From positions 372,001 through 436,000 of the forward strand of contig JAGMUV010000027.1 in assembly GCA_020744425.1 (NCBI GenBank): 64,000 bases of DNA, given 5' to 3'. The translations under genes and the position numbers were made by a program. Positions within the stretch are counted from its first letter, which is position 1. Every line of letters starts with the position of its first letter. Shown piece by piece: positions 1-64,000 of this stretch. The notes beneath the pieces are model-generated. The model was given only the letters and a program-made list of their open reading frames with translations. It searched no databases and was not told the DNA's origin. Origin of the DNA: Dactylonectria macrodidyma. Its lineage: Eukaryota > Ascomycota > Sordariomycetes > Hypocreales > Nectriaceae.

Positions 1-1144
1 CGAAACGCTCAGTCTCGGAGCAGCAAGAGTCAAGGCGTCCAGTGTCGGCGACAGGCGGCTTGGTAGGCTTGTCGGGGGAGCAGCACGATTTGGCACAATT
101 GTCCTTGACGGATAGAGCCTTGACAGGCTTGTTGTCAGAGCAGCAAGAACCGGGGCAGTTGCTCTTTGTTGGAGCTTCTTTGACTGGGACCTTGTCCTTC
201 GCACAGCAAGATCCGGAAGGCTTGATGTCAGCTACAGCTTCCACGATAGGCATGGCCTTTGAGCAGCATGAATCCGCGCAGCTGGTCTTGGGGGGAGGCT
301 CCTTGGCAGGTTTCCCCTCCGAGCAGCAAGACTTGGAGCATTTGCCCTTGATGGAAGGCTCTTTGGCGGGCTTGTCCTTGGAGCAACAAGAGCCTGCGCA
401 GGCAACCGTAGATGACTTCTTGGCAGATTTGACGCTTTCGCCAAAGCCCTTGCGCAGGCGAAGGCGGTTCTGCGCAGCCTGGTCCTGCGTGACGGAGCCG
501 CTGCTGCTGCAAGAATCCAGCGAAGTGCGAAGAAGGGAGCGAGCAGACGACTTCTTGGAGCACTGCTTCCCGTCCAGCGAATGGCGCTCGCGAATTTCAC
601 AGCAGGTTTCCTGGCCGAGAGCAATGAGAGCACGGCAGATGCATCCCAGGGCCTGGAGAGTGGCGCCATAGCGGTCGAGGGCAGAGGTGCTATGCTGGCT
701 GCATGCCTTGCCGTCGGCAGCTCCACTGCAAGCTGAGACGAGTTAGCAATCTCGAATGGCTTACTGTAAGCGCGGCTACTCACTCTTTGTCTGGGCGTTT
801 GCTCCGGGGGCAGCGACAGCACTCATCTCGCATTCCCGCATAGCCAAGCGGTCAAGGCAAGACGTGTCGCAACATGGGCCTACCTTGACACGGCAGCAAT
901 CAGGCGCGTCGGTATCATCCTTGGCCTTGTCGTCCGCGCATTTGCCAGAGGAGCAGCAATCGTCCGGTTTCTCCTGGTTGGGCTCTCCCTGACCCGGGTC
1001 CTTGGTCTCGAGAGGCTCGGCGTCGCTGTCGCCGCGATCGCAGCAAGAATCCTGGCAACTGCTCGTCTCCTCAATTGGAGCCGCGATTGGTGCAGCAACC
1101 GGCTCAGGGGCTGGAGCCGGTGGACCGCAACAGTCGCATCCCAT
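1..1144 (-). CDS. Copper-type P-type ATPase, cysteine-rich N-terminal part (partial)
   Basis: Read on the minus strand from an ATG at 1144 (protein begins MGCDCCGPP). A 51-bp intron lies at 733-783 (donor GTGAGT, branch-like GCTAAC, acceptor CTCAG). Splicing joins a DTSCLDRLAMRECEMS block to a block containing YGATLQALGCICRALIALGQ, an arrangement I recognise from the N-terminus of fungal CrpA/Pca1-type copper (Cu/Cd) exporting ATPases. Exon 2 then carries at least seven SCC(S/A) units about 25-30 residues apart, rich in Lys and Pro, probably metal-binding. The membrane and catalytic domains (CPC, DKTG) would lie beyond position 1 and cannot be seen. Inferred role: copper export and resistance at the plasma membrane. 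A stand-alone Cys-rich metallothionein-like protein is a less likely alternative. Confidence 0.72.
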
Positions 1145-1446
1145 TGTTGAAGTACTTTTTTGCTTTTCAGTCCGAATTTCGTGAGTTGGGGTTGAGATGG
1201 TGTTGGAAATTGATGAAGGTTCAAGAATTCTGTTAGCCTGTCGATTGATTGATTGATTGTATCCGACGCGGTTGTAATCGTCTAAACGATTATGCCAGGA
1301 TAACGGGGTCCGGCGAAAAGCCGAAGCACCTCGGATCAGTATTGATCCGCAATGCGCCACTTCGCCAACGGGAGCGGGCTGAGCAGTGTGGCGAAAAGAT
1401 TCGGTGTGAGCATCCTAAATGTCGAGACCTCAAATTTCAACACATG
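1145..1446. promoter_or_regulatory. 5' flank of the copper ATPase gene
   Basis: This is the upstream region of the minus-strand ATPase gene, lying between its ATG and the LINE-1 insertion. It contains a short (ATTG)n run at about 1243-1259. No gene is visible. LINE-1 sits only about 300 bp upstream of the ATPase start codon, so it may separate the gene from distal control sequences. Confidence 0.35.
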
Positions 1447-1458
1447 GATCACTTCCGC
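1447..1458. repeat. Target-site duplication of LINE-1 (5' copy)
   Basis: GATCACTTCCGC occurs here and again at 6984-6995, exactly outside the two ends of LINE-1. This is the 12-bp target-site duplication expected from target-primed reverse transcription. Confidence 0.9.
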
Positions 1459-1573
1459 ACCGCTGAGAAAACTGTATATCCTGTCTATCAAGATTCGAAA
1501 TCTCATTATTTATCTTCTTTATAACTTTTGAAATACCCGGTGGCCGCTTGGCGGTGATTCAGGCCTTTGGCGG

Positions 1574-2884
1574 ATGTCTGGTGTTGCGAACCCCGCATCA
1601 GACGTCATTGTCGTCATGGAAGGCGAACCCGATGTTCCGGGCGGGGGATATCATCGTCCCCTGCGAAAAAGGACCAGAACGACGAGGGCATTGGAATGCG
1701 AGCAGCAAAAAGGCGATATGGAATGGCAGGAGGAGGAGAGCAGCGAGGGAGCTCTGAGTCACACGCGAACTAAGAAAAGAGCCACGCCTAAGGCAGCTGG
1801 CAACATGACTGAGGCTATCCAGGGCCTGAAGCGACTCCTGGAACAAGATTTCAATAAGAGGATGGAAACAATGAAGGCAGAGTTTCAGCTCGAGTTTACC
1901 AAACTTAGCGACCGCATGGCTGAGGAAGTCACCAGAACCACGGCCCAGATGGCACAAGAATTATCACAAGTCCGAGAGCAGCTTACCCAGGTTTGCGGCG
2001 AGCTGGAGCAGACCCGACTACAGCTGGATGCACTGAACAAGGCTCAGACACCACGACCGCCGGGTCGGACATATGCAGACGTGGCCAGAATAACACCTAT
2101 CAGTACTCCCGCCCAATCTCCATCTTCGGCCCGTTTGGCAACTCCAGAACCGGTGTTCTGCACGGTAGACACATCTAGGGTGCCCGAAGATCATATTGGA
2201 GATGCTACGCCTGCAGTGCTACGCAGGACCGTTGAACAGGAAATGCGAACATCTAGCAACCAGCCCAGCTGGCGATGTGTCGCAGTGACCAGAGATGGGC
2301 GAAATACCAACCGCCTGAGGGTGATTGGTAGGAACGAGGAAGAACTGAAGAGGATCAAAACCATTATTGAAGCCAAGAAGGCTCCAGGTGCGAGAGTGCT
2401 CCGAGACCAACTGTACCCAGTCAAAGTTGACAACATCAACCGTGCTGCCGTTCTCGACCGGGAAGGCAAGGTCCTTCCTGGAGCGATGGACGCTTTGAGC
2501 CAAGAGAATGAAGTCCAAATTGCCAAGATGGCTTGGTTGAGTCGAAAGGACAACACAAAGGCTTATGGATCCATGGTGGTATACCTCACCAAAAGCAACG
2601 ATGCCAGGAGACTCTTGCAGGAACACTACTTCCTTGCAGCTGGTGAATCGGCATATACCAGCGCGTTTGAGCGGAGAACTGGTCCGATACAATGCTACAA
2701 CTGCCAGGAGCTTGGTCACAAGGCCTTCTCGTGCAGCAAGAATCGGGTATGCGCGAGATGCGCCGCCGAAGGCCATCACCATAGCGAGTGCCAGACGCAG
2801 GTACCCAAGTGTGTGCCCTGTGGTGGACCGCACGAGTCGTTCAGCAGAAGCTGCCCGAAACTCTATCCTACCCGGCATGAGTAG
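1574..2884 (+). CDS. LINE-1 ORF1, gag-like nucleic-acid-binding protein
   Basis: A 436-aa ORF from ATG 1574. The N-terminal third is Gln/Glu-rich and heptad-like (about residues 75-155), consistent with a coiled coil. The C-terminus has three cysteine knuckles: [28 protein letters not shown] and [15 protein letters not shown]. Known role of the family: RNA-binding chaperone of the retrotransposition particle. The stop TAG (2882-2884) overlaps the ORF2 start ATG at 2877 by eight bases. No disabling mutation is seen in this ORF. Confidence 0.88.
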
Positions 2885-5800
2885 GATGTTTCAGGTAATG
2901 CAACTGAATGTAAGAAAACAGGATATGGTACATGAAAGCCTAATGAACGACAAGCAACTCCAAGACGTTGCAGTTATTGCGATCCAAGAACCACAGGCAC
3001 GGAAGGTTGACGGCAAACTACTTACAGTCCCTATGGGACATCCCAAATGGATCAAGATGGTCCCCACAATTTGGAGGGATAGCAGATGGGCGATCCGGAG
3101 CATGTTGTGGGTGAACAAGGATGTGGAGGCGGAGCAGATACCAATAGAGTCAGCGGACATGACGGCAGCCGTCTTACGGCTCCCTGAGCGCCTGGTCCTG
3201 GTAGTATCAGCTTATGTACCAGGAGGAGACACTCAGGCTCTACGAGACACCTGCGATATCTTACGCCAGGTGATCACAGATACGAGAAGAGATGCAGGCA
3301 TGGTTGTGGATGCGGTGGTTGTCGGAGACTTCAACCGGCACGACCAGCTATGGGGAGGAGACGATGTTTCTTTCGTGAGACAGGGCGAAGCGGACCAGAT
3401 TATTGACCTTATGTACGATCTCGGTCTCACCAGCTTGCTCCCCAGAGGGACGAAGACGTGGAGTGGCGGAGACTTTGAAACAACGGTCGACTTGGTCTTG
3501 GCTTCGGAGGAGTTGACAGCTTTGACTCTCAAATGCACGATACACGGGACGGAACACGGCTCTGATCATCGGGCGATTGACACGGTTTTCGACATCTCGG
3601 TTCCCGTACCCAAACAGCAGGATCGACTTCTCCTGAAGAATGCGCCATGGAAAGACATCAACGCAAGAATTGCAAGCGCGCTGGAGATAACACCATTGGA
3701 AGGCACAGTGCAGCAGAAAACTGACCGGTTGATGTCGGTGGTTACGGAGGCGGTTCACTCCCTGACACCAAAAGCCAAGCCATCGCCGTATGCCAAACGA
3801 TGGTGGACGACGGATCTGACACAGCTTCGCCAAATATACACGTACTGGAGGAACCGTGCTCGAGCCGAGAGACGGGCAGGACGGATCAGGACGGAACTGG
3901 AGGAGATGGCGAAGGGGGCCGCGAAGCAGTATCATAGCGCTATCAGGAAACAAAAGAAGAAGCACTGGAACGAGTTTCTTGCGGATAACGACAACATCTG
4001 GGAGGCAGCTAAGTACTTGAAGTCGGGGGATGATACAGCATTTGGCAAAGTACCGCAGCTGGTCAGGGCTGATGGGACAACTACTACAAACCACAGAGAA
4101 CAAGCGGAAGAGCTGCTGTCCACGTTCTTTCCTCCCTTGCCGAACGACATCGGCGACGAAGGCACTAGGCCCCAGAGAGCCCCGGTACTGATGCCCGACA
4201 TCACACTGGAGGAGGTGGAACGACAACTATTCGCAGCGAAGTCATGGAAGGCACCCGGGGAAGATGGACTACCAGTGGTGGTGTGGAAATAGGTGTGGCC
4301 AGCAGTCAAGCATTGGGTGATGTCCATTTTCCGAGCGTCTTTGGAGGAGGGAACGCTACCTGATCAGTGGAGGCATGCAAAGATCGTACCGCTTAAAAAG
4401 CCTGATAAAGAGGACTACACGATGGCCAGAGCCTGGCGGCCGATCTCACTGCTCGCCACCCTTGGCAAAGTATTGGAATCGGTGGTAGCTGAAAGGATCT
4501 CACATGCTGTGGAAACGTATGGCCTGCTCCCGACGAACCACTTTGGGGCCCGCAAACGGCGATCGGCGGAACAAGCGCTTCTGCTATTGCAAGAACAGAT
4601 CTATATCACTTGGCGGCGTCGACTGGTGGTGAGTCTCGTCAGTTTCGATGTCAAGGGGGCCTACAATGGAGTGTGTAAGGAAAGGCTGCTCCAGAGAATG
4701 AAAGCACGTGGCATCCCGCAGAAGCTACTTCGATGGGTCGAGGCATTCTGCTCAAACCGCACGGCAACGATTCAAATCAACGGCGAGTCATCAGAGGTTC
4801 GAGAATTACCGCAAGCTGGCCTCCCACAAGGTTCTCCGCTGTCCCCAATCCTGTATCTCTTCTTCAATGCGGATTTGGTCCAGCGGCGGATCGACAGCAA
4901 TAGAGGGGCGATAGCATTCGTGGACGATTTCACAGCCTGGGTCTCAGGTCCAACAGCACATAGCAACCGCAAGGAAATCGAATCAATTATTAAAGACGCA
5001 TTGGACTGGGAGAGGAGGAGCGGTGCGACGTTTGAGGCGAGCAAGACGGCGATCATTCACTTCACCCGGAAGGACTACAAGTCCGACTCCGAACCGTTCA
5101 CAATCAAAGGACAGTCAGTGCAACCGAAACACCATGTCAAGATTCTAGGAGTCATCATGGACGCCGGGCTCAAGTACAAGGAACACATCGCAAGGGCGGC
5201 CTCCAAGGGGCTTATAGCAGCAATGGAACTAAAGAGGTTGAGGGGCCTATCGCCAGCAACAGCAAGGCAATTGTTCACAGCTACCGTAGCCCCGGTGGTG
5301 GACTACGCGTCCAATGTGTGGATGCACAGGTTCATATACAGACTCATGGCACCGATCAACAGGGTTCAGAGAGCAGGGGCACAGGCAATCGTGGGGACGT
5401 TCAATACTGTAGCGACAAGCGTGGCAGAAGCAGAAGCTCATATCATTCCAGCACAGCAACGGTTTTGGAGGAGAGCGATCAAGATGTGGACGGATATCCA
5501 CACATTGCCTGACACCAACCCTCTTCGCAGGTTGACGTCCCGCATACGAGCATTTAGAAAGTCATATCGGTCACCACTCTACCAGGTGGCAACAACGCTT
5601 AGGGACGTACCAATGGAGCAGCTGGAAACCATTCAGCCTCTCACGCTAGCGCCATGGGAAGAACGAGTAGAAGTTATCACTGATGAGGCAGCAGCGAGAG
5701 AGGCGGAAGCAGGTTGGGCCATACGCATCGCGGTGAGCAGCTCTGCTCGGAACGATGTAGTAGGTGTTGGTGGCGCAGTCCAGATATCAGCAGCGGTACG

Positions 5801-6635
5801 AGGCGGGCCAGAGCTCATGACTTTCTCGTTCACTCTTGGTATGAGAACAGAACAGAACCCGTACAGCGGAGAGCTTGCAGCAATGGCGTATGCCCTAAGG
5901 CGAACCATACCAAAACTTCGACACCGCAGCATCGCACTGATGACGAGTAACAAAGCTGCCTCTCTTGCAGTCAAGCAACCTCGCCAGCAATCGGGTCAAG
6001 AATATATACGGTGCATCTACGATTCTGTCAAAGAGCTCCGAAAGGATGGAAATGTTTTAAGGATCGTGTGGCTTCCCTCTAGCGACGAAAACAGGCTCCT
6101 GAAGCATGCTAAGGAGGAGGCTCGGAAGGCAACACAGCAGGGAGCTACCCCCGAAAAGCAGTTCCCCAGCATGCAATCCACAACACTCAGCACTACACGT
6201 TCTAAAGTCAACACTAAGTGGTCACTGCCAGAGAAAGTTGGAAGACACTCCAAACGAGTCGATGCAGCACTACCGGGTAAGCACACAAAACAACTCTATG
6301 ACCAACTATCGTGGAAGGAAGCCAGTGTACTTGCCCAGCTGAGAACAGGAATAGCGAGATTGAATGCATACCTAATCCACGTCAAAGCGGCACCATCGGA
6401 CTGGTGTGATTGTGGACGAGCGAGGGAGACAGTTGAACACTTCCTCTTCCGATGCCGAAAGTGGACAGCATACCGTGCAGAGATGCTTCAATGCACTAGC
6501 GCCCAGAGGAGCAATGTCTCTTTTTATCTTGGAGGAAAGTCGCCATCTGATGATCAAAAATGGACGCCAAACATGAATGCCGTTCGGGCGACAATCCGAT
6601 TTGCGTTGGCCACGGGCCGCCTTGATGCAAGTTAA
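2877..6635 (+). pseudogene. LINE-1 ORF2, endonuclease-reverse transcriptase with one nonsense codon
   Basis: The ATG at 2877 opens a single frame to 6635 (1253 codons) interrupted only by TAG at 4290-4292, codon 472. LINE-2 and LINE-4 keep a Gln codon at the aligned position (WKQLWPVV, WRQLWPVV). Domains in order: AP-endonuclease ([12 protein letters not shown], later HGSDHRAI), reverse transcriptase (KAWRPISLLATLGK, SFDVKGAYNG, GLPQGSPLSP, FVDD active site), RNase H-like region with the catalytic Asp positions changed (MTSNKAA), and a terminal CDCGRARETVEHFLFRC zinc motif. CAG to TAG is a CpA to TpA change. Without read-through the element lacks reverse transcriptase. Confidence 0.9.
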
Positions 6636-6946
6636 CTGGGGAGACAGGCCTCTCCCTATCAACCCCCCCTTACAACCCTCCTATTTCGACCTCACCCTAC
6701 CTTCACCCCGTGCCGAAATAGCGAACACCGCTTCAGCCGCTGTAGATAGGACACTGAACACTTGGAGAATAGGCTTCAAGCTAGCTCGTTAACAATATTA
6801 CTAACCCACGGGAATCCGTAGAGAGAGAGAGAGCAAATGAGAATGCATAAGCAAGGCGAGGACATAGTATGGGCTTGAGGAGACTAGGACACAATTTGGG
6901 TAATGTATGGTAATATTACTAACTGGTGCCCTTTCGGCTTAAGCCG

Positions 6947-6983
6947 CCGGGCGTTAATAAATTGATTGATTGATTGATTGATT
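6947..6983 (+). repeat. LINE-1 3' core and (ATTG)n tail
   Basis: CCGGGCGTTAATAAA at 6947-6961 is followed by ATTG repeats. The same core precedes the tails of LINE-2, LINE-3 and LINE-4, and a degenerate form ends LINE-5, each lineage with a different tail repeat. A GC-rich inverted stretch (CGGCTTAAGCCG) just upstream could form a hairpin. Confidence 0.75.
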
Positions 6984-6995
6984 GATCACTTCCGC
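6984..6995. repeat. Target-site duplication of LINE-1 (3' copy)
   Basis: This is the second copy of GATCACTTCCGC, directly after the LINE-1 tail. It matches 1447-1458 at all 12 bases. Confidence 0.9.
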
Positions 6996-7190
6996 GTCCA
7001 TGTTCAGAGGGTTCACGGTGTCACCCTGCGGTCGTTGGAGCAAGTGGAGCGGAGGCGATTACGGAAAGCGAGACGTCGACAAATGGTCCAAGGGAAGTGC
7101 CAATAGCAGGATAGAACGCAGGAATAGAACGGCCATCAGAGCTAATTGACGTTGTTAGTTTCGATGTCGTGGAAAACCGATTAGTGCCAT
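6996..7190. other. Short single-copy spacer between LINE-1 and LINE-2
   Basis: About 195 bp of non-repetitive sequence with no long ORF. It is the continuation of the pre-insertion locus upstream of the copper ATPase gene. I see nothing coding in it. Confidence 0.4.
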
Positions 7191-7474
7191 AGTAGTAGTA
7201 GTAGATTTATTACGCCCGGGAGAACGGATCTCATAGGGCCATGGAACACGCTATGCTATTTACATTTCTGCCACCTTCAATCCTGACCACAAGTAAAGCC
7301 CCACTTTCTCTCCCTGGATCGCTTTCTTTTGGCCTCGCTTGACTCTTTCTGACAGGCCTGCTTGGAGGCCAATTTCTCCAAGTGTTCAGCATCCTATCCT
7401 CAGCAGCTGAAGCGTGGTCTGTCAAAATGAGGCTGTGTTGTGTTAGTATTTTCTAGTTCTTGTTGTTAGTATGT

Positions 7475-10400
7475 TCAATTTTCCTCCCTTGGCCCTAGTC
7501 TTCGTGTCTCCATCGCGAATTTGATTGTTGCTCGCACCGCCTGTAGGTTAGGTGACCATTTCGGTCCGTCCAACGCCGACTTTCCTCCCAGAAAGAATGA
7601 GAGGTTTCCCATCTCGCTTTGTCCGATTCGCCGCATGCCTTCGCGTTGTGCGTCCCACTTGCTGCAGCGAAAGAGAAAATGTTCCATCGTCTCGGTTGCC
7701 CGTCCGCAATCACACAAGTCTGATTCCACCGCGCCAATCCTCGACAGGTAGCTGTTGATCCTCGCCATTCCTGTGCGTAACTGTGAAAGCGTGTCCGCTT
7801 CGCGCCTCTTCAGTCCGTCGTATAGCACCTTTGTGTGTTTTCCTGGTAGCGCTTTGACAACCCTCTTGGAGAAGCCGCCCACTCTGTCCGGTAGCGCCTG
7901 GTGCTGTTGTAGCTGTGCTCTCGCCAGTCTTGTCCGCGTCGATCGAGCTTGGTATGGCGGCGTCTCTGCCGTACGTCCTGCTTCGGTTGCTCTCTGGGCC
8001 TGTCTCTTCGCCTTGGGTCCCAAGGGGAAGGCGTCGTCCCGGGACGGTACCCAGATCATTTTAACACTGTTGTTGCCTTTTCCCAGCCTTCGGATGTGGT
8101 TGTAGATTTCTCGGATGGCGCACTGTCCCGATTGTTGTCGTGGTCGCGCGATCGCCTTCAGTGCTGACTGGCCGCTTGACAGTATGGTAAGCCTTCGGTC
8201 CCGTAATCCGTCAGGCATGCATCGCAATGCCATCGCTATCGCCCCTAGCTCGGCTGTATAGGGGTTCTGGTCGTCTCGCGAGCCGAGAGTGACCGAGTAC
8301 CTGGCCATGACCCTATTTTCTTGCCCTGCTGCTTTGTGGCTGATGATGCCTCCCATGCCCGCCATTCCTCCTCTGTCGGAAGCGCTGGTCGTGATAGTGA
8401 TGTCTTCGACGCTGTTGGCTGCCGCTATCGCCACCTTCCGATCTACCTCACACACCAGCGACACGCGGGCGTGCCACGGCGGTGCTGCATAGGCTTCGAT
8501 TGTTTCCATCCGCCCGATTCCGCTCTCGCCGAGGGCAAGCGCCAGTCTCTTCATCGGCGAGATGTACCTTCGACTCACTGATACTTTGAGTGTCGCTAGC
8601 GGGTGCTTCTTTGGCAGCGTGTGCATATTGATGTACAACTTCATTCCAGCCAGAGCATGTCGCTCGTGTACTGTTTGGATGTTGGCTTCCGCTTCAGCTA
8701 CTGCCCTCGCTACCGTCTGAAAGGCTCCCGTGATGGCCCGCGCTCCTATTTTCTGTGCCCTGTTGAACTCTTTCAATTCCCTTTCGCCGCGCGCATGCGA
8801 CCACACGACAGACGCGTAGTCCATGGCTGGGGCAACGGTTGCGACGAAGAGTTGTCTGGCCGCTTGTGGTGGCAGCATCCTGAGTCTCCTTAGACACATG
8901 GCTGCCAAGAGACCTTTCGTGGCGGCCTTGGCCATGTGTTCCTTGAACCTGAGCCCCGTGTCCATGATTACCCCTAAGAGTTTGGCCTTCGCTTTGGGCT
9001 TGACTTCCTCTCCATTGATCGTGAACGGCGCCTCGCTGGTGCGTTCAGCTACGCGCGTGAAGTGGACAATTGCTGTCTTGTCATGCTCAAACGTCGCTCC
9101 ACTGCGTTTCCCCCACGCCAGTGCCCGGTCAATGATGGCTTGTATGCCGTCCCTGTTCGCCTCCGCTGTCGGCCCCGTGACCCAGGCCGAGTAGTCGTCG
9201 ACAAACGCCATCGATCCGCCTTTCGAGTTAATCTTGCTTTGCACAAGGTCTGCGTTGAAGAACAGGAAAAGCACTGGCGAAAGCGGCGATCCTTGGGGAA
9301 GGCCGGCTTGCGGCAGCTCCCGTTGCTCTGACGTGTAGTCGTTCACCACAATGCTGGCCGTGCGATTGGAGCAGAACGCGCTTATCCATTGCACCAGCTT
9401 CTTGGGGATACCTCTTGCTTCCAGCCTCTGTAGCAGTCTGTCATCGAACACGCCGTTGTACGCGCCTTTGATGTCGAAGCTGGCCAGGCTGACCACCTTG
9501 CGGTTCCGCCATGCTTTGTACACTTGTTCTTGGAAGAGCAGCAGAGCCTGCTCTGCCGACCGCCGCTTCCTTGCCCCAAAGTGGTTTGTGGGCAGGAGCC
9601 CGAACGTCTCGGCGGCGTATGAGATCCTGTCCGCCACTACCGCCTCGAGGATCTTTCCCAGCGTCGACAGCAGCGAGATTGGTCTCCATGCCTTTGCGAG
9701 TGCGTAATCGCCCTTGTCCGGCTTCTTGAGCGGGATGATCTTTGCGCTTCTCCACTGGTCTGGTAGCTGTCCTTCATCCAGTGAGGTGCGGAACAGATGC
9801 ATCACGCGTTCCTTGACCACCGGCCACAGTTGCTTCCACACCATCGCCGGCACGCCGTCTTCTCCGGGTGCTTTCCACGCCTTGGCTGCCATGACTTTCT
9901 CCTCCACCTCCTCCAACGTCAAGTCTGGCATGGCCACTTCTCTCCGCCGCGGTCGTGGACCTTCGTCTTCGATGGTTGCTGGCAGCGGCGGGAAGAATGC
10001 CGTCAGCAGTTCTTCTGCCTGTTCCGCCTTGTCCTGCGTTGTCGTCCCGTCCGCCCTTTTCAGCCGGGGGATTTTGTCGCCGACCATGTCGGCACCGGGT
10101 TTGAGGTATTTGGCTGCTTGCCAGATATTGGCGCCGTCTGTGAGGAAGTCGTCCCAGTGGGCCTTCTTCTGTCTTCTGATACTGTCGTGGTACTCTTTGG
10201 ATGCTACCTTTGCCCGGCTCTCTAGGTTGTCCTGTCTATGGCCTGCCCGCCGCTGCGCCCTCGCCAGGTTTCTCCAGTACGTGTAGATTTTCCGGAGTCG
10301 AGTAAGGTCAGTTGTCCACCATCTCTTTGCGTATGGCGATGGCTTCGCTCGCGGGACCAGGGCGTGGATTGCACCGAGGACTGCCTCCATCAACCTGTCC

Positions 10401-11245
10401 GTCTGTGCCTGAACTCCGCCATCCCACGGAAGTGGTGCTAGTTGGTCCTTCACCCTCTCCTTGATCGCATTCCACGGTGCGTTCTTGAAGAGAAGTCCCG
10501 GACCAGCTGTCCTCTCCGGCGTTGTGAGGTCAAACTCTGTCCGAATTGCCCTGTGGTCCGAACCGTGTTCGGTCTGGTGTATGCCGCAGTGGACCATGTC
10601 TTCAGCCAGTTCAGATGACGCAAGCATCAGGTCGATCGTGCTCTCCGCACCACTCCTCTCCTAGGTTTTCGTTCCCCTGGGAAGGAGGCTGAGGAGGCCA
10701 TGCTCGTCCATGAGGTCGATGATTGGATCTGCCTCCCCTTGGCGTCTGCCCGTCACCTCGTCACCTCCCCATAGTTGGTCGTGGCGGTTGAAGTCGCCTG
10801 CCAAGATCACGTCCGTTCTTTTCCCTGTGCTGTTGCGGAAACCCGTTATCGCCCTGTGCAGTTGCACCGTTGCCGTGCGTAGAGCATTCTCATTATTCCC
10901 TTCCACATACACCGATACCACCAGGACGTCCCGGTCGGGCAGTCGTATTATTGCTCCCGTCAGGTCGGCTGACGGTATCGGCACCTGCTCCGCCTCTAGA
11001 TCCCTGCGGATCCAGAGCATGCTGCGGATCGGCCATCGCATCTCGTGTTTCTTCGTCGGTATCAATCTCGTCCAATTTCTGTGGTTGTTCGGTGCTGTCA
11101 CCACCTTACCGTCCATGTTCAATGCGTATGGTTCGGCTACTGCCAGTACCGCGTAGTCCCGCAAGTCTCCGTCGTTCATCATGCTCAATTGCACAGCATC
11201 CCTCTTCCCCACGTTAAGCTGGAGGATCTGGAGGTTAGTGCACAT
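7475..11245 (-). pseudogene. LINE-2 ORF2, endonuclease-reverse transcriptase with one nonsense codon
   Basis: ATG at 11245 (MCTNLQILQLNVGKRD). One frame runs to 7475 (1256 codons) except for a TAG at 10661-10663, codon 195, within the endonuclease domain. LINE-1 and LINE-4 have TGG there (GTKTWS, GTKTWQ). TGG to TAG equals CCA to CTA on the other strand, again a CpA to TpA change. Endonuclease motifs [14 protein letters not shown] and HGSDHRAI, reverse-transcriptase motifs GLPQGSPLSPVLFLFFNADL and FVDDYSAW, a degenerate RNase H region (SSGQSALKAI in place of DSxxA) and the terminal CDCGRATETMEHFLFRC are all present. The start overlaps the ORF1 stop by 11 bases. Confidence 0.88.
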
Positions 11246-12719
11246 TGCCGTCATGAAGTTGTCGTACTCGGCAGTTGCGACTGAGCGATTCGTGTGGCCC
11301 TCTGCAGGGAACGCACTTCGGCTCGATCGCCTGGCACTGTGTGTGGCGGTGTCCCGTTTCCGCGCATTTGCCGCATCGCTGCGGTCTGTTGCAGGTGAAG
11401 GCTTTGTGACCAAGCTCCCAGCAGTTGTAGCATTGGACTGGGCCTTGGCGTCGCTCGAAAACGTTGGTGCTGGCCGACTCCCCAGCGAGGTGAAAGTATC
11501 TCTCTTCCAGCAAGCGTTGCGCATCGCTCACCTTCGTAACGTAGATCACCATCGAGCCGTAGGATTTCCCATTCTCCTTGTCGCTGAGCCACTGCATCTT
11601 GGCAATCGTCACTCCGTTCTCCTTTCCCAGTGCCTCCGCTGTGCCTGGCAGCACGTTGCCAGCTGAGTCCAGGACCGCTGCCCTGTTTGCGCCGTCAACT
11701 TTGACCGGATACAGTTGGTCCCTGAGGACTCTTGCGCCCTTGACTGCTGTCTTCTCTGCCGCTTCCTTGACGAGCTTCATCTCCGACTCGTCTCGGCAGA
11801 TCACCTTAATACGGTCTGCGTTCTTTGCGTTCCTCACCACCGCTGCACACCTCCAGTCCTGTCGGCCCTCCTTCTTTCGCATCTCCTCCTCAATGGCCTG
11901 TCGAATTCCTCCCACTTGCGCTTTGCCCTTCTCCTCCTCGTTGACACGCGATGTGTCGATAGTGCAGAAGAGAGTATCGGTAAGCGTGGACGGTGTTGTT
12001 TGCATCGACGAGAGCGTTTGAACGTTGCTTGGCTGGCTTGACGGCGGGGTACGGGCTACGTCTGCATACGATGGGTGCGGGCTCGTCTGGGCGCTGTTGG
12101 ACTGAATACTTTTGGCAATCGCGTCTAGTTGCTCTCGCAACTGCTTTGTTTCTTCTGCCGCTTGTTCCCTCACCTGCCTGAGCTGTTCAATCAGCTGCTC
12201 GCGCATCTGTTTCATCTCACGTGCTGTCTGTTCCTGCATGCTTCTGGTTTCCTCGGCTTTCTTCCGGTCGTCAGCTGCCTCGGCCCTGACCGTCCGTATC
12301 TCCTGCTGGAGTTGTCGGATCATCTCCAGCTGACCGCTAATCACCTTTGTCGCTTTCTGCTGGTTCTCCATCAAAGCATCCCAGAGTCTCTCCAGCATCT
12401 GTTTCTGCTTGTTCATGAGATGGCTCGACGTTTCCTGGAGCATCGTCTGGAGCGTCGTCTGGAGCATCATCTGCATTAGCGATGGATCGCTGCGGGCCGC
12501 GCCATCCACAGCCTGCAGTCCCTCGTCCGCATTGTCCCAGTCGTTGTCGCCTGCTGCCACTTGCTTTGTGCCGGCATTCTTCGATGTCCCGGCCTGGCTT
12601 GAGGCTACTTGCCAAAACTTTTGGGCTTTCGCGGTTGGTTTCACGGGTCTCGACGAGCGACGCGTCGCGGTCACCGAATCCCCACCCGCGACCAGGATCT
12701 CCTCAGCGGTCGCGTCCAT
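11235..12719 (-). CDS. LINE-2 ORF1, gag-like protein with coiled coil and zinc knuckles
   Basis: A 494-aa ORF from ATG 12719. Residues about 75-215 form a long Gln/Glu/Lys-rich coiled coil with repeated (K)QLREQ/KQMREQ heptads, longer than in LINE-1. The C-terminal knuckles are CYNCWELGHKAFTC, CGKCAETGHRHTQC and CVPCRGPHESLSRNC. It is homologous to LINE-1 and LINE-4 ORF1 through the shared [13 protein letters not shown] and KSYGSMV blocks. Family role: RNA binding and particle assembly in the cytoplasm. The reading frame is intact. Confidence 0.88.
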   Translation of the reverse strand: MDATAEEILVAGGDSVTATRRSSRPVKPTAKAQKFWQVASSQAGTSKNAGTKQVAAGDNDWDNADEGLQAVDGAARSDPSLMQMMLQTTLQTMLQETSSHLMNKQKQMLERLWDALMENQQKATKVISGQLEMIRQLQQEIRTVRAEAADDRKKAEETRSMQEQTAREMKQMREQLIEQLRQVREQAAEETKQLREQLDAIAKSIQSNSAQTSPHPSYADVARTPPSSQPSNVQTLSSMQTTPSTLTDTLFCTIDTSRVNEEEKGKAQVGGIRQAIEEEMRKKEGRQDWRCAAVVRNAKNADRIKVICRDESEMKLVKEAAEKTAVKGARVLRDQLYPVKVDGANRAAVLDSAGNVLPGTAEALGKENGVTIAKMQWLSDKENGKSYGSMVIYVTKVSDAQRLLEERYFHLAGESASTNVFERRQGPVQCYNCWELGHKAFTCNRPQRCGKCAETGHRHTQCQAIEPKCVPCRGPHESLSRNCRVRQLHDGNVH

Positions 12720-12901
12720 CTCCTGGTGCTACGCTCAAGGCAGCGCCAACCCGTTCTTTCGCCTAGAAGAGTGTAAAGAGTGTAAAGAGTGTCGCTGACT
12801 GTCGAGCAAGCTCTATATGCCTTTTCTGTGCTATCACGCGTTAATAGTCCCTGTGGCCTGCCCCGTGCGCCCAAGTTACGTATCGACCCCACCCTGGGTC
12901 C

Positions 12902-12912
12902 AGCACTACGGC
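12902..12912. repeat. Target-site duplication of LINE-3 (left copy)
   Basis: AGCACTACGGC here equals 13934-13944. The two 11-bp copies exactly bracket LINE-3. Confidence 0.88.
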
Positions 12913-13933
12913 TGGATTGGATTGGATTTTATTTCGCCCGGAGGGAAGTCCCTATAGGGCCTTGATACAATCTAGTTCACATTTCAGAACATTTGGTACC
13001 TGACACCCCAAGCCCCACGGATTGTCGTCTCATCGCTTGCTGCTCAACCTCGTCGCTGCTTGTTCCATGACAGGCCTGCTTGAAGGCCAAATTCTGCAAG
13101 TGTTCAGCATCCTATCCTCGGCAGCTGAAGCACGGTCTGCCAAAATTGAGGCTGCTTTTTGTTAGTATAGTCGCACGCTAGAGGTTAGTTTGCCGATGGC
13201 CGCTGGCCCGCATCGAGCCTGTGCGTCGCGATAGCAAATTTGATTGCCGCACGCACAGCCTGCATGTTTGGCTTCCACTTTTCGTCGTCCGACGCAGCTT
13301 TTCCTCCCAAGAAGAAAGACAAATTCCCAATCTTTGTTCGCGAGCATTTAAACATGGCTTCCCGTTGCATTGTCCACTTTTTGCATCGGAAGAGGAAGTG
13401 CCCAATCGTCTCTGCTGCTTGTCCACAATCGCATATGTCCGATTCCGCTGCCCCTATCCTGTGAAGATAACTGTTCAGTCGTATCATCCCAGTCCGAAGC
13501 TGGGCTATCACGTCCGATTCTTTTCTTTTTAGTGAGTCGTATAGTGCACGGGTGTGCTTGCCCGGCAGGGCCTTGTCGATGCGCTTTGAGTACTGTCCAA
13601 CCCCTTCCGGGAGTCGCCCACACTGCCGTTGTTGGAGGAGCGCCAGTCGAAGTGTTGTGGACCTTGCTTGGTACGACGGTGTCTCTACCACGCACTCTGC
13701 TTTGGTAGCTCTCTGCGCTGCTGCCTTGGCCATCGGTCCCAATGCAAAACCTTCGGCCTTAGCCGGCACCCACATGACTCTAACAGAACAGCCTCTTTTC
13801 CGAAGGCACTTGGTGCGGTCGTATATCTGACGGATAGTGCATTGACCGGATTGCTGCCGAGGCCTCCTGATCACTTCCACGGCCGAGCGGTTGCTCGTCA
13901 TGACCGTTACGTCCTGAAAAGGAAGCTTGGGCG
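12913..13933 (-). mobile_element. LINE-3: 5'-truncated copy of the LINE-4 family
   Basis: 1021 bp, minus strand. By eye it is identical to LINE-4 positions 23557-24577, including the whole 3' UTR and the CCAAT-repeat tail. It keeps only the last 238 or so codons of ORF2. The 11-bp duplication and 5' truncation are classic signs of an aborted target-primed reverse transcription. Near identity in both coding and UTR sequence means the insertion is very recent. Confidence 0.93.
13185..13931 (-). pseudogene. LINE-3 ORF2 C-terminal fragment
   Basis: Open frame matching the last part of LINE-4 ORF2: degenerate RNase H (MTSNRSAVEVIRRPRQQSG), WVPAKAEG, and terminal CDCGQAAETIGHFLFRC. It lacks endonuclease and reverse transcriptase and has no start, so it is a dead 5'-truncated copy rather than a gene. 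Confidence 0.9.
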
Positions 13934-13944
13934 AGCACTACGGC
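13934..13944. repeat. Target-site duplication of LINE-3 (right copy)
   Basis: This is the second AGCACTACGGC, immediately outside the truncated 5' end of LINE-3 and one base from the left inverted end of transposon A. Confidence 0.88.
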
Positions 13945-13945
13945 A

Positions 13946-13975
13946 GGCGATAGGGGTCACTGTTGCAAAACCCCC
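13946..13975 (+). repeat. Left terminal inverted repeat of transposon A
   Basis: It begins GGCGATAGGGG and ends CACTGTTGCAAAACCCCC. The reverse complement of 19056-19086 matches over about 30 bp with one small difference (T versus GG). Confidence 0.85.
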
Positions 13976-14108
13976 AAAATCACCACGCAGGTGCCAAATT
14001 AGGTTAGAGCCATATTCGCGCTGACCCGCAGTACATTGGCCTGGGTACCTCAGCTTGAATTTCTTGATTTTTGCGAGTGACAGGGAAGATACAGTCGCCG
14101 CAGCGAGC

Positions 14109-14122
14109 CCGCAGCGGACCAG
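14109..14122 (+). repeat. 14-bp motif, copy 1 of 3 in transposon A
   Basis: CCGCAGCGGACCAG. It differs by one base from CCGCTGCGGACCAG at 15212-15225 and 18680-18693, all in the same orientation: one between the left end and gene 1, one in the gene 1/gene 2 divergent promoter, and one upstream of gene 3. Candidate binding site for a transposon-encoded protein. Confidence 0.55.
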
Positions 14123-14173
14123 CAGATTGCATTTCTATTCTATTCAAAGCGGCATTAAGCTTTATGCCCCTTC

Positions 14174-15025
14174 TCAATTATCCTCATCCTCCTCTTCATC
14201 GTCTTCAGCTTGTTGAATGAGCTGCTAAACATTGAGTTAGTAGTTGCATTGCATCTGTTGATTTGATCACACTTACGACCCAGAGCCGAGCAGCTCCGGC
14301 GATGGCCTCCAACGCTATAACCTTTCTTTCCTCGAGACTCTTCTCTAATACCTCCCCAAACGAATCCAAAGCAGGAGCTGGTACTGGAGCGGCAGGAGGG
14401 GCCGCACCACTACCGCAAGCTCGTAACTGCTGAGCGGCGCGCAGCGCAGCAGCGCGCCAGGCATCATCCGGATCGTCATTCACGCCACTGAACTGCCGGT
14501 TCAGGTCCCAAAAGGCACGCACAGCAGCATGAGCCGCAGCGGGGACCTAGCAACGCAGATTGGTCAGTGGTTTGTTACCTGACAGAGCAGGGATGTCTTA
14601 CCGGCCTGCATGTGTGGCCAGTCTTTGCGCAGTCCCAGCACGCAGCACCTGTATCTACTCAGTGCATGTCAGCGTAGGAGGTGTACGGCCTTGGGAAACC
14701 AAGCATACTGTCTTGAGAGGCACATTCATGGCCGGGAGCCCTTGTGGCGCGGGTGACGCAGGGCCGGCACGGGAAGTGACGCACCGAACCACGGGGAGGG
14801 GCCTTCTTCGTCTGCTTCTTCTTCTGCTCAGACAGGCAAGTTAGCATCCGTCGCTTCGCATGAGGACTTACTGGATCGTACGGTAATCTTCGCCGCGGGT
14901 TTGCGGATACTGGGTTGGATCAATCTTCTGCTCCCCTTCACTGAGGCGTTCCGGCTGCGAGAGTCCCCATCTGTCGTGCCAGCGGTCATGGTCTCACTTA
15001 CGACGACTGTATCGGCTGTGGACAT
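14174..15025 (-). CDS. Transposon A gene 1: six-cysteine zinc-cluster protein
   Basis: Predicted 208-aa protein from ATG 15025. My exon model is 15025-14882, 14823-14709, 14648-14602, 14546-14277 and 14224-14174. Each intron is GT..AG, and frames fit only if the first donor is GTACGA at 14881. Splicing builds a C-x2-C-x11-C-x7-C-x2-C-x6-C cluster encoded across exons 2 and 3, close to fungal Zn2Cys6 spacing. It is preceded by a Lys/Arg-rich stretch and followed by an Ala/Pro linker, a short helix-rich region and an acidic tail (AEDDEEEDEDN). The role is inferred: DNA binding at the transposon ends or control of its genes. The homologous slot in transposon B (52034-52839) encodes the same cysteine pattern. 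Unannotated as a family as far as I know. Confidence 0.72.
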
Positions 15026-15211
15026 GGTGCCGTCGTTGGCCACAAGACTTTCCACGGACGTGATGATACAAAAGGGAAGGTGGAACAGGGTTAGAAGGGA
15101 TCTAGGTTCTGTAGATATTTGGTCCTGCCCCTGGTTTGGTGGGGTTCCACCAATCAGTAACTTGACGCTAAGCCCCTCCGGGTCAGTCACCGCTTCGGGC
15201 CAGCTGCAAAA

Positions 15212-15225
15212 CCGCTGCGGACCAG
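15212..15225 (+). promoter_or_regulatory. 14-bp motif, copy 2, in the divergent promoter of transposon A
   Basis: CCGCTGCGGACCAG lies between the divergent starts of the zinc-cluster gene (15025) and the integrase gene (15311). Its position suits a shared operator, but binding is inference only. Confidence 0.5.
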
Positions 15226-15310
15226 TGCGGCAAGCCAGCCTCATCACACCCCTTTCTGGCTGTCAGGATGAAGCAGATCGTCCACACTCTTTCGACCTCA
15301 CTGCGCAAAC

Positions 15311-17038
15311 ATGGCACGTCCGCCCAACCCAATCGATGAATACCGTGACTATGTCACTCATCTCTACCTCAACGGCGTCTCGCGAAGCAGGATTCAGTAC
15401 AAGCTTCGGAAGCATCATCGCGTCATCGTCAATCTCAGCACAATCTCTCGCCGAATCGCAAGCTGGCATCTCCCACGCCAGCAAGCCCGTACCAAAGAGA
15501 GTCCAGAGCTTATAGAGGCCACCCGCGACCTGATATTCCGCGTTGGGCTTAGCGAGAAGCAGACATTGAGCGTTCTACAGAGACAGTGCTGGCCGATCAC
15601 GAAACGAGGTCTGAAGCGCATCAGGCTTCACCCAGACCGCCGCTGGGTGCGCAGGCTTAATAGCGATGAGGAGCGCCTTGCATTGCTGGAGAAGACAGAG
15701 AAGGTTATTATCGAAATGACACGACGTTCCAATGCCATTTCCGGATATGGCAAAAGCCTCCTACAGCCTTATCTTCGCCAGCAAAGGCAGTTCTGGGTAC
15801 CAAGAGATCCTCTCTTTGCGATGTACAAAATCATGTTCCCGAATGAGGTCGAGATCCGGAAAAGGATGTTTCGGAGGAAGAAAGGACAGTTTCTTGTCCC
15901 TGGTCCGAACTACCAGTGGTGCATTGATGGTCATGACAAGCTCAAGGCGTACGGATTCGAGATATACGCTGCAATCGATGCCTACTCGCGCAACATTATC
16001 TGGTTTTATGTTGGCCACTCTGCTACAACTGCTTTGAGTGTTATGAAGCAGTACTTGGCCGCATGCAACACATACGGCTTCCGGCCATGGTATCTGCAGG
16101 CAGACAGAGGTAGCGAGACGCCGCTAATCGCTGCAGCTCATTGGAATTTTGCTTTAGCGGCAGACGGACGGGTGGAGTGGAACGGGAAGGTTTTCCAGCA
16201 AGGGAAGCGCCTAAAGGATTCCTACAAGGCCGCACCGAGCACAAAGAATGTCAAGATCGAAAGTTGGTGGGAGCGCATGCTGCATGTATCTTCCCGGCAG
16301 TGGGTGGACTACTTTGGGGAGCTTGCCAGAGACGGGGACTTCGACGGCGATATGCTAGAGGATCAGATCGCCATCTATGCCGTCTTCGAAGATATACTAC
16401 GCCAAGAACTCTTCGACTTTGTGGAGGCGTGGAACATTCATCGGATCCGCCTTCAGAAGAACCGTCCGCACGTGGTCCACGGTCAGCCCTGGATGAACTA
16501 CCATTACCCGGACCCAGAGAAGGCATGCAACTGGGGGATCCCCATTAACCGTTCGGTCCTAGAGGAACTGCACAGACCACTGGCTGATATCGACATTAGC
16601 ACTTGCTTGGAGCCACAGACAAAGTATTGGTGTCGCCAAGTTCTCGTCGAAATGGGCTACGATGACGTCGTCCATGGGACTCACCAGGAGCCAGACAAGC
16701 TGCGGCCTTTTAAGCGATTCTACCTGGACCTTCGAGATAGAATCATTCAGCACATCGAAAGTGGCCTACAGCCTATATTGGCATATCGCAAAGCGCCAAC
16801 AGGGGGTGTTGCCGAATATGTAAGCCTTGCCGTTTCGATGCGGGTTCACGAATCTAAACGCATATAGGAAGCATTGTACGACCGAGCAAATCAGGCTTTC
16901 CACAATGAACTTGGAGATGGGGAACCGGCAGAGCAACCACTTGTTGAACTAGGATATGAGGATGAAGAAGGGAACGATATGGAGGAAATAAGTGATGATG
17001 AGCAGGATGGCGAGACTTCAGATGAGGAAGCCGAGTAG
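15311..17038 (+). CDS. Transposon A gene 2: rve-like DDE integrase/transposase
   Basis: Predicted 559 aa from ATG 15311, exons 15311-16819 and 16868-17038 (intron with GTAAGC, CTAAAC and ATATAG). Residues 1-60 form a helix-turn-helix-like start (VSRSRIQYKLRKHHRV). The catalytic core shows candidate triad D206 (WCIDGHDKLKAYGFEIYAAI), D265 (LQADRGSE) and E317 (VKIESWWERM), the DDE pattern of integrase-core domains. The C-terminal exon is very acidic. Expected activity: nuclear cut-and-paste strand transfer. The intron keeps the frame (phase 0), and the uninterrupted alternative would end early at 16867. The frame is intact, unlike the homologue in transposon B. Confidence 0.85.
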
Positions 17039-17231
17039 TCAATCCTTCCTATTCTGTCGGACAGCAAATGTTGCAGGGATCTTTGTCCCTTTGAAGCGTG
17101 TGGATCGTGCTGGTGGAAGCGCCTCATCGATATCAGTGCCAGGCAGTCGAGCTTGATCGCTATTAATGCTCTGAGCAATGAACTCTCGGGTTACCTAGTA
17201 GTGTTAGAACTAGACTCTGCAATGAGGTGAT

Positions 17232-18524
17232 TTAGTCTCTTACGAACTCCGGGACCAAAATCTCCTCATCATCTCCCCCGTCCACTTCGTCTCCTTCACC
17301 TGCCATACCTCCACTCCCCTTATCGCCAGGGATGTCGTCAAACAATAGATCACGAAGCGGATCTTCCACTTCACAGGGGTCTGCCACATCTTCGTGTACA
17401 ATGATCTCCTCAACAATATCTTCAAGCTCATCGTCCGTTGGGCTCTGGCGGGAGGCAGTCGGGACACGCTCTTCCGGCTTCACCTTGATGTGTACCCCCT
17501 GCTTGACCTGGTACGTGTCCCTGGTGCGACTCTCCTTCTTGACATGTTCCTCCTGCTTGATGCGCTTCTTGCGCCGGGGCGCAGGACTCGGGTCTTCTTG
17601 CTTGACCTTCCGTTTCTTTTCTTCCTTGACTGGCGTGGAGTATTCATCTGGCCTAAGCGGTGTGACTGGCTCCTGCTTGTCGACTACATCCGTGGATGTA
17701 AGGACGACTAGCACCTTCAACTGTCCTGCCTGATTGTTGCCGAAGTGCCCCGAGGCGAGCATACTCGACGGGGTCGTGTACTTGTCGGTGTTCGGAACGG
17801 TGACGATCTTCTTGCCAGAGAAACTCGAAGCGTAAGAAAGGCTCCATAGGTCTCTGTTCGTAAGATCGATTGTGGGCGGGAGCGGACGGAGATGGTCGAA
17901 CAAAATCGCGGTGAATGAGGGCCAAGTCAGTAAATCTGCCGAGGAGAACTTAATCACTGTATCTTTCAGAGGCAGCACCGTCTCCGGAACCTCCACTGCA
18001 AGCCCATTGAAATACCTGGTCTCCAAGCTCACAAGCAGGAGACTTATATGCACCCACTGGTACCCCGTCCGCTGCCTCATAGGCTTTCTGGTACTGGTTT
18101 TTGTATCCTGAATGGCCCGACTGGCCGCTGATGCAACTGTCATGAAATGGGGATTGCCCGGCGCCTCAGGAGGAGGTATGCGTGCTCGTGTATTCACCGT
18201 GCCGGGAGCAGACACTTCGTTGGGGAGCAGTTGAGCCGTGCGTCCAATGCTGATGAATGACACGGGTTTCGGTCTGTCACGCAGCAGCTGGCTTGCTGGA
18301 CTGACTGGCCGTGGCGGGGAGTCCTCAACCTCCACTACCTCATCGTATGGGCCCGGAAGTGCCGGAGTTTTGGACCTGGCTTGATGTTGGAGCCGAAAGG
18401 GGTTGGCTAGGCCGCAATGGCCGCAATAATTCGCGCCAACATACGTCGTGGTGAAGAGTTCATGATGTTTCTTTCCGGCTTGGACGCAATAGACATGCTC
18501 GGGGGGAATCTTTGGAGGGCTCAT
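17232..18524 (-). CDS. Transposon A gene 3: C/H zinc motif and SUMO-site-rich partner protein
   Basis: A 430-aa intronless ORF from ATG 18524, convergent with the integrase (about 190 bp between stops). The N-terminus carries C13-x6-H20-x13-C34-x2-C37 (YCGHCG), a likely small zinc-binding module. A middle globular part (about residues 150-310) has no family I recognise. It is followed by a basic region with at least five psi-K-x-E sites (VKEE, VKQE, IKQE, VKKE, VKPE), KKRK-type nuclear localisation signals and an acidic tail. The transposon B partner has the same plan. Inferred role: nuclear accessory factor that is SUMOylated or binds SUMO-related machinery to help or restrain transposition. 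Confidence 0.75.
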   Translation of the reverse strand: MSPPKIPPEHVYCVQAGKKHHELFTTTYVGANYCGHCGLANPFRLQHQARSKTPALPGPYDEVVEVEDSPPRPVSPASQLLRDRPKPVSFISIGRTAQLLPNEVSAPGTVNTRARIPPPEAPGNPHFMTVASAASRAIQDTKTSTRKPMRQRTGYQWVHISLLLVSLETRYFNGLAVEVPETVLPLKDTVIKFSSADLLTWPSFTAILFDHLRPLPPTIDLTNRDLWSLSYASSFSGKKIVTVPNTDKYTTPSSMLASGHFGNNQAGQLKVLVVLTSTDVVDKQEPVTPLRPDEYSTPVKEEKKRKVKQEDPSPAPRRKKRIKQEEHVKKESRTRDTYQVKQGVHIKVKPEERVPTASRQSPTDDELEDIVEEIIVHEDVADPCEVEDPLRDLLFDDIPGDKGSGGMAGEGDEVDGGDDEEILVPEFVRD

Positions 18525-18679
18525 TTCGGTGGAAGAGAGGAGGTGAAAGTCGGAAAGGAGAGAAAGGGGGGAATCTGGTTTCCACTGAGGTTTTAATTTA
18601 ATAAGAACAATCAATATCACCCTTTCCTATGGTGGATGAAGTCGCTAGACTCATTTGAGCAGGAGGTTACTGAGCTAAT

Positions 18680-18693
18680 CCGCTGCGGACCAG
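18680..18693 (+). promoter_or_regulatory. 14-bp motif, copy 3, upstream of transposon A gene 3
   Basis: An exact copy of the 15212-15225 motif, about 155 bp upstream of the gene 3 start codon and inside the right subterminal region. Confidence 0.5.
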
Positions 18694-19055
18694 GAGCGGG
18701 ATCACTGCGGTGACCCTTTGTGGGCTCACTAAGCTGCTCCTCATCCGGAGATCAAGATGAATGGGTAACTAAGCGCTCGCGATTTCTGGAATAGGTGAAT
18801 TTTAATTGCGATATAGCAAACAGCATTGGATTCGAGGCCAACTCAGATTGTCAGAACCATCTTCTGGACATATTTTGTGACTATTTTAGTAGTAGCAACC
18901 AGTCCACCATTTATCGACTGATGTGGTGAGCATGAAAGTCAACGGCCGAATGCTACCGCGCGAGCCCGCTGCTAGTCCGCGGTACATATCCCATGGCGTC
19001 CCAAAGTACCGAGATGACTAAGGAGTTGAGCGCCTAAACCCAAAAGGAAACGACC

Positions 19056-19086
19056 GGGGGTTTTGCAACAGTGCCCCCCTATCGCC
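19056..19086 (-). repeat. Right terminal inverted repeat of transposon A
   Basis: The reverse complement of the left end (GGGGGTTTTGCAACAGTG, then CCCCCTATCGCC). The outer boundary at 19086 lies only about 11 bp before LINE-4. Confidence 0.85.
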
Positions 19087-19201
19087 CAGAGATTCGCGAA
19101 AAGACCGTAATCGACGAAGAGCGGAGGCTTGCTTGGACGATCTTGAAATCTCTATATCTTCTCACTTCAAAGAGTTGTGCTGTGGTGGACCACCCTGCAT
19201 C

Positions 19202-20533
19202 ATGAGTGCCCTGGCGAGTGCGGGGACCGTGGTGGGGCCGCGGGGTCCCATATCGACGCCAACGGGGCGCCGAGTCATGAAACGCAAAATTGACGACCAA
19301 GGGAGGGAATCGAACAAAAGCAGCCGATATGCAACAAGGACGACGACAAACGCGAGAACAATTGAAGTGGAATGTGCGACCGACATAAGAAATGGAAACA
19401 GCAGCGATAGTACCGACGAGGGAGGAGCGACGCTCCAGAGTGCGTTGGATTTGTTGGGCCAGTACCGCGCCGAGTTCCAAGGGATGAAGGAGGCGATTAA
19501 GGAGCAGAGCGAAACAATCCGTAACCAGCAAGAGACCATCCGAGAGTTGAGGGAAGCCGTTGAAGGGCAGCTGAATTGTATACGAGATTTGAGTCAACGA
19601 TTTGAGGACACCAAGCAGCAGATGGGCCATGACCTGAAGCGAGCACACGAGCTGCTTGAAGCTATCGCAGGGCGCGCTCCGGCTACCCCGCCGGTCTCTT
19701 TCGCTGACGTCACTCGTTCATCACCCTCATCCGAACCTAGCAATGTGAGGACGAACGTCTCCAACAACACCTTGGCATCGTCCTTGGCAAATGAGCTCTA
19801 TTGCACGATTGATACGTCGCGGGTCGAAGAAGGGAACAGAGACTGTGCACAGGTGGGACCAATCCGGAAAGCCATCGAAAGTGAGATGAGGGCGAAGGAT
19901 GGCCAGGCGGCCTGGAGATGCGCGGCAGTTGTAAGGGATGCCCGGAACGCAGAGCGAGTCAAGGTCATCTGCAGAGATGAAAACGAATTGAAGCAGGTCA
20001 AGGACGCCGCGCAGAAGACGGCGGTTGTGGGAGTGAGGGTGATGAGAGACCAGCTCTACCCGGTGAAGGTGGACAACGCCAACCGAACCGCAGTGCTAGA
20101 CGCAGAAGGGAACGTCCTACCTGGGGCGGCTGAAGCGCTCGGCGCCGAGAATAATGTCAATATTGCCAAAATCTCATGGCTAAGCAAAAAGGAATCGGGA
20201 AAAGCGTACGGATCGATGGTGGTGTACCGGTACGTCACGAAGGGGAACGACGCGATGCGGCTCGTGGACGGACACTACTTTGACCTAGCCGGGGAATCAG
20301 CGTGCACAAACGTTTTTGAGCCACGCAAGGGACCAGTACAGTGTTACAACTGCCAAGAGATTGGCCATAAGTCGTTCCGGTGCAAGAACCCTCAGATTTG
20401 CGGACGATGCGCGGGACCGGGGCATCATCACAGGGAGTGCCAGGCGGTGGAACCGAAGTGCGTGCTGTGCGGCGGACCACACGAATCGTTCAGCAGGAAC
20501 TGCCGTGTGCGGAACGCGCGCAGCGATGTGTAA
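19202..20533 (+). CDS. LINE-4 ORF1, gag-like protein
   Basis: A 443-aa ORF from ATG 19202 (MSALASAG). The frame is open further upstream, but 19202 leaves a UTR of about 100 bp like LINE-1. A coiled coil spans about residues 80-145 (Gln/Glu-rich, KEQSETIRNQQETIRELRE). The C-terminus has knuckles CYNCQEIGHKSFRC, CGRCAGPGHHHREC and [15 protein letters not shown]. The stop TAA at 20531-20533 overlaps the ORF2 ATG (20526) by eight bases in a different frame, which suggests termination-reinitiation for ORF2 translation. Intact. Confidence 0.9.
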   Translation: MSALASAGTVVGPRGPISTPTGRRVMKRKIDDQGRESNKSSRYATRTTTNARTIEVECATDIRNGNSSDSTDEGGATLQSALDLLGQYRAEFQGMKEAIKEQSETIRNQQETIRELREAVEGQLNCIRDLSQRFEDTKQQMGHDLKRAHELLEAIAGRAPATPPVSFADVTRSSPSSEPSNVRTNVSNNTLASSLANELYCTIDTSRVEEGNRDCAQVGPIRKAIESEMRAKDGQAAWRCAAVVRDARNAERVKVICRDENELKQVKDAAQKTAVVGVRVMRDQLYPVKVDNANRTAVLDAEGNVLPGAAEALGAENNVNIAKISWLSKKESGKAYGSMVVYRYVTKGNDAMRLVDGHYFDLAGESACTNVFEPRKGPVQCYNCQEIGHKSFRCKNPQICGRCAGPGHHHRECQAVEPKCVLCGGPHESFSRNCRVRNARSDV

Positions 20534-23500
20534 GACCTTCCGCATCCTACAGCTCAATGTACGAAAGCGAGAACCGGTACAACAAAGTTTGATGAACGAC
20601 GCAGACCTCAAGGACTACGGAGTGCTGGCGGTCTCTGAACCGTACGCAAAAAAGATCGACGGCAAGGTGGTAACGAGCCCTGCGGGGCACAGCAACTGGA
20701 CGAGGATGATACCGACGCACACGCACGATGCGCCCTGGCCGATCCGAAGCATGCTCTGGGTACGAAGCGACATCGAGGCGGAGCAGGTGCCGATACCATC
20801 AGCAGATCTCACGGCAGCGGTGCTTCGACTGCCACAGAGACACATCCTAATGGTGTCAGTGTACGTGAATGGGAAGAGCACAGAGGCGCTAATATCTACA
20901 GTTAGAGTGCTGCATGGCCTGATCCAGCGATTCCGTAATGGCACCGGCACGCGTACGGACGTGGTGCTGGCTGGAGACTTCAACCGCCATGACCTACTCT
21001 GGACCGGAGACGAGGTGTCAGCAAGAAGACAAGGCGAAGCCGAGCCAATCATCGATCTGATGAACGAGCACGGCCTCTGCAGCCTCCTTCCGAGGGGCAC
21101 GAAGACGTGGCAAGGCCCGGACAAAGAGAGCACCATCGATTTGGTGCTCGCAACGTCGGAACTGGCAGATGAGATGGTGAAGTGTTCCCTTCATCCGACC
21201 GACCACGGGTCAGACCATAGAGCGATCCAGACGACGTTTAACATCGCAATGCCCGAGAGGACCACGACGCAAAGATTGTTGTTCAAGAACGCTCCTTGGA
21301 CTCTTATAAGAACCAGAGTGGAAGATAAACTCCGGCCGCTCCCCTGGGCTGTAGACGTGCAGACGCAGACGGACCAGCTGATGCGAGTCGTCCTAGAGGC
21401 AATCCACGACCTGACGCCTCGAGCGCAACCTCCACCGTATGCGAAACGCTGGTGGACAAAGGACCTAACACAACTGCGGCGGGCATACACGTTCTGGCGG
21501 AACCAAGCGAGGGCGCAACGGCGAGCGGGTCAAGCGCGACCAGACCTGGAGCGACGAGCCAAGGAAGCAGCCAAGGAGTACCACGACGCCATACGGAGCC
21601 AGAAGAAAGCACATTGGGACGACTTCCTGGCCGAAGACGTCAACATCTGGAAAGCGGCCAAGTATCTCGAACCTAGCAAGGACGCCTTGGGCGACAAGGT
21701 GCCACCCTTGAAGAGAGGAAATGGATCTATGACCAAGGACAAGGCAGAACAAGCCGAAGAGCTTCTCGGCACGTTCTTCCCTCCCTTGCCAGCGAGAATC
21801 GAAGATGAAGGAGTGCGACCGCAGCGGAAAGCGGTGCCCATGCCGGGCCTGACCCCGGAAGAAATCGAAGAAAAAGTCATGGCGGCAAAACCATGGAAAG
21901 CACCCGGCGAAGATGGCCTCCCGGCGATGGTGTGGAGACAACTCTGGCCAGTGGTAAAGTACCGGGTGTTGGCTCTCTTCGATGCGTCGCTCAGAGACGG
22001 CATAGTGCCTCGCCAATGGAGAAGTGCGAAAATCATCCCGCTGAAGAAGCCGGACAAGGGAGACTACACGGTAGCGAAGGCGTGGCGACCGATATCGCTT
22101 TTGTCAACCCTTGGTAAAATAATGGAAGCGGTCGTTGCTGATCGCATCTCCTACGCAGTAGAGACTTACGGGCTCCTGCCTGCAAACCACTTCGGAGCGA
22201 GGAAGCGACGGTCGGCCGAGCAAGCGCTCCTGCTCCTGCAGGAACAAATTTACAAGGCATGGAGAGCTCGCAAAGTGCTCAGCCTGATCAGTTTCGACGT
22301 TAAAGGCGCCTACAACGGAGTGTGCAAAGAGCGACTACTCGAGAGGATGAAGGCGAGAGGGGTACCAGACAGACTGGTCAGGTGGATCGATGCCTTCTGC
22401 TCCGGGCGAACAGCCTCGATGATGGTGAACGGGTACACGTCTGAGCAGCGAGATCTACCCCAAGCAGGTCTCCCTCAGGGATCGCCGCTGTCACCCATCT
22501 TGTTCCTCTTCTTCAACGCAGATTTAGTGCAGAGAAGGATTAAGGCGGAAGGCGGCTCAATTGCATTCGTGGACGATTACTCGGCCTGGGTGACCGGCCC
22601 GACCGCGGAGGCGAACCGGGCAGGCATTCAGTCGATCATTAACCAAGCGCTCGAGTGGGAGAGACGCAGCGGTGCAACGTTTGAAGCAGACAAGACGACA
22701 GTCATCCACTTCACGCGAGTCGCCGTGCGTAACAGTGACAGGTCGTTTTGGATCAAAGAGAATGAGGTCAAACCTAAAAACAGCGCAAAAATTCTGGGAG
22801 TGGTCATGGACGTAGGCCTGCGGTACCAGGAGCACATGGCTAGAGCCGCCGCCAAGGGGCTCACCGCCGCCATGTGTCTGAGAAGGTTGAAAATGCTGTC
22901 ACCGAGGGTGGCGAGACAGTTATTCGTAGCGACGGTGGCGCCGGCGATGGACTATGCCTCCAACGTCTGGACGCACGCTCGCCGCGCAAGAGAAGCTGCC
23001 TGGCTGAACAAAGCACAGTTGGTGGGAGCGCAGGCAATTACAGGAGCGTTCCGTACTGTCGCAACGGCGGTGGCCGAGGCCGAAGCCAGTATCCAGACGG
23101 TAGAGCAACGACACAGACAAGCCGCGACAAGATTCTGCATCAACTTGCGGACCCTTCCGAAGACACACCCGCTAGCAGCTTTGAAGAACAAGGCAAGCAA
23201 GCGGTTTATATCACCAATGCAGAAGATTGTCTCGGCGGTGGAAAGGGACCATACGGAGCGGATGGAGGTTATCCATGAGTATGCGTTGCCGCCATGGACC
23301 AGTCGCATCCCAGTAGTGGTCGAGGACGACCTAGCGAAGGCAGCCAAGGCACCAAACGACATCGAGGGCATCATCATAGCAACGTCTAGCTCGAAGAAGG
23401 GCGGCATAGTAGGAATGGGAGGAGTCGCGCGCAACGCGACTCGCAACAGTGCAGGCGAGGTGGTTGCCAGCTATTCCGTCACTCTCGGGCCCGGAGACGA

Positions 23501-24305
23501 GCAGAATCCGTACACAGCGGAACTAGCAGCAATAGCGATGGGGCTGGAGTGCACGCCGCCCAAGCTTCCTTTTCAGGACGTAACGGTCATGACGAGCAAC
23601 CGCTCGGCCGTGGAAGTGATCAGGAGGCCTCGGCAGCAATCCGGTCAATGCACTATCCGTCAGATATACGACCGCACCAAGTGCCTTCGGAAAAGAGGCT
23701 GTTCTGTTAGAGTCATGTGGGTGCCGGCTAAGGCCGAAGGTTTTGCATTGGGACCGATGGCCAAGGCAGCAGCGCAGAGAGCTACCAAAGCAGAGTGCGT
23801 GGTAGAGACACCGTCGTACCAAGCAAGGTCCACAACACTTCGACTGGCGCTCCTCCAACAACGGCAGTGTGGGCGACTCCCGGAAGGGGTTGGACAGTAC
23901 TCAAAGCGCATCGACAAGGCCCTGCCGGGCAAGCACACCCGTGCACTATACGACTCACTAAAAAGAAAAGAATCGGACGTGATAGCCCAGCTTCGGACTG
24001 GGATGATACGACTGAACAGTTATCTTCACAGGATAGGGGCAGCGGAATCGGACATATGCGATTGTGGACAAGCAGCAGAGACGATTGGGCACTTCCTCTT
24101 CCGATGCAAAAAGTGGACAATGCAACGGGAAGCCATGTTTAAATGCTCGCGAACAAAGATTGGGAATTTGTCTTTCTTCTTGGGAGGAAAAGCTGCGTCG
24201 GACGACGAAAAGTGGAAGCCAAACATGCAGGCTGTGCGTGCGGCAATCAAATTTGCTATCGCGACGCACAGGCTCGATGCGGGCCAGCGGCCATCGGCAA
24301 ACTAA
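20526..24305 (+). CDS. LINE-4 ORF2, AP endonuclease-reverse transcriptase-RNase H-like polyprotein
   Basis: 1259 aa, fully open. AP-endonuclease: GDFNRHDLLWTGDE and [12 protein letters not shown]. Reverse transcriptase: KAWRPISLLSTLGK, SFDVKGAYNGV, GLPQGSPLSPILFLFFNADL and FVDDYSAW (about residue 680). RNase H-like: TAELAAIAMGLE is kept, but the expected catalytic Asp of the D-S-x-x-A motif is Ser/Asn (MTSNRSAVEVI) and the last Asp region is also changed. The end is CDCGQAAETIGHFLFRC, a zinc motif typical of these elements. Expected role: target-site nicking and reverse transcription of the element RNA. The last third is duplicated in LINE-3. Confidence 0.92.
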   Translation: MCKTFRILQLNVRKREPVQQSLMNDADLKDYGVLAVSEPYAKKIDGKVVTSPAGHSNWTRMIPTHTHDAPWPIRSMLWVRSDIEAEQVPIPSADLTAAVLRLPQRHILMVSVYVNGKSTEALISTVRVLHGLIQRFRNGTGTRTDVVLAGDFNRHDLLWTGDEVSARRQGEAEPIIDLMNEHGLCSLLPRGTKTWQGPDKESTIDLVLATSELADEMVKCSLHPTDHGSDHRAIQTTFNIAMPERTTTQRLLFKNAPWTLIRTRVEDKLRPLPWAVDVQTQTDQLMRVVLEAIHDLTPRAQPPPYAKRWWTKDLTQLRRAYTFWRNQARAQRRAGQARPDLERRAKEAAKEYHDAIRSQKKAHWDDFLAEDVNIWKAAKYLEPSKDALGDKVPPLKRGNGSMTKDKAEQAEELLGTFFPPLPARIEDEGVRPQRKAVPMPGLTPEEIEEKVMAAKPWKAPGEDGLPAMVWRQLWPVVKYRVLALFDASLRDGIVPRQWRSAKIIPLKKPDKGDYTVAKAWRPISLLSTLGKIMEAVVADRISYAVETYGLLPANHFGARKRRSAEQALLLLQEQIYKAWRARKVLSLISFDVKGAYNGVCKERLLERMKARGVPDRLVRWIDAFCSGRTASMMVNGYTSEQRDLPQAGLPQGSPLSPILFLFFNADLVQRRIKAEGGSIAFVDDYSAWVTGPTAEANRAGIQSIINQALEWERRSGATFEADKTTVIHFTRVAVRNSDRSFWIKENEVKPKNSAKILGVVMDVGLRYQEHMARAAAKGLTAAMCLRRLKMLSPRVARQLFVATVAPAMDYASNVWTHARRAREAAWLNKAQLVGAQAITGAFRTVATAVAEAEASIQTVEQRHRQAATRFCINLRTLPKTHPLAALKNKASKRFISPMQKIVSAVERDHTERMEVIHEYALPPWTSRIPVVVEDDLAKAAKAPNDIEGIIIATSSSKKGGIVGMGGVARNATRNSAGEVVASYSVTLGPGDEQNPYTAELAAIAMGLECTPPKLPFQDVTVMTSNRSAVEVIRRPRQQSGQCTIRQIYDRTKCLRKRGCSVRVMWVPAKAEGFALGPMAKAAAQRATKAECVVETPSYQARSTTLRLALLQQRQCGRLPEGVGQYSKRIDKALPGKHTRALYDSLKRKESDVIAQLRTGMIRLNSYLHRIGAAESDICDCGQAAETIGHFLFRCKKWTMQREAMFKCSRTKIGNLSFFLGGKAASDDEKWKPNMQAVRAAIKFAIATHRLDAGQRPSAN

Positions 24306-24590
24306 CCTCTAGCGTGCGACTATACTAACAAAAAGCAGCCTCAATTTTGGCAGACCGTGCTTCAGCTGCCGAGGATAGGATGCTGAACACTTGCAGAATT
24401 TGGCCTTCAAGCAGGCCTGTCATGGAACAAGCAGCGACGAGGTTGAGCAGCAAGCGATGAGACGACAATCCGTGGGGCTTGGGGTGTCAGGTACCAAATG
24501 TTCTGAAATGTGAACTAGATTGTATCAAGGCCCTATAGGGACTTCCCTCCGGGCGAAATAAAATCCAATCCAATCCAACCGTAGATTCGC

Positions 24591-26840
24591 CGGATTTACA
24601 CCAACCTACACACTTGACTTCAACCGACCAGAACTCAACAGAAACCTCATCAAATATCTTCAAGTTTGAAATCCAGTAGAAGGAGTATCTTTTCATACAT
24701 ATCAATCCATCTCATAGTCTTCAAGCCACCTTGGTCGCTTCCTGTTCCGCTGCGGCCGTCCTGACCCCCGAAATACCACCAGCATCTCCCGATCACTCTC
24801 AACAACAAGAGAAGGCCTTTTGGAGCTAGTCTTACAGCTCTCAGTGTTTCCTGGCTCATCCAATCTCTTGTGGTCTGGTCGATTTGGTGATTGCGATACC
24901 ACAGGAAGCTCTGATGGCGGTGGAAGAGCGACGATTATCTCAGCTCGCACCCTCGGACTCTCCTCGGCAGTCCCAGAAGCTACCCGTCGTGCCCCCTGCT
25001 TCCCTTTCACCTTATCCTTATTCTCATGTCTAGTCTTCTCTCGAAGCTGGCGGTTTGCTTCTTGAACCTGTTGTCTGGCTTGCTTTTCCTGCCGCTTTCT
25101 CTCCCTTTCCTCCTCTCGTTGCCTCCTCCTCGCCAAAACCTGGGCCTTTTGCTCCTCTGCCTTCTGTTGTCGCTGAGACTTCTCGATCTGCTTCTGTAAA
25201 GCCTGCTCCTTCTTCTGAGTTTCCAGTGCGGCTTTTTTCAGGCGCGCTTGGGCAATTTTCTGCGGGCTGAATACCTGGGCTGAATTAGGATCCGTACGGT
25301 CAAAGAGATAATCTTTCAGAGCTTTACCGCGCTGTCTGCGCCGCTTCTCGTGATCAATTGTCTCGCGGAGTCCTTGATTCTCATTTCTAAGAAGTTCAAC
25401 CTCCGCTTGGATGCTTTCGAGTGTCCTCTTGAGCTTCCTCGTGTGAACATCAGCTTCGTCAGACGATTTACCCACTACTTGGTCAACTAGTCGTCGCAAA
25501 TCCCGAGCTGTAGGTTGTTGCAACGCTGCTGACTGTGCCGAGTCACTGCCTGTACTTGGCTCGTCGTCTGTTTTCTTAGCGATCTGCGATAGGACCACTT
25601 CTGGGTCAAAAGGGTGGAGCCCAGTCCGTTTCCAGCCACTCGCGATGTTCTCGGAAGAGAAGGAAGCTTCAAATGCATTCCAAAACAAGGTCCAAAACTC
25701 GCGTTTCGACAGACTTACGAGCCCTTGTGTTTTTGACATCCATCCGATGAGCTGATTGGTGTAAGCCGTCGACAGAGGGCTAAATAACGACACATCCAGC
25801 GGTTGAAGCCGATGCGTGGAATGGGGAGGAAACACCGCAACGATGATTCGGTGTTGCTCACACCACTCGAGAAAGTCCATATTAATATGGCTAGAGTGGC
25901 CATCGGTGATGAGAAGGCGATAATCGCGACCGTTTCGAGCTTTGGCCTTGGTGAAGCGATCGAAAACACCGATGAGCCACTCTTTGCCAAGCTCATGATT
26001 TGTCCAGCCCGTTTCAGAGGTTGTAAAGAAAGCAGAGTGATGCTCTGGATCAAATTCTGTGAGCCAAGAGTCCTGAACTTGTCCTGGCTTGCCTTGGTAA
26101 ATGAGGAAAGGAGGTAAGGAGCTCATGTCCTGACAGATGCACGCCAAGAACGTGATCCAGGATCGGTTACCATCCTGAGATGCACCCAGCAACTTTCCTT
26201 GTTTTTTAAGATTAAGAGTGAAAACCCTCTTGGTTCGATTGATGACACCCAAGAGAAAACCTTTTTCGTCAACATTGTACGTATTTTGAGGGAGGATGTC
26301 GTATTCTTCGATTTTCTTGCGAATCTTCCATCTTTAGCCACGAACAGGAGACTTGGGTCGTTGACTTACAAGCTCAAAATAGGCCTTATACCTAGAGGTA
26401 TTGTCTGCCCTTTTGCGAGCAACATCAAAACCATCAAACCAGCTACAACCTAGCTCTTGCCGGTAGCGTTGGACGAAGCTGTATGGCCAGTTCTTTCCGA
26501 CTTCGGTTTTTGCTACATCCTGGGCGAAATTCTTAATCATAGGTAGCGTAGGTGGAATACCACGAGACGAAAGCTTATGAATGTAAGCAACAAGCTCAAG
26601 TTCCTGTTGTTTTGACAGTCGAGATTTGTATGTCGAGTCGGCATCCCGTCTTGACCGCTGTTTGCCTTGATGGCGCCGTCGCAAGGTAGTTTCGTCGCAA
26701 CTGAACTGTCTAGAAACTTCGGCATAATTGATTGATTCTGCCGATTTTAAAAAATCAAGAGCCTTGTCAATAGCTTCCATGGTTGTTGAGTTGCGGTCGA
26801 CTGAAGTCAAGTGTGTAGGTGGGCATAAATCCGGCGGATC
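24591..26840 (-). mobile_element. Pogo-type DNA transposon, coding part apparently intact
   Basis: Imperfect inverted ends face each other at about 24591-24640 and 26785-26840. They share CCGGATTTA and ACCTACACACTTGACTTCA. A pogo-type transposase gene lies between them on the minus strand. LINE-4 inserted at the very edge of the left end. The right end continues into two direct copies of TCCGGCGGATCACCGG (about 26829-26860). The exact outer boundaries and the TA duplication are not certain. Confidence 0.78.
24702..26780 (-). CDS. Pogo-type transposase (HTH-CENP-B plus DDE_1)
   Basis: Exons 26780-26370 and 26324-24702, with a 45-bp intron at 26325-26369 (GTAAGT to AAG). Removing it turns an in-frame TAA into a clean pogo junction (YFEL joined to IRKKIEEYDI). 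Predicted 677 aa from ATG 26780. The N-terminal helix-turn-helix/CENP-B-like DNA-binding part ends near residue 137. The DDE_1 core shows YNVDEKGF, LLITDGHSSH and FPPHSTHRLQPLDVS. The C-terminus is a long basic, Gln/Arg-rich coiled coil (KKEQALQKQIEKSQRQQK). Cut-and-paste transposase; no nonsense codon after splicing. The intron could instead be read as a stop codon, but frame preservation and the family consensus favour splicing. Confidence 0.85.
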
Positions 26841-26870
26841 ACCGGATCCGGCGGATCACCGGGAAATCCC

Positions 26871-26930
26871 TTACCATGCACCACCACCCTTTCGCCAACC
26901 CCACCCTTTCGCCAAGCAAAAAAAAAACAA
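26871..26930 (+). repeat. Orphan left end of a second Fot1-like element
   Basis: TA followed by CCATGCACCACC and two copies of CCCTTTCGCCAA. The layout mimics the intact Fot1-like end at 27272, which starts TA-CCAT and carries CCACTTAAAG twice. No matching right end is visible in the window, so this is probably a broken element edge. Confidence 0.4.
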
Positions 26931-27271
26931 CCACCAAAACTCAAATATTTCACTTACACAGAATTTAACCAAAATGAAAGTTATTTGCAAATGGCTGCTT
27001 TCTTTAAATATCAAATTGATGTGTCTTGACTCCTGTTTTTTTTTACTAGCCGCTCTGATCGCCTGGTGCGGCCAATCATCACACTGTAGCCAGTTCTTTA
27101 GAAAGAGAAATAGCATGGAACGGAAGTGGATAAACCTCCTTCTTGTCATTATTCCGTCACATGCTGAACTGTTTAGGCGTGTTAAAGCAAGGACCAGAAG
27201 TGGATTTAGAGTGATGAAAAAATTGGTCCGTAGTAGCTGTATGCTTTAATTATCAGATCAAGGATTTAGTA
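26931..27271. other. A/T-rich spacer, no gene seen
   Basis: A/T-rich sequence with short ORFs only. It may be the inside of the orphan Fot1-like element whose left end is at 26871. The TA at 27270-27271 is the left half of the next element's target duplication. Confidence 0.35.
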
Positions 27272-29503
27272 CCATCCCCCACCACTTAAAGAATCACACC
27301 ACTTAAAGCATAGCACAAAAAATCATCGCCCCATACAAAATCCAATATTTGATGCACGCAGAAACCAACCACCTTGTCCATTAAAAATGAAGCCACTCGG
27401 ATGTTCTATAGAGAATTGCTTGAATTTTACTCTCTGCGTGGTTTTTTGACCTCCCGACCGCTCCGTGTGCGCTGGCAGTGCTTTGTTACGACTATAAAGT
27501 CCTCACTTTCGTCCTCTGACCTGACACCCACCTCAATCACCGACTCGACCTCCTCATCCACATCCACCTCTATTTCTGCCTCCTTTGAGTCATGAAGAGC
27601 TTCTCCAGCCGCTAGAGCCTCCGCTAGAGCCATGAATCGTCGGTTCGGGTTCGGTACCGCCTTTCTTTTCTTCCCTCGCCGCACCTGGGCCATCTGCTCT
27701 TCGAGGCTAGTAATCCGCGCATTCTGAACGGCCACCTTCATCTCTAAAGCTTCTAACCCCTTTGCGATCTTACTGTACTTCCGCCTGGTCGGTAGACTTC
27801 GGTGTTTGGCCATATCCCTCACTTGCCGGCTCGTTTTCGGCGTATTATCTGAGTGCAGTGGAGGAGGGCTCGGTATCTTGAACTGTTCTAGCAGTTTTTC
27901 TTTGTCCGGTTGAATTTCCGGATGTGTTAGAGCTTTGTGAAGGATGATAGGCCAATTTCTAGTAAATCTCTAGCCGGATAAGACAATCTCCTTCCTCATG
28001 CCCGCCTTCCTGGCTTTCGCATATGCCTGAATAAAGTTCACTTTGTCAACCGGCGCAGAATCAGTTAAACTAGCCAGCTTTTGGAGTTCTTTCTGATACG
28101 CACCTTTGATGACATTAAAAATTCCATTATCTAACAGTTATAAACCTTAGGAACAATGTGCTGGTAGGTAACAGCAGTAGATGTTGTTCAGAAAGCACGT
28201 GGCCATCCACTCGTCCTGACTGCTCGTTAGCGACCCTATAGCGGGTGACTCCGCGGCGAAAACACCAAAAGGCTCACCTGCGCATGGCTCCCGTGACCGT
28301 CAAGGATAATAAGTCTCGCATCCGATGCATCACGAGGCTCCGTTTGAGGTAGATAAACGTCCTTCAACCACTCGAAAGCTATATGGTTGTCGGTCCAGCC
28401 GTTCGGTGATGTGATGTACCGGTAGTGCCAGTCCGCTATCAATTCGAATTCGTTAAGAAACCACTGCTTCTGCAGCTCTTTTCCTTTAAAGATAATTCCC
28501 GGTTTCAAAGCACGGCCAGTTGCGGTGACAGCCTCAATAAACGAAGTCCAGGTGCGCGACTGGACGCCTTTTAATAACGCCTTCTTATTCGGGTCGGAAC
28601 TCCCGATTACGAGGCTGTCCAAGCCTTATGGACAACCAATTAGTTATGACCTACAAAAGCCCATAGGGAACTTATAGAGGACTTACCGAAACCCGCCATT
28701 ATGCCGCCCTCGTCCACGTTAACCGTATTCTCAGGCTTGATCCAGCCATACTCGTTCTGCTGGATATCGAAGTACTAATTGACCGCCTTCGGAGTAAACC
28801 CGTCAAATCTGGCGGCTTCCTGGCGTTTCCTAAGCTTGGTAGATAGTGTTGAATGACGCTTGATGGACCTGGTGGTCCAGTTTTGACCTAATGGCTTGTT
28901 ATCTCCCTGTTGACAGAGGAGGGCTTCGGCGCAGCTTCGAAGTTGGCTATGCGTGACAGCGTAGCCTAAGGACTCCTGCCGCAGAAGCCAACGAACGAGG
29001 CGGCCTTCCTGACTCGTATAAATACGTTGGTGAGGGTGGGTAGACTCTTTCCTGCCCTTCTGGCTAGAAAGTTTTTTCGAGAAGACTGGTTGAGGCACCC
29101 CGTACTTATCGGAGGCCTGGTATTGTGATAGAGAACCGTCAGTAATATCGAATATAGCATTAATAACGTCTTTTTCGGTATAAATATAGCGACCCATTTT
29201 GGAGATATTTTACGCGTGTAAACTACGTAGAGAGTCTTCTTAACTTTGTGGGAGTCGAAGGATGAGAGACCGAGAAATGCAAATTTTCCAATGTCTTGAA
29301 ACCCCCATGATACGTACAAAGTCGGAAGTAAAATGACCCAGGGTAAGACACCACATAAAAAATAATGCACTACAAGTTTCTTTTTTCGCGAATAGCTTCA
29401 TTGTGCTAAAATGCGGTGCAAATAAAATGGTAGGGTTTGTATGGGGCGATGATTTTTTGTGCTATGCTTTAAGTGGTGTGATTCTTTAAGTGGTGGGGGA
29501 TGG
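27272..29503 (-). mobile_element. Fot1-like (pogo family) transposon with 68-bp perfect inverted ends
   Basis: Positions 27272-27339 and the reverse complement of 29436-29503 are identical over 68 bp, starting CCATCCCCCACCACTTAAAG. TA flanks both ends (27270-27271, 29504-29505), the Tc1/mariner-pogo target duplication. The ends carry the 10-mer CCACTTAAAG twice. The transposase gene inside is riddled with C-to-T nonsense changes, so the element is dead, but its perfect ends could still be mobilised in trans. Confidence 0.92.
27427..29197 (-). pseudogene. Fot1-like transposase, inactivated by several nonsense codons
   Basis: ATG 29197. An N-terminal HTH region (MGRYIYTEKDVINAIFDI) leads into a CENP-B-like helix-turn-helix. 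TAG at 28775-28777 interrupts NxYFDIQQNEYGW. A GTAAGT intron then precedes LDSLVIGSSDPNKK, the DDE_1 core with ILDGHGSHAQ and a second intron. At about 28133-28153 the expected CSQGLQPLDNG reads with two TAA codons, and another TAG at 27970-27972 replaces the Trp of LSGWRF. The last part is a coiled coil and acidic tail. All these stops fit CAA/CAG or TGG mutated at CpA. No functional transposase is expected. Confidence 0.88.
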
Positions 29504-29505
29504 TA

Positions 29506-30941
29506 AGGCCTATCTTCCGATCGACGATTGGGCCGATCAAGAGACGCAACCGAGGGTCATATCATATGTCAGAAAGGCCAGCAGCTTGAAGACGGAACAG
29601 ATGCGAAAGCAACGAATCCTGGCTCGGACGCCAGCGAGGATCCGTTGCTACGAATTGTGGCCCTCCTTAAACGCGTCGAGGAACGTGCGGAAAGGGCTGA
29701 GAAACGCATCGAAGCTCTGGAAGAGTTCATTCGCAACGAGCTCTTCCCACGCATTGCAAGCCCCCCAGAGGCCGCTTGCTCTAACGCGGCGCACCAGGAC
29801 CAGGACCAGCACTTGCCACCGTCGCCGCCGCCCTCTCCGGCTCCCGGTCCCCTTCCTGGCGTTGGATTGGACCTGAGCCGGGTCCAGGACCGCGACATCA
29901 AAGAGGGCAATGCAGGAACAGTTCGTCGGCGCGCAAACGAAGCCCTTAAAGATCTGGGGGTGTCATGTCTGGGAGTCAATTCAAAGGGAAACGGGCGCTA
30001 TCGACTGCTCTTTCGAGAGGCGGATGTCGATAAGGTACGACAGAACGACTCCTGGATCAGGACACACTTCGACAAGGCAACGATTTACGGAGAACAATGG
30101 TACCCATTCCGGGTTGATAGGGCGTATCGTGCGGTGGCGACAGATGAGCTCGGATGTGCCGTTTTTGGGCAGATGAACGGGGTTAAAGTACACAAGATGC
30201 GATGGCTCGGAACAGCGTCCGTGGATAAGGAGTACCGCTCGATGGTGGTGTATGTGGACAAGAAAGAGGAGGCGAACAGACTGCTTGCGAAGCAGACGGT
30301 CGAGATGGCGAATGGCGAGTGTGCATTCACCCGACCTTTCGTCCAGGGACTTCAGCCAGCCAGGTGTTACCGATGCCACCTCTACGGACACTTACACTAT
30401 CGTTGCAAAGCGCCGGCTCCGATCTGTGGACAGTGTGCCCAACCGGGCCACTTCGCGTCCGCCTGCACCTCAGACGTTTTCAAGTGTGCAGCGTGTAATG
30501 GAAAAGGAGCACACAAAGCTACGGACCCAGGGTGGCTGGTGTATCGCCGAGAACTGGCCAAGTTACGACCGTCAACCTACTAACAAGATATCCTCTGTCT
30601 TAACCTTTTCTTTTTAGCACCGACCCTCTACCTATACCTGTGGTTGCCCGCAGCTGGTAGGTTAGCTACACCGAACGTCTTTAGGCAAGTGTACTCTTCG
30701 TCAATGGCGGCGGAGGAGAGTGGCCTGTATGTCATCAGACAGGCTCCAGAATTGGAAAAGGACGGGTCAAATAGCAAGAGACGGATTGAAGGATATAAGA
30801 GAAATTCAGGCACTTGTATCGAGATAGATTATTATGGCTCGGAACCGAGTATTGGACGATTCTAGAATAGGCTAGCGATTCTTACGTTGCTGCCCCTCTA
30901 ATCACGGGCGTAATGGAACATCATATCATATCATATCATAT
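29506..30941 (+). mobile_element. LINE-5: ORF1-only LINE derivative
   Basis: A gag-like ORF1 is followed about 300 bp later by a LINE 3' end (ACGGGCGTAATGGAA at 30904, then CATAT repeats to 30941). There is no endonuclease-reverse transcriptase ORF between them. The left boundary is the Fot1-like element, so the 5' end may be lost. No target duplication was found. It is either an internally deleted LINE or a non-autonomous lineage that depends on another element's ORF2. Confidence 0.72.
29528..30583 (+). pseudogene. LINE-5 ORF1, gag-like protein without visible start
   Basis: An open frame of about 350 codons with no ATG at its 5' end, which abuts the Fot1-like element. It has a short coiled coil (VEERAERAEKRIEALEEF), a Pro-rich linker, an RRM-like middle (RSMVVYVDKKEEANRLL) and knuckles CYRCHLYGHLHYRC and CGQCAQPGHFASAC. 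A third, CAACNGKGAHKATD, has lost its final Cys. It is clearly homologous in plan to the other ORF1 proteins but belongs to a distant lineage. Coding potential is preserved although it lacks an obvious initiation codon. Confidence 0.75.
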
Positions 30942-30960
30942 CTACACACTTTCAGTCTAA

Positions 30961-31463
30961 TTAAATGATCCTCTCATACGGCCGTAGATTCTGCTTTTGC
31001 GGCCCTCTATTTTGTCGCCGGCGATTTGGCTGATTGGCCTCTTGACCCTCATTTACTATGGTATTTACCTGTGATTGAGAGGCTTGAGGGAATGGGCCAA
31101 GACTGCCGCCATTAACGCCCGGGATCAGGCCACTTAAGGGCGGCCTCGACCCGGGGACAGGGAAAGAAGACCAATACTCCATCGGGCCGGGGAATTGAGG
31201 CCCTCGAGGTGGCTGTGGAGGTTCGTAACGCTCAAATTGTGAGGGAATTCTCTGCATCTCGGCCCTCGCCGCTTGGCTCCGCACAACTGTATGAGAAGGT
31301 GTATTCATAGCCTGTCTGGCGGGCTCCTGTATCAGCCGCTGCGAGGGCTCCTGCGTGTGCCGCTGATACCCCTCTAGCTCCTCCCTTATTGTGCTCCGGA
31401 ACGCCTGTGATACCTGTGATAATGCCGCCTCCAGGTCATCATCAGCACGCCTCTTGCGCTGTT
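30961..31463 (-). CDS. Unidentified C-terminal exon, Pro/Gln-rich
   Basis: On the minus strand an open exon starts after a plausible acceptor (TTTCAACAG, ending at about 31464) and runs to a stop near 30961. It encodes KRRADDDLEAALSQVSQAF followed by a Pro-, Arg- and Gln-rich tail. An upstream stretch in the frame VWKKVEHSTEIVP joined by a GTACAT intron would be consistent as the previous exon, but that frame closes quickly. I do not recognise the family. It lies just downstream of the glutamate decarboxylase gene on the same strand and could be an old transposon gene fragment or the relic of a host gene. Confidence 0.35.
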
Positions 31464-31615
31464 GAAATGAGAAGATTCAATTTGCTTAATTCATCCTAAA
31501 TGAACAGTAGGAGAACTACTATTTATGTACAGGCACGATCTCTGTGGAATGTTCCACCTTCTTCCACACCTTGCCACCGACTTGGTCGCCTCACTTTTGT
31601 GATCTCCAACATTCT

Positions 31616-33534
31616 CTAGCAGATAGCGTGGGTTTTGCCCGTCTTGCCCTGGAGAGAATGTGTCTCATTCTATCATGTGTTAGCAGTGCCTCACAGTGAT
31701 GCCGGTCGAGAGACGATAAATGGGAAAGGGGTGACTGACCGCGTAGGCGGGGTGGGCATTCTTGCTCTGGCCCAGCGATGTGAGGTGCTTCTTGATATAC
31801 TCCTCCCGCTTCTTGGTGCTTTCCTGGTCTATCTCCTTGAGGAGACCCCAGCAGAGTGTGATATCGTTGATGAGCGAGTCACATCGCATGCGGGTGAAGT
31901 CTTCCCTCACGACGACGCGTAGCATCTTGACGTTAGATTTGGGCGCCATGGTGTAGGCAGGGACGACCCAGCCGCGGGAGCGTAGTTGATGCGCAAGCAT
32001 GAACTCATCATAGGAACAGTCCTCATCGCCACCCTCCTCTGGGGTGCGGAAGCGGAAGGCCACAAGGGGCAGGCCTGCGCCGCAGCGCTCTGACATGATG
32101 ATGAAGCCTTGCTTCTCAAGCGTCTCTGTTAGGTAGTCAGCTGTGCGGGTCAAATTGCTCATGACAGCACGGTAGCCGTGCTTTCCGAGGCGAATTAGCT
32201 GGTAGTACTGGCCGATGACCTGGGAGGCGCCTTTAGAGAAATTGAGGGTAAAGGAGGACTGGCTAGCGCCGAGGTAGTTGATGTTAAAGACGAGCTCCTG
32301 GGGGAGGTACTCGGGGGCTCGCCAGATGACCCAGCCGACACCAGGGTAGACGAGACCATACTGATCATAGAGTCAGCACCTATAAAGAGTCATAAACGCA
32401 AGTAGGGGTAATACCTTGTGACCAGAGACGTTAATAGAGACGACCTTTTCACATCGGAAGTCCCACTCAAGGTCAGGGGCAATGAATGGGGCGACAAAGC
32501 CACCGCTAGCGGCATCGACGTGAATAGGAACATCAATATCCCGCTCAACAAGCAGATCATTAATAGCCTTAACATCCTCATACTCGCCAGTATAGGTAGT
32601 GCCAAGGATAGCACAGATGCCAATAGTATTCTCATCGCATAGGTTAACAGCCTCATCAGGGTCAAGGACATAGCGATCAGAAGTACAATAGACAAGCTTC
32701 TCCTCGATCTCAAAGTAGCGGGTAGCCTTCTCCCAGCAGACCTGCACGGCCGAGGACATGATTATATTAGGGTGCTCAGTGCTTTTGCCGGCGGCAAGCT
32801 GGCGGTTCTTCCAGCGCTTCTTCATAGCGAGGACAGCAAGCATGATGGCCTCAGAGGAGCCAACGGTGGAAGTGCCGACGGAGGTGCTGGCGGGCGCGTG
32901 AAAGAGGTCGCCGATCATGTTGACACAACGGTTCTGGATGTCGGCAGACTGTGGATACTCCTCATAGTCGATGAAGTTTTTAGAGAAGGACTCTACCATA
33001 AGCTTCTCAGCTTCATCTTCCTATAGATTTGGGGGATCATCCCCTTGTTAGTCAGTGTGTCTTGTAGTTGGAGATTTGTCATGTATATTGGATGTTGGAG
33101 GTTAGAGATTAGTGTAGGTGGAGAGTGGGTTATCCCCAATTCCCAAGAGCCAAGACGCCAGGGAACGGACACCTGCATTAGCCCAAGTGCTGGGGTCATG
33201 GGAGTAAGTGATAGGGGCAATTTACCATGTATGTGGTGACGAATGAGGCCAGGCTTTGAACGGTCAGTATTATCATCATCAGCATCATCAGCATCAAGAG
33301 GAAAACATACTTAAGCATAGGGTTGTTATCAAGGCTGAGATCGTCCTTGATCATGCGATAGGCAATGTCACGGGGCATCTGGTTCTCAGGCATGTGATGG
33401 CGCGGCAGGTCCATGCCGGCAAAGCGCGAGCTATAGACGCTGGTGGCGAACTCATCCTCATAGTTGGAGAGTTGCATCTGAGGTCTCCGGGAGGCGCGGG
33501 AGCTGGTGGGGTGGACGGCGGAGAGATGGGCCAT
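31616..33534 (-). CDS. Glutamate decarboxylase (PLP-dependent)
   Basis: My model has five exons: 33534-33311, 33253-33226 (28 nt), 33020-32415, 32360-31740 and 31669-31616, giving 510 aa, the usual size for fungal GAD. Start ATG 33534 gives [13 protein letters not shown]. The PLP-binding Lys is K286 in NVSGHK, the last codon before an intron. The cofactor-binding [25 protein letters not shown] and GDLFHAPA motifs are intact, and the C-terminus ends [11 protein letters not shown] after the last intron. Reaction: L-glutamate to GABA plus CO2, cytosolic, first step of the GABA shunt and acid response. The relatives include aspartate 1-decarboxylases, so substrate should not be taken as proven. 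It is divergent from the gene at 34349, sharing an 814-bp promoter region. Confidence 0.9.
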
Positions 33535-34348
33535 GCTGTCGATGTACGATTTTGGTCCTGCCGTTGATGTATCCGTTGGTGTATCCGCTAGCAGAGTGAG
33601 AGTGGCCGTTGGTGTTGATATTATTGTTGATATCGTCGTCGCTGGTCTCGATGATGGGGATGGACTCAGGAACCTCGGCGGGCTCCATGGACTCCTCTTA
33701 AACTCATGACGGAGGAAGGAAGAGGGGTAAAGGGGGTGAGAGTGTATGTGGGGTGGGTTCAAGGTTGCCTTTGGCGATGACACGGAGCCGACGCTGGATG
33801 CGAGAGAGGCTATGAAGTGGAGGGCGAATGAAACATTAAGCAGGCAATTAGAGGGGTGACATCTGGCACATGCTCACAGAGCCCGTCGTCAGCCACTCAA
33901 CCGTACAACCCACCGGGATGGAGGAATTTTGACTAGTCAGGCCATTGCAATGATGGATGTGAAGGGTGACTTCATACTTCAGTCACGATTCATCGGGTGA
34001 CGTGAGGAACGATGGCGGGGTTAAAATGCTGCTTGCATTCCGCTGGGCATCAGCCCGAGGAACTCTAAGACCCACCCATCAGATCAGATATAACTGGATA
34101 TCCTACCTGCTTCCATTCCTTCTGATTCAATCCAAGTTAGATGACACGAGACAAAGACAGCTTGAGTTGAGGTGAGTTGAGCCGAGCTACAGCGACTATT
34201 ACTTATACCTGCCTCACGGCTATATTCAGAGCTCTCAACATCAACAACCCACCACCAGTTCCTACCCATCACATCCGGAGTCTCGCACTTGAGAGACAGC
34301 CGCGCAACGAGTCATCGTTCCATCGCCCTCGGTCGTAGGCTCAGAGCG
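33535..34348. promoter_or_regulatory. Divergent promoter between glutamate decarboxylase and the PPCDC-like gene
   Basis: 814 bp separate the two divergent start codons and contain no other convincing gene. Overlapping short ORFs upstream of the GAD start are out of frame. The pair could be co-regulated from here. I cannot name specific binding sites. Confidence 0.4.
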
Positions 34349-35089
34349 ATGCTTCATAGGATCACGCACGGGTATGACGCCCACCACGAGCAGTTCGTCC
34401 GCGCCTCCACCAAGACGCTCGAACTCGCCTGCTACGATGGCAAGCAGCACCTCCTGCTCGCGGCCTCCGGCTGCATCACCACCACAAACCTGGTCCATAT
34501 CATCGAGGGCCTCTCGGCGCATAAGAACCTCTCAATCCGCCTGATCCTTACGGGCTCCGCGGGCCACTTCCTCGCCGGCCAGTCGCGCGAGCAGCCGACC
34601 CTCTCAGCCGTCGCCTACCTCCCTAACGTGGACGCCGTCTACACCGACGCCTCCGAGTGGGCTAAGCCGTGGAAGCGCGGCGCACCCATCCTGCACATTG
34701 TGCTGCGCAAGTGGGCTGACGTGCTGGTGGTTGCGCCGCTCAGCGCCAATACCATGGCCAAGATGGTCAACGGCATGTGCGACAACCTGCTGACGTCGGT
34801 CATCCGCGCGTGGGACACCATGGGCACCGTCGACGGCGCCAAGAAGAAGATCGTCGTGGCGCCCAGCATGAACACGGCCATGTGGCGACACCCTGTCACG
34901 GGGAGGCAAATCAAGACGATCGAGGAGGAGTGGGGGGGCGAGGATGGCTGGATCGAGGTGCTTCGGCCGATCGAGAAGGAATTGGCCAGCGGAGACGTTG
35001 AGGAGGGCGCTATGGTCGGCTGGGAGAAGATTGTCGAGGTGATTGAGGCCAAGATTGAGGCGAGCAAGCTGGCTGTCGATGGGAACTAG
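34349..35089 (+). CDS. Phosphopantothenoylcysteine decarboxylase-like flavoprotein (HAL3/SIS2 family)
   Basis: 246 aa from ATG 34349, single exon. It has the HFCD flavoprotein core: LAASGCITT for FMN binding, the candidate catalytic His H116 in HIVLRKWAD, PLSANTMAKMVNGMCDNLL (residues 130-148) and APSMNTAMW (171-179, the PxMNxxMW substrate-recognition clamp). Family reaction: 4'-phosphopantothenoylcysteine to 4'-phosphopantetheine, an FMN-dependent step in coenzyme A synthesis. Yeast relatives also act as Ppz1 phosphatase inhibitors. All key motifs are present, so an active decarboxylase is likely. Divergent with the glutamate decarboxylase gene. Confidence 0.88.
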   Translation: MLHRITHGYDAHHEQFVRASTKTLELACYDGKQHLLLAASGCITTTNLVHIIEGLSAHKNLSIRLILTGSAGHFLAGQSREQPTLSAVAYLPNVDAVYTDASEWAKPWKRGAPILHIVLRKWADVLVVAPLSANTMAKMVNGMCDNLLTSVIRAWDTMGTVDGAKKKIVVAPSMNTAMWRHPVTGRQIKTIEEEWGGEDGWIEVLRPIEKELASGDVEEGAMVGWEKIVEVIEAKIEASKLAVDGN

Positions 35090-35734
35090 GTGCCTAGGGA
35101 CAGAAGTGAGTATTAGCCATCATATGTGATTGATGGATAGGCGTTTTGGGAGTCTTTTCGATCTGATGGAAATGGGGTATAGCATCATCAAAATGAAGCC
35201 TGTAATAATCTGACAAAAGCGTAATTGAATACCTGGGAATCCATCATCTGGTTGCTCTCATCATGCGAGTTGGCGAGTCCGTGCTCCAGTGACGGATAAG
35301 ACCTGAGACTGACAGACGGCGCTGGAACCTGGCAACCAGAAACGCTCCTTCCCACCCAGGCAGATGGCTACACCTGCCTCTCTTGCCGACTTATGCTGAG
35401 CCTCAGGTTGCCCGCAAAAGCCCCTCACCAACTTCTCCTTTGGTCTATCACCCTCAACATCGTCTGAAATAGATGATAAGTACTTGTATCTAAGAGGCAT
35501 ATCCTGACTCCCTAACTCAGTGTTGAACTAGGTATGGCATCTAACTGATGGTTAGCATTTAAGTCAGGAAGAGTCAAAGCGGAAATCAGCACCCCTGGAT
35601 GATCGTGGTCAGCGCTCCTAATTACGGAGGCCGATAGGCCGAGCAAAAACATGGAGGAAACCGCGTCGCTCGCGTCTACAGCAGTCTTTTTACTATGGCA
35701 GACGTGTCTAAACAGTCTACTCACCAGCTACACC
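35090..35734. other. Intergenic region, no gene seen
   Basis: Short ORFs only. Probably the terminator region of the PPCDC-like gene and the 5' part of the degenerate hAT element. No tRNA or repeat ends recognised. Confidence 0.35.
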
Positions 35735-36859
35735 ATGGCCACTATCTCCAGCTATTTCGGCGCTACCAGCGCTCGGCGTCCGGATTCTGACAGAGTTATT
35801 CTTGCTCCCGCATATATTAGTCCTCGCCCAAACGACCCCGCAGGAATCCTGATCGAACCTGACGAATTCGCGCTGAATGGGAAGCAGTATGTTCGCTACT
35901 CTGTCGTAGCAAAGTCCCAAAAGCGCACCAAGAAGAGGACATCAGTTGTCTGGCAGTATGGTGAAGATATACAACTGAAGCAGGGCCCAACGAAGAAGTT
36001 CTGGTACTGTTATCTGTGTGAGCAGCAGCAGCGCCAGCAAGGGCTTCCAATTTCCGGCAAGGGCAACTGCACTGCCTTAGACCACCTCGAATCGAAACAC
36101 CAAATCGACAGGGAGACTGGTGAGCATAGACCTGCAAAGAACGACCCCTCACAGCCGTCAATTGTCGACTTCAACAGTATATCAACCGTTGTATTCAAAC
36201 GCCGATTTGACGACTTCAAGGAGCTTCTTATTCGATGGATCGTCTACTGTCACATCGCCTTCTTCCAAATCGAAAACCTCCACTTCCGCGACCTCCTCTT
36301 CTATGTATTTCCAGGCCTAACAACGCTGCTACCAAAGGCGATCCTTGTGATTCGCAAATGGATCATAGAGGCATTTGAGGTGCGCAAGGAGAGGCTGCGT
36401 CAAGAAATGCAAGCGGCACACAGCAATATATCGATATCGTTCGATTTATGGTCATCGCCGAACTACCAGGCCACTCTGGGATGTGTCGCGCATTTTGTCA
36501 ACAGAAGCGGGAAGAGACGAACGGCAGTGCTGGCTCTTCGCGAACTGGTTGGCGAACATTCAGGTGAGAATATGGCAGATGCCCTCCTACACATATTTGG
36601 CGACTACGGGATCAGCGGCAGAATCGGTTATTTCATGAGCAAGAAGCTTCGCTTACGACGACGCCTCCGGTGTTTCGGCCATCGGAAGGCATTTGATAAC
36701 TGCAGTATCGGCTTGATGGAAGACGAAGCAAGGGATGAGGCTGGGACCAGTGGGCTGGGTGCGGAAGGGAAAGAAGACAGCGGTGGAGATGACGGCAGTG
36801 AGGAGTCAAATATATTGGAGAAGAACACTGCTGGTGAGCATAATGGGCTCAGGATTTAG
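35735..36859 (+). pseudogene. hAT transposase N-terminal half, internally deleted
   Basis: From ATG 35735 (MATISSYFGATSARR). A BED-type zinc finger is visible (YCYLCEQ..., then ALDHLESKH). The first catalytic Asp block is SISFDLWSSPNYQATLGCVAHFV. After DYGISGRIGYFM the expected second Asp block is missing: the frame jumps to SKKLRLRRRLRCFGH and then into an acidic tail, losing the C-terminal catalytic Glu and dimerisation regions. It is therefore a broken fungal hAT transposase although the frame itself is open for 375 codons. No inverted ends could be assigned to it. Confidence 0.75.
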
Positions 36860-37483
36860 CTAGTATCATGGGATCTTGTGTCGCAATTTCCGATGGATCT
36901 GGGTTGTAGGGATAAAAGCTCTTGATACATCTAAAGAGACTGAGAAGATGTCGGTTGCTTATACATTGGGCCGCCAGGGCCGTCGTGTTGAAGAACTTGC
37001 TTCTTGGGAGACATAAGGTAGCTGATACCAATCTCCGGGCAGCGGGTCTGAACGGCGGAAGACCTTCCTTTCGGTTTGATCAAATGTATGACGTTTTGTT
37101 CTGTTGGATGTGACATCTTGTTCTACATCAAGTGGATGTCAAAGGTCTTTTTTGGTGCGGGGTCGCCCGCCGACCCCGCAGATTACCGCAAGGCCCTTGA
37201 CATCGCCCCCCAAAGTACGGATGTCAACTCCGCGACACCGTTGGGACCGAAATACTAGATGTACGAGGGTGAAAGCTATACCGTTCGATGGCGCCTATTC
37301 CGGTGATCAAGTGCACGTCTTTTCATATCGTGGAGTAGCTTGGTTCAGTTGCTATGGTGGGTTAAAATTTTCGCCCGCCTGCAGCGCCAGGTCACTTACA
37401 CATTGAAAAAACAAACATTTTGCAGCAAGTCAATAAACTCCTGATTTTCGATCTAGAGTAATACCTAATTACAGACTTCTATA
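36860..37483. other. Intergenic region with one strong inverted repeat
   Basis: No gene seen. It holds the inverted structure at 37135-37204 (annotated separately) and otherwise short ORFs. Confidence 0.35.
37135..37204. repeat. Nested palindrome (foldback) structure
   Basis: The outer arms GATGTCAAAGGTCTT (37135-37149) and AAGGCCCTTGACATC (37190-37204) pair with two mismatches. The inner arms GCGGGGTCG (37157-37165) and CGACCCCGC (37171-37179) pair perfectly around a 5-base loop. It looks like a tiny foldback element or the fused ends of a deleted transposon. Confidence 0.6.
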
Positions 37484-39450
37484 CTAATTCCTGGCCTTCC
37501 TGTCGTTTCTAATGGATTTGAATACTTTGTCAAGCGAATTAGAATCCCGTTCCGCATCCATTTGCTTCGCTACTACGTCCTCCGCAATATGCTGTGCTGC
37601 AGCCCGCCGAGCAACCTCGTCAATGATCATCTTTCTAGTAGAGAAATACTGCTTTTCAGAGGATGGTCGCCAGCGGGTTCCCCAGTCATGTTCAAGGCTA
37701 TCTACAGAGGGCATTCCGCCTAGGCCGTGGCGCCACAAACGTAGCAGATCCTGAACCGTCTTAACAGCTCGCGGGAGCTTATAGCTCGGGGGCTGACATC
37801 TTTCTGCAACTGACTGACTGGCTTCCCCATTTCCCTGACCCTGCTTTGGCGCAGGCGCAGTTTGTGTGGGAGGAGTAGTATGAACGGGTCGGGCCAAGGG
37901 CGTGGGAGTAGTTTCCCGGGATACACGGCGCCTCTGCTGACGTGGTTCATGGCCGGCGTGCACCTCCCATTGCAAGGTAGCCTTAGACCTTCCAGGGGTC
38001 CACGTGACTGTAAAGGAACCGCCAGTCAGGTCGTCCATCTTGGTGGCTAGGATCTGACTAGCCGCCATCAGCTCAGTGTACCTCTGTTGAGCTAGTTGCT
38101 CAGCCGCCAATTGCTGGGCGGCTACGGTTCGAAGTTGAGCTGCGACTACCGGGACTGCTTTCTGAATGGCCGTGACGTGTGATACCTCCTGCGCACGTTT
38201 GCAAGCGTCCTTAATTTGGACCGCGAACGCTGCGAATTCCGAACAGCGAAAGACCGGCTCTTCGAAGATGGGGTGGAAAGGGTAGTGCTCGCGTAGGAAA
38301 ACCGCCTCCTGCAGGACCACTTCTCGTAGCCACTCCAGTAGTTCCAGAAAAGCACCGGCAGCCATATTGGGTTCAACGCCGAGCTTTACGGCTTCCTTCG
38401 AACCAGGGTCATCGTGTGCTGCCTTCCACTTATCTTAGTTCAGGCCAGACCTGAGCTAATAGGGAGGCAGGCGGTCGCACAGTAGCACGTGGCACAAAGT
38501 AGGTTCCTGACCACTCTGGGTCAAAGTCGGCCACTGCCCGCATAAACTCGAACGGTAGGGAGGTAAGGTAACAGCCAGTCATCTGATCCCCGTTATTCCA
38601 CCTGCCCGCCCGGCGAATCTGTGAGCAGTTAGTTAGAGTAGGTGTAAAAGTAGATAGGATCGTGTAATAGGCAGGGGGGCTGTGTAAGCTTGGCCACTTT
38701 ACTATGGCTGAATATGCAATTTTGGCTGACTTTATCCGAATTTGCGATTCCTCCATACAAATTTCCACAGTTCAGATATAACTACCCAGTGCTATACTGA
38801 CATCCGCTGTACCTAGTTGCACTACGTACCTGACCTTCGACCACGCCTGCAATATCTGCATTCTGCGTGCCGGCTACCCGAGGCGCGTGGCTGACTTTGC
38901 TGACCTTGATACCTGCCTTCTCATAGAAGCGGGAGGTCCAGTCACGAGCAGTCTGATACGAGAGGGGAGCTATATAATAGTCAGGAAGTGTTGGGGACGG
39001 AGGGCGAAGTTACGCGGTGGCACAACACAACACTAACCTTTTGGCTCCTTCGCTGACCGCCGCAGGACCTTTATCCCGTACCAATCTTCGCTTTTTCCAA
39101 AGACTGGAAATTTCTCAGCCTTTTCCGCCTGCCAACGCCAGAAGAAGAAGAATGCTAAGGCGCCGATAAGACAGGATCTCGGATCTCGGTGGCGGAGGGC
39201 AGCGCCGTATTCCATCCGCCCGTGTTGGTTCGTCTTCCCGCCGTTCATCACAACGATCAGCGCCTTCGTAGTAAATCCTTCAGTTTTGAGACCTTCGTTT
39301 GGAAGGCCGAGGCAAAAGCAGTCCGCCAGTTCCATCGGGAGCCGGTTACTCGACCGTAGCAACATGTGATTCCCGAACAGAAAGTCGACCTGGGTCCGTA
39401 AGGCGCTGCCGATAGATATCCGATCTCGTTCAGCCCAGGCTACGGCCAGT
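37484..39450 (-). pseudogene. Crypton-type tyrosine recombinase, truncated and frameshifted
   Basis: Minus strand. Exon pieces: about 39450-39038, 38969-38830 and 38618 onward, with introns 38970-39037 and 38619-38829. They encode a core with KTNQHGRMEYGAALRH, then KVSHAPRVAGTQNADIAG (H-x-x-R) and RRAGRWNNGDQMTGCYLTSLP, where the Tyr is the probable nucleophile. At about 38422 the LWPEL/DKWK junction carries an extra A that shifts the frame. Downstream, to 37484, the frame encodes a GCR1_C-like DNA-binding domain (LEHDWGTRWRPSSEKQYF). The N-terminus is cut by the hAT element at 39447. Family role: site-specific recombination for transposition. This copy is dead. Confidence 0.75.
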
Positions 39451-39719
39451 GTGGCTAACAATCAAGCTCGAACTTGACAATTCTCAATCAAGTTCGACTT
39501 CTCGTCAAGTCAAGTTCTCAAGTCAAGTTTAAGGGTTATCGTCAATCAATCAAGTTAAAGGAGTGTCAAGTTGTCAAGTACTTGATGCCAACAATTACTT
39601 ATTTAGGAAGGCTAGGAGAGGATACCCTAGATATCGCTAATTAGCCAATTACATCGCTTAGAACTAATATCTATATCTAAGCTGCGCATGGAAGCACTGT
39701 AGGAAAGGTTAACAGCTTA

Positions 39720-39775
39720 GCGCAATGGCCCTATTGGGTGTGTCCCCCCGGACGAAATAACATCCTATTCCTACA
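39720..39775 (+). repeat. Relic of a Tad1-like LINE 3' end inside the hAT element
   Basis: GGCCCTATTGGG, then CCCCGGACGAAATAACATCC, matches the LINE-4 3' end (GGCCCTATAGGG, then CCGGGCGAAATAAAATCC). No LINE ORF accompanies it, so it is a 3' stub, probably from a severely 5'-truncated insertion. Confidence 0.6.
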
Positions 39776-40041
39776 TCAAATATCTACCAACAACGCGTTC
39801 TGGGGCCTAAGTCGGCCATCAAGTACTCGAAGCTTATCTGCGATATCTTCAAGTCAATCTACCGATCTAAACTGGCCGATATCGTCGACTGAGCAAACAT
39901 CAGATGTACCGGTAGAGCAACTTATCCTTCGATCTACCTGCCCTCCACACTCTCTCGTTCCCAATTGACTGGGGTGTGCTTCGGCGGCACGATGGCACGA
40001 TTGTGTAGGGTATACGGTATCGCATACCGGACAAGAGGAGC

Positions 40042-40509
40042 GTGGGCAGACAGGTAAAGGTCTCGCGGATCTATTCATATGGAGCAGAGCGGGAGCATAG
40101 TAGTGACAAGTGCTTCCTCTGCGCCGATTGCCATAACAATAAGCGGTATACCAGTCAGCTGTTTGCAGCAGAATCGACGACGGCTGCAATCCAGCATGTT
40201 ATAGAGTTCCACAAGGTCAAAAGGCCTTCGAATTCGACCAACGATGACGATGATATCTGGGTATGGTGGGTGGACTGACGCCACGTTTGGCCTATTCTCA
40301 GCAAACTTGCTCTTAACATCTTCAGCACGCCAGCGATGAGCGCAGAGCCAGAGCGCGTATTCTCTGCCGGTAGTGAGCTCATCACCGACAAGCGCAACGG
40401 CCTCGGCGATGACACAGCTGAAGCTGAGATGATACAGAAGAACTGGATTACTTCAAAGATCTTGCGCGGGATTGCTACAACAAGAGGTCTATACAAATTA
40501 CCTGATTAG
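40042..40509 (+). pseudogene. hAT transposase scraps: BED finger joined to dimerisation domain
   Basis: The first frame (about 40042-40278) encodes a degenerate BED finger (KCFLCADCHNNK, then HVIEFHK). After a gap, the frame at 40336-40509 encodes the C-terminal hAT dimerisation motif (MSAEPERVFSAGSELITDKR). The whole catalytic middle is missing. This is what remains of the autonomous parent of the 39447-40647 element. Confidence 0.7.
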
Positions 40510-40647
40510 GTATAGTACATCAAGTACTTGACAAGTTGTCAATCAAGCTCGCTGATTAGTCAAGTCAAGCTTCAATCGAGCTGAGATAGGTTCAATCAAT
40601 CGAGTTTGAGGGCCAAAATTGAACTCGATTGATTGTTAGCCACACTG

Positions 40648-40839
40648 ACGACGATTTATCTGGTCAAGACCTTCGGAAAGTGCGGAGGATGAGCGAAGAC
40701 TACGATTGGTCTGTTGTCGGGCCGGCAAGTCAAGATCGTTTCCATTGGCTGAGTGTCGGACCGACACGTAAAATTCTCTCCACCACCCCGTCCTCGTGCG
40801 CGGAGCGGTCGGCGGCGGAGTTTTTACGGACGGCGAGGG
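40648..40839. other. Short spacer, no gene seen
   Basis: About 190 bp between the hAT and foldback elements. No coding signature was recognised. Confidence 0.3.
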
Positions 40840-41324
40840 GTGTTGAAATGAGCATGTTGTGTTGATTAAAAGAGAAAAAGACTAGCGCTAACCAGCGGAA
40901 GCTATTGACAAGAAGACATCCACATCCCAGCCACCAATGGATCGGAATAGCCATTGATCCGTTAAACGACGGATCTCAACAAGGGGCGCACTGCGAAGGG
41001 AGGTTGAACGCTGCATTCAGTTACCCGTTGGTCAGCCAACTTTCGGGGCAGGCTTCACACCCCGAAAGTTGGTCACAAAATTCGCAGACACCTAAAAATA
41101 CCGCACGTGAACTCAAACACCCCCAAAACCCACCAAAGCCGTGGCTTATTTTCAAGGCATTTCCTACAGAATCATGGTCAGAATGTTGAGATCCGTTGTT
41201 TAACGGATCAATGGCTATTCCGATCCATTGGTGGCTGGGATGTGGATGTCTTCTTGTCAATAGCTTCAGCTGGTTAGCGCTAGTCTTTTCCTCCTTCAAT
41301 CAACATAACATGCTCATTTCAACA
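40840..41324. mobile_element. Foldback/MITE-like element with about 140-bp inverted arms
   Basis: The left arm 40840-40980 and right arm 41186-41324 are inverted copies, with tips GTGTTGAAATGAGCATG and CATGCTCATTTCAACAC. The middle is about 205 bp and non-coding. A third single arm (56346-56440) lies 15 kb away. Long arms and no ORF make this a non-autonomous element. The arms contain CCACATCCCAGCCACC and an inner short palindrome (GGATCAATGGCTATTCCG near 41207). No target duplication was seen. Confidence 0.8.
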
Positions 41325-41329
41325 CAGAA

Positions 41330-41906
41330 ATCGACTGCGTGCCCGGTACGCGCTTTACCAAGTCAAAGACCGGCTTCAGCAACCGAGATATCGCATTCGA
41401 GTGGCTTCACCACTTCAACATTGAGTCTTGGAAAGCTTCGGCCAAGGCACAGAAGACCGGGTTATCTCTAGAGGAGTGGTTTGGCTGTGATGAGTGGTTG
41501 CGAGAGCCTGGAGGGCCTCATAATATAAGCAGCCACCTAAGTCTCGGCCGGCCAACGAGAGAATTTATCGACTTCTTATTATCGACGGCTTCACCGGTCA
41601 TACTGCCTTCCAGTTCGTCAACTATTGTATCATGTTCGACATCGTGTTTTGTACCTTGCCTCCGCATTCCACTCATATCCTTCAACCTCTCGATGTGGGT
41701 GTTTTTCAATTTTTGAAAAATGCACACCAAAAAGCTCTTCGTCAGTCGATAAGAGAGGGCAACTTGGCCTTCACACGACTTGCCTTTGCCGCTGCTTTTC
41801 ACGAATTTTACTACGAAGGCTTCTTAGCTGCTCATATCATGAGAGGGTTCGAGAAAAGCGGTATCTATCCTATCACCTCTAAACCTGCGATCACATATAT
41901 CCATTA
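41330..41906 (+). pseudogene. Pogo/Tigger-type transposase fragment
   Basis: Two frames carry successive parts of a DDE_1 transposase: FSNRDIAFEWLHHFNIES, then after a frameshift near 41560 RLLIIDGFTGHTAFQFV and TLPPHSTHILQPLDVGVFQ. The N-terminal DNA-binding half is absent, and the fragment begins right at the foldback element. The remainder to about 42138 is out-of-frame C-terminal coding. It is a different family from the intact pogo at 24702. Dead. Confidence 0.75.
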
Positions 41907-42195
41907 AAAGCAGCTCAAATCACGCACGCCGGTCGAGCCCGCCTATGCCGACCTCTTGCCCAAGGAAACACGATTCCAACAAGCTGAAGATTCTCTCGCC
42001 GCCGTGCTTGAGAAATACGGTGACGTTATGAGCTCGCCACTTCATCACGCCCTCGCCTCCGGCAACTCTTGCGCTCGGTCTACCGTTTATCTCTCATCAA
42101 AGACGCATCTTCTATCGATTTCGCACTTTCACTCATGAAGTTAGTTCTATTTGGAGTCATCATCTATATGAATGCCCCTTAGGAGCATAACATAA

Positions 42196-44181
42196 TTAAC
42201 ACCAGCTTGACCCTAGGGGAGTTATCGAAACCGTATCAAACGATGCAGTCCCGCCATAAACGTGTATCTGGATATCTTTAGATTCCTGATACCTTGGCCA
42301 AACCGTCGCCGTCATGACGGTTCCATCGCCTGCGAAGATCTCCAAGCTTGAACGATCAATGAACAAGTCGAGACTTAACTCCTTCAATGATCCTGGAATA
42401 ACTGCCCGCCATGTTCCTGCCTGACCGTACCCTGCATTGGTGGTGTCGAGAACGAGAGTTTGATTGCTGACAACGTACGTGAGAAGTACTGATTCTGCTG
42501 TCGAGCCGAACAGAACAACGGTAAAATTTTGTGCGGTTGTTGAGCTGATATCCACAGCAATCTGAAGTCGAGCAGGTCCGTGGGCTCCGAGACCGATCGT
42601 ACCAGTAACACTCTTTGGTCCCAGTTTCCGCGGCTTTCCGTTTGATAAGCTCGCCATCTCATCGATGGGCTTGCAGCCGAGGCCGCCATCTGCACGAATG
42701 AAAAGCTCACGTGTGATGGACTGCTGCCCCGCCCAGCCATTGACACGGCTTGGCCATTTCGGGGTGGCCCAATTACCCATCCATGTGATGGCAAGGTTGC
42801 GGCCGGATGCATCCTTGTACCACTGCATCGCATAGCTATCCGGGCCAGCGTCGACAAGATCGACCTTCTCACTGATGAAACTGGAGCCGTTGTAGGTACC
42901 AACTTCGTACCACCCAAGGCCATCTCCTCCGTAGAATAACACCCACTTGTCATCGAGAGGGAAGAAGTTCGGGCACTCCCACATCGTTCCGGTGCTGCCG
43001 TTGCCCTTGTATAGAACACCGATATATGACCAGTTCAGGAGATTTTCCGTGCGGTAGAGATGGACCTTCCCGCCAGTCGAGTCCCCGGAGCCGACCACCA
43101 TCTTCCAGCTATCATCCGTTGGGTCCCAGAAAACCTTAGGATCGCGGAAGCCGCTCGAGGATCCTGAGGGAGGCTCTCCAACAATTGGATTATGTGGATG
43201 CAGAGGGAAGTTTAAGCCGTCCGTGCTGGCAGCCGTCGAGATGATTTCTGGGATTTCGTCAGGATGGAGAGCCGTGTCCGTCATATCAGTAAAGATCAGT
43301 CGTAGTGCTCCACCAGCGGCGTCGTCACGGACCGCGCCGCCTGTCCAACGGCCAGAGGTGTCGCTGGGATTATTTGGATACGGGGGGTACAGAGCCACAG
43401 GCAGCTCACGCCAGTGTTCTGCATCGGTACTCTCCGCGTGGGACCAATGCATGGGACCCCATAGTGGTTCCGCGGGGTTGAACTGACTGAATAAGTGATG
43501 AACACCATTCCATTGGATCAGACCCGCCGGATCGTTGATCCAGCCTTGGTATGGGGTGTAATGGAACTGTGGACGGAGAGGATCGGCAGCAAACAGGGAA
43601 CATGCTCGTGCACTGCCTGCCAGCGGCTGGTTAGACTGGCCCAGCACATTGAACGTGAGCCCGTTGTCCACAAGGGCATCGCAGCCTGTGCGAACATCAT
43701 CGAGATTGATATGACCATATCCGTCGGTGGTGTTGTCGAACACAAGGAGATGGACCATCTGCCCGGCCCACCGGCTGGTGTCCCATATGATTCGAATCAG
43801 GGCTTCGTCATTTTGTCCCGTTTGTTTAACGAGGATTTGTCCATCGCTCTCGCGCACCAAGCCAACGTAGAGGTTATCTTGGTCGTACCCGCCCCCAATC
43901 AGGAAGCTCATGACTGAGCTTGCTCGAAACGGGCTTGACTTCAGCTGACCCACGCCAGCGTCATTTGACTGAGCATAGCCCCATAGAAAGAAACGGCCAG
44001 CTTGGCCGAATGGCCCGTCCTGATATGACGTTGTGTTGCTGACAGAGGCATTCCCGAAGGCATCTCCGCTAACAATCTCCCAGCCATCCAGCGTGCCAGT
44101 CTCGAAGCCTGGATTGACTGGGCCGGGATAAGTTTGACTGTGGCATCCGCCTGAAGAGGGAACAATCGTGCCAAGAGCCAC
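42196..44181 (-). pseudogene. GH32 glycoside hydrolase (invertase/inulinase/levanase type), start lost
   Basis: An open frame of about 660 codons with a jelly-roll-like N-terminal module (about residues 20-170, NPGFETGTLDGW) and the GH32 beta-propeller: WINDPAG (nucleophile D217), FRDPKVF (346-348) and WECPNFF (acid/base E402), counted from codon 44181. The C-terminal beta-sandwich DRSSLEIFAGDG is present. Every catalytic residue is intact, yet no in-frame ATG exists: the frame begins LGTIVPSSGG, which looks like the tail of a signal peptide, and continues upstream antisense through an ankyrin scrap to a stop. The gene has therefore lost its start and most of its signal peptide. Family role: secreted hydrolysis of sucrose or fructans. 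An upstream exon providing the start is possible but not seen. Confidence 0.8.
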
Positions 44182-44184
44182 AGG

Positions 44185-44299
44185 CTGCTGCTCGAGAAGG
44201 GCGCCGACATCGAGGCCAAGGACGAAGGTGGTCAGACGCCGCTATCATTGGCGGACGGGGCGTGATGCCAGCGTCAAGCTGCTTCAACGAAAATCTTGA
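44185..44299 (+). pseudogene. Ankyrin-repeat gene fragment
   Basis: The plus strand encodes LLLEKGADIEAKDEGGQTPL, a textbook ankyrin repeat, followed by a stop at 44263. A one-base shift restores DASVKLLQRKS to a second stop at 44299. It abuts the decapitated GH32 gene, marking a rearrangement breakpoint at about 44181. Confidence 0.7.
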
Positions 44300-45471
44300 G
44301 CGCAAGACCATACTCTTCCACCCTTTCGGAAGATAGTACTTGCATAGCCTGTTCTAAGTAATAATAGCCTTCAATACCTTGATCTTGCCTTCCCGGACCT
44401 ATTCTTACTATGGATGGCGAAGCAGTGCTTACTCCCTTCCCTACTTTATGTCAGAATATCTGGGCTTGGACCTGGTAGCTATGGCAGTTATACACACACA
44501 GTCTAATTTTTAATAACTTTGTTAGAGGTGGGTTGAAGGGGTCCAGGTTCATTTATAGCTGTGATCTCTTATTAGTTTCATGTATGCGGTGTTACCGCCT
44601 AGGGATGGACACATGTATAATACAAATATGTATTATACTGCATTAAATTATAAGGATGCAGCATTTTATTGCCACATAACTACTTATCTGTAGTTGGGCT
44701 GCCTCATTCACCAGCCTGTCGTCAGAATTTCCCGGAGAGTAATCGCAACAAAATGGAGACCGCAATTGCTTGGCTACACGCCACGTCCCGCCTGCAGCAT
44801 CGTCCAAGTTGAGAGCAGACTTACGACTGCCTCGCGAGCGTCCTTCCCCGCTCTACTATCTACAACGGCCATACTCTGTCGTCAGCCGTGTACCGACCGC
44901 CAGACGCGCGAGGCCACGACAAACCGAGCTCGGTTCTGTTCCACGGTAGTACCCAAACGGTGTTCCTGGGGCTTGCTAACCGTAACAACGAGCACCAATT
45001 GTTTGTGTGTCTAGCACAGACCAGTCATACAATAAGTTGGCAGTTGATTGCGTTCCAACTTTGCCCACCGCCTTTGTTCTCAATCCCTATTCCATTGACC
45101 ATCTTCTCTAGTCCCGTGCAGAGAGAAAGTCCCTATGAGGGCAAAGAGAGAAGAAGCTCTGGTAGTCTTCGGGAAGAAAACAAAGTACCATTGACTGAGG
45201 GAACCGCAGTATGGCATAACAGAGAAGCAATACTGGAAGGAATGTACTTATTATGTCAAACATGCCATTCTTCCACGTTCCTAATGATTACATTCGCTAG
45301 TTAATGATGTAAAACCAAAGGAGGTCTGACGTCATATAAGATTATCGAACCATCTCGACGTAAGTAAGACGGTAATTTAAACAATTACACGCTCTCCCAA
45401 AGAAAGAGATTAAATAAAAACGTATAGAACGGAGGATTGACTGATGGATTAGTACACTGACTGACAGGTTA
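44300..45471. other. Intergenic, no recognisable gene
   Basis: Short ORFs only. One plus-strand stretch (about 44840-45020) reads YNGHTLSSAVYRPPDARGH in one frame and might be a degraded coding fragment, but I cannot name it. Confidence 0.3.
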
Positions 45472-48085
45472 CTACAGCACACTAGTGAACCGGAATAGTA
45501 AGACCCGTCCCGAGCTACAGCCGAGAGCGACAGTCGATGCCGCGATCGCTGACGTCACTGGACGATACTTTGACGGGCGCCAGAGCAGGTTCCGACCTTG
45601 ATACGTGATCCATACGCCATCGGCACTGATGCCATAGCCTTGACGTTGGCATGAGTGATGCAGAGGACCGGATGTGGGCAGTGCAGCGGGTGGCGAGGGT
45701 GAGGGCACGCTCAGGTCGAAAGTACCAGCATCCGTAAGAAGACGAGCGCCAGTCTCGTCGAAACGGATCGTATCGAGTCTCCTGCCTACATCAAGCGTCG
45801 CCTGACAGTGGCCCGTCGTGGCATCCCAGACCTTGATGCTCTTGTCGGATGACGCCGATGCGATGCGCTGGCCATCGGGCGAGAAGGCCACCGAGTGAAC
45901 CCCACTGCTATGGCCCTCGAACGTCTCCTCGCAGTGGCCCGTCCTGGCATCCCAGACCTTGACGGTCATGTCCAATGACGCCGACGCGAGACGCTGGCCA
46001 TCGGGCGAAAAGGCCACCAAGTGAACCCCATTGCTATGGCCCTCGAGCGTCGCCTGGCAGTGGCCCGTCGCAGCATCCCAGACCTTGACGCTCTTGTCGG
46101 ATGACGCCGATGCGAGACGCTCGCCATTGGGAGAGAAGGCCACCGAGTGAACCCCATGGCCATGGCCCTCGAGCGTCGCCAGACATGCATCCCAATCCTC
46201 TGCTATAGCCGGTTTAGTGATAATCCAATTTGGCTCTTCCCCTTTGAACAGTTTTCTCGTTATGCTCTGCCTAGGACTGAATATAAGTGCTGACGTATAT
46301 GCCTGAAGAGGTGCATTTCCTATCGCCCACCCGTGTGATAGGATGAATCGGCGTGCATCTCGAACGAGGTCGAATAAACGGGAACTGTCGGACCGTTCCT
46401 AGTAGAGACACTAATCAGCACATCCGTTCCATACGATGATAAGCCAATGCGCGTACTAGCAATATTTTGAGCTTTGCTATTGCAGCCACTCCTCCCGGCA
46501 TGCCTCGGAGAAGACCGAGCGCCTCGAGCCAGTATAGGTACTTTTTGCAGAGAAACTGATGGACTGTGCCTTCATCGTGGAGGTCATCGATAGACGTCGA
46601 AGTCTTGTGCGAGATGGCATCGCTTAGGTGGTCAACCCAGTAGATGCATGAGTACCGTGCCGGGGCTAACGGGTCTGGGTCAGGCAGTTTGACTTTGTCG
46701 ATGGGAAATCCAGGGGCGCATAAGCCGTACATGTCGCGTAGCAGTGACTTGGACATCACCAGTAGCGATCTCGAGAAGATGGTATAGTGGCCCTCTTCCA
46801 TCCCAGAAGGGAAGATTTCACTGGATGCCGTTATAAGTAAAAAGTCCTTAGCAGACTGATGGACGAAGTAGATGGTACGGTCGCGAAGAGTCAGAAACGA
46901 TCCGCAAAGCCCTATGATCTCCACTAAAGAGTCGAGCTCATTGGAAATGTCCTCCAGAATTTCGACAAAATACGTGAGTTCGTGTAGGGTAATGGGTTGA
47001 TAGACAATTGTCAAGAGGGCAAGTATGCCCATGCACAGGTCAGAATTGTCCGAATTGCGAATTTGCTCCATCATTCGCTTGTAAAGCGAATCAAGTCCAG
47101 GAGGAAAGGTCTCTAACTTAGCGAGAGTGTTCCATCGTGGGACTTTCTCAAGATCTTGGCAGACCAAGGCCACCCAGAGGAACGTGTCGTTTGCATTTGA
47201 GGATAAGTGATGCTGAACAGCATCTCGTGTTTTATCGTCGTATCTTTTCAGCCGCGCCAATTGATCCACCTTGTGCCTGATGTATATGCTGACAGCAGCG
47301 GAGATGGACTTTTCGTTTAGCTGGAGACACAACCTAACTTTCTGTTCTGCTGTTTCCAGCTGCTCCTCGATGTTCGGCCAGTTGCGACTGGAGACGATCC
47401 ACTTGACACAAGGAGATTTAGATGACTTCTCGACAATTAAGTCGAGAAGTTCCGGCAGATTCGCTACGCATTCGTCGACCGCGTCGATGATCAAGAAGGT
47501 GCTCTTTAAGTTCGGATCTTGCAGAATGTTTGCAAAGATCTCGGCCAAGGCCACCCAGGCATTCACGTCCTCGAAGAGGCCTTTGCCCGCGTGGTCATAC
47601 TTTTTCCGTACGTGCGGGATGAGCGATGGCTGCTGGGCGACAATGAGGTAGATGAGGCCGCGCAGCACAGCCGTTGCGTTGTTGATGCGTGAGTCGGTGC
47701 CCTGGCAGAAGAAGTAGGACAACAGGTTCGTGGTCTCCTTCTTTAACTCGTTGATAATGCCGCAGAGCAACATGGTCTTGCCCTTGCCAGGATCGCCCTT
47801 AATCCAGAGCAGCCGGCTCTGTTCGTCGTTGCGCCATTGCTGGAAATCGGCGTTGTTGAGAATCCAGCAGTACGAGTCTTCTAGCAGGCCGCCCTTGGTC
47901 TGCTCGATGCGCGTCTTGTCGTCGCGGGGATCGGTCGATCACAAGTCTGCCAGGCAGCGGTCTTCTGTTCCGTAGATGTTGTTACCGACGTGAATGCGAG
48001 CATCTCCGTCGGTGGTGATAGTGTCGACTGTATTCGAAATGGTGCTCATCTCTGAGACCCGAGCAAAATGCTCCGGGAACTGCAT
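45472..48085 (-). pseudogene. NACHT-WD40 NLR-like protein, inactivated
   Basis: Read from 48085 (MQFPEHFARVSEMSTISN). A TGA at 47939-47941 breaks CLADLxSTDPRDDKTRIEQ. Then come the P-loop GDPGKGKT, Walker B-like TFLIIDAVDEC and typical NACHT downstream motifs (KDFL, FVHQSAKDFLL). At about 46400 the frame shifts from ...AYHRMERMC to ...SDSSRLFDLVRDARRFILSHG. Three WD40 units of exactly 42 aa follow (CxATLEGHxxGVHSVAFSP...), then a decayed fourth unit and a stop at 45472. Family role: fungal STAND/NLR proteins in non-self recognition and heterokaryon incompatibility. The N-terminal effector domain is gone because transposon B lies just upstream (48138). Dead as it stands. Confidence 0.85.
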
Positions 48086-48137
48086 AACGATTAGAACTCA
48101 GATGGAGCGATCCACTTTAGTACTGACATGGGGCAGG

Positions 48138-48174
48138 TACGGAAGGCCACAAGGGGCAGAGTTCCAAAATTCAA
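48138..48174 (+). repeat. Left inverted end of transposon B
   Basis: It starts TACGGAAGGCCACAAG. The reverse complement is at 56309-56345 with a single mismatch over 37 bp, after which similarity becomes patchy (TTTTTGAATT-like). Confidence 0.82.
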
Positions 48175-48248
48175 TTTTGAAGATTTTTGAATTGGGTCAC
48201 CCCCCCCCTTCCCCCGGGCGGACCCCCGTACAGCCCCGTTTCTAGGAT

Positions 48249-48256
48249 TATTTTAC
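48249..48256. repeat. Target duplication of the MULE (left)
   Basis: TATTTTAC, repeated at 51853-51860 directly outside the MULE ends. Confidence 0.85.
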
Positions 48257-51200
48257 GGCAATTGCTAGGGGCGCCGCACCGTTTTGCTACGGACGCCGCA
48301 TCCTTAGGCGTGCCGCACTTTTAGCGCTTCTCATTGGTCCAAAAACCTTCTGTTAGTGCATTCTCTACGTACCAGAATTCTGCCGCGTTCTTGCCAGCTG
48401 GCCACCAAAAGTTCCGACCCGTCGTCAATTCGCTTCGCGTTGCAGTATCAAGGCCGCCGACATCGCGATTGTCCTACCTCGAGGAGTACAATACACTTCA
48501 CAGCTTCGCAATGCCTTCACCAAATGCAAATTCCGCCAATATAAGCCGTCGCAGAAGTCCAATTAGCCCTACCAGTCACTCTAGTCAAGTACAATCTCGG
48601 CCTTTGTCCAGCAACTCGGACCAGTCATCAAATAGTTCAATCGCTGGCCCCGATACACGTCAATATGATACGGAAGGCGTGGGAGGTGTCTCTGCAGGAT
48701 GGCTCGATCGGTATTTTTCCTCCCTGCCTGGACCTCACGATTTGATCGGCAAAGATATACCAGGTATCCAGTGGCGGGGATCAGACATCTACCTTCGAAA
48801 CAATTATCGCACCTCCAAGTATCGACCAAGCCAGCAGTTACAACATGTTGATACACTGATGCCAGACCCGGCCAAGACAATACGGGAAAGGCAGCATACT
48901 GGTCCACAGAGCCAAGACAAGCGTATAATGCAGGCTCTGGCGAAAATGACTGTTCTCCCGACTGCTCTAACCTTGGCTCGCCAACTCAAAGGAACAGACC
49001 GACACCTCGCCTCTGCACTTGCCTTAGCTCACGAAAAGGTACTTGCCATAACTGAAGAAAGGCATCAACTGCAAGCACGAGCGAGTGTTTCAGGGCCGGC
49101 CACAAACTCTGTCCAAGCCTCTTTGCCTCCAAACGGGCCTACCCAAGCCCGGGAGCAGTCTGAACAGCACGAATTGTCCGATGCCAGCTCAGGATCCGAC
49201 GCTGTGGAACCAATCCCCAACCCATCAATTCCTGGCGATCCAGCTCCGTCAGTTGACACCCTTTTCACTCGGGTAAACAATTTTGCGAAGACCCATGGCT
49301 TTGGTGTTGTCAAGGCTCATGGTATGATTCGACCTGGACAACGAAGTCAGTATGTCTTCCAATGTGATCGACATGGGACTCCACGGCCGGGGAGGGGTGC
49401 TGGCCTTCGGAAACGAAAATCTCGAAAGTCGGGGTGTCTGTAGAAGGTTGTTGCCGAGGCCTTGCCAGAGAACGACTTCCAGTGGACTCTGCAGCACTTC
49501 CCAAATGTGAAAAACCACCAACACAACCATAAGCCTAGTACTGATGCCGCTGCCCACCCTATCCATCGGCGACTTACTAGTCCTATAAAGGCGACCATTC
49601 AGTCTACCAGTCGACGGGTTGGCATTCGTGCGCGAGACATTGGTAGTATCGTCAGAGATCACTTCCCGAATTCGGTTTACATCGCGAAGGACATTTATAA
49701 CGCTAAAGCCCGGATTAGCAGAGAGACTTTGGGTAATTACAATTCTACAGCTGCATTGATCAAGCTGTTTGACGAGGAGGAGATCCCTTACATTGCCGAG
49801 TGGGCCAGAGACGAACCTGACCGCCTTGTGGGGTTAGTATGGACGTATCCCTATTGCCTCCGGATGTGGAAGCGATTCTCCGAGATTATTAGTTTCGACA
49901 ACACATATAACACGAACCGCTTTAAGTTGCCCCTCTTCCAAGTTACTGGCCAGACCTGCTTAGGTACTGTCTTTAACGCCGCATTCGGGCTGATCGACAA
50001 TGAGAGGCTTGAAGGATTCCAGTTCCTAGCGAAGGGTGTACGCACGCTCCTCGACCGAGACAGCATCCGATCCCCCGACGTTGTCATTACCGACTTTGAC
50101 GGCCAAATGAAGAAGGCATTAGGGGTTGAGTTTCCAAACGCCCAACAGCAGATTTGCATCCACCACATCAACTCCAATGTAATGCTACAGTCCAAACGGA
50201 AGTGGGTCTATACCACAAAGGACAGCAGTACTGGCGAAGAGAGCAGTTCGGATGAGCCTGATGCTACCCTTAACCAACGTGATCGACAGGCAGTACAAGC
50301 ATCTGAAAGACAAGAGGAGCCAAGCACTCGAGACAACTTGTCTCAGCCTATAACCCACGATTACGACGGACTGCTTATGCTGTAGAGGCTGGTGGTGTTT
50401 GCCGAGACGGAAGAGGATCATGAGAAGGCCTGGGAATACCTCTGTACGCAATTCGGTGACCAGAGAGCGATCCTCGCGTATCTGTATGGTACATACATGC
50501 CTGTGAGAGCGCAGTGGGCCCGCTGCTTCATTCGGAAGTACCGCAACTTCGGCATTCGAGTGACCTCTGGTACAGAGGCCAGCAACAACAATGTCAAGAG
50601 CTATCTCTTGAATGGAATGAGCCATTTGTACCGGCTTTTCGAGGCAATCCAGGGTATGCTAGAAGACCAGGAGAGGGAATTTAGTCAAGCTTGTGCCCAG
50701 GACGAGGTGTTAACGGCGCGAGAGCACTTGGGGCGCGGCTCGGAGTATCTGGGCGAGCTTCCTCAGGTAGTGTCTCAGAAGGCACTTTCTTTGATCACCA
50801 GGGAGCACCGCAAGGCACTGAAAGGCATCCCAAGCCCGGCAAATCCGTGGCCGGATGCCATTGGAACGTGCAACGACGATTGCAATGTGTCTATCGAGCT
50901 TGGTATCCCTTGTTATCATACAATCTCTGGGAAGCTTATGACCGCGACACCTCTGACTAAGTGGGATATCCATCCGCGGTGGCATCTACGAGAGCCTGTA
51001 AGCCGAGACGTATACCGCCGAATCTTAGACCCAAAGATCGCTACCAATCTTCGTGGACGGCCAAAAAATAACCCCCAGCCTATACCCGCGAGTATGGCGG
51101 TTGGGGCTAGCAGTGAAACCCATGGCCGCCAGGGTTCAGACAGCCAGCCACAAAATAGTCAGCCAAGCCAGGGAAGGACATTACCTCTCGGGCCTGGGAA

Positions 51201-51852
51201 TACTACCGGAATACGGGCATGTGGGCGCAGGACTCAGCCAAGCGTACGGAGGCAGCGATCTCAATGGGAGCTATCGCGTGATGAGGAGACAATGTTTTCT
51301 GTCCAAACAAGATTTGCAGCAACTGAAGTTGCTACGCGTGCTCCTAGCACATGCAGCAAATGCCATACGGTTGGCCATACAAGGACTTCAAAGGCATGCC
51401 CTTTAAGGTACTCAGAATTAGAGAATTGAAAGAGATTTTGAGGAACAAGGGGCCTTGTACTCCATCGAAAGGCAGAAGGAATAGTGTATTGTAGTGAAAC
51501 TGCAACGCAGCAAAAGAATAATAGTCAAGTGGTTCATCCGTAGAGGATTTGGGATAACACATCCCCCAGCCATTATACTTACCGTCTCCGGCCGTAGTCG
51601 CTAGGCCGTTTGCTTCTATTCTAGAGTTACTCCATGAAACAAAGGTGACAACGGCGGTAGTCCTGACAAAGTCGATGCAATTGGCCAATTGGCTCGCTGT
51701 TAAGGTGCGTTGAGGCGGACTGGCTTCACCGCCTTCTGGGGCTGATTGACGGGGCCGATAAGTTTTTTGGACCAATGAGAAGCGCTAAAAGTGCGGCACG
51801 CCTAAGGATGCGGCGTCCGTAGCAAAACGGTGCGGCGCCCCTAGCAATTGCC
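48257..51852 (+). mobile_element. Mutator-like element (MULE) with 89-bp perfect inverted ends
   Basis: Positions 48257-48345 and the reverse complement of 51764-51852 are identical over 89 bp (GGCAATTGCTAGGGGCG...). TATTTTAC duplicates flank it. It encodes a fungal MULE transposase in one frame broken by two TAG codons. Perfect ends with a decayed gene suggest recent insertion of a copy that was then mutated by CpA-directed change. It is nested inside transposon B. Confidence 0.94.
48511..51429 (+). pseudogene. MULE transposase with two nonsense codons
   Basis: One frame of 973 codons from ATG 48511, with TAG at 49441-49443 and 50383-50385. Both sit where Gln is expected (GCLxKVVAEALPENDF, LMLxRLVVFAETEED). 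An N-terminal linker leads to a FAR1/FLYWCH-like DNA-binding region (VNNFAKTHGFGVVKAHG). The MULE domain has FDNTYNTNRFKLPLF, VITDFDGQMKKAL and IHHINSNV with the catalytic Glu probably in SGTEASNNN. A SWIM-type finger (GIPCYHTISG) and a terminal zinc knuckle (CSKCHTVGHTRTSKAC) follow. Both stops are CAG to TAG, i.e. CpA to TpA. Role: cut-and-paste transposition; this copy is inactive. Confidence 0.9.
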
Positions 51853-51860
51853 TATTTTAC
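51853..51860. repeat. Target duplication of the MULE (right)
   Basis: Second TATTTTAC, matching 48249-48256. Confidence 0.85.
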
Positions 51861-52033
51861 CTTACATGTGCTTAGTCATTCATCTAAATCACTGTCGCCC
51901 GGGTCACGTGCCCACGCGTAAATCTCTTCTACCTAACCACGCAGCACCCGTTGACAATCCCTCCTCCCCTCGCTGGCCCAATTCGATTCCGTACGCACAC
52001 TTTCTCACGCAATACGGCTTGGTACACGTCATC

Positions 52034-52839
52034 ATGGCGCCCCGAGGCAACCGCAACCGCCCCAAGACCAAGGAGACCCCTGCTGCTGCTGATACGGCTG
52101 CGATCGATGCCCTACGCGAGGATATGGGCGAGCGCGCATTCAACCTGCTGCCCAAGAAGGTCCTTGACGTTGAGACCTATACTTTCGCGTACAAGACCGA
52201 TAAGCCCGATAAAAACCCCGAGGTCACCATCTGGGCTTTGATGAACGCTTTGAAGGGCAGCACCACCAAGGGCCAGGAAGCTGTTGACTCTACCAAGGTA
52301 TGTCCTTATCTTAGGCCTGTACTAGCCTGGTTGATTACGTACTAACCCGTATTAGACCCCACGTCTGCTGGAGATCCGTAGCAAGAAGGACAAGAAGAAG
52401 CTCCGGGAGACCCCGTACGTGATGAACTTCAGCAGCGGCCAGAATTGCGACGCTATGCTGCGTCATCTGTACGGCGACGAACGGGAGGGTACGGACCGTT
52501 GCGACAAGTGTACGAAGAACAACGGGGCCCTCAAGGGATGCATTGTCGCTGAGGGGACCCCGGCCTGCGCCAATTGCGACTGGAACCGATCTGGCGCCGC
52601 CTGCTCCTTCACGAGTAAGTACGCTGCAATACGTTCTCATTTTCTATACTGATTGACCACAAGAGCGTGGTACCAAGCGCAAGGTTAGCGACGACGACGA
52701 CGACGACGATTCCGACAGTGATGATACGGACCCGTTCGAAGGCCTTGACCGCAAGACCTGCCAGAAGCTTGTGCAGATCTTCAAGGCGGCTACCAACCGC
52801 AAGAAGCACAAGAAAGGCACCTCTTCGAAGTCGGCTTAA
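52034..52839 (+). CDS. Transposon B gene 1: six-cysteine zinc-cluster protein
   Basis: Predicted 232 aa, exons 52034-52297, 52356-52614 and 52664-52839 with clean GT..AG introns. It starts MAPRGNRNRPKTK. The cysteines follow C-x2-C-x9-C-x8-C-x2-C-x8-C (CDKC, then ACANC), nearly the same pattern as the transposon A protein. A DDDDDDD acidic run and a basic Lys-rich tail (NRKKHKKG) follow. The rest of the two proteins shows little similarity. Inferred DNA-binding accessory protein of the transposon. It is on the same strand as the integrase here, unlike in A where it is divergent. Frames are intact. Confidence 0.75.
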
Positions 52840-53278
52840 GGTATTTGACCCAATACGTAAATGTACGAGCCTTTACTAACTCTTTTTTCTTTTTTTTTGC
52901 CCCGTAGTCCGCCTAGTCACTTCGCTCTTTTGAGTTGAAAAATTTCTTTTTGATTTACTAGGAAACGCAGAATACATTCGCGTATATTCGCGCACGAGGG
53001 CGTACGGTGAACTATGATACCCCTTTCTTAGCTAGAGTCTGAAATCAGGTTTTCTTGGATCCATGCTTTTGTGTTTCACTTAACTTATGACATTTGTTCA
53101 AAATCTTGTGGGTCTGACCAAGTGAGGCTAAACATATTGGGCATGACGCAATTTGGCGCCATACGATCACAAACGTAACACACACCTTTTTCCAAAATTA
53201 AATCGCGCAATCTCAACTCAGACTTCGTCTCTTTCCTTACGCCTACACTTGACTACGTACGGCAACATACGGTTCAAG

Positions 53279-54904
53279 ATGCCTAGGGGTCGCCATTCAA
53301 TTGATATATCCCCATTTCGCCTTCAGATTCAACAATGGAAAAACGACGACGGTCTCACGCTCAAACAAATCGTACAGCGCCTTAATAACGAATTCCACAT
53401 CGAAGTTCAACGTACGACTGTATATCGCAACCTGAAGATCTGGAATGCTTCCATGAGGCAGTATACCGAAGACTCTGAACAACTACGTGAGCGTATTAAA
53501 GACCTATTCTTTGACAAGGTCTTGAACGATCACTTTATGCTTCTGCAGCTTCACTCTGAGGGCTTTCTTATCTCAAAGACTGGCCTCTCACGGATACGGT
53601 GAGACCTTGGCCTTTGGCGGCGTCAAACCCCTGAGATGACTAGCGAGAGACTTCACGAATTGCGCCGTTTCTTTGAAGACGAGTCCGAATTACACACTAA
53701 GCTTGAGACCTACGGGCGCACACTACTCTACGTATATGTCCGTCGAAATCATCATATCTTGAGCCGCCGAGCCCTGTACTCATGCTTTCGCGACTTTTCC
53801 CCTACTTGTGTTACCGAACGGTGGAATACGATGCGATATCGCCGAACTGGATGGACTTCTCCAGGCCCCGACTTTATTTGGTCCCTTGATGCGTACGATA
53901 AATTGAAGGCCTGGGGCTTTGAGATCTATGCCTCCATTGACGCTTACTCACGGTTTATTACGTGGTTCTACGTGGGCATATCCTCTGGTACGTCACGAAG
54001 CGTTGTTGCGCAGTATCTCGATGTTCTCTCGCAGCGGAAAACCATGCCAAATATCATCCGTTCCGACCGCGGCCAAGAGACAATCCTTATGGCTGGAGCA
54101 CATTATTACCTTTCGAAGACCCGCGTACGCGCACGGGAAGGTATCCCACAAGATGTGCGCTTTCGAGACTGCTGGATCTATGGCAAAAGCACGCATAACG
54201 AAAAGATTGAGAGCTGGTGGCTTCGATTGAGTAGGGGTAGGGCTAAATTCTGGCGGGTATGTAGTATTATCACTCCGTTCGACCCTATGCTAACCTGAAT
54301 CTAGGAGTATTTTAGTGAAATTACCGCACTTGGCCATTTCTCGAACGACTCCCTACCCGACCGTATTGCAATGCTCTATCTCTTCATGCCGATCCTGCGG
54401 GCTGAGTTTGCCGACTTCGTACTTACGTGGAATTCGCACTACATTCGCAAACAGCGCAATAGGCCGCATGTGGTTCCTGGGCAGCCATGGACCCTCTACT
54501 TTCAGCCTACCGCACGGCAGGTTGAGAGCTTTGCAGAGGTTATCCCTCAAGATCGATTACAAACGATCCAAGATATCTTCGACGGGGACCGTATTGATCT
54601 TGATGCCTACTTGCCAGAAGATACAATAGCTATCTGTGATCGCATTCTTAGAGGCCAGGAAGATCTGCCAAGAGATCCGCCACAGCAACCCAAGCTTTCA
54701 GCGTATCTATTCCTACGAGATCGTTTACGGCAGTACATTAGGAGTAAGCAGCAGCCAGAGCTGGCATTATTGGAGACGCCTACGGGTGGCCTAGACCGCG
54801 TACGTAATCATTTGGCCACTCACGATATCGATACTGCTTCGCTTTTAGAACGCATTGAGGAGGAAGAGATTGACTGGGGTGAGGGAGACCAACTATACGA
54901 CTAG
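53279..54904 (+). pseudogene. Transposon B gene 2: rve-like integrase with one in-frame TGA
   Basis: ATG 53279 (MPRGRHSIDISPFRLQIQQW). The N-terminal HTH matches that of A. TGA at 53600-53602 interrupts RIRxDLGLWRRQ, where A reads on. Catalytic core: FIWSLDAYDKLKAWGFEI, IRSDRGQETILMAGAH and EKIESWWLRL, the same DDE triad as A. A 48-bp intron (54257-54304) and an open exon to 54904 follow. A 45-bp intron (GTGAGA to CTAG) could remove the TGA, but alignment with A favours a nonsense mutation in ancestral coding sequence. Probably dead unless spliced that way. Confidence 0.78.
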
Positions 54905-54936
54905 ATACATAACCAATTGTACCAATTGAACTGAAA

Positions 54937-56085
54937 CTAATCCCTATTCTTATTCTTTCCCCTACCAATCCGGACAGGAAGCCTCTTCTGAGGTGAGAGA
55001 GCCTGGGCCTCCGAGTGTTCATCGATATCACTCGCGAATGGATCGTCAAGGACGGCCTCAAAAGTAGCCGTATCCGCGTCATCTTCACCCGAAAGCTCAA
55101 CCTGAATTTCAGCCTGAATATCATCCTTGCCCTCCAACTCCAAGCAGGTCTCAGCTTCCTCTTTTACCGGTATACGAGATAGCTTTCGTGGCTTTGATTC
55201 CTTCTTAATTGGGGATACGCGCTCTGACTTTACCGTACGTGAGGCTTTGCGTTTGCTAGAGCTCCTCGCCGAGGTTTCTGACTCTGGATCAGAGGGTAGG
55301 CGATCAATCGCTCGCTTGTGACCACGTACGGCTCTTGACGGCATTGGTGACTCAATATCAGGCCGAGGCTTTACATTGAAGTACCAAAAGGTCAAATGGA
55401 CCGTATCGCGCTTTGGGGCAAGCGAGATATTGCCCACACGAAAGAGGTCCGCAAACGAGGTCGTTTCGTACGCGGCATCGGAGAACTCAACGGGTCCAAA
55501 GGTGGCAGTTTGAGTCACTACGGAATGAACGACCTTCCATTCCTTAACTGCAAGCCTCTTGTCACACTGCTTGACAATGAACTCTATCATTGCGGCATGA
55601 GAAGGAAACTTTGCCCCGAGAACGATCTCAACATTTCCTGTACGCTTTCCAACGAGGTTTGCCGTCTTATCGTATACTGGGGTTTCAACACCGTCAAGGA
55701 CATTGTCATAATACCCATCGCACGACCAAAACGAAGCGTGCAATTCGACGACAATCTTAGCCGTATGGCTTGTAGCTGCGATGCTCCTTGACCGGCTTTC
55801 AATAGCTAGATTCGTAGCGTTCTGATAGGTATCAGGTCTCGGTCGGGATCGTTGGGAAGGAATCGTCATCGCGTTGCCTCGTTGGGCTGTTGATTGGGAA
55901 GTAGGTGAATCGACTGTGAGGTCGATAGAAATAGGGGTAATAGGGCCAAATGATGATGAAGCCGTAGGGAGCCGTTGAGCGCAATGTGGGCAATAAAGGG
56001 CCCCAGGGAACTTCGTACGTATATCCACATGACGGCTGCGGTCTTTGGGACAATACTCTGTCGAAGGGGATGAAGGTGTATCCAT
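54937..56085 (-). CDS. Transposon B gene 3: C/H zinc motif and SUMO-site partner protein
   Basis: 382 aa, intronless, from ATG 56085, with about 30 bp between its stop and the integrase stop. N-terminal C12-x6-H19-x12-C32-x2-C35 (YCPHC) matches A gene 3 almost exactly. A middle domain (about 100-240) precedes basic stretches with psi-K-x-E sites (VKSE, IKKE, VKEE) and an acidic region. Overall identity with A gene 3 is low, yet position, orientation, motif and composition agree. Inferred nuclear accessory protein. The frame is intact although the neighbouring integrase is broken. Confidence 0.72.
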   Translation of the reverse strand: MDTPSSPSTEYCPKDRSRHVDIRTKFPGALYCPHCAQRLPTASSSFGPITPISIDLTVDSPTSQSTAQRGNAMTIPSQRSRPRPDTYQNATNLAIESRSRSIAATSHTAKIVVELHASFWSCDGYYDNVLDGVETPVYDKTANLVGKRTGNVEIVLGAKFPSHAAMIEFIVKQCDKRLAVKEWKVVHSVVTQTATFGPVEFSDAAYETTSFADLFRVGNISLAPKRDTVHLTFWYFNVKPRPDIESPMPSRAVRGHKRAIDRLPSDPESETSARSSSKRKASRTVKSERVSPIKKESKPRKLSRIPVKEEAETCLELEGKDDIQAEIQVELSGEDDADTATFEAVLDDPFASDIDEHSEAQALSPQKRLPVRIGRGKNKNRD

Positions 56086-56308
56086 TATGTAAGAGAAGGA
56101 TGATGAATGAACTTCGTTCCCAAATGGCCACGTTTGTGGCCGAACGTAATATTTGCCTCAAGCAACCATAACTAAATTAGGGTCACGACAATGGGCTCTC
56201 CCTGTTGAGTGATATTTTATCTTTACAGTGATATGCATCCCCTAGATGTGATTAAACAGAAGGATAATGGCACATTGGGGTTGCCCTAGTAAGAAAAAAA
56301 TTGAAAAG

Positions 56309-56345
56309 TTGAATTTTGGAACTCTGCCGCTTGTGGCCTTCCGTA
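56309..56345 (-). repeat. Right inverted end of transposon B
   Basis: The reverse complement of 48138-48174, ending CCTTCCGTA. It is immediately followed by the lone foldback arm at 56346. Confidence 0.82.
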
Positions 56346-56440
56346 GGTGGCTGGGATGTGGATGTCTTCTTGTCAATAGCTTCCGCTGGTTAGCGCTAGT
56401 CTTTTTCTCCTTTAATCAACACAACATGCTCATTTCAACA
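56346..56440 (+). repeat. Solo arm of the foldback element
   Basis: About 95 bp, nearly identical to the right arm of the 40840-41324 element (41229-41323), with a few changes. The inner part of the arm and the opposite arm are missing. It joins transposon B directly to a truncated exchanger gene. Confidence 0.8.
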
Positions 56441-56794
56441 GTCCTATTCGGCGTTGTCATCCTCGCTATCGCCACCACGCTGCCTGAGAAGTTCATCGCT
56501 GTCATGAGCGGCTACCGCGGCCACCTCGGCATTCTCGTCGCGAATTGCGTCGGCAGCAACATCTTCCTTCTGTCGCTGTGTGTTGGCATTGTCTTGGTTG
56601 ACACTACGGGTGCCCTGGATGGAGGCAACGTGACGATGCCAGAACTGGTGACTCTTTGGGGGTCGACGCTAAGTTTGACCCTGACAGTCTGGTTTGGAGC
56701 TAGGTTTTGCCGCTGGATTGGCGTGGCTATGTTGGCTGGCTATGTTGTTTTCATTGTGCTTGAGGTCACAGTTATCCACCGTGTGGCGAATTAG
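56441..56794 (+). pseudogene. Sodium/calcium exchanger (CaCA family) C-terminal fragment
   Basis: It encodes about 117 residues that look like the last membrane helices of a cation:Ca2+ exchanger, with the alpha-repeat motif IATTLPEKFIAVMSGYRGH and ANCVGSNIFLLSLCVGIV, followed by two further hydrophobic segments and a stop at 56792. The rest of the gene, including the first alpha repeat, is missing. The fragment begins exactly where the foldback arm ends. Not a functional transporter. Confidence 0.72.
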
Positions 56795-57051
56795 ATGAGG
56801 TGTTGCTTTCGCATGAGGACGCGGCCGTGATTTCAACATCTCCCGTTCAAGACGCTGCGCTCCTTTCAGGGGGCTCAAGCTCTGTGATTTTGAAGCGCTG
56901 ACAGGTTTAAAATGAAGGCGGGTTGCTTGAGTAAGAGTCTCCTCAGCCAGAGTCGGTAGGGCACCGGCTGATTGACTAAGGGTTGTCGGAGCAGGAGTCT
57001 TCGAGGCCGAGATGGCCCAGTCCAAATCAAATGAGGATGATTCTGATCATA

Positions 57052-57255
57052 TCAAAGGACGAAGAGGAGGCTCGCCATTGCACGAGGATGCGCAACCGGC
57101 TGGAAGCTTGCCGTGAGGGTCGGTCCGCTCTGGTTCTTCTGGAAGCGCAGGATGCGGCGGCGGTTGTCCCACTCCTCCTGGGTCCAGTTCTCGGCCATGG
57201 TGCACATCTTGCCCTGGATCTTCAGAACCGCCTGGTTTCCGTTGCTGTTGGTCCT
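57052..57255 (-). pseudogene. Fragment of a Medusa-like (DUF7082-type) domain gene
   Basis: The minus-strand frame reads AVLKIQGKMCTMAENWTQEE followed by WDNRRRILRFQKNQSGPTLT, which resembles the conserved block of fungal Medusa-type transcription regulators. Flanking domain parts are absent and both ends of the frame are arbitrary. Identification is from memory of the motif and should be treated as provisional. Confidence 0.45.
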
Positions 57256-57299
57256 CGTTCAAATAAACTGCGGCGTCGTCAACAACCCATCTGATTTGG

Positions 57300-58471
57300 C
57301 TTTGGAAGCCGATCCCAACCCGCCAAATTCCCCTCCCTCCGACCCAAAACGCCTCGACTTGATTTTGGGCTTTGACAACGACAGATCAATTTGATAGGAA
57401 CGGGACAACAGGCTCTGATAGATGGATGGGCGTGGAGACCGAGGCCGTGGCCGAGTGGGGCCGGCGAGTTCGGAGTTAATCGGCATCGGCCCTTAGAGCC
57501 GCTCAAATGTGTGTAGTCGTGTTTTAACGGCTGCCAATTAATTTACTCGAGCTGCATCTTCTGCAGCAATCTCATTCGACATATCTAACTCAGCTATGAG
57601 CTGCGCCAGCACGGGAATTAGTGAGAGATAAGACATCTTCTATCTTCCATCCCCATGAGCACTCCATTGCTCCCAAAGTCTATCTACCGAGGGTGCGGCC
57701 CCACCCTGCCCTGACTTATATCCGTATGACAGGCCCCAGTTTCAGTCCCGGAGAAAGTGACCCGCCGAGGTTAGCACGGCTGGCATAGAGCTAAGCTCTG
57801 AGGCATAGATGGCGCTACTGAACCGTTCCGCAGTGGTAGTGGTAATGGTCACGGGCCAGTAGAGAGGAGAGTAACAAGGCCACGAATTGGCACATAATTA
57901 GCAAGGCAATCACGGTATAGTGTAGACCTTGTGGGTTAAGTCGTTGATCCTTGGTACGATCCCGCTGGCGGCTGATCGGGAGACGAGTCGCGCCTCCGGG
58001 TCGTGGAGGCGAGGTGCACGCACCATCAAGCTTGTCGCGACCTGCTCAATGCCCTCACTGGAACTAGCAGTAGTAGGTTTCTTAGTGGTAACTAGTAGCG
58101 GTATCTGTAGACGAATAATAATCGATACTCCCCTCGACTCAAGGGTGTCTCTTGTTGAACACAGTGGTGGTCACGCGCAGAGCTATGGGTCTTAAGATTG
58201 CATGTGGATACGTGAGATATCTCAGGGGCAGAGATACTTCCCGAGATACAACACAAGAGCAGAGAATCAACTGATCTGACATCAATGAACCGAATACCCG
58301 TACTGTCTGACTATCTGACATCTCTCTCATCCTTCTTATAGCCGTATAACTCCTATGGTTCTCCAGTAGGTCCCCTGTGCTTCCCATATGAAACGCAATC
58401 CGTGCCCATGGGTTCTACACTCCTGACAAAAACCCACCAGTCAGGCACACCACCGCTGCCCAGCTTCCAAA
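57300..58471. other. Intergenic region, no gene seen
   Basis: About 1.2 kb with only short ORFs. Includes the 3' flank of the reductase gene. I saw no tRNA, transposon end or conserved coding block. Confidence 0.35.
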
Positions 58472-59567
58472 TCACTCAACCTGGAAGTAAGATGAATCAA
58501 TGCCCTCAGCGATGCTGCCTTCCAGAGACCTCCATCCATCCTGGCCGGCCCATTTCTTCAGGAGGGCAATAGAGTCAGAAAAGTCGGTGGAAATGGTAAG
58601 GAGGAAACGGTCAGAGTAGTCGGCGATGAATTCCTTCTGCGGGCGTAGCTTGCGCAGAATGGCCAGGAGGTCGTTCCAGTGATGGCTGTGACCCCAGGCT
58701 TGCAAACGTGCGTTCTTGACCTCGGGGTCCAAAATGGCTGCGATGTGAAGCAGTGCGATGTCCTTGACGTCCACGAAGAAGGCTGAGATCTGGTCAGATT
58801 GCTGCTCACATCATTTCAAGTCTCAAAGGCTTGGTCTTACAAGCATGGAACGCCTCCAGCGCAATCTTATCCCCTTTGAACAATGAGCTCACCCAGTAGA
58901 CTGGCGAATCCGCGTGTTTCCGATGAAGGGGCTCGCCGACGATGGAGGCAGGGGAGACCACATTGACCGTGAAGTGGGGTTGGTTCTCCTCGACGAACTT
59001 CCAAAGCTCCTTCTCTGCAGCGACCTTGCTGGCGGTGTACGAGAGCAGACTGCGGGATGCTTCATACGGAGGCGGGGCCCAAGCGGCTTCAATGGCGGCA
59101 TCGTTCCAGGTATGGCGCTCGACCCGAATGTCATTGCCAGGCACTGGGAAGGTGGCGGTTAGAAGTGTGCTGGTGTAGACAACCTCCTGGACCGAGGGCT
59201 CGGTGAGGGCGGCCTTCAGGATAGAAACTGTGCCAGCGACCGTCTGAGGAATGACATTGTTTGGGTTCGGGTCCAAGCTGGAGATCGTCGCGATATGCGC
59301 AATGGCCGAAACACCTTTGACAGCTTCATCGAATGCGCCTTCGGCACCGAGGTCGGGTACGGCCACAAGTTCAAGGCTGCCGTTCTCAACGTAGGATTTG
59401 AAACGGTCGTCGACCAGCCAGGAGGCTTGGCTCAAGTCACGAACGGTGCCCCGGACTTTGTAACCACGCTCCAAGAATTGCTTGGTGACCTGGGAGGCGA
59501 CGAAGCCTGTGGCACCGGTCACAAGGACCCACGAGCCGACGGGGATAGATGTAGGCGACGAAGACAT
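58472..59567 (-). CDS. Extended short-chain reductase (dihydroflavonol reductase/GRE2-like)
   Basis: 345 aa, exons 59567-58841 and 58782-58472 with a 58-bp intron (GTAAGA to CTCAG). NAD(P)-binding GATGFVASQV at residues 18-27, a downstream VRGTVRD loop suited to the NADP phosphate, and the catalytic S133-Y177-K181 set (YTSTLLT, YTASK) are all present. The C-terminal substrate domain (FFVDVKDIALLH) matches yeast Gre2-type methylglyoxal/ketone reductases and plant dihydroflavonol reductases. Cytosolic NADPH-dependent carbonyl reduction; the exact substrate cannot be read from sequence. Intact and of normal length. Confidence 0.88.
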
Positions 59568-59951
59568 GGTAATGATGGATGTTTGAGTAATAAACCTGAA
59601 ATAGAATGCTGCGTTGTTGACCATGTAAAAAATGCCTCTGTCGTCAGGACTTATATACCAACCCCTGAGAGTTGCGAGGCATCCTAATCCGTCAACATTC
59701 CAGCCCTTCCGAATCCAAGCTGACAAATGCAGGCCCATCCTTTGTCAACAATTGTATCGACAACAAGAAAAAAGAACATTCTTGACAAACTGATGAAGCT
59801 GATTTCAAACCACTGTAGGAGATATACTGACCTTCCAATCCCATGGCCGAATTAGGAAGTAACAATTCTTGGCGTAGTGGAGTCACAGAAAGCCTCTCCC
59901 GTCAGTGATCAGCAAGAGCTTGTTCGTGAACTATCAATTTAACGGGGCGGC

Positions 59952-60904
59952 CTAACCCCCCTGTCTTCGTTCGCACAGTACTAATATCATCTCTGGGCTA
60001 ACTTTATTGTTCGAAAGCCTCTGGTACATTTGCTCCAGTAGTTCCGTCAGACCAAGAGATTCCGGGCCGCCATTGAGTTCGGCCATCGCAAGTGCGCCGC
60101 GTAGATGCTGCCGAGCTGAACCGACTTCACCCGACGCTATCTGCAAAAGACATCAGCTGAATAATTCCCGTACATCACTTCTGGGTTTCACCTCATCGAA
60201 CGCCAGGGCAAGTGACTTAGCAAACGTCAAGAGACTGACCGCCGACGATATACCGCCGATGGTCTGCCGGAGCGCCTGGAGGCATGTCTGTCTGTACCGG
60301 AGGGCCATCCGCGTGAAGTTCGGGTCGTCTGGTCGGTCCCGCAGGATATGCCGGCATGCGCCGAGGAGAATGGCACTCAGGAATTCCGCATCCATGATGG
60401 CGAGACTAACCCAATCTCGGATGATCAACATCTCGAGGTTTCCTACGGAGTTGAACGTAGAACAGTGCGTAACCATGTTCGGGACGACACTTCGAACATC
60501 TGTGGCAGGGTAAGAGAGCTGTTGACGTGACGGATAGGACGTCTTGGGGAAAGCGCCCGACAGCTGGAACTGAACTTGGAGGGCAGGAGAGTATGGCATA
60601 CGGACGTACAATAGTCGAGCAGGAAGTATTCTTGGGAGGACATCGATCTCGGAAGGGTGGAAAAGGGATCCCTGCTATTGTCGGGTATCTGGCTCAGAGG
60701 GCCAGGAAAACGTGGCTCAAGAGCGGTCGTCTCATGCTCCCCCACGTTTACCTGAGAGGTTTCGCTATGATATCTCTGCATTCGCAGGCGTCTTTCCTTG
60801 GCATGCGCTTGACGGATAGCATGAGAATGGGTCAATGTTCGAGTCTCGGACGAAGCGGGGTTCCCCGGGTTGGAGACATTGACAAATTGGAATCGGAGCG
60901 GCAT
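59952..60904 (-). CDS. Fungal transcription-factor-domain protein (PF11951-like), short
   Basis: Exons 60904-60610, 60499-60192 and 60140-59952 give 263 aa. Start ATG 60904 (MPLRFQFVNVSNPGNPASS). The F-x-FVNVSNP start and basic HAIRQAHAKERRLRMQR stretch are typical of the N-terminus of fungal transcription-factor-domain proteins that lack a Zn2Cys6 cluster. The middle exon VVPNMVTHCSTFNSVGNLE and CRHILRDRP fits the domain. Introns 60500-60609 and 60141-60191 restore one frame. The protein is about half the usual length, so the C-terminus may be truncated. Probable nuclear regulator, function unknown. Confidence 0.6.
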
Positions 60905-61010
60905 GACCAACGCTGGGTAAGGAGAGTATGGAATCGGGAGTGTTGCGGGTGGAGGCTGATATGGTGGATGAATGCTATCATGGAGAGAGGGGTGAGGTCA
61001 ACCCCCCCGA

Positions 61011-61442
61011 TCACATCCATTTGTCAGACACTATCTGACTCGGCACCTTGGTTGACATGGCCCCACCACTGCCAAGACCTGCGCCTTCCTTTTTTGTACA
61101 GGAGGTGGTTATAGCGCATACGCTACTTATTCTAGACCTTCCACAAAGCCTTCCATAGATCCACTCCCGGCCGTTCGGAGAAATAGGGTGTCTCGGAAAG
61201 CTTACTATGCCATCCAGCAGGTCCGGCCCAAATCTTCCTACACCCACCTCCCACAGCACACTCCAGTCCCGAAAAGCATTAGGATCTTCCTCAAATTCCA
61301 GCCACTGCGTAAGATATCGATGCACTGTTTTCTTCCAGAGGCCCTTCTCGATCCACCCTGTAACGGGCTGGGCCCGATCGGGCCTCGGCTGGGCACTCGG
61401 CCGAGTGTTGCTCAGCCACCGCGAAGACCGCAGGAAGGCCAA
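61011..61442 (-). CDS. Unidentified ORF, no ATG
   Basis: An open frame of about 143 codons whose central part (TGWIEKGLWKKTVHRYLTQW, then LEFEEDPNAFRDWSVLWEVG and VGRFGPDLLDGIVSFPRH) reads like genuine protein with balanced composition. No start codon is in frame, and I do not recognise a family. It may be an internal exon or a fragment. It lies upstream of, and on the same strand as, the transcription-factor-domain gene. Confidence 0.35.
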   Translation of the reverse strand: MAFLRSSRWLSNTRPSAQPRPDRAQPVTGWIEKGLWKKTVHRYLTQWLEFEEDPNAFRDWSVLWEVGVGRFGPDLLDGIVSFPRHPISPNGREWIYGRLCGRSRISSVCAITTSCTKKEGAGLGSGGAMSTKVPSQIVSDKWM

Positions 61443-61572
61443 AGCGGGAGGACTTCATTTCTTCAGGCTGGAATTCTTCCAGCCCCTTTGTTCTCTTCCT
61501 CTCCTCAGGATTAGTTTACTCGTAGTAGTCACCACAGCCTGTTGCAAATATACACGCTTGGACCGTTACAAT

Positions 61573-61780
61573 AGGTGACTTTTAGTCGCGAAATAGAAAG
61601 CTAAGTTTGGATAAGTTAGTGAGTTTATTTAGAAAAAATCGACTCAGATTGAGTCCGGGATACAGTGTTGTTTTCAGCATCTATGTAATGGCGACTGTCC
61701 ACTATTCACCTGATATAGTAGTGATTAGGAAGTTCGACTAGCCGAGAGCTACCGCGCGAGCCCGCTACTAACTTATGGCC
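61573..61780 (+). repeat. Relic of a transposon A right subterminal region
   Basis: Similar to 18789-18992 inside transposon A: AATAGGTGA, CGACTCAGATTG-like, and an exact block GCTACCGCGCGAGCCCGCT. The inverted end itself and the genes are absent. It shows that A-type elements have been elsewhere in this genome. Confidence 0.6.
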
Positions 61781-62667
61781 TATGGAATGGGCACTCAAGA
61801 GCGAAAGCTCGGTCTACTTCAGACTCAATGGTCACTTGCTGCAGTGACAATTGCAGAGGCATCAGACCAAACACCTGCATCGCCAGGGAAAGAGCTGGAG
61901 CATTGAAGATCCAAGGGGGTAGCTTGGGCTTTCTTCCGATTGATTCAATGAGTCTTGCTATTTGCACGACATCACATTGCTAATTGCACGATATCAGGCG
62001 CCCATTTCCCGGACTAACTGATATTCCGGCCGGCGCCGACCCCGACCACCCCCTAAGCTAAGAGGGAGGAAGAGTCGGACGTAGCTTCAGACGGAGACAT
62101 CTCAACGCTCATAGTTATCATTGTGCTCATGGGACATGTTGCTGATAGGGTGAAAATTGGGTGCTACAGTAGGCAAAGCTGGGTTGACTGGGCTACCTAG
62201 TGGACCCCCAAATAGCGGGGCGTATTAAGAATTATTGATAATATATTGTTATGGCCCAAGGGTATATTCTTATCCATATGGCTAAGCTTAACAATAATTA
62301 TGCAGTAAGCCGTAAAAATATATTTATTACTGGGATGTCTGCTTGATCGATACGATATCGATACGATTAGAGATCCTACTCGATCGATATGATATCGATT
62401 GACAGGTTGGATCGATCGATCGAAATCGAAATCGAATCGATTGGCCGATCGATTTCCAACCGTGGGTACAGGCCACCAAAGCTTCCAGATGTCGCATTCA
62501 AGCTGTACAAGTTTTGGTGATGCTAAGGTATGGGCCACACGACTCAAAGCCTGCGAAGGTCAACTCGAAGGTAAAGTCATCGACGATAGTACCGCCGAAG
62601 AGCTCCTTCGTCCGGTTAGGGTTGTCTGTGTTTTCGACCCTTACCTTGAGATTCTGTTCACATCCTC
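61781..62667. other. Intergenic, no gene seen
   Basis: Includes an ATCGAT-rich palindromic stretch at about 62340-62450 (ATCGATCGATCG, GATATCGAT repeats). Otherwise short ORFs only. Confidence 0.35.
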
Positions 62668-63201
62668 TTAGGGTGTACCACTGACAATAGGAGCGTTCGG
62701 GAAATACTTTTCCGGAGCGTTCTCCTCGTAAGTCTGGTCGTCGACGCACATACCTCCTCCAGCAGGCCCGATGTGTGGGCAGTGGACTTCGGGCCGATAC
62801 TGCACCATTTGCTGGTGTACCGACCTACACAGCAACGTGTTTCGGCCCAATTCGTAGTCCTGACCATATCGAATACTCCCAGTGAGAAAATTCATACATT
62901 CTGCGTTGTCTCCGTACTGCTTGCCTGCTCCAGTACAATACTTATCATGCACTTGGCAGATGCCGGTGGCTAGTGTGTGGGCGAGGGTGGTGATTGCCTC
63001 AACACGACTTGGCGCACCGAGCTTCTTAGCGGCGGTGGCAACAAGTGTGTCAAGGAGAAAGCCGAACCACCGAAATGTTGCGTCGTATTGCAAAATTTCC
63101 CGCCGGTCATTCCTTGCAATGAAGGTGTCGATCGTTACAGGAATGATACGTGAAGAACCAGTCTTGGGCCTGGTGCTTAAGACTGGCATTATATGTAACA
63201 T
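62668..63201 (-). CDS. Cys-rich fungal protein of unknown function (CPHIGP-x-GGGMC motif)
   Basis: 177 aa from ATG 63201. The C-terminal half has a strict cysteine pattern: ICQVHDKYCTGAGKQYGDNAE, C-MNFL, RNTLLCRSVHQQMV and VHCPHIGPAGGGMCVDD. I recall this pattern from a conserved fungal family, often secreted or membrane-linked. No signal peptide is visible at this start, so the N-terminus may be incomplete. The stop at 62668 ends ...FPNAPIVSGTP. Cys count suggests disulfides. Function unknown. Confidence 0.55.
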   Translation of the reverse strand: MLHIMPVLSTRPKTGSSRIIPVTIDTFIARNDRREILQYDATFRWFGFLLDTLVATAAKKLGAPSRVEAITTLAHTLATGICQVHDKYCTGAGKQYGDNAECMNFLTGSIRYGQDYELGRNTLLCRSVHQQMVQYRPEVHCPHIGPAGGGMCVDDQTYEENAPEKYFPNAPIVSGTP

Positions 63202-63387
63202 CACGTGAGGAAGGAGACCTTATACTCCCGTCCTCAACTGTAGTCTTAGCTCATCATCCATCTTTCTACATCTACATGTCAACCTCACTTTATGTGACCT
63301 CCGCGATATATTCGCATCAAGGAACCACAATTTCAAAGAGACTTGAGTTGAACATTACAACTGTGGTGGCAGCTGCGATATAATCAT
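63202..63387. other. Short intergenic region
   Basis: No gene seen; likely the promoter of the Cys-rich gene. Confidence 0.3.
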
Positions 63388-64000
63388 GGGAATTGATAGG
63401 GGGGCGTGATGTTTTTGATACGGGGGCGTCATCCTTACGGGGGCGTCACTTTTATTGCCTCCAATTGGTCAAAAAAAGGTTGACCCACTAGTACAATATC
63501 ACCTCAGCAGGAGGACTTATCTCAGTAACAAGAGATCCAGCCCCACTATTATTGACAATAACATGTCTCTACTTATATATGCAGGCGGATGCATTATCAC
63601 AGGGCTGTAAGTTGCACGTTGCTCTTATTATATCTAATCAACTATAACACGGATTGTATCTTCATCGCTCCCAATTAGCTCCCATTGACTCCTTTGCCTC
63701 CGAACACTCGGCTGCGTCCTTCGTCCGCTAGCACGTAAGCCCGTAGTTCTTCCAACTCCAAGGTTCGCCGATTGGCTACGCGTCACAACTTGGCTTGAGG
63801 GTGTTGCCGCACCACTAGTATTGCTGCTGGCTTGGCTACTGGCCTGCTGGCTTGCTTTTTGTGTAAGCCTAGCCAGTGTCGACTTGTTTCGACTGCCTGG
63901 TGGTTGACCCCGCCTGCGACCTGATGTACGATCGGGTTGGCTACTGGTGGGAGCCCCAGGCTGGCTGCTAGCCTCAATAGCCAGCCTTGCCGGCACAGCT
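63388..64000 (-). mobile_element. Second MULE, left end and transposase C-terminus (runs off window)
   Basis: The end begins GGGAATTGATAGGGGGGCG and, like the first MULE, contains three GC-rich repeats, CATCCTTA, CACTTTTA and ATTGGTC followed by As in the same order. Transposase C-terminal coding lies about 250 bp inside. A related but different MULE family; only one end is within the window. Confidence 0.8.
63634..64000 (-). pseudogene. MULE-2 transposase C-terminal part (partial)
   Basis: The minus-strand frame is open from the window edge to a stop at 63634. The block TTGLRASGRRTQPSVRRQRS matches MULE-1 (TTGIRACGRRTQPSVRRQRS), preceded by a Ser/Gln-rich low-complexity linker. The terminal zinc knuckle of MULE-1 is absent: the protein ends DEDTIRVIVD. 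Because only the end is seen I cannot tell whether the gene is intact. Confidence 0.7.

Follow-up and report, generated by a model that had tools for sequence, protein, structure and literature searches.

Cut-and-paste elements of eukaryotes are mostly thought of as a single transposase between two ends. What, then, is a locus of the soil fungus Dactylonectria macrodidyma in which three spliced open genes lie between inverted ends, and what might the two additional genes contribute? The locus lies in a stretch of 64,000 nucleotides (G000:C20:372001-436000, hereafter the window), which was compared with the whole genome (77.3 Mb, 77 contigs). The element is best read, with a probability of about 0.8, as a cut-and-paste IS3EU transposon of a lineage with two cis-linked accessory genes that would work as proposed below, all biochemical roles being inferred. 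The spliced models of gene A, the integrase and gene C (Table 1) extend beyond their single ORFs and are open, as the initial annotation had claimed for three genes within the inverted ends, and the gene A model is 100% identical to the deposited protein.

Table 1. Features of the transposon and of related or neighbouring elements, in window positions
Feature	Positions	Strand	Details
5'-truncated Tad-like copy at left terminus	12913..13933	-	99.9% identical to right copy
Transposon left end	13939..13975	+	TACGGCAGGCGATAGGGGTCACTGTTGCAAAACCCCC; opening 33 nt shared with the left ends of C14 copies that have 6-bp duplications, 0 mismatches to pattern
Gene A, six-cysteine protein, 210 aa	14174..15025	-	splice model; same as P0164 (EDB81DRAFT_733330) over 210 aa
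Gene A exons	14882-15025, 14709-14823, 14602-14654, 14277-14546, 14177-14224; stop 14174-14176	-	4 introns
Integrase/transposase, 559 aa	15311..17038	+	exons 15311-16819 and 16868-17038; intron 16820-16867; Pfam rva_4 2.4e-21
Gene C, convergent protein, N-terminal C..H..CxxC motif, 478 aa	17039..18524	-	exons 17244-18524 and 17039-17194; intron 17195-17243
Right end, broken ahead of terminal pentamer	19056..19088	-	inverted arms; intact right end of C14 copies as comparison
Nearly full-length Tad-like non-LTR retrotransposon inside right terminus	19098..24578 (5' border approximate)	+	gag-like ORF with CCHC; RT/RNase H ORF
CCGTA, probably displaced right terminus	24579..24583	-	fits missing terminus, beyond 5.5-kb Tad-like insertion
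Second IS3EU-type element, family B2	51853..56345	+	integrase with in-frame TGA 53600-53602; convergent C-type gene 54937-56085

The left terminus is TACGGCAGG (TACGG), the first bases of the element reading TACGGCAGGCGATAGGGG, and the inverted arms (13953-13975 and 19056-19078) comprise 23 nt with 96% complementarity. The initial annotation, which placed ends of about 30 bp from 13946, was right about their presence, while their length and the left border, truly at 13939, had to be corrected. The right end stops after CTATCGCCCA (19079-19088). A simple loss of the right terminus was considered and rejected, given the fitting CCGTA behind the retrotransposon. No 6-bp target duplication was seen by eye around the window copy (left flank CAGCAC, right flank GATTCG). 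Across the 77-Mb genome, the 33-nt end pattern gave 64 matches with at most three mismatches and none when read backwards, and it therefore exceeds chance.

A protein search of the genome with the integrase returned at least 89 matches, the closest sharing 82-92% identity. The full set of gene A, integrase and gene C is present in the window, in a copy on contig C40, in two copies on C14 and at C19:690-695k, and two further loci (C19:491-497k and C33:349-357k) have integrase and C plus DNA that matches gene A; the transferred gene A exons at C19:492k were out of frame with 11 stops and were left out of the comparison. Alignment of ends and target sites across copies, which the initial annotation had proposed, revealed shared ends and 6-bp duplications (CACGTG, CTGGAG, AGCAAG, CCTTGC, ATCTGC) in five of nine family-A end pairs, belonging to both C14 copies, two short C4 copies and a 1453-bp non-autonomous C20 copy. 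The duplication was missing in the other four (C44, C19:847k, C27:256k, C29:397k), the L024 pair, which wrongly joined two separate elements, being excluded from the count. TA..TA termini stand at both ends of the two C14 copies, the short C4 and C44 copies, the MITE-like C20 copy and further copies. All three genes are under purifying selection, with dN/dS between diverged open copies of 0.03-0.09 for the integrase, 0.16-0.28 for C and 0.25-0.36 for A.

Some copies have moved with less than the full gene set. Short copies of 2965 bp retain the ends and an open integrase but have lost gene C and, from gene A, the zinc cluster; of two short copies with matching duplications, one has grown by an insertion and has stops in its integrase. 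In the tree, the two short rows form a sister pair inside the three-gene copies (100/98), so that the short copies originated through loss. Over 5154 bp no difference separates the two C14 copies, yet their flanks and duplications differ; stops number 24 in the integrase, 8 in C and 3 in A. Of 444 substitutions relative to the window copy, 427 are of the C>T or G>A kind, with 266 falling at CpA/TpG, a RIP-like pattern. Most simply read, a C14 copy killed by RIP was later moved by proteins made elsewhere. Because dead and integrase-only copies moved, the proteins work in trans and neither A nor C is needed in cis; the two may help or regulate the integrase, as the initial annotation inferred, or may be dispensable altogether. 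Together, these natural deletion mutants and the moved dead copy make the role of the partner proteins directly testable.

The same copies also suit a different reading, under which A and C would serve as cargo or in counter-defence, against host silencing or on host genes, and would have no part in transposition. We consider this a serious possibility, somewhat short of even odds. Integrase-only copies with 6-bp duplications that nest among three-gene copies are in keeping with it, as is the RIP-like mutation of one genome copy, and the alpha-kinase and TET/JBP genes of rust IS3EU elements are thought to counter silencing (PMC12730594). What weighs against it is the position of gene C, which remains tail to tail with the integrase in families whose integrases are only 32-35% alike, an arrangement that suggests a tie to the integrase.

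Briefly, the integrase stop (17036-17038) directly abuts the gene C stop (17039-17041) in the window, and the convergent pair recurs in related families. Family B elements (4973-4977 bp in three copies, two of them identical) have a six-cysteine gene, an integrase and a convergent C-type gene, with near-identical ends (TACGGAAGTCC) and 5-bp duplications in 5/5 pairs examined by eye. Family D (3.58 kb, TACGG ends, copies 97-99.8% alike, 6-bp duplications in 4/4 by eye) contains the integrase and the C-type gene only, gene A being absent. Integrase identity is 32.4% between A and B, 35.1% between A and D and 33.5% between B and D. Among C-type genes of at least 800 nt, 33 of 44 converge on an integrase lying no more than 3.5 kb away (A 7/8, B 15/19, D 11/17), and for 31 of 68 integrase matches of at least 800 nt in the genome no C-type partner was found. 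For the family B2 element in the window, the left end was not found. The second gene has stayed with the integrase over families only about one third alike, and the third evolves along with both in one lineage.

C proteins of different families align detectably only in the N-terminal motif (BLASTP between B and D, 3e-6; hhalign of A with B and of A with D, E 0.002 and probability 13-14%). In 25 aligned C proteins, C13, C34 and C37 are among the invariant columns, and exon 2 also has matches in homologues such as P0001. The motif is followed in all C proteins inspected by a stretch resembling a SUMO-interacting motif, VVEVEDS in family A, IDLTVDS in B and B2 and, by eye, SIDLTASD in D. Protein C of the window has five psiKxE sites compared with 0.52 in shuffled sequences; C proteins of families A, B, B2 and D have 5, 2, 3 and 3, numbers reached in 0, 48, 10 and 17 of 2000 shuffles, and the single site of the integrase was equalled in 719 of 2000. 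The best-ranked hits of a Foldseek search with the AlphaFold model of protein C were mainly ubiquitin-like folds (NORE1A, SATB1, p62 PB1, LC3), and searches with the predicted models gave no match at E < 0.001. With a best E of 0.046 and a poor model (mean pLDDT 43.4), a predicted beta-grasp domain in protein C is therefore a lead only.

The cysteine cluster of protein A reads C-x2-C-x11-C-x9-C-x2-C-x6-C, and its AlphaFold model is likewise poor (mean pLDDT 49.6). A Pfam scan of proteins A and C yielded no match above cut-off, and homology between gene A and the six-cysteine gene of family B was not detected (hhalign E 0.3). The six-cysteine gene is not general across the families of this genome. 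In the proposed working of the transposon, the integrase, with its DD51E, IS3-like RNase H core and HTH-like N-terminus, would bind the TAYGG..CCRTA inverted ends and join them to the target at positions staggered by 6 bp. Protein C would be a conserved integrase partner acting in trans through its N-terminal zinc motif, the SUMO-interaction-like stretch, the possible beta-grasp domain and the cluster of SUMO-acceptor-like sites, and we propose for it a regulation linked to SUMO or to host chromatin. Protein A would be a DNA-binding zinc-cluster protein specific to this lineage, with a probable regulatory role.

The initial annotation had left the element as of unplaced type, a label that no longer holds. 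By their spacing, the putative catalytic residues D206, D265 and E317 of the integrase form a DD51E triad. Pfam rva_4 scored above cut-off (76.8 bits, 2.4e-21) and rve below it (29.9 bits, cut-off 32.6), and no HHCC domain was listed in the Pfam scan; neither of the features that would point to Ginger, Maverick or retroviral integrases, an HHCC domain or a closer match to rve than to rva_4, was therefore seen. The best NCBIfam model for the integrases of three families was IS3, with weak scores far below cut-off (0.0043, 3.2e-7 and 3.3e-5), and a PDB search with the integrase gave no integrase match, only TnsB at E 0.084. The integrase trees hold fungal and metagenome homologues only; placement in IS3EU is by ends, duplication length and integrase type.

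These traits agree with published accounts. IS3EU has been in Repbase since 2013; IS3EU and GingerRoot elements share with the present one TA..TA termini, usually 6-bp duplications, an IS3-like core lacking HHCC and a first catalytic D at 100-300 residues from the N-terminus, here D206 (PMC10045372), and differ from it in that two accessory proteins with no Pfam match are present here and the cousin family B has 5-bp duplications. Set side by side by description, Styx of Zymoseptoria is likewise a multi-gene element with a transposase tied to IS3EU, 6-bp duplications and mobilised degenerate copies; two of its four ORFs carry putative DNA-binding GATA and CCHC motifs, whereas its 7.9-kb length, DUF3577 gene and 36-bp ends are unlike, and that paper reports no Styx-like elements beyond Zymoseptoria (PMC10853768). 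TET+ IS3EU elements of rusts and Tuber also show 6-bp duplications and oppositely oriented transposase and second gene, and TAYGG..CCRTA termini are reported for the rust set; there, in contrast, the extra genes are a TET/JBP dioxygenase and an alpha-kinase (PMC12730594). A new superfamily, as the earlier label implied, would accommodate accessory proteins with no Pfam match above cut-off and an integrase/C-type gene pair of which no description was seen among the IS3EU papers found (Repbase itself and subscription journals lying outside the search); with the termini, duplication length and integrase type as reported for IS3EU, it is largely refuted and very improbable. The superfamily is already known, though little studied, and extra genes have been reported in Styx and the rust elements.

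The three proteins were also searched separately, as proposed at the outset, giving 53 C, 81 A and at least 110 integrase matches, the last from a search that scored the 7996 candidates sharing most words. Contig sharing was assessed for 39 of 110 integrase matches (P0054-P0092) and 80 of 81 A matches (P0173 having no contig), with contigs of equal size taken as the same contig. Two or more of the three kinds were found on 20 contigs and all three on two; on contigs of at least 5 kb, another kind was present for 15/31 C, 11/33 integrase and 19/68 A matches. In eight pairs the locus tags differ by one or two, as in BGZ61DRAFT_594246/594247 (A, integrase), FSOLCH5_015189/015190 (integrase, A), S40285_10795/10797 (C, A) and LZL87_014322/014324 (A, C); two pairs, on large contigs, are non-neighbouring (MRS44_013277/013641 and HRG_014336/014368). 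Pairwise distances correlate at r = 0.918 for integrase and C (8 elements), 0.822 for integrase and A (10) and 0.826 for C and A (12), each reached in 0 of 5000 permutations that ignore the kinship of the hosts. Shared contigs, neighbouring locus tags and matched divergence bear out a linked mobile unit that recurs elsewhere, and the three-gene copies within the genome agree; ownership of the ends by another element, which the initial annotation had named as a ground against itself, is refuted by the recurring copies. A chance neighbourhood, with genes enclosed by accident in the ends of another element, might appeal to the absent target duplication and broken terminus of the window copy, and is practically negligible, since other copies repeat this gene order inside the same ends and the genes diverge together.

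The broken terminus points to a second mobile element. The left Tad-like copy has an 11-bp duplication, AGCACTACGGC, at 12902-12912 and 13934-13944, and because the Tad-like target duplications span the IS3EU termini, the retrotransposon inserted second and exactly there; the converse, a transposon inserting at Tad 5' ends, was rejected since the Tad duplications contain the transposon terminus. Such insertion accounts for the damaged end in open three-gene copies, e.g., the window and C40. In the flanks of 23 elements, a Tad-like element lies within 25 nt at 7 of 28 family-A ends, its 5' end towards the transposon, and at none of 18 family B and D ends; it lies within 60 nt at 2 of 20 further end sites. 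That ascomycete IS3EU elements are two-protein machines, an integrase with a tail-to-tail zinc/SIM/beta-grasp/SUMO-acceptor partner, tied to host SUMO and offering in their ends a preferred docking site for the Tad clade, is a speculative extension that we regard as rather unlikely.

The Tad-like element adds a case of a mobile element targeting the termini of another. This is reminiscent of Xenopus Tx1L, a non-LTR retrotransposon inserting at a fixed place in the DNA transposon Tx1D; the fixed insertion place is alike, and the retrotransposon clade and the DNA transposon are different. In a search from the Tad-like side that scored 40 of 275 candidates, six near-full-length copies, of 11 such, were read at their 5' border, and each had an IS3EU end within about 60 nt, one of family-B type. 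Five truncated copies are at ends (window left, L021, L024, L027 and L068), L085 is apparently at the end of another family, eight are away from ends (L077-L080, L082, L084, L086 and L087), and two more borders fell outside coverage. CCRTA or CGTA follows the Tad-like 3' end in 8/9 copies at IS3EU ends and in 6/8 others, so that a short motif forms part of the Tad-like target.

The second IS3EU-type element in the window, of family B2, comprises a six-cysteine gene, an integrase gene interrupted by an in-frame TGA, and a convergent C-type gene (in family A, gene C encodes a zinc-motif protein). Another B2 element in this genome harbors a nested family-D element (L044 473-4053), for which the window's B2 copy represents the empty site (about 51973), so that the 6-bp duplication of this insertion, CAATTC, could be read directly. 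Family B of the same superfamily shows 5-bp rather than 6-bp target duplications (L030-L034).

Family-A ends, those of the window's transposon, also bound four non-autonomous copies (L035, L037, L038, L039), all precisely 1453 bp long, just one of which is flanked by a matching 6-bp duplication. Two RIP-mutated family-A copies on contig C14 (L028 898-6051 and L029 2125-7278) are identical in sequence and differ in their target duplications; a dead copy seems to have moved after RIP. A family-A gene C with an open frame lies at L040 (C26:353705-354994), where no convergent integrase was found.

Large open frames at window 24702-26333 and 49444-51429 resemble other transposases, one pogo-like and one MULE-like, as judged by eye.

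A Tad-like non-LTR retrotransposon has inserted exactly at IS3EU termini, and its target duplications include the TAYGG/CCRTA transposon end, for full-length and 5′-truncated copies alike.

Second IS3EU-type element and Tad-like insertions
Feature	Window position	Other loci
IS3EU-type element, family B2	51853-56345	
Tad-like insertions at IS3EU ends	12902-13944; 19079-24590	L021, L022, L024, L037
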